This document shows positions 1 to 34,840 of a stretch of 34,840 nt of DNA, one piece after another. The stretch is from Streptosporangiaceae bacterium. Its GTDB lineage: Bacteria; Actinomycetota; Actinomycetes; Streptosporangiales; Streptosporangiaceae. The number at the start of each line of letters is the position of its first letter. The stretch's first letter is position 1. Made by a program: the position numbers and the translations under genes. The stretch is from assembly GCA_030041195.1 (NCBI GenBank), contig JASHOI010000092.1, positions 1 to 34,840 of the forward strand. Reading direction: 5' to 3'. The notes under the pieces were generated by a model. The model worked only from the letters and a program-made list of their open reading frames with translations. It had not been told where the DNA came from and made no database searches.

Positions 1-315
1 TGGGACGCGCTCGGGTCCTGGCACCTGATCGCGGCCGCGCCGCCGGACCTGAGCGTCGCCGACGTGCACCCGGGGGCCGAGGTGCTGGCGCGGCGGTCCC
101 GGCCGGACCTCATGATCACCGCGCGGACCGTGCTCGACCACGGCGGTGACATCGCCCGGGCAGCAGCTGAGCTGCACATCCACCGCACCACGCTGTACTA
201 CCGGCTGGACCGCATCGAGGCGCTGACCGGCGTCAACCTCAAGACCAGCCCGCAGCGCGACGCCCTGCACATGGCCCTGCGGCTGGCCGCCTACCGCCGC
301 GCCGCCGCCCCGTAA
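1..315 (+). CDS. PucR-family transcriptional regulator, C-terminal part (5' end outside window)
   Basis: The reading frame is open from the first base, so the gene begins upstream of the window. The visible part is about 104 residues. It carries the C-terminal helix-turn-helix typical of PucR/CdaR regulators: a TVLDHGGDIARAAAELHIHRTTLYYRLDRIE-like block, with HRTTLYYRLDRIE as the recognition-helix signature, followed by a short DALHMALRLAAYRR tail. Members of this family usually activate or repress a neighbouring catabolic operon in response to a small metabolite. The next genes, 201 bases downstream on the same strand, are a catabolic set, so it probably controls them; this is inference from position. 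The sensory N-terminal part cannot be assessed. Confidence 0.9.
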   Translation, partial: WDALGSWHLIAAAPPDLSVADVHPGAEVLARRSRPDLMITARTVLDHGGDIARAAAELHIHRTTLYYRLDRIEALTGVNLKTSPQRDALHMALRLAAYRRAAAP

Positions 316-343
316 TCACACCGAACCGGCGTCTGTTTAGTTA

Positions 344-389
344 TCGATGTACCGATGGGCTTGTTCTATTAGGCCCTCTGGTACATCGA
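344..389. promoter_or_regulatory. Inverted repeat ahead of the catabolic operon
   Basis: TCGATGTACC at 344-353 is matched perfectly in inverted orientation by GGTACATCGA at 380-389, with a 26-base spacer. It lies in the 200-base, comparatively A+T-rich gap between the PucR gene and the first oxidase gene. A pair of identical arms about three and a half helical turns apart is compatible with a dimeric regulator, plausibly the adjacent PucR protein. It could also form a long-looped hairpin. No convincing -35/-10 pair was recognised. Confidence 0.45.
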
Positions 390-423
390 CGCGCGCGCTG
401 CGCTGGTCATCCGGGGAACTGTT

Positions 424-435
424 CGACAAATGTCG
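424..435. promoter_or_regulatory. Short palindrome CGACA-AA-TGTCG
   Basis: CGACA at 424-428 and TGTCG at 431-435 form a 12-base palindrome in the untranslated region about 80 bases before the oxidase start. A similar core (CGACA-G-TGTCG) occurs at 6994-7004 ahead of a LuxR-type regulator, with a one-base spacer instead of two. Either may be an operator half-site pair, but short palindromes also arise by chance. Confidence 0.25.
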
Positions 436-515
436 GAAAAGAGCGGGGGTTCTTCCGCGCCGGGGCCGAAGTTTCGGCCGGGGTGCGCGCCTAGCGTCGT
501 GCACGGAGGAGCCCG

Positions 516-1670
516 ATGAGCACGAACAGCACGGACGTGATCGTGATCGGGGCCGGCGTGATCGGCGCGAGCTGTGCCTACCATCTCGCCCTGGCCGGCC
601 GCAGCGTCATGGTGGCCGAGGCCTTCGGCGGGCCGGCCGAGGGGAGCACCGGCCGGTCGTTCGCCTCGATCCGGTCGCAGTGGGCGGACCCGCTGAACAT
701 CGAGATGTCCTGGCGCAGCGTGCGGGTGTTCCGCTCGTTCCCCGCCAGCCACGGCATCGACGTGGGCTACCGGCCCACGGGCTACCTGCTGCTGGTACCG
801 GACGCGCAGTGGCAGGCGCAGCTCGAAGCCGTCGGCCTGCAGCGCGCGCACGGAATCCCGGTCGACGTGCTGGACACCCAGCAGGCCGCGCGGATAACCC
901 CGTTCGCGCCGGACGGCATCGCGGGCGCGACCTGGGGCCCGGCCGACGGCGTGGTCGACCCGCACCTGGTGACCCGCGCCTACCTGGACCTGGCGCGGGC
1001 CGCCGGTGCTCAGGTCAGGTACCGCTGCCGGATCCGCCGGATCGAGCCCGCCGCCGACACCGGCTGGGAGGTGACCGCGGGCACGGGGCCCGCCTGGCGC
1101 GCCGAGTACGTGGTGAACGCGGCCGGCGGGTGGGCGGGCGAGGTGGCCGCGCTGGCCGGGCTGACCGTCCCGGTGGTGCACTCCCGGCGCAACATCTACG
1201 CCACCGCCCCCGGCGCGCTGCCGGAGCCGCTGCCGATGACCATCGACCTCGGCACCGGCGTGTTCGTGCGCTCCGAGGGCCAGCGGCTGCTGTTCGGCGC
1301 CGCCCGGCCGGACCAGCCGGACGGCTACGACCTCGGCGTCGACTGGCCGTGGATGGAGTCGGCGCTCGAGCTCGGCGCCGCCCGGTTCCCGTGGCTGGCC
1401 GACCTGCCGCTGGACCGGTCCGGCTGCTGGGCCGGAACCTACGAGAACACCCCGGACCGGCACGGCATCCTCGGCCCGGATCCGGCGGCGCCGACCTGGA
1501 TCAACGCCTGCGGGTTCTCCGGGCACGGGCTGATGCAGGCGCCGGAGATCGGGCGGCTGGTCGCCGAGCAGATCGGGACCGGCGCCATCAGCAGCATCGA
1601 CACCAGTGCCCTGCGGCTGGACCGGTTCACCGCCGCGAACGCCAGCGACCGGGTCGGGCTGGTGTTCTGA
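516..1670 (+). CDS. FAD-dependent oxidoreductase, DAO family (glycine/D-amino acid or sarcosine oxidase-like)
   Basis: The protein has 384 residues, the usual size for single-subunit DAO-family amine oxidases or deaminating dehydrogenases. The N-terminus has the dinucleotide fold VIVIGAGVIGASCAYHLA (about residues 8-25), and the second FAD-contact block V-N-A-A-G-G-W-A lies near residue 200. The C-terminal TYENTPDRHGILG and GFSGHGLMQAPEIGRLVAE segments are typical of sarcosine/proline dehydrogenase-like members. Such enzymes oxidise a C-N bond of an amino acid or secondary amine to an imine. A clear Shine-Dalgarno sequence (GGAGGA, five bases from ATG) fixes the start. It is the first gene of a coupled operon whose next gene starts 15 bases after its stop. 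The exact substrate is unknown. Confidence 0.9.
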   Translation: MSTNSTDVIVIGAGVIGASCAYHLALAGRSVMVAEAFGGPAEGSTGRSFASIRSQWADPLNIEMSWRSVRVFRSFPASHGIDVGYRPTGYLLLVPDAQWQAQLEAVGLQRAHGIPVDVLDTQQAARITPFAPDGIAGATWGPADGVVDPHLVTRAYLDLARAAGAQVRYRCRIRRIEPAADTGWEVTAGTGPAWRAEYVVNAAGGWAGEVAALAGLTVPVVHSRRNIYATAPGALPEPLPMTIDLGTGVFVRSEGQRLLFGAARPDQPDGYDLGVDWPWMESALELGAARFPWLADLPLDRSGCWAGTYENTPDRHGILGPDPAAPTWINACGFSGHGLMQAPEIGRLVAEQIGTGAISSIDTSALRLDRFTAANASDRVGLVF

Positions 1671-1685
1671 CCGGAGGGAGGACCT

Positions 1686-2834
1686 ATGTACCCGACGTTG
1701 CAAACCGACCCCAAGCGCACGGGGTGGATCGAGACGACAGCCGCCGAGCTGAGCAGCTTCGGCGAAAGGCACCGCGAGGAACTCGACGACGCCAACCGCC
1801 ACAAGCGCTTCCCCCGCGAGCTGTACCGCGAGCTCGGCAAGCTCGGCTACCTCGGCCCGCTCGTTCCGCCCGAATACGGCGGGCTCGGCGGCGGCGTCCC
1901 CGAGTACGTCGTGATCAGCGAGGAGGTCGGCCGGCACGGCCTGGTGTCCGGGCAGATCGCGGCGCAGGGCCAGCGCTGGCTGCTCGACTGGGGCACCGGT
2001 GAGCAGAAGGACCGGTGGCTGCGCGGCATCGCGACCGGCGAGGCGGTGTTCTCCGAGTCGATCAGCGAGGTGAACGCGGGCTCGTCGTTCAAGGGCATGG
2101 AGTCGACCGCGACCAGGGACCGCGGCGACTGGCTGCTCAGCGGCGCCAAGACGCACGTGAACCTCGGCGCCGACTGCGACGTGACGCTGTTCTACGCCAA
2201 CGCCGAGGAGGGGCTGACCAGCTTCCTCGTGGACATGACGCTGCCCGGGATCGAGACCGCGGTGACCGACCCGGTGGGGCTGCGGCTGATCCGCACCGCC
2301 GACGTGATCTTCGACCGGGTGCGGGTGCCGGACGCGGCGCTGCTCGGGCCGCCCGGCGGCGGGCTGCAGACGTTCCTGTCCACGTTCAACATCAGCCGTC
2401 TCGGCAACGCCTCTGAGCTGATCGGCCTCGGTCGGCGCTCGCTGGAGCTCGGGCTGCGCTACGCGTCGCAGCGGCAGGTCGGCGACGGAAAGGTCACCGA
2501 CTTCCAGGGCATCCAGTGGCTGGTCGCCGACGCGTGGACCGCGCTGCAGGCGGCGTCGCTGGCCCGCGACGACGCCGCGGTCGCGCACGAACGCGGCGAG
2601 GACATCGCGCTGCGCACCACCACGGCCAAGCACCTGGCGATCACCGCGGCCGAGCAGGCCAGCGATGCCGCGTACAGCCTGACCGGCGGGCACGGGCTCT
2701 ACTTCGGCGAGCCGTACACCGACATCGCTGGCGACATCAAGGTGCTCAAGGTGGCCGGCGGCTCCGCGGAGATCATGCGCAACTACATCGCCCGCCGGGT
2801 GCTCAAGGACCCCGGACACGAGGGCCTGGCATGA
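1686..2834 (+). CDS. Acyl-CoA dehydrogenase-like flavoprotein, atypical active site
   Basis: The 382-residue protein is full length for the acyl-CoA dehydrogenase family. The N-terminal helical domain is followed by the flavin/substrate loop SESISEVNAGSSFKG (about 117-131), the beta-domain WLLSGAKTHVN, and a C-terminal helical domain ending GGSAEIMRNYIARRVL. In the common subfamily the catalytic Glu sits in a Y-E-G-T-x-E-I motif; here the corresponding stretch reads A-G-G-S-A-E-I, so that Glu is absent. The alternative helix-G Glu of isovaleryl-CoA dehydrogenases also appears to be replaced, by Ser in FNISRLGNASE. The enzyme may therefore use another base or do a different flavin reaction. 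GGAGGGAGG precedes ATG. The stop overlaps the start of the ligase gene, so the two are translationally coupled. Confidence 0.88.
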   Translation: MYPTLQTDPKRTGWIETTAAELSSFGERHREELDDANRHKRFPRELYRELGKLGYLGPLVPPEYGGLGGGVPEYVVISEEVGRHGLVSGQIAAQGQRWLLDWGTGEQKDRWLRGIATGEAVFSESISEVNAGSSFKGMESTATRDRGDWLLSGAKTHVNLGADCDVTLFYANAEEGLTSFLVDMTLPGIETAVTDPVGLRLIRTADVIFDRVRVPDAALLGPPGGGLQTFLSTFNISRLGNASELIGLGRRSLELGLRYASQRQVGDGKVTDFQGIQWLVADAWTALQAASLARDDAAVAHERGEDIALRTTTAKHLAITAAEQASDAAYSLTGGHGLYFGEPYTDIAGDIKVLKVAGGSAEIMRNYIARRVLKDPGHEGLA

Positions 2835-4240
2835 ACCTCGCCCAGGCGATCACGGAGCAGTCCGAGGCCCGGCCCGGGCTGCGCCTGGGCACCGTCGATG
2901 ACCAGCTGGAACTCGCCGACGCGGTGACCCTGGCCGCCGCGCGGGCCCGCGCGCTGCTCGACGGCGGGCTGCGCCCCGGGCAGCGGGTCGCGCTGGTCGC
3001 GCCCACCTCGACCGACTACCTGCTGACGTGGCTGGCCTGCCTGCTGGCCGGCACCCCGGTCGCGCTGGTCAACCCCAGCTACCCAGCCGAGCTGACCGGC
3101 CGGATGCTCGCGCCGCTCGCGCCCGACCTGGTCCTGGGCCCCGGCGAGATCGCGCTGGCCAGGACCGCCGGGCGGGCCGACCCGCAGGGCCTGCCGGGGC
3201 TCGGCGCCGGCGCGTTCGCCGTGGCGTGCTACATGCACACCTCGGGCACCACCGGCCTGCCCAAGTTCTGCGCGCAGACCCACGACTACTTCGCCAGGCT
3301 GGCCGCCGCCATGGCCGGGGCCCTGGACCTGCGCCCCGGCGACCGGGTGCTCGCGCCGCTGCCGCTGTTCCACATCAACCCCATGGGCTACGGCGTCATC
3401 ACCTCGCTGCTCACCGGCGCGGACGCGCTCACCACGGCGAGGTTCTCGGCCAGCGGGTTCTGGCCCGCGGTGACCGCCGAGCGGGTAACCGTGCTGATCC
3501 TGCACGCCCCGCCGGTGCAGATCCTCAAGCGCGCCACGTCGGCGCGCGACGCCGCCGGGCACCGGGTGCGCACGATGTTCTACGCCGACGCCGAGTTCCT
3601 GGCCCGGTTCGGCATCCCCGCCGCGGTATCCGGCTACGGCTCCACCGAGGCGGGCGGGATATCGCACCTGACCCGGTGGGCCGCTGGCGGCGGCGTCCCG
3701 GCCGACGCCAGCCGGCACGGCGGGCCCGGCCGGGCCGACATCGAGTGGCGGCTCGACCCGGACGGCCTGATCTTCGTGCGCGAGCGCGAGCGCGCCGCGC
3801 TGTTCGACGGCTACGTCACCGCGTCCGGGCTCGACCCGGCGCGCGACGCCGGCGGCTGGTTCGGCACCGGCGATCTGGGCCGCGCCGACGGCGACGACTA
3901 CCTGGTCTTCCTCGAGCGCGCCGCCGAGTCGATCAGGGTCAAGGGCGAGTTCGTGCCGATCCCGTTCGTGGAGGATCACCTCGCCGCGGTCCCCGGCCTG
4001 GCCGACCACGCGGTCTGGAAGCGCAAGGGCGGCCTGGTCGACGACGAGGTCGTGCTGTACGCGGTCGGTGACCCGCTGCCGCTCGACCAGCTGCGGACGC
4101 GGATCGCGGACCTGCCCGCGTTCATGCGGCCGGTGGCCGTCGCCAGGGTCGGCGCGCTGCCGCGGGACGCCGCCGCCGGGAAGGTGCAGCGCCGCCTGCT
4201 CGCCGACCAGCCGGTCCTCGACTGGGTCGAACTCTCATGA
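2831..4240 (+). CDS. AMP-dependent acyl-CoA synthetase/ligase
   Basis: The protein has 469 residues when started at the ATG that overlaps the preceding stop (ATGA). The frame is open further upstream, but that stretch lies wholly inside the acyl-CoA dehydrogenase gene. It has the phosphate-binding loop HTSGTTGLPK, the adenylate-binding GYGSTEAGG block, the GWFGTGDLGR motif with its conserved Asp, the hinge-region E-S-I-R-V-K-G-E-F-V, and a C-terminal GKVQRR with the catalytic Lys. It should adenylate a carboxylic acid and pass it to CoA or another thiol. It is slightly shorter than the usual 500-550 residues. Sitting between the dehydrogenase and a metal hydrolase, it probably activates the operon's carboxylate intermediate; the substrate is not predictable. 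Confidence 0.92.
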   Translation: MNLAQAITEQSEARPGLRLGTVDDQLELADAVTLAAARARALLDGGLRPGQRVALVAPTSTDYLLTWLACLLAGTPVALVNPSYPAELTGRMLAPLAPDLVLGPGEIALARTAGRADPQGLPGLGAGAFAVACYMHTSGTTGLPKFCAQTHDYFARLAAAMAGALDLRPGDRVLAPLPLFHINPMGYGVITSLLTGADALTTARFSASGFWPAVTAERVTVLILHAPPVQILKRATSARDAAGHRVRTMFYADAEFLARFGIPAAVSGYGSTEAGGISHLTRWAAGGGVPADASRHGGPGRADIEWRLDPDGLIFVRERERAALFDGYVTASGLDPARDAGGWFGTGDLGRADGDDYLVFLERAAESIRVKGEFVPIPFVEDHLAAVPGLADHAVWKRKGGLVDDEVVLYAVGDPLPLDQLRTRIADLPAFMRPVAVARVGALPRDAAAGKVQRRLLADQPVLDWVELS

Positions 4241-5085
4241 CCAGCCTTAACGTGACGCCAGCCCCCGATTGGGCGTACGGCATGGCCGATCTGCACGCGC
4301 ATGCGTCACCCAGCCTGCTGCCGAGGCATGGCGACGACCGCGCCACGGTCGCCGCGGAGCGCGCGGTGGGCTTCAGCACCGTGGTGCTCAAGGCCCACGA
4401 GGGCAGCACCGTCGAGCGCGCCACGGCGGTGGGCGGCGACACGTTCGGGGGGGTCGTCCTGAACAGCCCGGTCGGCGGGGCGAACCCGGACGCGGTGCAG
4501 GTGGCGGCGCGGCTCGGCGGGCGGGTGGTGTGGATGCCGACGGTGTCGGCGCGGACCCACAAGGCGGGCGCTGCGTCCCCGGAGCTCGCGGTGCACCGCG
4601 GGTTCGAGCTCGGGCTGGTCGAGGTGATCACCGAGGGGCGGCTGCGGCCGGAGTGGCTCGACGTGCTCGACGTGGTGGCCGGGCACGACCTGCTGCTGGC
4701 CAGCGGGCATCTTGCCGCGGCGGAGACCGTGACGCTGTTCACCGAGGCCCGGCGCCGCGGAGTGCGGCGGCTGCTGGTCAACCACCCGATGATGGCGTTC
4801 CTGGGCTGGAACGACGACGCCGCGGCCGCGCTGCGCGGCCTCGGCGCGTACCTGGAGCTCGGCATCCTGCCGGACCTGCTCGGCGGGCCGGGCCGGTCCA
4901 GCCTCGCCCTCACCGCCGGCTACCCGGCGTCGCTGCTGGCGTTCGGCGGCGACCTCGGTCACGCCGCGCACGACCCGCCAGCGGTGGCCGTCGCCCCGTG
5001 GCTGCACGCGCTGGAGCGCCGCGTCGGCGCGGCCCGGGCCGCCGCGATCATGACCACCCAGACCCGAGACCTGCTGCTGCCATGA
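4237..5085 (+). CDS. DUF6282-type metal-dependent hydrolase (amidohydrolase-like)
   Basis: The 282-residue protein opens with A-D-L-H-A-H-A-S-P-S (His20 and His22), the H-x-H start of an amidohydrolase/PHP-type TIM barrel. Further candidate metal ligands are H in VVLKAHEGST, SGHLAAAE, VNHPMMAF and the D/H-rich FGGDLGHAAHDPP near the C-terminus. This pattern matches what I know of the DUF6282 family, whose members sit in catabolic gene sets and lack a settled activity. It overlaps the ligase stop by four bases (ATGA). A C-N or ester hydrolysis, or a C-C hydrolysis of a pathway intermediate, would fit; this is inference. Family assignment is from memory of the motif, not from a search. Confidence 0.75.
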   Translation: MTSLNVTPAPDWAYGMADLHAHASPSLLPRHGDDRATVAAERAVGFSTVVLKAHEGSTVERATAVGGDTFGGVVLNSPVGGANPDAVQVAARLGGRVVWMPTVSARTHKAGAASPELAVHRGFELGLVEVITEGRLRPEWLDVLDVVAGHDLLLASGHLAAAETVTLFTEARRRGVRRLLVNHPMMAFLGWNDDAAAALRGLGAYLELGILPDLLGGPGRSSLALTAGYPASLLAFGGDLGHAAHDPPAVAVAPWLHALERRVGAARAAAIMTTQTRDLLLP

Positions 5086-5095
5086 GGGGGGATAG

Positions 5096-6163
5096 GTGGT
5101 GAGCACGGTCGCGCTGCTGCCGGGGGACGGAATCGGCGCCGAGGTCCTCGAGGGCCCGGTGGCGTTCCTGCGCGGGCTGGAACGCGACGGCGCGCCGGTC
5201 CGGGTGACCGGGCCATGGCCGTACGGGACCACCGGGTGGATGCAGACCGGCTCGATCCTGCCCGCGCAGACGGTCGCCGCGTGCCGGGACGCCGACGTGA
5301 TCCTCTCCGGTGCGGTCGGCACGCACCCCGGCGTCACCGCCGAGCAGTGCCCGAACCCCGAGGCCGCGCTCATCGAGCTGCGGCACGTCTTCGACCTGCG
5401 GATCAGCGTGCGCACCGTGTGCGTCCCCGGGGCGCGGGACGTGACGATCGTGCGCAACATCACCGGGGGAGCGTACGCGGGCCCGGGCCGGCACACCGAG
5501 AGCGACGGGACCGGCCCGGCCGAGGACCTGCTGGTGCTCGAGCCCGCCCGGGTGCAGGAGGTGTTCGACATCGCGGTCGGCTACGCGAGGGCGGGCAACG
5601 GCGGCCGGGTGATCAGCGTGGACAAGGCCAGTGTGTTCGCCACGTCCCGGCTGTGGCGGCGGATCGCGCACGCGACGGCCGCGGCCTCGGGGATCGCGAT
5701 CGCCGACGTGAACGTCGACCGGGCCGCCTACGAGCTGGTCGCGCGCGCCGACCTGCCCTCGGTGATCGTCACCGAGGGGATCTTCGGCGACATCCTGTCC
5801 GACGTGGTGTGCGCCAGGGCGGGCTCGCCCGCGCTGTGCGGATCGGCGACGATCAACCCCGACCGCAGGTTCGGGCACGGCGCCACCGCGCTGTTCGAGC
5901 CCGCGCACGGCTCGTCGCCGCACCGCACCGGGAGCCGGAGGTCGAACCCGGCCGGCGCCTGGCTGGCCCTGGCCGACCTGCTCGCCTGGTGCCCGGATCT
6001 GGCCGGGCTCGGCCTGCACGCCGTGGTCCGCCGCGGGCTCGACGGGGTGCTCGCGGGCGGCCCGCCGACCTACGACCTGGCCCCGGCCGGGGCCGAGACC
6101 ATCGGCCTCGACGAGTTCAACGCCCGGGTGCTCGACGCGATGACCCTGGAGGCGCCCCGATGA
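5096..6163 (+). CDS. Isopropylmalate/tartrate dehydrogenase-like NAD-dependent beta-decarboxylating dehydrogenase
   Basis: The protein has about 355 residues, normal for the isocitrate/isopropylmalate dehydrogenase family. The N-terminal LLPGDGIGAEV, the middle NITGGAYAGPGR, S-V-D-K-A-S-V-F-A-T-S (catalytic Lys region), the Mg-site G-I-F-G-D-I-L-S-D and the C-terminal F-E-P-A-H-G-S-S-P cofactor segment are all in order. These enzymes oxidise a 2-hydroxy acid and usually decarboxylate the beta-keto acid. A purine-rich AGGGGGGATAGGT lies before two in-frame GTG codons (5096 and 5099), either of which may be the start. Placement in a catabolic operon away from leucine genes argues against a leuB housekeeping role. 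Tartrate/malate-type or unknown hydroxy-diacid substrates are possible. Confidence 0.88.
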   Translation: MVSTVALLPGDGIGAEVLEGPVAFLRGLERDGAPVRVTGPWPYGTTGWMQTGSILPAQTVAACRDADVILSGAVGTHPGVTAEQCPNPEAALIELRHVFDLRISVRTVCVPGARDVTIVRNITGGAYAGPGRHTESDGTGPAEDLLVLEPARVQEVFDIAVGYARAGNGGRVISVDKASVFATSRLWRRIAHATAAASGIAIADVNVDRAAYELVARADLPSVIVTEGIFGDILSDVVCARAGSPALCGSATINPDRRFGHGATALFEPAHGSSPHRTGSRRSNPAGAWLALADLLAWCPDLAGLGLHAVVRRGLDGVLAGGPPTYDLAPAGAETIGLDEFNARVLDAMTLEAPR

Positions 6164-6600
6164 CCACGCCGTTCCGCGAACTGCACCACGTCTGCATCGT
6201 CGTCCGCGACATCGAGACCAGCGTCGCGTTCTACGAATCGATCGGGATCGGGCCGTGGCAGGATTACCCGCCGCTCACCGAGTACACCCGGCTCACGGTG
6301 CCGAACCCGGACGCGTTCTACGCGCTGAAGTACAAGCTCGCCAACGTCGGCGGCGTGCAGCTGCAGCTCTGCCAGCCGCCGGAACTCGACTGCCCGCAAC
6401 GGCGTTTCCTCGACACGCGCGGCGAGGGCGTTTTCCATATCGGCTTCGAGTCCGACCTCGATGAAGCCGCCGCGGCCGCGGCGGGCCTCGGCCTGAACGT
6501 GCTGGCACGCGGGCAGCGGGACAACGGCTCGGGATTCATCTACTTCGATACCGCCGACGAGGCCGGGGTCGTGCTGCTGGCCCGCAAGACCGCCAGGTAG
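6160..6600 (+). CDS. VOC-superfamily protein, methylmalonyl-CoA epimerase-like
   Basis: The protein has 146 residues, started at the ATG overlapping the dehydrogenase stop; the frame is open upstream but only inside the neighbour. It has the two-module glyoxalase/VOC fold. Module 1 begins F-R-E-L-H-H-V-C-I-V-V-R-D and ends G-V-Q-L-Q-L; module 2 runs from G-V-F-H-I-G-F-E to G-V-V-L-L-A-R. Methylmalonyl-CoA epimerases coordinate metal by His, Gln, His and Glu. His, Gln and His have counterparts here, but the final Glu position is occupied by Leu, so metal binding may be altered. It could epimerise or isomerise a CoA-thioester or hydroxy acid made by the operon. It is the last of six tightly spaced genes. 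Confidence 0.85.
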   Translation: MTTPFRELHHVCIVVRDIETSVAFYESIGIGPWQDYPPLTEYTRLTVPNPDAFYALKYKLANVGGVQLQLCQPPELDCPQRRFLDTRGEGVFHIGFESDLDEAAAAAAGLGLNVLARGQRDNGSGFIYFDTADEAGVVLLARKTAR

Positions 6601-6629
6601 CGCGCGCTCTCTGCTGCGATACTAGGGCG

Positions 6630-6899
6630 ATGCCCGAGACCGTCATCCCCATGTCGACCACGGACAGCCTCCTGGAAGCGCAGCACCAGGGTCACGTGAT
6701 AAATCGCGCGTGCATATTGACAAGTCGTGACCATCCCAATCCGGGATCGGCCAGGGACGGGCTCGCCGAGTGGGCGCATAAAAATAACTTCGACGCGGTG
6801 GTCGGCGTCCGTTTCGTGGCCACCGCCGAGGTGCTCACGCCGGCCGAGATAACCACCGAAGTCAAATGGGCGGCCTACGGGACGGCGATCGGCTGGTAG
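6630..6899 (+). CDS. Small YbjQ/UPF0145-like protein
   Basis: The 89-residue protein has a C-terminal half (L-A-E-W-A-H-K-N-N-F-D-A-V-V-G-V-R-F, then W-A-A-Y-G-T-A-I) that resembles the YbjQ/UPF0145 signature, where A-N-A-V-V-G-V-R-F is followed by a V-x-A-Y-G-T-A strand. That family forms small pentameric proteins of unknown function, sometimes called heavy-metal-binding-like. The N-terminal half is less conserved. Codon use is less G/C-biased than in the neighbours, with several AAT/ATA/AAA codons. A GATACT hexamer at 6618-6623 lies seven bases before the ATG, so the message may be leaderless. It is probably transcribed separately from the operon before it. The match is by eye. Confidence 0.6.
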   Translation: MPETVIPMSTTDSLLEAQHQGHVINRACILTSRDHPNPGSARDGLAEWAHKNNFDAVVGVRFVATAEVLTPAEITTEVKWAAYGTAIGW

Positions 6900-6983
6900 C
6901 CGCCGGATGGCTCGGCCCACGCGGGGAGCGCCGACGTTGGCCCAGGTCTGACCGATGCCCGACGCCGAGTGCCTGGTCTAGCG

Positions 6984-7005
6984 GTCTAGACGACGACAGT
7001 GTCGT
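6984..7005. promoter_or_regulatory. Paired palindromes, candidate operator
   Basis: GTCTAGAC (6984-6991) is immediately followed by ACGACA-G-TGTCGT (6993-7005, perfect six-base arms). Together they form a dense dyad block about 220 bases before the LuxR-type regulator start. An autoregulatory site is possible; this is inference. Confidence 0.35.
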
Positions 7006-7157
7006 GGCTTTCTAGAGATAGCATTGTGGTTGATCTCAGGAAGTATTCAGCGGGTATAGCGACAATGATCCCTAATACATGAAAGGCAGCGATAGCGGTC
7101 GCACGGGTGTAAACCGATTCCTGTTCCAGAGCGTCGAGCTAATGTGATGTCGCCAGA

Positions 7158-7190
7158 GTCCGGCACTCGTTAGCGATGACGAGCCCGGAC
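7158..7190 (+). promoter_or_regulatory. Stem-loop in the leader of the LuxR-type regulator
   Basis: GTCCGG (7158-7163) pairs with CCGGAC (7185-7190) and CTCGT (7166-7170) with ACGAG (7179-7183), leaving a CA/C internal bulge and the loop TAGCGATG. It ends 37 bases before the start codon. It has no U-tract, so it is more likely a leader structure or operator dyad than a terminator. Confidence 0.35.
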
Positions 7191-7227
7191 ACCCGCGCCC
7201 TGGCGACCCGCATGTGGGGGGTGCGCG

Positions 7228-7899
7228 ATGCGCCTTGTTGTCTGCGATGCCAACCGGATCCTGTGTGAGGCGCTCGCCGCCGCACTGGAGGCCTGCGGTC
7301 ATCAGGTGTTAGCGGTCACGACGACCGCCGATGACTGCATAGAGGCGGTCTCCAGATGCCGGCCCGACGTCTGCGAGCTGGACCTTCATTTACCCGATCC
7401 GGAAGACGGCCTGCAGGCCATACGCGAGATCCGCTGCCGCTGCCCCGGCACGGCGGTGCTGGTCATCTCGGACCTGAAGGACCCGGGCATATGGAAGCAG
7501 GTCCGCGGGCTCGGGGTGGCTGGGCTTGTCGGCAAGGACCGCAGCGTCAGCCAGATCGCCGACGCGCTGCACGCGATCGGCGGCGGCAAGCCGGTGTTCG
7601 ACCCGGCGCCGGCGCAGGAGCCACCGGCCTGCGCAGCGGTGCCAATCCTGCTCACCCCCAGGGAAGCCGAAGTGCTGCGGCGGCTCGTTGTCGGCCAAGA
7701 CACCCGGCAGATGGCTCGCGAGATGGACATCGCGATCAGCACCCTGCGGACCTACGTCAGGAATCTGCTGGCCAAGCTCGGGGCGCACAGCAGGCTCGAG
7801 GCCGCGGCCGTTGCCAGCAGGGCTGACCTGGCCGTCGAGTGCTCCGCCAAGGGAGAGCTGCTCGGCGTGGGCCAGCAGGGATTCCCCCATTCGGCGTAG
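7228..7899 (+). CDS. LuxR/NarL-type response regulator
   Basis: The 223-residue protein has an N-terminal receiver domain (about 1-120) with candidate phosphoacceptor Asp52 in C-E-L-D-L-H-L-P and the conserved Lys in G-L-V-G-K-D. A C-terminal LuxR helix-turn-helix (about 145-205) contains LTPREAEVLRRLVVG and I-S-T-L-R-T-Y-V-R-N-L-L-A-K-L-G. One Asp (Asp7) remains of the usual acidic pair. No sensor kinase is encoded nearby. A GGGGGG stretch lies six bases before the ATG. It is followed after 57 bases by a second regulator of the same type, and both point toward the polysaccharide genes, so control of that locus is likely but unproven. Confidence 0.9.
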   Translation: MRLVVCDANRILCEALAAALEACGHQVLAVTTTADDCIEAVSRCRPDVCELDLHLPDPEDGLQAIREIRCRCPGTAVLVISDLKDPGIWKQVRGLGVAGLVGKDRSVSQIADALHAIGGGKPVFDPAPAQEPPACAAVPILLTPREAEVLRRLVVGQDTRQMAREMDIAISTLRTYVRNLLAKLGAHSRLEAAAVASRADLAVECSAKGELLGVGQQGFPHSA

Positions 7900-7956
7900 C
7901 GGCACCACGGCAAGCTGGGGTTTTGCCGCCCCTGGCGGTACGGAAGGCTGTCCGGC

Positions 7957-8685
7957 ATGGCGGTCAGGCTGCTCATCCTCGTAAAGGAACGGGCCTTCGC
8001 CGACGCCCTGTCCACCCGGCTGGAAGCCGAGCAGGACGTGGAGATCGTGGCGGCGCTGCACACCAGGCAGCCGTCGCCGAACCTGTTCACGGGCAGCCGG
8101 GCGAACGTGCTGCTGATAGATGCGGATCTGCCCGATGACGCCGCGTTACACCTGTGCGAGCAACTGTCCCAGCGCGGCGAGGCGCCCTCGGTGATCCTGC
8201 TCAGCCAAGCCTCGGACCCGCGGTCGATCGTGCGGGCCGTGGGCGCGGGCGCCGTCGGCTGGGTGCGCAAGGACGAGTCGCTCAGCCGCCTGATCGATGT
8301 GATCCGCGGCGCGGCCAGAAGCGAGACGTGGCTGCCGCCCAGCGAGACCGGGGAGGTGCTGCGGCTGCTGCTGCGCGGCCCCGACTCGGAACCGGAGGAG
8401 GGCGCCCGGGCGCTGGCCGTGCTGACCCCGCGCGAGCGGGAGGTGCTGGCCTGCCTCGCCGAGGGTACGCCGCGCCGCGAGCTGGCCGGTCACCTGCATA
8501 TGTCGCCCAACACGGTCCGGACTCACGTGCAGAACATCATGAATAAGCTCGGCGTGCACTCGATCCTCGAGGCCGTCGCGCTCACGCGCTCGCACCTTGC
8601 CGGTCATCCCGCCCCGGCACCCCAGTGGCGGAACCCTGGCGCCGCGGGGCCGTCGCTCACGCTCGTGCGCCGGAGATCGCGATGA
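7957..8685 (+). CDS. LuxR/NarL-type response regulator with degenerate receiver acidic pocket
   Basis: The protein has 242 residues: receiver domain about 1-125 and LuxR helix-turn-helix about 155-220 (LTPREREVLACLAEG, then MSPNTVRTHVQNIMNKLG). Asp55 in L-L-I-D-A-D-L-P and the Lys in W-V-R-K-D-E are retained. The N-terminal strand reads L-I-L-V-K-E-R-A-F, so the metal-binding Asp/Glu pair is largely lost, as in atypical or phosphorylation-independent receivers. It closely resembles the regulator at 29415-30092 (shared words include FADAL, WVRKDESL, ETWLPP, ETG and KLGVHS). GGAAGG precedes ATG by about nine bases. The stop overlaps the start of the aminotransferase gene, tying it directly to the polysaccharide operon. 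Confidence 0.9.
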   Translation: MAVRLLILVKERAFADALSTRLEAEQDVEIVAALHTRQPSPNLFTGSRANVLLIDADLPDDAALHLCEQLSQRGEAPSVILLSQASDPRSIVRAVGAGAVGWVRKDESLSRLIDVIRGAARSETWLPPSETGEVLRLLLRGPDSEPEEGARALAVLTPREREVLACLAEGTPRRELAGHLHMSPNTVRTHVQNIMNKLGVHSILEAVALTRSHLAGHPAPAPQWRNPGAAGPSLTLVRRRSR

Positions 8686-9815
8686 GCCCGGCGGGGCCGG
8701 GCGTTCCGTTCACCGACCTGGGCGCGATGACCCGTGAGGTCCGCGCCGCCGTCGAGCAGGGCTGGTCGGGCCTGCTCGACTCGAGCCGGTTCGTGGGCGC
8801 TGCCGCGGTCGAGGGCTTCGAGCGCGCGTGGGCGTCGTACTGCGGCGTGCCGTACGCGGCCGGCGTGGGCAACGGGACCGATGCCTTGCTGCTGGCCCTC
8901 CGGGCGCTGGGGATCGGCGCCGGTGACGAGGTTGTCGTGCCCGGCAACACGTTCATCGCGTCGGCCGAAGCGGTCGTCCTCGCCGGGGCAACGCCGGTCT
9001 TCACCGATGTGAGTCCCGATACGCTGCTGCTCACCCCCGGCCAGCTCGAAGCGGCCATCACCCCCCGCACCGCTGCGGTGATCGTCGTTCATCTTTACGG
9101 CCAGATGCCCGACATGGACGCGTTGAGCCGCTGTGCCGACCGGGCAGGCATCGCGCTCATCGAGGACGCGGCGCAGGCGCACGGCGCGAGCTGGCGCGGC
9201 CGCCCAGCCGGGTCGATCGGCCGAGCGGGCTGCTTCAGCTTCTACCCGGCGAAGAACCTGGGCGCCTTCGGCGACGCGGGTGCCGTGGTCACCGCGGACG
9301 GGGCGCTGGCGGATCGGGTCACGAGCATGCGCGACCACGGCCGTGGCCGGTCCCGCTACGATCACGAGCTGATCGGCACCAACAGCAGGCTCGACGCGCT
9401 GCAGGCCGTGGTGCTGGCCGCGAAACTATCCAGGCTTGATGCCTGGACCGAGGCGCGCCGGTCAATTGCCGCTCGGTACCGTGCCGCGTTCGGTGACGGG
9501 CCCGCCCGCATGGTCGCGGAGGAGCCGGGGTCGCTGGGCGCTTACCACCTGGCCGTCGTCCGGGTGCCGGACCGCGCCGCAGTTCAGCGGCAGCTCGCCG
9601 CGGCGGGGATCGAGACCCAGGTGCACTATCCGACCCCGTGCCACCGGCACCCCCCGTACCGGGGGTTCACAACGCGCCCGCTGCCGGTCGCCGAGGAGTG
9701 CTCCGGCCAGATCCTCTCGCTGCCGATGTTCCCGCACCTGACTGACGACCAGGTAAGCCGGGTGTGCGACGCGGTCCGGGGCGCGCTGGGAACAAGGGAA
9801 CCGATCCCGGCCTGA
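8682..9815 (+). CDS. DegT/DnrJ/EryC1/StrS-family sugar aminotransferase
   Basis: The protein has 377 residues from the ATG that overlaps the regulator stop and follows CGGAG; an ATG 57 bases earlier lies inside the regulator gene and is disfavoured. It shows the class hallmarks: VGNGTDALLLALRALGIG, D-E-V-V-V-P-G-N-T-F, I-E-D-A-A-Q-A-H-G and the PLP-binding Lys191 in F-Y-P-A-K-N-L-G-A-F-G-D-A-G. These enzymes transaminate a keto group on a nucleotide sugar using glutamate. A 3-keto sugar aminotransferase (WbpE/QdtB/FdtB-like) is a good guess, because the window also encodes a WlbA/WbpB-like dehydrogenase and a WbpD-like acetyltransferase. The nucleotide and sugar are not determined by the sequence alone. 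Confidence 0.93.
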   Translation: MSPAGPGVPFTDLGAMTREVRAAVEQGWSGLLDSSRFVGAAAVEGFERAWASYCGVPYAAGVGNGTDALLLALRALGIGAGDEVVVPGNTFIASAEAVVLAGATPVFTDVSPDTLLLTPGQLEAAITPRTAAVIVVHLYGQMPDMDALSRCADRAGIALIEDAAQAHGASWRGRPAGSIGRAGCFSFYPAKNLGAFGDAGAVVTADGALADRVTSMRDHGRGRSRYDHELIGTNSRLDALQAVVLAAKLSRLDAWTEARRSIAARYRAAFGDGPARMVAEEPGSLGAYHLAVVRVPDRAAVQRQLAAAGIETQVHYPTPCHRHPPYRGFTTRPLPVAEECSGQILSLPMFPHLTDDQVSRVCDAVRGALGTREPIPA

Positions 9816-10056
9816 CGCGAAACTGCATTTTCGCATGACCGCCGCCTCATATCTTTTTTCGCGCCCCGAAAATTGTGAGAAAGCAGCTACGGTGACTTCC
9901 GCCCCCACAATGTGCGGCATGCCAATACGTCAAATGGAGGCTGTGACCAGCAACGGCCCCGGGCTAGGTTCGGTGAGTGTTGGAGGGCCGGGAATTTCAC
10001 AGCCAGCCTGCGCGCGAGTTCCCGCTATTCAGTGCGCGGCAGAAAACGGGGATCTC
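9816..10056. other. Intergenic/leader region before the sugar-phosphate transferase
   Basis: These 241 bases include an A+T-rich stretch (about 9826-9895, with TTTTTT and GAAAATTGTGAG) unlike nearby coding DNA, so a promoter internal to the locus is likely here. The transferase frame is open throughout, with possible starts at 9835, 9919, 9934 and 9943, but third-position G/C bias is weak before 10057. No other gene is seen. Confidence 0.45.
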
Positions 10057-10746
10057 GTGACGGATCTTTCGGAAAGACGGGTATCGCGGCACCGGCACCA
10101 GCGGCTCGCGCCCAGCCGAGGCCGCGAAGCGGCGATACGCGCGCTGGACATCGCGGTGTCGCTGGTCGCGATCCTGGCCGCGGCTCCGCTGCTGGCGGTG
10201 CTGTGGCTGCTGGTGCGGGCCACCTCGCCCGGTTCCGGACTGTTCCGCCAGGAGCGGCTCGGCCGCAACCTGCGGCCGTTCACGATGCTGAAGCTGCGCA
10301 GCATGTACATCAGCGAGAGCGACCAGATCCATCGGGAGTGCATCGCGGGGCTGGTCTCCGGCGAGCGCGGGGCCGGATCGCGCGGGCTGTTCAAGCTGGA
10401 GACGGATCCCCGGGTCACGCCGGTGGGGGCATGGCTGCGCCGGACCAGCCTGGACGAGCTGCCGCAGCTGTTCAACGTGCTCAAGGGGGACATGTCGCTG
10501 GTCGGACCGCGCCCGGCGCTGTCGTGGGAGGCGGAGATGTGGCCCCCCGTTTACCCGGAGTACAAGCGCCGGTTCGACGTCAGGCCCGGCATGACCGGGC
10601 TGTGGCAGGTGAGCGGCCGCAGCAAGCTGCCGGTGCAGCAGTCGCTCGAGCTTGACACCGAGTACGTCCGGCGGCGGAGCTTCGTTCTTGACCTGATGAT
10701 CCTCGCCCGCACGCTGCCGGCCCTGTTCCGGGGCGGTGCGTCGTGA
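10057..10746 (+). CDS. Polyprenyl-phosphate sugar-1-phosphate transferase (WcaJ/PglC-type)
   Basis: The protein has 229 residues from the GTG preceded by ACGGGGATC; longer versions from 9835-9943 are possible. It is the bacterial sugar transferase domain: one N-terminal hydrophobic helix (V-S-L-V-A-I-L-A-A-A-P-L-L-A-V-L), then F-R-Q-E-R-L-G, F-T-M-L-K-L-R-S-M, L-R-R-T-S-L-D-E-L-P-Q-L-F-N-V-L-K-G-D-M, S-L-V-G-P-R-P and P-G-M-T-G-L-W-Q-V-S-G-R. It moves sugar-1-phosphate from a nucleotide sugar to undecaprenyl phosphate at the inner face of the membrane, which starts repeat-unit assembly. The large N-terminal four-helix part of WbaP/WcaJ proteins is absent, as in PglC-like short forms. It converges on the acetyltransferase 23 bases downstream. 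Confidence 0.9.
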   Translation: MTDLSERRVSRHRHQRLAPSRGREAAIRALDIAVSLVAILAAAPLLAVLWLLVRATSPGSGLFRQERLGRNLRPFTMLKLRSMYISESDQIHRECIAGLVSGERGAGSRGLFKLETDPRVTPVGAWLRRTSLDELPQLFNVLKGDMSLVGPRPALSWEAEMWPPVYPEYKRRFDVRPGMTGLWQVSGRSKLPVQQSLELDTEYVRRRSFVLDLMILARTLPALFRGGAS

Positions 10747-10769
10747 CGTCCGGCAGGCACGGGCGCGCC

Positions 10770-11405
10770 TCAGGCTTCCGCGGCCTGCAGCAGACCGGCG
10801 GACTCGGCGTACCTCTCGCCGGTCTGCGGGCAACGCCAGGTACCGTCGCGCTGCTGAACCAGCCGCACCCCGGCGTGGCCGACCCACCCGATGCGTCGTG
10901 CGGGCACGCCGGCGAGCAGCCCGAAGTCGGGCACGTCTCTGGTAATCACGGCGCCCGCGGCGACCAGTGCCCAGCGGCCGATCTGGCAGCCCGCCACGAC
11001 GACGGCCCGCGCGCCGAGCGAGGCGCCCTCGCGCACGATCACACCCTGCGCGTCCCAGTCCTCCGGCCGCTTGAGCCTGCCCGCCACGTCGACCGCGCGC
11101 GGAAACACGTCGTTGGTGAGGACGACGGCCGGGCCGATAAACACGCCGTCTTCCAACCGGGCGGGCTCATAAACGAGCGCGTAATTCTGCAGCTTAACGT
11201 TGTCGCCGATAATCACACCGGGGCCAACATACGCGCCTCGCCCGACGATGCAGTTACGCCCCAGGCGCGCGTGCTCCCGTATCTGCGCCAGGTGCCACAC
11301 CCGAGTACCGCTGCCGAGCACCGCGCTGTCGTCGACATCGGCTGTGGGCTGGACTTGCGAATCAAGCCGGTCCATACCGGTGGTCACCTTTCGATCCTCA
11401 CGCAT
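10770..11405 (-). CDS. Left-handed beta-helix N-acetyltransferase (WbpD/WlbB-like)
   Basis: The 211-residue protein has hexapeptide-repeat character (V-L-G-S-G-T-R-V-W-H-L-A-Q-I-R-E-H-A-R-L-type, then I-V-G-R-G-A-Y-V-G-P-G-V-I-I-G-D-N-V). It also has N-Y-A-L-V-Y-E-P-A-R-L-E-D-G-V-F-I-G-P-A and L-T-N-D-V-F-P-R-A, both typical of WbpD/WlbB/QdtC sugar N-acetyltransferases, and the end motif L-L-A-G-V-P-A-R-R-I-G-W. The tail W-R-C-P-Q-T-G-E-R-Y is also typical. It should acetylate the 3-amino group made by the aminotransferase. The start could be at 11405, or 6 or 10 codons later (GTG or ATG). It lies on the opposite strand to its neighbours, divergent from the flavoprotein with a 46-base gap. 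Confidence 0.9.
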   Translation of the reverse strand: MREDRKVTTGMDRLDSQVQPTADVDDSAVLGSGTRVWHLAQIREHARLGRNCIVGRGAYVGPGVIIGDNVKLQNYALVYEPARLEDGVFIGPAVVLTNDVFPRAVDVAGRLKRPEDWDAQGVIVREGASLGARAVVVAGCQIGRWALVAAGAVITRDVPDFGLLAGVPARRIGWVGHAGVRLVQQRDGTWRCPQTGERYAESAGLLQAAEA

Positions 11406-11451
11406 TATTGGCGGTGGTCGCCATCAACCATTCAAGCCCATGGACGGAGCC

Positions 11452-12675
11452 ATGTCTGACACCGATGTCGCTATCGTCGGCGCCGGGCCGTACGGCCTGG
11501 CCGCTGCCGCGCACCTGCGTCGAGCCGGAACCGATGTGGTGTTGCTCGGCGACCCGATGTCGTTCTGGAAGAGCATGCCATCCGGCATGCTGCTGAGGTC
11601 GAACTGGACCGCGACGTGTATCGCCGACTGTCACGGCCCGCTGTCCCTCGACGCGTACTGCGCCGCGAGCGGCGTCCGGTTTGACCGGCCAGTCGCGCTC
11701 GCCCACTTCATCGAGTACGGCACGTGGGTTCAGGAGCAGGTCGCACCGGACGTAGACCGCCGGCTGGTGACCACGCTGGACGCCGGCGACCGGGGATTTG
11801 AGCTGCTGCTCGCGGACGGAGAGCGGCTGACCGCGCGCCGCGTCGTGGTGGCGGCGGGCATCGCGCCGTTCGCCCACCGCCCATCGTTCGCGGCAGGACT
11901 GCCGTCCGGGCTCTGCTCCCACACCAGCGATCACCAGGACCTCCGCCGGTTCGCCGGATCGCGAGTGCTCGTGGTCGGAGGGGGGCAGAGCGCGCTCGAG
12001 TCCGCCGCGCTGCTGCATGAGAGCGGCGCTGAGGCCGAGGTCATCGTCCGCGAAGACCACCTGAACTGGCTGCACGGCGGGAAGTACCAGCGCATGCTCG
12101 GTCGCCTGGCGCCGCTTGTTTACGCTCCCACCGATGTCGGGCCCATGGGCCTGTCCCGGCTGGTCGCCGTGCCCGGCATGTTCCGCCTGCTCCCGCGCCG
12201 CGTCCAGGATCCGCTCGCCTACCGGGCGATCCGCCCGGCCGGTGCCGCATGGCTCACGCCCCGGCTGCCGGACGTGCCGATCACGCTGGCGCGCTCGATC
12301 GCCTCGGTGACCCCGGGGACGGCAGACCTGCTGGTCACGTTCGCGGACGGCCAGACGCAGACCGTCGATCATGTGCTCCTCGGCACCGGCTACCGCGTCG
12401 ACATAACGCGCTACCCGTTCCTGGCGCCGTCGCTGCTGGCGCGGGTCAGGCGCGCGGGCGGCTACCCGGTACTCGGGCGCGGCGCCGAGTCATCGGTCGC
12501 TGGCCTGCACTTCATCGGCGCCCCGGCGGCGTGGAGCTTCGGGCCGATCATGCGCTTCGTTTCCGGCGGATGGTACGCAGGCCGGTCGCTGGCCCGGGTG
12601 ATCACCGGCTCAGCAGAGCCTGGATCGCGGGCCGTCCGGCCCGCCAGCGTGGCCGCGAGCAGTGACGCCGGATGA
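11452..12675 (+). CDS. FAD/NADPH-dependent monooxygenase-like flavoprotein (N-oxygenase/FMO type)
   Basis: The 407-residue protein has two Rossmann motifs, V-A-I-V-G-A-G-P-Y-G-L-A near the N-terminus for FAD and V-L-V-V-G-G-G-Q-S-A-L-E in the middle for NADPH, plus a late L-L-G-T-G-Y-R-V, the counterpart of the ATG-Y motif of N-hydroxylating and Baeyer-Villiger monooxygenases. F-W-K-S-M-P-S-G-M is characteristic of the FAD-proximal loop. GGAG seven bases upstream supports this ATG over one four codons earlier. Its stop overlaps the start of the ATP-grasp gene, so the two are coupled and probably act on the same amino-sugar or appended amino acid. Which atom is oxidised is not known. Confidence 0.85.
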   Translation: MSDTDVAIVGAGPYGLAAAAHLRRAGTDVVLLGDPMSFWKSMPSGMLLRSNWTATCIADCHGPLSLDAYCAASGVRFDRPVALAHFIEYGTWVQEQVAPDVDRRLVTTLDAGDRGFELLLADGERLTARRVVVAAGIAPFAHRPSFAAGLPSGLCSHTSDHQDLRRFAGSRVLVVGGGQSALESAALLHESGAEAEVIVREDHLNWLHGGKYQRMLGRLAPLVYAPTDVGPMGLSRLVAVPGMFRLLPRRVQDPLAYRAIRPAGAAWLTPRLPDVPITLARSIASVTPGTADLLVTFADGQTQTVDHVLLGTGYRVDITRYPFLAPSLLARVRRAGGYPVLGRGAESSVAGLHFIGAPAAWSFGPIMRFVSGGWYAGRSLARVITGSAEPGSRAVRPASVAASSDAG

Positions 12676-13889
12676 GCGCGGCACCTCTGCTCGGGCCGGC
12701 TCGCCAGCGCCACCGCTCCCATGGCCGGGCGCCGGGCGCCGTCGTCATCGGCGGAGATCATCAGGGGCTGGGGATCGCGCGAAGCCTCGGGCGCCGCGGC
12801 ATCCCCGTGCACGTGATCGACGACGAAACCTCCATCGCCCGCGCGTCGCGCTTCGTGCAGCACGTCACCCGGGTCCGCGACCTGCGCGGCGAATCATCGC
12901 TGCTCGACGCCCTGGCCCTGGCCCGCCGCAGGCTTGGGCGTCCCGGGTGGGTCATCTACCCGACCCGGGACGAGAACGTCGCCGCGGTGGCGGCGAACCG
13001 GGATGTGCTCGAGGCAGATTTCAGGGTGCCGACCCCTGGGCTGGCCTCCATCCGCACCGTCTGGGATAAGCGGGAGACATACCGGCTGGCCAGGCAGCTG
13101 TCGATTCCGATACCCCGGACCTGGTTCCCGCGGACAGAAGCTGACCTGGCTGCGATCGACATGGATGGCCCGCTGGTCGTGAAGCCCGCGATCAAGGAGC
13201 ACTTCTTCTACGTCACCCGCGCCAAGGCCTGGCGCGCCGACACCCCGGCCGAGCTGGCGTCCAGTTTCCGGCGGGCCGCGGCGATCGTAGGGGACGGGGA
13301 GGTCATCGTCCAGGAGCTGATCCCCGGCGGCGGACAGGAGCAGTACGCCTACTGCGCCTTGTTCCGCGATGGCTGTGTGATCGCGGACATGACGGTGCGC
13401 CGGCGCCGCCAGCACCCGTCGGACTTCGGCCGCGCGAGCACCTTCGTCGAGACGATCTGCCTGCCGGACCTCGCCGCCCCGTCGATCCGGTTCCTGAGCG
13501 CCATCGGCTATTACGGCCTCGTCGAGCTTGAATTCAAGCGGGATCCCCGGGACAGCGCTTACAAGCTTCTCGACGTCAACGCCAGGACATGGGGATATCA
13601 CACGCTGGGACGCGCGGCGGGGGTGGACTTCCCGTACCTGATGTTCCGCGACCAGCTGGGCGAGCGCGTCGGCGAGGTGCACGCCCGGCCCGGTGTCCGC
13701 TGGGTCCGGCTGGCGACCGACCTTCCGAACGCGGTGCGCGATATCCGGTCCGGAACGTTGCGGTCACGCGATTACCTGCGCACGCTGCTCACCGTCAACA
13801 CCGAGGCGGTCTTCTCCCTCACCGATCCCCTGCCCGGGCTGTACGAGATTGCGCTGCTGCCTTATCTCGCCGTCAGGCGCGGACTGTGA
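12672..13889 (+). CDS. ATP-grasp ligase (predicted carboxylate-amine ligase)
   Basis: The 405-residue protein has an N-terminal pre-ATP-grasp segment (G-A-V-V-I-G-G-D-H-Q-G-L-G-I-A-R-S-L), the ATP-binding strands P-L-V-V-K-P-A-I-K and V-I-V-Q-E-L-I-P-G-G-G-Q-E, and the metal-binding L-V-E-L-E-F-K-R-D with L-L-D-V-N-A-R-T-W-G. This matches the COG3919-type predicted ATP-dependent carboligases. These activate a carboxylate as an acyl phosphate and join it to an amine. In a polysaccharide locus it may attach an amino acid or acid to an aminosugar. It begins in the stop of the flavoprotein gene (ATGA); no separate ribosome-binding site is evident. Substrates cannot be assigned. Confidence 0.85.
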   Translation: MSAAPLLGPARQRHRSHGRAPGAVVIGGDHQGLGIARSLGRRGIPVHVIDDETSIARASRFVQHVTRVRDLRGESSLLDALALARRRLGRPGWVIYPTRDENVAAVAANRDVLEADFRVPTPGLASIRTVWDKRETYRLARQLSIPIPRTWFPRTEADLAAIDMDGPLVVKPAIKEHFFYVTRAKAWRADTPAELASSFRRAAAIVGDGEVIVQELIPGGGQEQYAYCALFRDGCVIADMTVRRRRQHPSDFGRASTFVETICLPDLAAPSIRFLSAIGYYGLVELEFKRDPRDSAYKLLDVNARTWGYHTLGRAAGVDFPYLMFRDQLGERVGEVHARPGVRWVRLATDLPNAVRDIRSGTLRSRDYLRTLLTVNTEAVFSLTDPLPGLYEIALLPYLAVRRGL

Positions 13890-13916
13890 CCGTCCCCCGG
13901 CAGCAAGGAGGACCCG

Positions 13917-16628
13917 ATGTTTGAGTCGTCTCACCCGTTTGCCTTCTTCGACTATTACCGCGTTCCGTACCAGGTGCGGCCGCCTGAGCAGGCGAACGGC
14001 CATCGCGGGGAGCCGCTGGTGGGCCGGCTGCGCCCGGTGTCGCACGCTGGCCGCCAGGGGCGCTCGCTGTTCTGGCTGCGCGCCGGCGCCGGCGCCGGCC
14101 GGGCGGCCGGGCCGGCCGTCGCCCGGCTCGGCCGGTACCAGCTGCACGACTTCACCTTCTTCGGCCACGTCGCGCCGGACGCCGCGGTTCCGGGCCTGCT
14201 GCCGTCGCCTGACAGCGGATGGTGCCCGGCCGATCCCGTTCTCGGCGCCGGCGGGCACGCTGCCGCCGCGATCTGGCGGGACCGCGACGGCAACGTGTTC
14301 CTGCCCTTCGACCCGGGCGAGGTGATGCAGCGCTTCTGGTCCGAGGAGTACCGGGACGTGGGGCGCTCGGCCCTGACCGCGGTCGCCCACACGGCCTCGC
14401 TGCGCGGTTATTACCTGCTGCGGCCGGTGCTGCCGCGCCCGTTGCAGCTGCGACTCAGGCGCGTCTTCACCCGGGCGCAAGGCAGGTCATCCTTTCCGGG
14501 ATGGCCAATTGAGGAAAGCCTCCATGACTTCTACGCGTGGCTGTTCGCGCTGGCCGCCGAGCTCGCCGGCGCTCCGGTGCCGTTCCTCGACCTGTGGCCG
14601 GGCGGGCGATCGTGGGCACTGGTCCTGACCCACGACGTGGAAACCGATGCGGGCCAGCGCGACATCGACCTGCTGCGGGGTCCCGAGCGCGAACGGGGAT
14701 ACCTGTCGTCCTGGAACCTTGTCGCGCATCGCTACCGCGTCGACGACGACGTGGTCCGTTCGCTGCAGGCCGAGGGATGCGAGATCGGGGTGCACGGGCT
14801 GCGGCACGACGGGCGCGATCTCGGTTCCAGGCGGCTGCTGCAGCAGCGGCTCCCGGCGATGCGCAGCTACGCCGAGCGGTGGAACGCGGTCGGATTCCGG
14901 TCACCGGGTACCCAGCGGAAGTGGGCGTGGATGCCCCGGCTCGGTTTCGACTACGACTCGTCGTACAGCGACACCGATCCGTATGAGCCGCAGCCGGGCG
15001 GGTGCTGTACCTACCTGCCGTATTTCAACGAGGGCATGGTCGAATTGCCGATAACGCTGCCGCAGGACCACACGCTGTTCACGATCCTGCAGCACCCCGA
15101 CTCTGACGTGTGGATCCGCAAGGCACACCTGCTTCGCGAGCGGAACGCGATGGCCCTCGTGCTCACCCATCCGGACTACGCGCACGACCCCAGGATTTCC
15201 GACGGCTACCGAAGACTGCTCGACGCGTTCCGGGACGACGACAGCGCCTGGCGCGCACTGCCGCGTGACGTCGCGGCGTGGTGGCGCCGGCGCGCTGACT
15301 CGAGAATCCGGGCGAACGGGGGCGGGTGGGCGATCGAAGGCCCCGCCGCGGGCGAGGGAACGGTGCGGTTCGCCACGGCAGACGTGACCGAAACAGACCG
15401 TCGCGGTAAGCAGGCACAGGCGCCCGCCAGCGGGCCGGGCGGCCGGGACGGCGGCCACATCCTGGTGATCGTGGAGAATGTGCCGCTCGGGATCGACCAG
15501 CGGCTCCGCAAGCAGGTCAGGGAGCTGCTCGGCAGCGGGTACCGCGTCTCGGTGGTGACCAGGCGGGATCCGGAGAACGCCAGCTACCGCGACCTGCCGG
15601 GCCTCAAGGTGCTCGACTACCCGGCGCCGCGCGAGCCGAGCCGGATGAGCGGCTACGCCGCAGAGTACGGTGTGTCGTTCGGCTGGGCGGCCGTGCTCGC
15701 GACCGCGGCCCGGCTGCAGGGCCGTATCGACGTCGTCCAGCTGTGCCAGCCGCCGGACATCTACTTCCCGCTCGCCTGGCCGCTCAGATGGCTCGGCGCG
15801 CAGGTCGTGGTTGATCAGCGCGATCTCATGCCGGAACTCTTCGCCGCCAGGTACGAGCAGCCGAAGCCGGGGGTCACGTCGATGCTGCGCTGGCTCGAGC
15901 GGCGGTCCCAGAGCGTCGCCGAGCACACGATCTGCACCAACGAGTACTTCCGCGATCGCCTGATCGGATCGGGCGCGGCACCCGAGCGGGTGACGATCGT
16001 GGGAAACGGCCCGGTCCTGGACCGGGTCAACCGCGCGGTCGCAGACCCGGCCCTCAAGGGCGACCACAAGTTCATGTGTTGCTGGATCGGCAAGATGGGC
16101 CGGCAGGACCGCCTTGACCTGCTGGTGCGGGGAATCGCGTGCCTCGTGCACGACCTCGGGCGCACGGACTGCTGCTTCGCGATCCTCGGCGACGGGGAGT
16201 CCCTCGACGAGACGCGGTCGGAGTCGGCCCGGCTGGGACTTGAGCCCTGGGTCAGCTTTCCCGGCTGGCTGTCCGAAGAACAGGTCTTCAGCTATCTCGC
16301 GACCGCGGATCTCGGGCTCGACACCTCGCTGCAGGAGGACATCTCGCCGGTCAAGCTCATGGAGTACATGGCCTGCGGCCTCCCATTCGTGGCCTTCGAT
16401 GTGCAGGAGACCAGAGCGATGGGCCAGGACGCGTCGGTGCTCGTCGCGCCGGCCGACATCGAGAGCTACGCGCGGGAAGTCGCCGCGCTCCTCGATGACC
16501 AGGCGCGTCGCGCCGAGCTGGGCGAAGTCGGGCGGAAGCGGGTACGGGATGATCTCGCCTGGGAGCGGCAGTCGGCCGCCTATCTGGACGTGATGCGGAG
16601 CCTGTGCCGGCGCAGCCGCCGGCGGTAG
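13917..16628 (+). CDS. Polysaccharide deacetylase - GT4 glycosyltransferase fusion
   Basis: This is a single uninterrupted frame of 903 residues with GGAGG before ATG. Residues about 1-230 are an N-terminal segment I do not recognise. A NodB-type deacetylase follows (about 231-460) with L-T-H-D-V-E (Asp240), the H-x3-H metal pair His293/His297 in G-V-H-G-L-R-H-D, G-F-R-S-P-G and L-V-L-T-H-P-D. A low-complexity linker (about 465-512) leads to a GT4 glycosyltransferase (about 513-900) with N-terminal H-I-L-V-I-V-E-N-V-P and a D/E-x7-E donor motif in D-I-S-P-V-K-L-M-E-Y-M-A-C-G-L-P. It should add a sugar and remove an N- or O-acetyl group on the cytoplasmic side. It is the only clear glycosyltransferase in the locus. 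The stop is nine bases from the convergent methyltransferase. Confidence 0.92.
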   Translation: MFESSHPFAFFDYYRVPYQVRPPEQANGHRGEPLVGRLRPVSHAGRQGRSLFWLRAGAGAGRAAGPAVARLGRYQLHDFTFFGHVAPDAAVPGLLPSPDSGWCPADPVLGAGGHAAAAIWRDRDGNVFLPFDPGEVMQRFWSEEYRDVGRSALTAVAHTASLRGYYLLRPVLPRPLQLRLRRVFTRAQGRSSFPGWPIEESLHDFYAWLFALAAELAGAPVPFLDLWPGGRSWALVLTHDVETDAGQRDIDLLRGPERERGYLSSWNLVAHRYRVDDDVVRSLQAEGCEIGVHGLRHDGRDLGSRRLLQQRLPAMRSYAERWNAVGFRSPGTQRKWAWMPRLGFDYDSSYSDTDPYEPQPGGCCTYLPYFNEGMVELPITLPQDHTLFTILQHPDSDVWIRKAHLLRERNAMALVLTHPDYAHDPRISDGYRRLLDAFRDDDSAWRALPRDVAAWWRRRADSRIRANGGGWAIEGPAAGEGTVRFATADVTETDRRGKQAQAPASGPGGRDGGHILVIVENVPLGIDQRLRKQVRELLGSGYRVSVVTRRDPENASYRDLPGLKVLDYPAPREPSRMSGYAAEYGVSFGWAAVLATAARLQGRIDVVQLCQPPDIYFPLAWPLRWLGAQVVVDQRDLMPELFAARYEQPKPGVTSMLRWLERRSQSVAEHTICTNEYFRDRLIGSGAAPERVTIVGNGPVLDRVNRAVADPALKGDHKFMCCWIGKMGRQDRLDLLVRGIACLVHDLGRTDCCFAILGDGESLDETRSESARLGLEPWVSFPGWLSEEQVFSYLATADLGLDTSLQEDISPVKLMEYMACGLPFVAFDVQETRAMGQDASVLVAPADIESYAREVAALLDDQARRAELGEVGRKRVRDDLAWERQSAAYLDVMRSLCRRSRRR

Positions 16629-16637
16629 GCCGCACGC

Positions 16638-18290
16638 TCACGATCCGGTCGCCACGGGCAAGGGCGGGCGGAGGTCCTGAATGACCGCACCGGGCTTGCG
16701 GGCAACCCACACGATCGTGTGACTAAGCCCGCGAAGCGGCCGCGGCTGGACGGCGCCGGTGACCGGAGCAAGACCCACGCCTACGACTCTTTCAATGCGC
16801 AATCCCAGGTCGTGCTCCAGGAATCTCGTCATCGACGGGGCGGCAAAACCCCGCACGTGATCTCCGTTGCTGAGGTGCAGCGTCGTCGGTTGACGGCCGG
16901 CGAGGAGCAGCAGGCGGTTGTGCAAGGCGGCCAGGTTGGGGACGGCGACTACCAGGAATCCGCCCGGCTGAAGGACCCGGCACACCTCCTGGAAAGCGGG
17001 AACGATGTTCTTCACCGTGACAAGGTCGCGGTTCCAGATCACGAGATGAAAGTGACCGCTGGGCGCCGGGAACTTTGCCGCCTCGAGGTCGACCTCCGAC
17101 ATGCTGGTCTCGGCTCGCGCTTCAGGACCCCGCACATCGTCCCGGTCATAGATGACCGGACGTTCCGGGCGGACAAGCTGGTCCCGGAAGAGCAGGGTCT
17201 GCAGACCCTGCTGGGCCTGGATCTGAAGCAACCGGCTCTCTGACATCGCCAGGCTGCGGATCATGCAGGCGATCTCGCGTACGACAGTTCTCTCGATCCG
17301 CTCATGCTTTCGAACCCGCGGATCCTGGATTCCCACCTGCTGCGTCAGGGCCCGGTAATGCCGATCGGCCTCGATGGCGCGGATGTTCGCTGCCCGTGTC
17401 GCCCGGTGGGAAGCGACCGTCCGGCGCTGGCGGCGCACCCGGGATCTTGGCAAGCGCGGCGACGGCTCGCCCGGTTTCCCGGGCTTGACCGCCACTCCCC
17501 ACAGGCCGGACCCGGTGACGTGCCCGGCCGAGAGCCAGCTTCCCGGACTCATGTGGTCGAGGAAGGTCCGGAAGGCGAGGCTGTGGTCGATGTCATCTAC
17601 CACGGCCACGCCGCCAGGGCGCAGGGCCGGCCACGCCGACCTGAGCTCGAAGAGCTGGTTACGGCCCGTGTGCAGGCTGTCGTGGATGAAGACATCGATG
17701 TTGCCGAGCTCGCCCAGCAGATGCGGGAGCCGCTCGCGGCTGGTGCCCGGCACGTACGTCCAGTGGGATCGCAGGCCCGCCGGGACCGCGATCCCGATCT
17801 CGGAATGCAGGGCCGAGTCAACCGCCGGAAGGTCAATGCTCCACAGATGACCGCCGTCATTGCGGGCCAGGCCCTCGAGTATGACCCGGCTCGTGAGACC
17901 GTGAGCGACGCCGGTCTCGACCACCCTCGCCGGGCGCACGTGCGCGATCAGGCACCAGATCGCCGCGGCGAATGCCCGGTCGGAGTCGTTCCACCCGCCG
18001 TAGGAGAACATCCCGACCCGCACACCGGCGTCGGTGAGGCCGGCGACGATGCCGTCCCATACCTGGTCGAACGAGGTCGCGGCCTGGCACGGCCAGGACA
18101 GTTCCAGTGCCGCGTGCAAGCGCGCTGCCCAGTCCGTGACGGCTCCGTACAGATCGCTCGCGGGTACCTGGAGCGCTGCCAGCTGCCGCTTGTCCTGGCG
18201 CCGGTCCATGCGCCCCCTGACGCGTTCGATGCCCTGCCGCGGATGAACCACCATGGAACGCGACGCGCGCACCGTGTAACCGAGCTGCAT
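16638..18290 (-). CDS. Two-domain SAM methyltransferase-like protein
   Basis: The protein has 550 residues; GGAGG eight bases before ATG supports the start. Domain 1 (about 70-275) is a Methyltransf_24-type class I fold with V-V-E-T-G-V-A-H-G-L-T-S as SAM motif I, S-I-D-L-P, V-F-I-H-D-S-L-H-T and L-R-P-G-G-V-A-V-V-D-D. A basic, probably helical linker (about 280-345) follows. Domain 2 (about 345-545) has the late methyltransferase features (H-L-V-I-W-N, F-Q-E-V-C-R-V-L-Q-P-G-G-F-L-V-V-A-V-P-N). Where the Gly-rich SAM loop should be, it reads R-L-L-Q-I-Q-A-Q-Q-G, so SAM binding there is doubtful. Domain 1 probably O-methylates a sugar; domain 2 may be a scaffold or inactive partner. It is divergent from the GH12 gene. 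Confidence 0.85.
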   Translation of the reverse strand: MQLGYTVRASRSMVVHPRQGIERVRGRMDRRQDKRQLAALQVPASDLYGAVTDWAARLHAALELSWPCQAATSFDQVWDGIVAGLTDAGVRVGMFSYGGWNDSDRAFAAAIWCLIAHVRPARVVETGVAHGLTSRVILEGLARNDGGHLWSIDLPAVDSALHSEIGIAVPAGLRSHWTYVPGTSRERLPHLLGELGNIDVFIHDSLHTGRNQLFELRSAWPALRPGGVAVVDDIDHSLAFRTFLDHMSPGSWLSAGHVTGSGLWGVAVKPGKPGEPSPRLPRSRVRRQRRTVASHRATRAANIRAIEADRHYRALTQQVGIQDPRVRKHERIERTVVREIACMIRSLAMSESRLLQIQAQQGLQTLLFRDQLVRPERPVIYDRDDVRGPEARAETSMSEVDLEAAKFPAPSGHFHLVIWNRDLVTVKNIVPAFQEVCRVLQPGGFLVVAVPNLAALHNRLLLLAGRQPTTLHLSNGDHVRGFAAPSMTRFLEHDLGLRIERVVGVGLAPVTGAVQPRPLRGLSHTIVWVARKPGAVIQDLRPPLPVATGS

Positions 18291-18623
18291 GTGCGTATCC
18301 TCCAGGTCAACCTAGATAGCCGCTCGGGCCCGAGGTTTCCCAGCAGCGGCGACCATTGGCGCTAATCATGACCGGGTCCTTTCAGCTGCGGCACGGAACC
18401 GTATGTGCGCTTCACGCCGACATCTGGCGGGCACCCGGTAGCCGGCGTCCGCCGCTGACTTCCGGTAAATTTCCGCCGCCCCTTATTCCCATACTGTAAG
18501 GCCACGGCCGGCCGGCGCGACATCCCCTATATGACGTAGCTACGGCAGCATGGATGAGGGTTGCCGCATCCGAGTCCGTAACCGATATTAGGAACGTCCG
18601 TTGTCGATGATTGCTGTGACGGA
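18291..18623. other. Divergent promoter region between methyltransferase and GH12 genes
   Basis: These 333 bases contain no supported gene. They separate two divergent genes and should hold both promoters. CGTAGCTACG at 18535-18544 is a perfect 10-base palindrome near the GH12 side. The half next to GH12 (18470-18620) is A+T-richer, with CCGATATTAGGAAC near 18580-18597 as a possible -10 area. Assignments are tentative. Confidence 0.5.
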
Positions 18624-19619
18624 GTGACAGACGGCGATCACTCCCTTGGGCTCGGGAAGCCGTCTCGCCAGTCTGATTTGCCAGGGATCAAGGAGAGGAA
18701 AACGAAGAAAGGTTACCGTTTTTTGAAGCGCTGGCGATTGCGATCTTACGGGTTGGTAGCGGCAGCAGTGGTCCTAGTGGTGGTGGGCGCCTACTACGTT
18801 CTCAAGCCCTCCGGCCAATCCGGACCGTCTGCTGAGCCGTCCGCCGTTATTAGCTGCAATTCGCAATATACGACCAGCCACGGGGCCGTTACCCCCCTGG
18901 ATGGGGGCGTCTACGCGATGCAAGCGGACGAGTACAACTCGAGTGCTCCATTCTCGATGTGCGGCGACGGGGGCGAGAACTTCAAAATCATTAAGTCTCA
19001 AATCGGCGTACCCACCGACGGCGCTCCCGGAGGATACCCGTCGATCTTCCGCGGTTGCCACTGGGGTGATTGTACTGAAGACAGCGGCCTGCCCATAAAG
19101 GTTTCATCGATGGAAGCAAATGCCGGTCTGGTGAGGCTGTCCTACAACACACAGGTCTCGGCTCGTGGAGTTTGGGACGATGCATTTGATATCTACTACA
19201 CCCCATGCGATGATCATGGCATATCTCACAGTGGCTGCACCCAAAGTACGCAACCTGATCGCGAGATGATGATATGGCTAAGCCACTACGGGCCGGCCAC
19301 TCCCGGCGGAAAATCCACTGAGGTTACCGTAGAAGGTATTAATTTTAATCTGTGGTGGGATGGCTATCACACCATGTGGTACGAAATAAGGCAGCCCAGC
19401 CTCACTCACCCGCACGTACAGAACCTTGACTTGGGAGATTTCATCAAGGATGCAGTTGACCGGGGATACATCCCCTCCTCTTCTTGGTACCTCATGGATA
19501 TCGAGGCTGGATTTGAAATATGGCAAGGAGGTCAGGGACTCCAAGCCAATTCATTGAGTATCTGTACACCAAGCCCGGTCGGATGTGGAAAGGCGACGCG
19601 AGCGATGGGCAGCTCTTGA
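18624..19619 (+). CDS. Membrane-anchored GH12 endo-glucanase-like protein
   Basis: The 331-residue protein has a basic cytoplasmic stretch (to about residue 41), one hydrophobic segment about 42-60 (G-L-V-A-A-A-V-V-L-V-V-V-G-A-Y-Y-V-L), then an extracytoplasmic GH12 domain about 75-315. GH12 hallmarks are Y-P-S-I-F-R-G-C-H-W-G-D-C-T, the nucleophile Glu214 in R-E-M-M-I-W-L and the acid/base Glu298 in G-F-E-I-W-Q-G-G; their 84-residue spacing agrees with characterised GH12 cellulases. It should cut beta-1,4-glucan or mixed-linkage glucan outside the membrane, possibly trimming the locus's polymer. The start is a GTG with a weak ribosome site. Codon use is clearly less G/C-biased than in the neighbours (many AAA, ATT, TAT), suggesting separate acquisition. 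Confidence 0.88.
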   Translation: MTDGDHSLGLGKPSRQSDLPGIKERKTKKGYRFLKRWRLRSYGLVAAAVVLVVVGAYYVLKPSGQSGPSAEPSAVISCNSQYTTSHGAVTPLDGGVYAMQADEYNSSAPFSMCGDGGENFKIIKSQIGVPTDGAPGGYPSIFRGCHWGDCTEDSGLPIKVSSMEANAGLVRLSYNTQVSARGVWDDAFDIYYTPCDDHGISHSGCTQSTQPDREMMIWLSHYGPATPGGKSTEVTVEGINFNLWWDGYHTMWYEIRQPSLTHPHVQNLDLGDFIKDAVDRGYIPSSSWYLMDIEAGFEIWQGGQGLQANSLSICTPSPVGCGKATRAMGSS

Positions 19620-19683
19620 CGCCCGGCAGGTACGGCCGAAACAGACGAGCTTGCCGACCCTGCCCGCCCGCCGCACCGGGAGA

Positions 19684-21336
19684 TCAGATCTCCATTCCCC
19701 GACGCTGCCGCAATCGCGTCAGGACCGCTCGCAGATCTCCATTGTCCAGGGCGTAGACGACCACGCCGAACACGAGGACCGCACAGCCAGCGGCAGCCAC
19801 CGCCAGGCCAGCCGCCTCCAGTTTCTGGCCTGCCGGCAGGACAAGGCCAGCGGCCAGGCCAGCGGCTGAGGCCGCGGACGCCGCCGCCAGCCCGGCGAAT
19901 GTCGCGCGGCCGATCCCTTGCACCGCCGAGCTGCCGCGAATCCTTCGGGTCGCGATGACCAGCGGGATGGCTACCAGTGTCTGGCCGATGGTGTTGCCGA
20001 GACCGAGCGCGGCCACAACAAGGCGGGCCGGCACCAGGCCCGCCAGTATCACGTCCGCCAGCACGATGATCATCTGACTGCCGGCCAACGCCCAGGCCGC
20101 TACCCGAAGCCGGCCGAGGGCGAGCATCACCCGGGAAAGATTCGTGATCACTCCCAAGGCCACCAGCCCGGGGGTGAATGCGGCGAAGCCAAGGATCAGC
20201 TGTGATACCTGGTCTGGCTGCTTGGCGAGGACGTGACCAGCGGGAATGGCGATCGCCGCGAGAACGGCTGTGCCAAGCCAGGAGACGAGCAGGACCGCAC
20301 GCGTCGATCCGGCGCAGGTCCGGTCGAAGGCCGAGCCGTCGCGGGCGGAAAGCACCGGGAACGCGCTCGTGGCAATGGAGAGGGCAAGCACCGCGCTCAC
20401 CGAGCTGAACGCTTGCCACACGTAGTTGTAGAGCACGAGCGCGCCGGTCGAGCCGCGCCCATTAGCCAGGGTGATCACGACCACCGAGGTCAGATCGCTG
20501 GCGATGATCTCGATGACGCCGACGAGCGCTAGCCCGCCCGCCCGCCGCGCCACGCCGGGTGGGAACTGCAGCGTGGGCCGGAACCTCAGGTGCAGGCGCC
20601 GTGCCGGCAGCAGCGGGACGACGACCAGCGCGGCAACGCCCATCGTGGTACCGACCGAGAGGACCAGCTGTGCCGAGTCCGGAAGCCGTGACAGTGGCAG
20701 TCCCTTGCCCAGCGGCACGAAGGCGAGGTAAGAGCCGATCAGAACGAGGCTCGAGATGACCGGCGCCAGCGTCGGCCCAGCGAACCTGCGGTAGGCCTGG
20801 AGCAGCCCGAACAGCACGACGGAGAGCCCGTAGAGGAGAACCTGCGGGGCGAACACGGTGAGCATGCTTCTCGTGGCTGCGACCATGTCGGCGTGGTTGC
20901 ACTGAGCGTGCTGGTTGGCTGGATTGAGCAGCGACGCGATCGGTCCGGCGGCCGCGGCAGTCGCCACCGTCAGCGGCACCAGGAGGACCACGGACCAGGT
21001 GAGCAGGGCTGACGAGATCTGGCCCACGCGTGCTCTCTCCGCTGGATCAGACGACGCACGCTCGGCCGAGCGAGCCAAGACCGGCACCATGGCGCTGGTC
21101 AGCGCGCCGCCGAGCACGAGCTCGTAGACCAGGTTCGGCACCTGGTTTGCCGTCGCGTAGGCGGTCCCCACGCAACCCGCCCCGATCGTTTGGGAAAACA
21201 CGAGTGTGCGTACGAGCCCGAGCATGCGTGACAACATGGTCAGCCCGGCGATAAGGGCGGCGCCCCGGGCGATACCGGCGCCGGGTGGCTTCTCCCGATC
21301 CGGCTTCGGTACCTCGACGGGTGCAACCCCAGTCAT
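19684..21336 (-). CDS. MurJ/MviN-family lipid flippase
   Basis: The 550-residue polytopic membrane protein has about 14 hydrophobic segments. The MOP/MurJ N-terminus G-L-T-M-L-S-R-M-L-G-L-V-R-T-L-V-F and the segment A-N-Q-V-P-N-L-V-Y-E-L-V-L-G-G-A-L-T-S are characteristic (compare N-x-P-N-L-x-R-x-L-F-A-E-G in MurJ). It probably flips undecaprenyl-linked oligosaccharide across the membrane. It is distinct from the MurJ-like half of the fusion at 24639-27860. It follows the TPR-fused gene on the same strand after 100 bases containing a strong hairpin, so its expression may be separately set. Lipid II flipping cannot be excluded, but the position argues for the polysaccharide pathway. Confidence 0.9.
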   Translation of the reverse strand: MTGVAPVEVPKPDREKPPGAGIARGAALIAGLTMLSRMLGLVRTLVFSQTIGAGCVGTAYATANQVPNLVYELVLGGALTSAMVPVLARSAERASSDPAERARVGQISSALLTWSVVLLVPLTVATAAAAGPIASLLNPANQHAQCNHADMVAATRSMLTVFAPQVLLYGLSVVLFGLLQAYRRFAGPTLAPVISSLVLIGSYLAFVPLGKGLPLSRLPDSAQLVLSVGTTMGVAALVVVPLLPARRLHLRFRPTLQFPPGVARRAGGLALVGVIEIIASDLTSVVVITLANGRGSTGALVLYNYVWQAFSSVSAVLALSIATSAFPVLSARDGSAFDRTCAGSTRAVLLVSWLGTAVLAAIAIPAGHVLAKQPDQVSQLILGFAAFTPGLVALGVITNLSRVMLALGRLRVAAWALAGSQMIIVLADVILAGLVPARLVVAALGLGNTIGQTLVAIPLVIATRRIRGSSAVQGIGRATFAGLAAASAASAAGLAAGLVLPAGQKLEAAGLAVAAAGCAVLVFGVVVYALDNGDLRAVLTRLRQRRGMEI

Positions 21337-21363
21337 TGGCCAGTACCACCACTGTTCGGCAAC

Positions 21364-21423
21364 GGCACCCTTGTGGTCGTCAGCGCGTCTGTTAGACGCG
21401 CGACGTCGTTAAAAGGGTGTGCC
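21364..21423 (-). terminator. Long intercistronic stem-loop
   Basis: A perfect inner stem GCGCGTCT (21383-21390) / AGACGCGC (21394-21401) with loop GTT is nested within outer arms CACCCTT (21366-21372) and AAGGGTG (21413-21419), with GGC/GCC extending them after a two-base bulge. It lies between the stop of the TPR-fusion gene and the start of the MurJ gene, both on the minus strand. There is no U-tract; actinomycete terminators often lack one. It could be a terminator, a processing site or an mRNA stabiliser. Confidence 0.5.
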
Positions 21424-21436
21424 GCCCGCGATGCCA

Positions 21437-24400
21437 CTACCGGGCACGCTCATGCATCGGCGCGTCGGCGCCGGGGATCAGGTCGCGTTCCGGTCCTCTT
21501 TCTGCCTCCTGGCGATCGTCATGCGGTTCTGCCGGTTGCGCTGCATCGCGGCCGGCATCGACGGCCGCATCTGGGCCAGCGTCGGTTATGCGGCCGCGGT
21601 CGGCCTGCGCTTCGTCGCGACGGCCCATCGCCTCATAGACCTGGGCCCGGCTGCTGATCGCCCAGGCGAGTTGCGGACTGAGGTCGATCGCCTCGCTGAG
21701 GTCGGCCAGCGCCTCGTCATGCCGGCCCATCGCCTGGTAGGCCAGGCCCCGCCTGCCGAAGGCCCAGGCGTCGCCCGGGTTGAGATCGATCGCGCGGGTG
21801 AAGTCGGCCAGCGCCTCGTCGTGCCGGCCCATCGTGGCGTAGGTCTCGCCGCGACCCGCAATGGCCCAGGTAAGGCCGGGGTCGAGGTCGATCGCCTGGC
21901 TGAAGTCAGCCAGCGCGTCCTCGCGCCGGCCCATCGCCAGGTACGCCTGAGCCCGGCTGCCGATGGCCCAGGCGTAGACGGGGTCAAGGTTGACCGCGCG
22001 GGTGAAGTCGGCCAGCGCCTCCTCGTAGCGGCCCATCAGCCGGTAGGTCTCGCCGCGGCCGGCGATGGCCCGGGCGTGGCCGGGGTCGAGGTCGATCGCG
22101 CGGGTGAAGTCGGCCAGCGCCTCGTCGTGCCGGCCCATCAGCCGGTAGGTCACGCCGCGGCCGGCGATGGCCCAGGCGAGGTTCGGCTCCAGGTCGATCG
22201 CGCGGGTGAAGTCGGCCAGCGCCTCCTCGTGGCGATCTATGGCGTGGTAGGCCTGGGCCCGGCTGGCGATCGCCCAGGAGTCGCGCGGGTCGAGGTCGAT
22301 CGCGCGGGTGAAGTCGGCCAGCGCCTCCTCGTGCCGGCCCATCGCCTGGTAGGTCTCGCCGCGGCCGGCGATGGCCCAGGCTAGGTTCGGGTCCAGGTCG
22401 ATCGCCCGGGTATAGTCCGCCAGCGCCTCCTCCTGGCGGCCCATCGCCTGGTAGGCCTGGCCCCGGCTGCCGATGGCCCAGGCATCGCCCGGGTCGAGTT
22501 CGATCGCCCGGGTGAAGTCGGCCAGCGCCTCCTCGTTGCGCCCCATCGCCGCATTGGTCTCGCCGCGGCCGGCGATGGTCCGGGCGAGGTTGGGGTCCGC
22601 GCCGATCGCGTGGCCGTTATCCGTCAGCGCCTCTTCGTGGCGGGCCATCGCCTGGTGGGCCTGGCCCCGGCCGCCCATGGCCATGGCGAGCCTCGCCTCG
22701 AGTTCGATCGCCCGGGTGAAGTCGGCCAGCGCCTCCTCGTGGCGCCCCATGGCCCGATTGGCCTGGCCGCGGCTGCTCATGGCCCGCGCGTCGTTCAGGT
22801 CGATGTCTATCACCTGCGTGTAGTCAGCAGCCAGCTCGTCGTCGCGGCGGCCCAGCGCCACACCGCGGTCGCGCAGGACCGCTGCGTGGCTGGGGTCGAG
22901 TTCGATCGCGCGGGTGAAGTCGGCCAGGGCCTCCTCGTGCCGGCCCATCGCCGCATAGGTCTCACCGCGGCCGGCAATGGCCCGGGCGAGGTCGGCGAAC
23001 ACATTCTCGAGCTGCTCAACCGGGGGCTTGCCCGGCGCGGGAGCCAGATAGCGCTCTTGACCGGACTCGGCCAGGGCGTGGCCGTCGCCGAGCGGCTCCC
23101 GGCTGCGCGACCGCAGCCGGCGGCGCCTGCCCACGTTGTCGAGGACGCACCCTGCCAGCTTGCCGCGCACGTGCTCGACTTCGCGCATCGCGAGCCGCAC
23201 CTGTGCCCGGGTGGACCGGTGTGCATCCGCCACCACGAGGATCATCTCCGCCCGTTCTGCGAGCGCACGAGCGTCCGGGCTGGCCAGCACCGGCGGAGCG
23301 TCGATGACGGCAACATCCGCTCGGCTGCCGATATCGCTGAGAGTGATGTGCCACGCGGGGCTTTGCAGAAGCGCGGCCGGGTCGGCGGGCGCCATGCCCG
23401 ACGGGAGCAGCCGGAGCCCGGGAACCTGGGTCGGCTGGAGCGCCTCGGCCAGGCCTACCCGCCCTTGCAGCACCATGCTGAGACCGGGCCCGATGCCCAG
23501 GCCGAATAGCTCGTGCACCCGGCCCCACCGCATGTCGGCCGATACCAGCACCACGCTGCGGCCGGACTGTGCGAGCGCTGCCGCAAGGTTGGCGGCGACC
23601 GTGCTCTTGCCCTCCCAGCCTGGGCTGGTGACGAGCAGGGTCTTCGCGTGGCTGGGGGTGGCCGCCTCCACCAGCCGCGTCCGCAGGACCCGGTAGGCCT
23701 CCGCGGCCAGCGAGTGCGGGTACGCCGCGGCGGCGAGCCGGCCGCCAGGATCGCGCCAGCGCGGCCGGAAGGCGGGGATCAGCGCGAGTACCGGGGCGCC
23801 GGCCTGGCTTTCAAGATCGAGCGGGCCGCGCAAGCCGTCGTCCATGTAGTCACGAAGCGCGGCGGTTCCGATGGCCAGGGCGAGTCCCAGGATCAGCGCG
23901 GCGGCGATGTCGATCAGGTATTTCGGGCCGGCCGGTGCGGTGGGCAGCGAGGCGGGCGTGAGCAGGGTAGCCGTTGGCGTCGTCCCCAGTGTCGCCGAGG
24001 TCGCCGACCGGGTGCGGCGGGTCGTGGCTGACCGCGAGGACCGGTAGGAGACGTAAGCCTCGGCGATGGCCTGCGCCCGCTGCTGGGCCACGCGCGCAAC
24101 CGGGTCCGTGTACGTGATGTCCAGCAACGTCGTTGTGCCCGGCACGCTCACGGACAGGCCTTTGGCCAGCACGGTCCGGGGCACGCCCAGGGCCGTGGAA
24201 GCCTTCGTGAGCACGGCCGCAGAGGTCACGACGCCTTCCTCGGTCGCCATGTTGGGCGGGCTGCCGCTGCTGGCAGCGATGGGCGCGGGCTGGACGGACA
24301 CGACGGCTTCCGACTTGTAGTACGGCCGCTGCGAGTGCGCGAATGCGCCGGCGGCGGCGACCGTCGCGATCGTCACGCTGACGATCCAGACCGAGTGCGC

Positions 24401-24649
24401 GAGAAGGAACCGCGGCCATGAGCCCGGGCCGCCTGGCGTCCGCCGGAGTTGCCGCGCGGTCAGTCGCGCCAGCCGCGTTCCCTCGTCGCGGCCGATGCGC
24501 CATCGCCGCGGCGGCCGGTTCGGCCGGGCCGTTGCTGACGGCTGCCGCGGCTGACGTGCCCGCCGCGGCCGCCGCGGCCTCCCGGCATGCCCGTCCGCGT
24601 CGCTGATCGTGTTATTGGATGCCGAGTAGCCGGTGTCATCAGGTGTCAT
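21437..24649 (-). CDS. Wzz/BY-kinase-like protein fused to 14 TPR repeats
   Basis: The protein has 1070 residues when started at the ATG with CGGAG upstream, which overlaps the preceding gene's stop; an ATG five codons earlier is possible. Order: basic, disordered N-terminus; transmembrane helix about 86-105; Wzz-like periplasmic segment about 106-240; second transmembrane helix about 245-265; a CpsD/Wzc-type ATPase domain about 310-510. The phosphate loop reads V-T-S-P-G-W-E-G-K-S-T, one residue shorter than usual; Walker A' is L-V-S-A-D-M-R, with the first Asp replaced by Ser; Walker B is V-A-V-I-D-A-P-P. Fourteen 34-residue TPRs (about 555-1030) replace the Tyr-rich kinase tail. It probably controls chain length or assembly through TPR-mediated partners rather than tail phosphorylation (inference). 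Confidence 0.9.
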   Translation of the reverse strand: MTPDDTGYSASNNTISDADGHAGRPRRPRRARQPRQPSATARPNRPPRRWRIGRDEGTRLARLTARQLRRTPGGPGSWPRFLLAHSVWIVSVTIATVAAAGAFAHSQRPYYKSEAVVSVQPAPIAASSGSPPNMATEEGVVTSAAVLTKASTALGVPRTVLAKGLSVSVPGTTTLLDITYTDPVARVAQQRAQAIAEAYVSYRSSRSATTRRTRSATSATLGTTPTATLLTPASLPTAPAGPKYLIDIAAALILGLALAIGTAALRDYMDDGLRGPLDLESQAGAPVLALIPAFRPRWRDPGGRLAAAAYPHSLAAEAYRVLRTRLVEAATPSHAKTLLVTSPGWEGKSTVAANLAAALAQSGRSVVLVSADMRWGRVHELFGLGIGPGLSMVLQGRVGLAEALQPTQVPGLRLLPSGMAPADPAALLQSPAWHITLSDIGSRADVAVIDAPPVLASPDARALAERAEMILVVADAHRSTRAQVRLAMREVEHVRGKLAGCVLDNVGRRRRLRSRSREPLGDGHALAESGQERYLAPAPGKPPVEQLENVFADLARAIAGRGETYAAMGRHEEALADFTRAIELDPSHAAVLRDRGVALGRRDDELAADYTQVIDIDLNDARAMSSRGQANRAMGRHEEALADFTRAIELEARLAMAMGGRGQAHQAMARHEEALTDNGHAIGADPNLARTIAGRGETNAAMGRNEEALADFTRAIELDPGDAWAIGSRGQAYQAMGRQEEALADYTRAIDLDPNLAWAIAGRGETYQAMGRHEEALADFTRAIDLDPRDSWAIASRAQAYHAIDRHEEALADFTRAIDLEPNLAWAIAGRGVTYRLMGRHDEALADFTRAIDLDPGHARAIAGRGETYRLMGRYEEALADFTRAVNLDPVYAWAIGSRAQAYLAMGRREDALADFSQAIDLDPGLTWAIAGRGETYATMGRHDEALADFTRAIDLNPGDAWAFGRRGLAYQAMGRHDEALADLSEAIDLSPQLAWAISSRAQVYEAMGRRDEAQADRGRITDAGPDAAVDAGRDAAQPAEPHDDRQEAERGPERDLIPGADAPMHERAR
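21563..22990 (-). repeat. 102-base tandem repeats encoding the TPR array
   Basis: About 14 in-frame copies of a 102-base unit encode TPRs around M-G-R-H-E-E-A-L-A-D-F-T-R-A-I. The word CGATCGCGCGGGTGAAGTCG recurs on the + strand at 21787, 22093, 22195 and 22297, that is at exact multiples of 102. In the later copies R-G-E-T-Y and R-(G/A)-Q-A-Y types alternate, giving a 204-base higher-order period. Near-identity in DNA implies recent expansion and a likely site of copy-number variation or assembly collapse. Confidence 0.9.
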
Positions 24650-27600
24650 GTAATCTCCGTGCATTTAACGCGGCTGCCGCGCGGTAATCGATGAAGGACT
24701 GGGCGAGACGCCTATTCCGGGGAGCCGCCAGCGCGATCAGGGAGAAGAAGTCATCCGCCGAGCCCCGGTATGTCAGGTGCGGGTCAAAGACCATGAGGAC
24801 GGCGATGACGATCACCGCCACGAAGACCGCCGTGCCCGCCACGCTCCGCGCGTCACGGCCGCCGCGTGCCGTAGCCCAGCTGTACTTCGCCGTCACATAG
24901 ACGAAGTAGACAAAGCTCAGCAGCAGCGGTATGCCGCCGCCCCACAGCAGCCAGGTATAGCCGCTCTCAATCCAGACCTCGTTGTTCGTGGCTGTGGGGC
25001 TCACCACGGTCAGCACCGCCGCCGGGCGGACGCCGAGCACGAAATTCCAGTCCGAGAACAGCTTGGGCCAGAAGTAGGTCTCCAGGTTCTGCAGCCGCGT
25101 GAGCCAGCTGATCGGCAGGCCAGACGCCGACTTGAAGCCGAGGAGCCGGGTGCCGATGACCGGCCACATGACCCAGCCGCCGACCCCGGCGGCCGGCACG
25201 AACCAGGCAAGCAGCCGCGCCGAGCCGGACACGATGGCGATGCAGAGCAGGCCTGCGACCAGGCCAATCGCGCCGGCGAATTCCCCTGCTGCGAGCGCGC
25301 CGAACAGCATCAGCGCGGCGGCGGGCGCCAGCACCAGGCGGAGCCGCCGGTAGCGCATCCACAGCCCGCACACGATCGCCAGGTTGAAGGTCATCAGGTC
25401 CGCGGTCGCGGCGGGCAGTCCCAGCGTCGAGCTGCCGCGGCCCCCCGGTGGCCCGAACACGCTCGGGCCGCCGAAGTAGTCGGCCAGCAGCCTCGGCACC
25501 CCGAACAGCGAGAGGGACTGCAGGATCGCAATCAGTGACACGACACACGCGACGGCGACGGACAGCCACAGGCACCGCAGCACCTGCCGGTCGGTGCTTA
25601 TGGCGGCGCGGACGATCGCGTAGATGCCGAGGAGCTTCCAAATGACCAGCGCGTAGAGCAGGTCTTCCTGGGTTATCGCCTGCTGCCGGACCGCCATCCA
25701 CAGCAGCGGGGTGACGGAGTTGCACACCGCCATCAGGATCACGGCCACCTCGATCCGGTCCAGCCGGATCCTCGGCAGCTGGCCGGTGTGCGCCCTGACG
25801 AAACCCCGCAGCAGCAGCGTCCCGCCTACCAGCAGATCGATCGCCTCGTTGGGCCGGACCAGCGGCAGGTGGCCGACGCTGAGGCTGACGGTGAGCGGCG
25901 TCAGCCCGATGACGAGGTACGCAGCGAGCTGCGGCCACCGCCACACGCACACCACGAGGATCAGCACCAGCAAGCCCGCGAGCGCCTTCAACGGGCCGAG
26001 CGTGCTGACCGCGCCGATCATCGCGGCGCCGAGCAAGCTCGGCGCGATCAGCCAGCGGCCCGGCGGGCGGGGCGGCGTGCGCTCGTCGGGGCGACGCTCC
26101 GGGAGGAAAGCGGACCAGGGCGGCGCAGCTACCGGAAGGCTGGCGCTGGTCGGGCCCGTCCCGGCCAGCCGGCCGGCCTTGCTCCTGATCTGGCCCACGC
26201 CTTCAGCGAGCCAGGCCACCTCCGGAGTCCGCCACAGCGCCTGGACGGCGATAAACACCGCCGCCCCGGCCGCGGCGGCCGCGACTATCCCGATCCTTGG
26301 GCCAAGCGGCCGTCCCAGCCAGCGGGGAACGAACGTGGCGATCAGCCACGCTGGCCCGGCCATGACGATGGCGCCGACGACGAACCTGGCCAGCGATGGC
26401 GCGAGCCGCTGCGTGCCCCTTCCGCCGAGCGTCCGCCACATGCGGATCATCAGGTGACCCGCGGCCATGGCGACCGAACCCGACGCGGCCAGGCCCACCA
26501 CCACGAGCACGGCTGGCCCGTGCACCAGCGGGGTCAGGCTCAGCACGCCGAGGCACACGACAGCCTGCACGATCATCGACCGCAGCGGTGACCTGGTGTC
26601 CTGCCGCGCGTAGGACGCATACGTTGTGATCATGAAGGCCGTCTGCCCGACGACCGCCAGCGAGAGCGGAGCCAGCACCGCGGCCACCATCGTGACCGCT
26701 GCCGCCGAGTTCATCTGGCCGAACGAGCTAGCCGCGGCCAGCGGCCTGGCCAGGACCAGGAAGGCGACCGCCGCGGGGATCGTGAGGAAGAACCCCAGCG
26801 CCAGGCCGCGGACGACGGTGTCCCGGAAGCCGCTGCTGTCCCCGTCCAGGTGCATCCGCGCCAGCCGGGGGATCAGCGACAGCGCCACCGGCGCGGTGCC
26901 GAGGTTGTTCGCCAGCGCGTAGAAGTTCCAGGCAATCTGGAACGCGACGACGCCGCCGGCCAGCCGGTTCGCGGCTATCATCAGGGCCAGCAACTGCAGG
27001 GCTTCCAGGCCCGCTTGACCCAGCGCCGGGATCGCCCGCTGCATCACCGCCCGGACCTCGGCGTCCCGCCAGCCAGGACGCGGCAGCAGCAGCACGCCTG
27101 CCCGCCGCGCACCCCACCACTGGGTGGCCGCGTGCAGGGCAACGGCGCCGGTCGAGCCGAGCCCCAGCAGCAGCAATTCGCCGGTCGGCAGGTTGCCGAG
27201 GCTCCGTCCCGTCCCGTAGAGCGCGGCCGTCGCCGCCAGCACTGCGATCGTGCCCAGGTTCTCCACCGCAGGCGCTCCGGCGGCGAGCGCGAAGCGCCGG
27301 CGAGAGTTCATCACGGCGGTCGAGGTGCCGACCACGCCGTAGAGGAACATCTGGGGAAGGAACATGAGGATCAGCAGGCGGCCGACGCGGACCTCCGCTG
27401 CACCGACCGCGTGCGGCCCGCCGATGGCCGCGGCCTTCAGCGCCAGCGGCCCGAGGAAGATCGCCAGGGGGGTGATCGCCAGCATGGCCACGAGCGTCAC
27501 GCCCAGGAAGCCACCGGCTATCCGCTCCGAGGCCCGCCGGTCACCGGCGTCGATATGCCGGACGAGGGCCGGGACGAGCAGCGAGGAAAACAGCCCGCCA

Positions 27601-27860
27601 GCCAGAAAGCCGTAATAGATGAGATTGGGCAGCGAATTCGTGAACTGGTAGGTATTTCCGGTGTACGTGGGGCCCAGTACGCCAGCGACCACCGCGATTC
27701 GTGCCAGCCCCGTTACGCGGCTCAAGACCGTCCAGGCGGCGATGGTCAGCGAATCACCCGCGGCCGAAGCCGGCTTGGACAAGTCCACAGCCGCGCTGGC
27801 ACCGCTCAGGGCATCCGCACCCGCTTCAGGCTCCGCGCGAGGCAGGGCGGGCGCGCTCAT
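24639..27860 (-). CDS. MurJ-like flippase fused to O-antigen polymerase/ligase-like domain
   Basis: This is one uninterrupted frame of 1073 residues. Residues about 35-557 are a MurJ/MviN-type flippase (T-V-L-S-R-V-T-G-L-A-R, S-L-P-N-L-I-Y-Y-G-F-L-A-G-G-L-F-S-S-L-L-V-P, Y-A-R-Q-D-T-R-S-P). A Pro-rich linker spans about 560-602. Residues about 603-1060 form a second polytopic domain of about 10-12 helices resembling Wzy/O-antigen ligase proteins, with a large loop (F-G-G-P-S-V-F-G-P-P-G-G-R-G-S-S-T-L-G) and the W-I-E-S-G-Y-T-W-L-L-W-G-G-G-I-P block common near the C-terminus of polymerases. It could flip and polymerise repeat units in one protein. The start overlaps the fossil sugar-transferase stop (ATGA); its stop overlaps the next gene by 11 bases. 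Confidence 0.9.
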   Translation of the reverse strand: MSAPALPRAEPEAGADALSGASAAVDLSKPASAAGDSLTIAAWTVLSRVTGLARIAVVAGVLGPTYTGNTYQFTNSLPNLIYYGFLAGGLFSSLLVPALVRHIDAGDRRASERIAGGFLGVTLVAMLAITPLAIFLGPLALKAAAIGGPHAVGAAEVRVGRLLILMFLPQMFLYGVVGTSTAVMNSRRRFALAAGAPAVENLGTIAVLAATAALYGTGRSLGNLPTGELLLLGLGSTGAVALHAATQWWGARRAGVLLLPRPGWRDAEVRAVMQRAIPALGQAGLEALQLLALMIAANRLAGGVVAFQIAWNFYALANNLGTAPVALSLIPRLARMHLDGDSSGFRDTVVRGLALGFFLTIPAAVAFLVLARPLAAASSFGQMNSAAAVTMVAAVLAPLSLAVVGQTAFMITTYASYARQDTRSPLRSMIVQAVVCLGVLSLTPLVHGPAVLVVVGLAASGSVAMAAGHLMIRMWRTLGGRGTQRLAPSLARFVVGAIVMAGPAWLIATFVPRWLGRPLGPRIGIVAAAAAGAAVFIAVQALWRTPEVAWLAEGVGQIRSKAGRLAGTGPTSASLPVAAPPWSAFLPERRPDERTPPRPPGRWLIAPSLLGAAMIGAVSTLGPLKALAGLLVLILVVCVWRWPQLAAYLVIGLTPLTVSLSVGHLPLVRPNEAIDLLVGGTLLLRGFVRAHTGQLPRIRLDRIEVAVILMAVCNSVTPLLWMAVRQQAITQEDLLYALVIWKLLGIYAIVRAAISTDRQVLRCLWLSVAVACVVSLIAILQSLSLFGVPRLLADYFGGPSVFGPPGGRGSSTLGLPAATADLMTFNLAIVCGLWMRYRRLRLVLAPAAALMLFGALAAGEFAGAIGLVAGLLCIAIVSGSARLLAWFVPAAGVGGWVMWPVIGTRLLGFKSASGLPISWLTRLQNLETYFWPKLFSDWNFVLGVRPAAVLTVVSPTATNNEVWIESGYTWLLWGGGIPLLLSFVYFVYVTAKYSWATARGGRDARSVAGTAVFVAVIVIAVLMVFDPHLTYRGSADDFFSLIALAAPRNRRLAQSFIDYRAAAALNARRLHDT

Positions 27861-27943
27861 GGCGCGCTGTGGGTGAGCATGAGCGCCACCGTCTTTAACA
27901 GGACTGCAAGGTCAAGGGCGATGCTCTGCATCGATGTGTACTC
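27857..27943 (-). pseudogene. 3' remnant of a polyprenyl-phosphate sugar transferase gene
   Basis: On the minus strand, the bases right after the dehydrogenase stop read E-Y-T-S-M-Q-S-I-A-L-D-L, then A-V-L-L-K-T-V-A-L-M-L and a stop that overlaps the flippase start (ATGA). This lines up without gaps, over 28 residues, with the C-terminus of the intact transferase at 10057-10746 (E-Y-V-R-R-R-S-F-V-L-D-L, then M-I-L-A-R-T-L-P-A-L-F); E, Y, S, L-D-L, L and T match. No upstream transferase sequence remains. The simplest reading is that the dehydrogenase gene replaced the 5' part of a gene once coupled to the flippase. It is not likely to be translated on its own. Confidence 0.65.
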
Positions 27944-29120
27944 ACCCCGGCTCCGGGCCGGAAACGGCGAGCAGCGGCGCGTCTGCGGGCGCCGGTTGCG
28001 TCGGCTGTCCCGCCGCCGGTGCAGAGCTCGCTGGCTGCTGGCCGCCCCAGCGCGGCGGGCCGGCCACGCCGTCGTCAGAGCTGATCTCCTCGAGCCGTAC
28101 GGGGCGGCCGAGCCGCCGGGACAACTCGGCGGCCTCGAGCGCCTCGACCACCGAGAGGCCATCTTCGCCGTCGCTCAGCGGGCGCGCCGAGGTTGCGATG
28201 CACTCGATGAAGTGCCGGTCCTGCACGGCCAGCGGTTCGTCGGGCGAAACGAACGGGACGACGATGTCGCCGTACCGGTAGGACATCGGTGGCTGAGTGA
28301 GATCGTCGCCCTCGGGCGGGGGGCAGACGCCCTTGTCCAGGATCCGGATCCGGTCCTCGGCCGCGAGGTCGTCGTAGACGGCCATCTTCTTGCTCCCGAC
28401 GGCGGTGATCCTGCGCACCTTGCATGGGTCAAGCCAGCTGACGTGGATATTCGCGGACAGGCCGCCGCCGTCGAGACAATCGTCGTAGTAAAGGCGCAGG
28501 TACGCCACGTCTTCGAGCCGGTGCGCGTGCCGGGAGGCCCACGCCTGGGCCGCAACCGGCTTGCGGCCGAGCACGTAGTTGATGATGGAGACGTCGTGCG
28601 GCGCCAGGTCGAGGATGACGTTCACGTCGTTCTGGTACAGCCCGAGGTTGAGCCGGGCGCTGTCGACGTAATAGAGATCGCCCAGTTCCTTGCCGCGGAC
28701 GAGTTCGGCCAGCTTCTGCACCGCCGGGTTGTACTCGAACGTGTGGCCCACCATGAGCACGACCCCCGCGTCCGCCGCGGCGTTCACCAGTGCCCGCGCG
28801 CCCGCGCTGGTGGGCGCGAGGGGCTTTTCGACCAGGACATGCTTGCCCGCCCTGATCGCCGCCAGCGCCAGCGGCACGTGCGTGCTCGGCGGGGTTGCCA
28901 CGACCACGGCGTCGACGTGCTTAAGCGCCGGCCCGAGGGCTGGATGGCAGCGGCGGGGCTTGTAGCTGCGGGCCAGGCTCCGCATGCGGTCTTCCCGGCC
29001 GTCGACAAGGACCAGTTCGTCCACGCCGTCCGTCCCGTGCAGCACCCTGGCGTGCTTCGATCCCCAATAGCCGCATCCGACTAGAGCAACGCGGAGACCG
29101 CTAGCGCTCGGCGCTCCCAT
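27942..29120 (-). CDS. Gfo/Idh/MocA-family nucleotide-sugar dehydrogenase (WlbA/WbpB-like)
   Basis: The protein has 392 residues from the ATG eight bases after GGGGGGAG; an ATG ten codons earlier lacks such a site. The N-terminal Rossmann motif is V-A-L-V-G-C-G-Y-W-G, the family E-K-P is at 98-100, and R-L-N-L-G-L-Y-Q-N-D-V-N-V-I with D-L-A-P-H-D-V (His175) is typical of WlbA/WbpB, which oxidise UDP-GlcNAcA at C3. With the aminotransferase and acetyltransferase it would complete a 3-amino- or 3-acetamido-sugar route (inference). The C-terminal 40 residues are a Pro/Ala/Gly-rich tail unlike the family core, possibly created when the gene joined the old transferase remnant. It precedes the flippase fusion in the same operon. 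Confidence 0.9.
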   Translation of the reverse strand: MGAPSASGLRVALVGCGYWGSKHARVLHGTDGVDELVLVDGREDRMRSLARSYKPRRCHPALGPALKHVDAVVVATPPSTHVPLALAAIRAGKHVLVEKPLAPTSAGARALVNAAADAGVVLMVGHTFEYNPAVQKLAELVRGKELGDLYYVDSARLNLGLYQNDVNVILDLAPHDVSIINYVLGRKPVAAQAWASRHAHRLEDVAYLRLYYDDCLDGGGLSANIHVSWLDPCKVRRITAVGSKKMAVYDDLAAEDRIRILDKGVCPPPEGDDLTQPPMSYRYGDIVVPFVSPDEPLAVQDRHFIECIATSARPLSDGEDGLSVVEALEAAELSRRLGRPVRLEEISSDDGVAGPPRWGGQQPASSAPAAGQPTQPAPADAPLLAVSGPEPG

Positions 29121-29343
29121 CAGCCGGCTCCCCCCCTCTGCGCAGGACATGTGAGCCGCCAGCGGCTCCGGGGTGTGCAGTTCACTCCAGTGATCGAAAT
29201 TAGGCTTCGCACCGGACCAGCGCAGCCCTCAGCTGACGTAGCGGTGTTCCCCACAGTTGGGTTGCCAGGCGCGGGGCGCCCGGGACGTCCGTGACCCAAA
29301 TGCAACGCGTGCTCGTGAACCGCGGGGGCTGCTGACCCGTGCG

Positions 29344-29357
29344 ACGTTACGTGACGT
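29344..29357. promoter_or_regulatory. Near-palindrome in the divergent region before the third LuxR regulator
   Basis: ACGTTACGTGACGT is palindromic except at one symmetric base pair. It lies about 60 bases before the regulator start, within the 294-base divergent gap (29121-29414) between the dehydrogenase and this regulator. It may be an operator for either promoter; evidence is positional only. The rest of the gap shows no gene. Confidence 0.3.
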
Positions 29358-29414
29358 GGACCCGCCTGGTCGGCCAGCCCCGCGGGATCCCAGCCATCGG
29401 GAAGGTTCAGCAGC

Positions 29415-30092
29415 ATGGGAATCAGCGTTCTTATCGCTGGCCAGGAGCGCACGTTCGCCGATGCACTGGCGATCCGGCTGCAGGGCGAGGATGACCTCGA
29501 GGTGGTCGCGGCCGTGCAGGTGAAGCAGGCCAACCTGCGGCTGCTGGCGTTACAGCCCGCCGAGGTCCTGGTGCTCGACGGCGATCTGCCCGGCGGTGCC
29601 GCGACCCGCCTGTGCGAGGAGCTGTCCAGCCGCGGCAAGCCGACCCGGGTGATCACGCTCAGCTCGTCCTCCGAGCCGGAACGGATCGTGGCTGCTATTC
29701 GGGCCGGCGCGGCCGCGTGGGTCCGCAAGGATGAGTCCCTCGAGTACCTGCTGAGCGCGATTCGCGGTGTCGCCAGAGGCGAGACCTGGCTGCCGCCCAC
29801 CGAGACCGGCAACGTGGTCCGGCTGCTGCTGTCCGAGCAGGACCGGCAGCGGAAGAACGAGCGCCTGCTCGCCAGGCTGACCCCGCAGGAGCTGGCGGTC
29901 CTGGAGTGCCTGACCGAGGGCGCCGCTAACCGTGAGGCCGTCGCGGAACGGCTGAACCTTTCCGTGCACACCGTCCGGACGCACCTGCAGAACCTGATGG
30001 CCAAGCTGGGCGTGCACTCGGCGCTGGAAGCGGTCGCCCTCACCAGGGGCCATGTGAGCCAGCCGCCGGGCGGCGGGCGTTCGTGGTCCTAG
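29415..30092 (+). CDS. LuxR/NarL-type response regulator, paralogue of the one at 7957-8685
   Basis: The 225-residue protein has a receiver domain about 1-120 and a LuxR helix-turn-helix about 150-210 (L-T-P-Q-E-L-A-V-L-E-C-L-T-E-G, L-S-V-H-T-V-R-T-H-L-Q-N-L-M-A-K-L-G). Asp55 in L-V-L-D-G-D-L-P and Lys in W-V-R-K-D-E-S-L are kept, but the first strand L-I-A-G-Q-E-R-T-F lacks the acidic pair. It is co-linear with the regulator at 7957-8685 throughout, with long identical words. It marks the right end of the polysaccharide locus and is divergent from the dehydrogenase gene. No cognate kinase is present. Phosphorylation-independent control is possible. Confidence 0.92.
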   Translation: MGISVLIAGQERTFADALAIRLQGEDDLEVVAAVQVKQANLRLLALQPAEVLVLDGDLPGGAATRLCEELSSRGKPTRVITLSSSSEPERIVAAIRAGAAAWVRKDESLEYLLSAIRGVARGETWLPPTETGNVVRLLLSEQDRQRKNERLLARLTPQELAVLECLTEGAANREAVAERLNLSVHTVRTHLQNLMAKLGVHSALEAVALTRGHVSQPPGGGRSWS

Positions 30093-30154
30093 GGTCCGCC
30101 GCAGGCCCGGCTCGCCCGTCGACGCAAATCCCGGTGCCCGCGTAGGCTGCGGCC

Positions 30155-31108
30155 GTGCATGATGACAGGCGCCACGGCGGCCGCGCGCCTGCCGCCAGGG
30201 CGGCGCTCGTCGCAGGGATCAGCCTCGTCGTCGCGGTGGGCCTGGTCGTGGCCGTGCTGAACGGCCGCCATGACGCCCGCAAGCCCACCAGGACCGACGC
30301 GGCGCAGGCCGGGCGTCCGCCCACGCCGTCGGCTACCCCATCGCCGACGCCCAGTCCCAGCGCGCCACCGACCCGGCCGGACCCGTTCACGGCGGGGATG
30401 ATGTCCTATCTCTCCGGCCGGACCGGGATCGTCGCGGCGGCAGTGTATGACCTCGGCACCCGCCAGCTGTGGGCCATCGGCTCCGGTCAGCCGCAGGCGG
30501 AGGCGAGCGTCGTCAAGGTGGACATCCTGGAGACGCTGCTGACGCAGCAGGGCGCCGGCGCTCTGTCCGGCACCGACCAGGCGCTGGCGCAGAGCATGAT
30601 CGAGGACAGCGACAACGACGCGGCCACGGATCTGTGGGACGCGGTCGGCGGTGCCAGCGGGATCCGGGCCTTCAACGCCAAGGTCGGCCTGGCGGACACC
30701 ACGCCGTCGCCGTGCGTGGAGTGCGTGGGGTTCCCGTGGCCGGGTTGGGGGCTCACGACCACGACCGCCGCCGACCAGATCGCGCTGCTGCGCCAGATCG
30801 CCGTTCCCGGCGGGCTGCTCAGCACCGCCCAGCGCGGCTACGTCGCGCAGCTCATGGAGAACGTCACGCCGTCGCAGCGCTGGGGGGTGTGCGCCGGCGT
30901 GCCTGCGCAGGTCACCGTCGCGCTGAAGAACGGCTGGCTGCCGCTCAACCAGGCCGGCACGGACTGGCAGATCAACAGCGTCGGCTGGGTGTCGGGCCTT
31001 GGCCGGGACTACCTGATCGCGGTGCTCAGCAACGAGAACCCGACCGAGCAGTACGGCATCGACACGATCGACTGGCTGTCCGCGGCCGTCTGGCAGCACC
31101 TGGGGTAG
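30155..31108 (+). CDS. Membrane-anchored serine hydrolase, class A beta-lactamase-like
   Basis: The 317-residue protein has an N-terminal hydrophobic segment (about 14-35), a Thr/Pro/Ser-rich linker (about 45-76) and a catalytic domain with the three penicillin-binding signatures: S-V-V-K (Ser118/Lys121), S-D-N (152-154) and K-N-G (258-260, in place of K-T-G). The Glu-x-x-Leu-Asn deacylation motif of true class A enzymes is not seen, so it may be a DD-peptidase-like or other peptidoglycan hydrolase rather than a resistance enzyme. Two Cys pairs may form disulphides outside. The GTG start is the first in frame. It is followed directly by a decayed methyltransferase. Confidence 0.85.
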   Translation: MHDDRRHGGRAPAARAALVAGISLVVAVGLVVAVLNGRHDARKPTRTDAAQAGRPPTPSATPSPTPSPSAPPTRPDPFTAGMMSYLSGRTGIVAAAVYDLGTRQLWAIGSGQPQAEASVVKVDILETLLTQQGAGALSGTDQALAQSMIEDSDNDAATDLWDAVGGASGIRAFNAKVGLADTTPSPCVECVGFPWPGWGLTTTTAADQIALLRQIAVPGGLLSTAQRGYVAQLMENVTPSQRWGVCAGVPAQVTVALKNGWLPLNQAGTDWQINSVGWVSGLGRDYLIAVLSNENPTEQYGIDTIDWLSAAVWQHLG

Positions 31109-31110
31109 CA

Positions 31111-31568
31111 ATAGGCAGGCTGCTCGACCTCGCCTGCGGCACCGGCCAGGTCACCTTTGCCCTGGCCGACCGGTTCGGGCAGGTCTGGGCCGCCGACCAG
31201 GAGCCGGACATGACCGGCCTGGTCAAGCAGAAGGCCGCGGCGGCAACGCGTTTCACCGGCTGCCCGGCGCCGCCGTCGCCGCCAGCACCCTGCGCTGGCT
31301 CCGGCCGGGCCGGTTCCTTGCGCTGCTGTACAGCGGCCCGAATCGGCCGGTCCTCGGCCGGCACTTGTTTCCGCCGGACCACGCCTGGACCGCGGAAACG
31401 CTGGCCGGCTTCGTTTTCTCGACGGCGGTCCTTTCCCGTGCGGCGCTCGGCGGCCAGGCCGAGGATCTCGAAGCTGATCTGCGGCGCGAGCTTCGCCCCT
31501 ATGAGTCGGCCGATGGATTGCCGGAGACAATCGGATTCGCCTATGAACTGGCCCGTCGTCCCGCGTAG
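31111..31568 (+). pseudogene. Decayed class I SAM methyltransferase
   Basis: From 31111 one frame gives I-G-R-L-L-D-L-A-C-G-T-G-Q-V-T, a SAM-binding motif I, then V-W-A-A-D-Q-E-P-D-M. After about 31235 the similarity moves to another frame: G-N-A-F-H-R-L-P-G, L-R-W-L-R-P-G-R-F-L-A-L-L-Y-S-G, then A-E-D-L-E-A-D-L-R-R-E-L and F-A-Y-E-L-A-R-R-P-A up to the stop at 31568. These are the consecutive parts of a common actinomycete methyltransferase, but the usual N-terminus and the motif II-III segment (roughly 40 residues by judgement) are missing. This is a 5'-truncated gene with an internal deletion and frameshift, not a functional enzyme. Confidence 0.75.
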
Positions 31569-31610
31569 GTACACTTTGCCCAGCGTCAACGGGAGAGATT
31601 GCCAACTGCG

Positions 31611-32213
31611 ATGCCGGACCGAGAAAAGAACGGTAAACGCCCGCCCGCGGCCAGGGAGTCCGGGCGAGAGCGAGTGAGCCGCGCCGCATATGAACTGTTC
31701 AGCCGGGATGGCCTGCGCGCGGTGGGGGTCGAGGCGGTCATCGCCAGGGCGGGCACGGCGAAGATGACGCTGTACCGGAATTTCCCGTCCAAAGACGACC
31801 TCATTCTCGATTTCCTCCGGCGCAGAGAGCAATTGTGGACGCGAGAGTGGCTTGAGGCAGAGAGCCGCCGCCGCGGCGAAACTCCCCGTGAGCAGCTGCT
31901 GGCCATATTCGACGTGTTCTCCGAGTGGTTCAGTCGGCCGGACTTCGAGGGCTGCGCATTCCTGACCACAATGATCGAGGTCAGCGACCCAGAGCATCCG
32001 GTGCACCGGGCAGCGGTCGGCCACCTGGCGAATATCCGGGCCTACATCGGGGAACTCGCCGCGGCGGCCGGCATCGCCGACACCGACGCGTTCGCGCGCA
32101 AGTGGCACATCCTCATGAAGGGGTCGATCATGGCCGCTCATGAGGGCGACACCGCGGCCGCGGCCCGCGCCAGGGAAATGGGCGAGCTGCTGCTGCGGGA
32201 CCACGGCGCCTGA
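31611..32213 (+). CDS. TetR/AcrR-family transcriptional regulator
   Basis: The protein has 200 residues from ATG 31611; a TTG four codons earlier is an alternative, and GGGAGAG lies upstream of both. The N-terminal TetR helix-turn-helix (about 18-65) reads S-R-A-A-Y-E-L-F-S-R-D-G-L-R-A-V-G-V, then A-K-M-T-L-Y-R-N-F-P-S-K-D-D-L-I. The C-terminal ligand domain contains a TetR_C-like F-E-G-C-A-F-L-T-T-M-I-E block. It is convergent with the MetE-like gene, whose upstream region carries a TetR-style palindrome, so regulation of that gene is a reasonable hypothesis. Ligand unknown. Confidence 0.9.
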   Translation: MPDREKNGKRPPAARESGRERVSRAAYELFSRDGLRAVGVEAVIARAGTAKMTLYRNFPSKDDLILDFLRRREQLWTREWLEAESRRRGETPREQLLAIFDVFSEWFSRPDFEGCAFLTTMIEVSDPEHPVHRAAVGHLANIRAYIGELAAAAGIADTDAFARKWHILMKGSIMAAHEGDTAAAARAREMGELLLRDHGA

Positions 32214-32225
32214 GGATGGGCGCCT

Positions 32226-32284
32226 GCTAACGCCGAAGCGCGGCCTGCCCGCTGGCGCCAGCTAACGCCGAAGCGCCGCCTGCC
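32226..32284. repeat. Direct repeat between convergent genes
   Basis: A 24-base unit beginning GCTAACGCCGAAGCGC occurs at 32226-32249 and 32261-32284 with a single mismatch and 35-base spacing. It sits between the TetR stop and the MetE-like stop. It may come from a small duplication of a 3' end; no terminator with a U-tract was recognised. Confidence 0.6.
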
Positions 32285-32292
32285 GGCCGGCG

Positions 32293-33468
32293 TCAGTCCA
32301 CCCCGAGTTGCTCCGCGGCGAGCCTCGTGCCCTCCACCCGGTTCGCGATCTTCTGGAACGCGACGTCCCGGGCGTAGTCCGGTGAGCCGTGATTGGGCTT
32401 CTCGTCGATGCTGAACGGCGAGAAACCGCAGTCGTCGGTTGAGCCGAGGCGCTCGGCCGGGATGAAATTGGCCGCCCGGACCAGCGCGTCGCGGACTTCC
32501 CCGGCGCTCTCCACCCGCGGGTTCAGCGGGTTGATCACGCCGACGTACGCGAACTGCGGCACGCCGTCCGCATCCTCCCTGAGGTACTCGCCGATGAGCC
32601 GGTAAACCCGGTCCCGGTCCCGCTCGCTGGCCAGCTGAATCAGGAAGTAGCTCGCGTTCATCTGGAACATGCTGGGCAGCAGGTCGTTGTAGTCGACATC
32701 GGCGCTGTGCACCGAGTCCCGGTCGCCGCCCGGGCAGGTGTGGATGCCGATGCGTGACCGCTCGTCGGCGGTGAACCGGGCCAGCACCCGGTTGTTGAGC
32801 TCGATGAAGTGCGGCAGCATGTTGCGCCCGGTCCACGGGTTGCGCGGGTCCGCCCTGGTGGCCAGCCGGCCCTCGGTGAAGTCGATCGACACCCGCGCGG
32901 CGCCGGCGTCGAACGCCTTCCTGATGTCCTTCTCGCACTCGCTGACGAGGTCTTCCTCGAAGCTCTCCCGCGGGTACCCGGGCAGCTCCTCGTCGAGCGG
33001 GTACAGCAGCGCGAGCATGGACGGGGCGATCACGGCCTGCTTCATCGGCTTGCTGGCCTGCCCGATGGACTTGCTCAACGTGTCCGCCGCGTAGGTCTTG
33101 TACCGGAACGGCCCGCCGGTCAGCCGCGGCAGCTGGCGGCGGTGCCCGTCGGCGAAGATCGCGAAATACTGCCCCCCGTCCCCGGCCAGATGGTCGGCCA
33201 GCCCGGTGCCGGCGAGGGTGTCGGTGATCGCGTAGGTCGCGAAGCTCGACCACCGCTGCTCGCCGTCGGAGATGATCGGCTCCCCGGTCGCCTCGCCGCG
33301 TTCGATGGAGTCCTTTACCGCCTTGTCCTGCTCGGCTTCGAGCTGGTCGTGGGTGATCTCCCCGGCGTCGTACTGGCCGTACGCCTGCTGCAGCTTGCTC
33401 GGCCGCGGCAGCGAGCCGACTGGCTCGGTCGGGATTCCCGTCGCGGTGCGCGGATCGTAGTCAGTCAT
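32293..33468 (-). CDS. MetE C-terminal-like (cobalamin-independent methionine synthase family) methyltransferase
   Basis: The protein has 391 residues from ATG 33468, preceded by GAGGTG; the frame continues upstream but without family-like sequence. It matches the C-terminal catalytic barrel of MetE only, without the N-terminal half. Zn ligands have counterparts: His and Cys in R-I-G-I-H-T-C-P-G-G-D, Glu in L-A-S-E-R-D-R-D-R and Cys in T-D-D-C-G-F-S-P-F. The N-terminus T-E-P-V-G-S-L-P-R-P is typical. Stand-alone proteins of this kind transfer methyl groups from corrinoid or folate donors or act in related thiol chemistry; the real substrate is uncertain. It is convergent with the TetR gene. 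Confidence 0.9.
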   Translation of the reverse strand: MTDYDPRTATGIPTEPVGSLPRPSKLQQAYGQYDAGEITHDQLEAEQDKAVKDSIERGEATGEPIISDGEQRWSSFATYAITDTLAGTGLADHLAGDGGQYFAIFADGHRRQLPRLTGGPFRYKTYAADTLSKSIGQASKPMKQAVIAPSMLALLYPLDEELPGYPRESFEEDLVSECEKDIRKAFDAGAARVSIDFTEGRLATRADPRNPWTGRNMLPHFIELNNRVLARFTADERSRIGIHTCPGGDRDSVHSADVDYNDLLPSMFQMNASYFLIQLASERDRDRVYRLIGEYLREDADGVPQFAYVGVINPLNPRVESAGEVRDALVRAANFIPAERLGSTDDCGFSPFSIDEKPNHGSPDYARDVAFQKIANRVEGTRLAAEQLGVD

Positions 33469-33482
33469 GGCACCTCGCCGTT

Positions 33483-33502
33483 GAGAGAGACCGGTCTGTC
33501 TC
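33483..33502. promoter_or_regulatory. TetR-type operator candidate upstream of the MetE-like gene
   Basis: GAGAGAGACC at 33483-33492 and GGTCTGTCTC at 33493-33502 form a 20-base palindrome with nine of ten pairs matching. Its core AGACCGGTCT resembles known TetR-family operators such as that of NemR. It lies 15 bases upstream of the MetE-like start codon, where a bound repressor would block transcription. The TetR gene at 31611-32213 is the obvious candidate regulator. Confidence 0.5.
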
Positions 33503-33508
33503 GTCCTG

Positions 33509-33524
33509 CTATCGGGGACGATAG
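33509..33524. promoter_or_regulatory. Second inverted repeat upstream of the MetE-like gene
   Basis: CTATCG (33509-33514) and CGATAG (33519-33524) are perfect inverted arms around GGGA. The TAGACC next to it (33522-33527) repeats a half-site word of the neighbouring AGACCGGTCT palindrome. It could be a second regulator site or part of the promoter. Confidence 0.35.
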
Positions 33525-33674
33525 ACCTGTTGCCAGACCGGGTCAACGGCCCGCCGGCCACCCGCGTCCGCCCCCTTGTCCCGCCCCTCGCGCCGGTGCC
33601 CGCTCCGTGCAGTGTCCGCGCGATAGCCATAGGGGTCGCGGTCACGGGCCTCGCTCGTCGGCGATCATGATCAG

Positions 33675-33718
33675 CTACGTTGCGTAGCGATCCGGTGCGA
33701 CTTCCCAACGTTGCGTAG
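33675..33718. repeat. Duplicated ACGTTGCGTAG words
   Basis: ACGTTGCGTAG occurs at 33677-33687 and 33708-33718, 31 bases apart. The first copy is part of the inverted repeat CTACG-TTG-CGTAG (33675-33687). It may be a repeat-element edge or a pair of protein-binding sites. Confidence 0.45.
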
Positions 33719-33754
33719 TCTTCGCCGACGCCGACGAGGCCGCGACCCAGCCTT

Positions 33755-33813
33755 TTCCATGATCTGGGTGGATAACGACCAAATACGCGACATTTTCCAC
33801 CCAGATCATGGAA
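33755..33813. repeat. Perfect 18-base inverted repeat, MITE/REP-like
   Basis: TTCCATGATCTGGGTGGA at 33755-33772 is matched exactly in inverted orientation by TCCACCCAGATCATGGAA at 33796-33813 around a 23-base A+T-rich centre. No transposase is near. It could be a mobile repeat, a bidirectional terminator-like hairpin or a palindromic extragenic element. It has no obvious target-site duplication. Confidence 0.75.
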
Positions 33814-33914
33814 CGGACCCGCTGGCGCACTCGGGAGACCACCGCCGCATCAAGCGGGACTCCGTAGTCGCATGGAGCGACCCATTGCCACATGGAACGG
33901 ACGCCCTGGCACAC
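33808..33914 (+). repeat. Three degenerate copies of an ATGGAACGGAC-type repeat
   Basis: Copies start at 33808 (ATGGAACGGACCCGCTGG), 33872 (ATGGAGCGACCCATTGCC) and 33892 (ATGGAACGGACGCCCTGG), each continuing into a CAC-containing end. The first overlaps the right arm of the inverted repeat. The pattern suggests a decayed intergenic repeat family. Confidence 0.5.
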
Positions 33915-34145
33915 CCCGGCACCCGCCCCCGCGCGAACGAAGACCAAATCTCTGCACGCCCGCGGGAACCTGCGGTCTCGAGGTGTCCATGGAGGCCAGG
34001 CCGTGCGCGGCTGTCACACGGTGCCGAGCCCCGGGTGTCGGAGGACTGTCAGTGGGGGGAGATAAACTCGTAACAACTGGTCGCCCCGGTAACCGGCGGC
34101 CAGCACAGAGGACGGCTGCACATCGGTCGCCCCCGCACCGACCCG

Positions 34146-34167
34146 CGGCGGACGGTTTCGTCCGCCG
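34146..34167 (+). promoter_or_regulatory. Leader hairpin before egtA
   Basis: CGGCGGAC (34146-34153) pairs perfectly with GTCCGCCG (34160-34167) around the loop GGTTTC. It ends 11 bases before the GGAGGGGG ribosome site and 23 before the ATG. With no U-tract it is more likely a leader structure affecting translation or mRNA stability than a terminator. Confidence 0.4.
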
Positions 34168-34190
34168 GCCCGGACCTGGAGGGGGTCGTC

Positions 34191-34840
34191 ATGACCGTCC
34201 CACACGTTGCAACCGTCCCCATTGACGAAGCCGAACCGCTGACGGTCGATGACGCCTACGCCAGATCGCACCGGGCGGCGCTCACGACGTCCGCGATCGG
34301 CGCGGTCGGGCTTGAAATCGAGAGCCACCTGGTCGACCTGGACTCGGTGATCGAGCGGGTGGCCTGGGACCGGGTCGACCCGCTTCCCGGCCCGGTCTGC
34401 GCCGCCGCCGGGCCGTCGAAGGTCACCCTGGAGCCGGGCGGCCAGTTCGAGCTGTCCGGCCCTCCGGCGTCGGACATCCTGACCACCGTCACCGGGCTGC
34501 GCCGGGATGACTGGCGCGCCAGGCAGGCGCTGGCCGAGCTGCGGCTGGGCATCGTGCCGGCCGGCGCCGACCCGCTCCGGCCGCCGCGGCGGATCAACCC
34601 GAAGCCCAGGTACCGGGCGATGGAGCAGCACTACGCGGCCACCGGCCAGGCCGCGCCGGGCGCGGTGATGATGAACTCCACCGCCGCCATGCAGGTCAAC
34701 CTCCAGGCGGGCCCCGAGCGCGGCTGGCCGGAGCGGGTGGCACGCGCGCACCGGCTCGGGCCCACGCTGGTCGCGATCTCGGCGAGCTCGCCGTGGCTGT
34801 GCGGCCGGGACACCGGGTGGAAGTCGGCCCGGCAGCGGGC
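34191..34840 (+). CDS. egtA: Glutamate-cysteine ligase EgtA, N-terminal part (3' end outside window)
   Basis: An open frame runs from ATG 34191, with GGAGGGGG five bases upstream, to the window edge, about 216 residues. It shows the GCS2/EgtA features G-L-E-I-E-S-H-L-V-D-L, K-V-T-L-E-P-G-G-Q-F-E-L-S-G, M-M-N-S-T-A-A-M-Q-V-N-L-Q-A-G-P and I-S-A-S-S-P-W-L. EgtA makes gamma-glutamylcysteine, the sulphur donor for ergothioneine in actinomycetes. egtB, egtC, egtD and egtE would be expected just downstream, outside the window. A plain glutamate-cysteine ligase of another pathway is the alternative. Confidence 0.88.
   Translation, partial: MTVPHVATVPIDEAEPLTVDDAYARSHRAALTTSAIGAVGLEIESHLVDLDSVIERVAWDRVDPLPGPVCAAAGPSKVTLEPGGQFELSGPPASDILTTVTGLRRDDWRARQALAELRLGIVPAGADPLRPPRRINPKPRYRAMEQHYAATGQAAPGAVMMNSTAAMQVNLQAGPERGWPERVARAHRLGPTLVAISASSPWLCGRDTGWKSARQR

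Follow-up and report, generated by a model that had tools for sequence, protein, structure and literature searches.

The window, a stretch of 34,840 nucleotides from contig JASHOI010000092.1 of a Streptosporangiaceae bacterium (GCA_030041195.1), holds a gene cluster whose parts are split over two facing strands. The relevant features are:

24639..27860, minus strand: fused gene (protein P0001), MurJ-type flippase, linker and Wzy/WaaL-like membrane half, 1073 residues
26181..27770, minus strand: flippase half, residues ~31-560, predicted MOP/MurJ fold
26031..26180, minus strand: linker, Pro-rich and net-positive, residues 561-610, probably cytoplasmic
24717..26030, minus strand: polymerase-like half, residues ~611-1048, predicted WaaL/SEDS-type fold
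25437..25439, minus strand: Arg808, conserved as Arg in 277 of 278 rows, may bind the substrate
25095..25097, minus strand: Arg922, invariant in all 278 rows, may bind the substrate
24966..24968, minus strand: Glu965, invariant in all 278 rows, at the alignment position of the HN-motif His of Wzy/WaaL, putative functional residue
21437..24664, minus strand: co-polymerase/BY-kinase-like protein of Wzc type carrying an array of TPR repeats at its C-terminus; coordinates of the longest frame
19684..21336, minus strand: second MurJ-type flippase, 550 residues
27942..29150, minus strand: Gfo/Idh/MocA oxidoreductase; best NCBIfam match UDP-GlcNAc 3-dehydrogenase, 176.5 bits, below the cut-off of 450
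8625..9815, plus strand: DegT/DnrJ/EryC1-type sugar aminotransferase
9835..10746, plus strand: phosphoglycosyl transferase of the initiating step (Bac_transf); closest NCBIfam model EPS_sugtrans with 257 bits, under the cut-off of 295.55
13917..16628, plus strand: 903-residue protein, an N-terminal part without Pfam match followed by a GT4-type glycosyltransferase

Only two of the filtered frames in the window are polytopic: the fused gene and the second flippase. The latter lies two genes further on and shares 31% identity with the first over 237 aligned positions.

The fused gene (24639-27860, minus strand) runs from ATG to TGA, and its product has a calculated mass of 112 kDa. Both the frame and its homologues confirm what an earlier note had claimed, namely that a MurJ/MviN flippase and a polymerase/ligase-like domain are joined through a Pro-rich linker in a single frame of 1073 residues. 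Third-position G+C is 0.85-0.95 in every block tested from residue 31 onward, with 0.90 for the linker. Of the two alternative frames, one is interrupted by stops within the linker and close to it; the other stays open between codons 553 and 963 and spans it. The protein search scored 7985 candidates and yielded 478 relatives at E <= 0.001; the top 120 of these, including the query, are listed. All 120 carry both halves in one chain, and the 119 others have 1025-1740 residues and 60-87% identity to the query in the best local alignment. Since the search admitted only lengths of 0.55-1.75 times the query, stand-alone halves are excluded, and the result demonstrates that the join is shared rather than how frequent it is.

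The linker measures 24-147 residues in the 120 listed relatives (median 52, none shorter than 24) and differs in length and sequence between homologues. In an alignment of 22 rows, two well-conserved blocks flank the variable Pro-rich stretch; as the join is also common to the homologues, a sequencing error cannot explain it. The frameshift near the linker that the earlier note had feared is thereby ruled out. In the structure model the linker has low confidence. The chain ends of MurJ and WaaL are expected in the cytoplasm, and given this topology and its net-positive charge the linker is probably located on the cytoplasmic side.

The flippase half matches PF03023 (MurJ/MviN, MOP superfamily) with 139.1 bits against a gathering score of 27.4, and MurJ is its best structural match, the predicted fold spanning the full MurJ length. 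It can accordingly be called MurJ-type, as had been proposed. The equivalog model of the lipid II flippase (TIGR01695) is not reached, however, with 155 bits against a cut-off of 235.55. In E. coli MurJ, R18, R24, D39, R52 and R270 are conserved charged positions. The window protein keeps S17, R18 and R24, whereas D39, R52 and R270 are changed; in the cluster rows Asn is found in 54 of 58 at the D39 position and in 51 of 58 at the R270 position. Only part of this change is special to the cluster, because other actinobacterial MurJ proteins share some of it: all 13 that were compared have Tyr for R52 and lack R270, and four have Asn at D39. These 13 are the top PF03023 scorers of their genomes and may not be the housekeeping copies. 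D39 and R270 are thus less diagnostic of the cluster than they first seemed. A better-scoring MurJ is present elsewhere in 13 of the 13 genomes examined, which together with the equivalog cut-off makes it unlikely that this is the housekeeping MurJ.

The polymerase-like half escapes the usual family searches. No Pfam family was found at E = 1 with residues ~621-1073 alone or at E = 0.1 with residues 611-1073, and Wzy_C (PF04932) matched 0 of 21 members of the C-terminal half (set A2) at E 0.1; a weak FliMN_C match in two of the 21 was taken as chance. Neither a PDB sequence search with this half, an hmmsearch of its profile against the loci bearing Wzy_C, nor a PHROGs search gave a match. The predicted fold of a polytopic enzyme nevertheless places it in the WaaL/Wzy structural superfamily, FtsW/RodA giving a lower structural score than WaaL, and an hhalign comparison of its profile with Wzy_C proteins gives 95.2% (E 2.5e-8) against 0.2% for the MurJ control. 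Fold and profile thus agree with the Wzy/WaaL likeness that was suggested earlier, and an unrelated C-terminal half is ruled out. The structure prediction proposed alongside it succeeded for the folds of the halves; the full-length model (pLDDT 65, pTM 0.51) is too weak to read an interface. The family is large (879 proteins at E <= 0.001) and has no Pfam entry among the 120 listed. The WaaL O-antigen ligase has its catalytic His in the HN motif, whereas the window protein has Glu965 in that place. Among ten Wzy_C proteins the position holds His in four, Asp in three, Glu in one and a gap in two.

Scanning genome contigs with a single-protein query returned no relative, but a query based on an alignment succeeded and yielded 39 loci at one genome per species. 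The flippase half is missing from two (L033 and L038). The remaining 37 comprise 15 loci fused in one frame, counting two that are cut by a contig end (L002 and L036), and 22 split in two; both halves in one chain, the co-occurrence that the earlier note had asked about, are therefore found in 15 of 37 genome loci as well as in all listed relatives. Among the 22 split loci, 21 have a candidate polymerase start that gives an overlap of 1, 4 or 8 bases with the end of the flippase gene; only starts downstream of the flippase's aligned end were considered, and L015, L028, L029 and L035 each allow a choice of overlapping starts. The sole split locus without such an overlap is L027. Fused loci occur in isolates of Paractinoplanes (L004, L037), Winogradskya and Nucisporomicrobium, and also in metagenome-assembled genomes, several from the Streptosporangiaceae. 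Among the genera with the split form are Kribbella, Nocardioides, Geodermatophilus, Longispora and Actinocatenispora. Five further places were read as DNA, with L074 fused and L075-L078 split.

On the trees, fused loci are interspersed with split ones. With the loci and the window as rows there are four changes of state on the polymerase tree (three without L027) and three on the flippase tree. Both trees were built by a fast method, have SH-aLRT values as their only support and contain some long branches; gain and loss are indistinguishable on them. The fused state is seen in 15 of 15 rows around the window and in 13 of 14 rows of one clade of Micromonosporaceae and Streptosporangiaceae. A count of seven changes on a polymerase tree with stand-alone database rows was left unused because the label 'split' is unreliable for such polymerases; one of them, P0193, resembles a truncated fused protein. 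Flippase and polymerase divergence are correlated across 21 split loci (Mantel r 0.80, 0 of 2000 permutations as high), a result which carries no weight as shared descent alone would produce it. Overall, fusion has probably evolved repeatedly in a gene pair whose members otherwise overlap and are probably translationally coupled. The flippase-polymerase system is sparse among the actinobacteria sampled: in samples that include the centre genomes, a match at E 1e-60 was present in 4 of 396 genomes drawn from the phylum of G003 (with no more than two scored candidates in the listed rows), in 1 of 150 genomes of the order of G003 and in 6 of 150 of the family of G001. Three of these six, G001, G005 and G009, were already known.

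Gene order around the pair is recurrent: Gfo/Idh, DegT, phosphoglycosyl transferase, flippase, polymerase, (GT4), co-polymerase/kinase. In 31 of 37 loci the co-polymerase follows at a distance of at most 3 kb; among the misses, L002, L017 and L026 have fewer than 500 bases of contig left, and in L030, L032 and L035 it is absent within 3 kb downstream. DegT is found upstream in 31 of 37 loci, Gfo/Idh in 28, and GT4 follows downstream in 16. The phosphoglycosyl transferase is upstream in 26 of 37 by a strict count, which disregards any frame that overlaps the flippase, and eight more loci have such a frame overlapping the flippase start (L004, L009, L011, L012, L025, L034, L035, L039). In the window, too, a phosphoglycosyl transferase and a co-polymerase are both nearby, as is typical of the Wzx/Wzy type.

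The types of fusion extend beyond flippase and polymerase (MurJ-Pol), with MurJ-Pol-kinase, MurJ-Pol-GT4 and kinase-MurJ also found. Two of the 119 relatives (P0008 and P0038) continue in frame into the co-polymerase/kinase and form triple unions. In L074 (1-4783, minus strand) MurJ, polymerase and GT4 share one frame of at least 1594 residues that is cut at the contig end; about 260-290 residues without Pfam match lie between its MurJ and polymerase parts. L027 (5389-8475) has the order kinase-flippase in 1028 residues, and its polymerase is encoded separately at a distance of about 3.2 kb. The closest relatives of the L027 flippase are L008 and the window, those of the L027 polymerase L018 and L010. 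A nucleotide-binding loop can be recognized by eye as GWEDKGT in P0008 (from residue 1419), GGEDKST in P0038 (residue 1443) and GWEGKST in the window kinase (from its residue 349). A scripted Walker A motif matched none of these three. Judging from these sequences, the kinases of P0008 and P0038 are possibly weakened or pseudo-kinases.

Taken together, we consider it likely that the gene encodes a single-chain flippase-polymerase of a Wzx/Wzy-type exopolysaccharide system. The phosphoglycosyl transferase and cytoplasmic glycosyltransferases would build a repeat unit linked to undecaprenyl pyrophosphate, perhaps beginning with an amino sugar that the Gfo/Idh dehydrogenase and DegT aminotransferase produce. 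This unit would be turned outward by the MurJ-type half, and the WaaL/SEDS-fold half would join the flipped units into a chain, presumably via Arg808, Arg922 and Glu965, while the adjacent Wzc-type co-polymerase/kinase would control polymerisation and chain length. The flexible linker may hold the exit of the flippase close to the entrance of the polymerase. Fusion would evolve repeatedly from the overlapping pair because the two steps work in one complex. That fusion couples export with polymerisation, as the earlier note had put forward, is supported by the recurrence of fusion and overlap, from which we infer the physical coupling itself.

It might be argued that the C-terminal half acts as a ligase, or as some other enzyme of the GT-C class, and moves a finished chain or a single unit to the wall or a lipid acceptor. 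This seems unlikely, as the ligase His is replaced by Glu965, no other polytopic polymerase candidate came up among the filtered frames of the window, and a relative of the Wzc-type co-polymerase, the usual partner of a polymerase, comes next in 31 of 37 loci and is part of the chain in P0008 and P0038. The fusion could also be a neutral by-product of overlapping genes, arisen through stop loss or a small slip, with a product that works as two proteins or is cleaved. The short overlaps in 21 of 22 split loci indeed make fusion a small mutational step, and both the alternation on the trees and the variable linkers fit such an origin. Yet the fused state is retained over sizeable clades (the 15 of 15 and 13 of 14 rows), linkers never fall below 24 residues among the 120 listed, and the further unions in P0008, P0038, L074 and L027 all combine parts of the same biosynthesis machine, so that we rate neutrality as rather unlikely.

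Other explanations fare worse. The PF03023 match, the structural similarity to MurJ and the retained S17, R18 and R24 would suit a cell's lipid II flippase, in which case the protein would serve peptidoglycan synthesis. This is contradicted by the better MurJ in 13 of 13 genomes, the score under the TIGR01695 cut-off and the exopolysaccharide neighbourhood; moreover, a gene matched in 4 of 396 genomes of the phylum at E 1e-60 is no general essential gene. We regard the idea as highly improbable. An assembly error or frameshift joining two genes might be suspected, given that the two overlap closely in split relatives and that one alternative frame is open across the linker. Its probability is practically negligible: the 119 other listed homologues stem from several sources and are joined by different linkers, fusion is also seen in isolates, Paractinoplanes (L004, L037) among them, and the linker keeps a high third-position G+C.

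The single-chain flippase-polymerase can be compared with known systems. FtsW and RodA work with class B PBPs and are separate from MurJ; these SEDS polymerases resemble the C-terminal half less than WaaL does and, in contrast to it, are not fused to MurJ. From WaaL/Wzy_C (PF04932) this half differs by the missing Pfam match, the invariant Glu in place of the HN His and the joined flippase. Lipid II MurJ has the fold, R18 and R24 in common with the window, which differs by its TIGR01695 score and the mostly Asn positions D39 and R270. As in the Wzx/Wzy pathway of enterobacterial common antigen (WzxE, WzyE, WzzE), a phosphoglycosyl transferase, a MOP-fold flippase, a polymerase candidate and a co-polymerase are encoded together. 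In that system WzxE and WzyE are separate proteins, whereas here both functions would be present 1:1 in one chain with a MurJ-type flippase; polymerase and co-polymerase form a complex of about eight WzzE per WzyE with Wzy in the lumen, and a Wzx-Wzy-Wzz supercomplex is a standing proposal based on mutant complementation (PMC10030265). The imp and wps clusters of Actinoplanes missouriensis are likewise actinobacterial Wzx/Wzy-type exopolysaccharide clusters, wps-3 also having DegT and GT4 genes; the proteins named there as candidate Wzx and Wzy, for imp as well as for wps-1 to wps-3, are separate (PMC12691653, PMC13390465). A report of a natural flippase-polymerase fusion was not found in the full-text literature covered, which leaves out most subscription papers and all preprints. 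Thus the fold of each half and the kind of pathway are known; the new elements are the union in one chain, the recurrent switching between fused and split, and a polymerase-like family that has no name.

Some soil actinobacteria, then, probably have an outward transporter of sugar units and a chain-linking half in one protein, functions otherwise divided between two proteins, and the join hints at one complex. A natural and repeated union provides independent evolutionary evidence for the supercomplex and offers a single molecule for structure work. MurJ and FtsW/RodA represent the two folds that make peptidoglycan; a MurJ-type flippase paired with a WaaL/FtsW/RodA-fold half may therefore model the hand-over between flippase and polymerase generally. 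More tentatively, flippase, polymerase and co-polymerase/kinase might form a permanent 1:1(:1) machine, fixed repeatedly by fusion, whose complex the lipid-linked unit never leaves. If so, the proposed flippase-polymerase-co-polymerase supercomplex would be real here and the 8:1 ratio of WzzE to WzyE not universal. The 1:1 flippase-polymerase, and 1:1:1 in P0008 and P0038, would need another arrangement or co-polymerase chains from another gene.

Some further observations concern the window cluster itself. The likelier start of the kinase gene is the ATG at 24649, 11 bases inside the fused gene, as judged by eye from the read-through relative P0008. Its long C-terminal array (gene at 21437-24664) has about 11 TPR repeats; the array had no match at E 1e-15 in the best kinase frames of 34 loci, 31 of which extend at most 138 residues beyond the kinase match. 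The 903-residue protein is another union, since its unmatched part of about 500 residues and the GT4 are separate frames in L016, L019, L020 and L031. An FAD-dependent oxidoreductase and an ATP-grasp protein (11200-13889, plus strand) recur near the cluster, for example in L010, L016, L018 and L019. Finally, a glycosyl hydrolase family 12 protein encoded inside the cluster (18624-19619, plus strand) perhaps trims the polymer.
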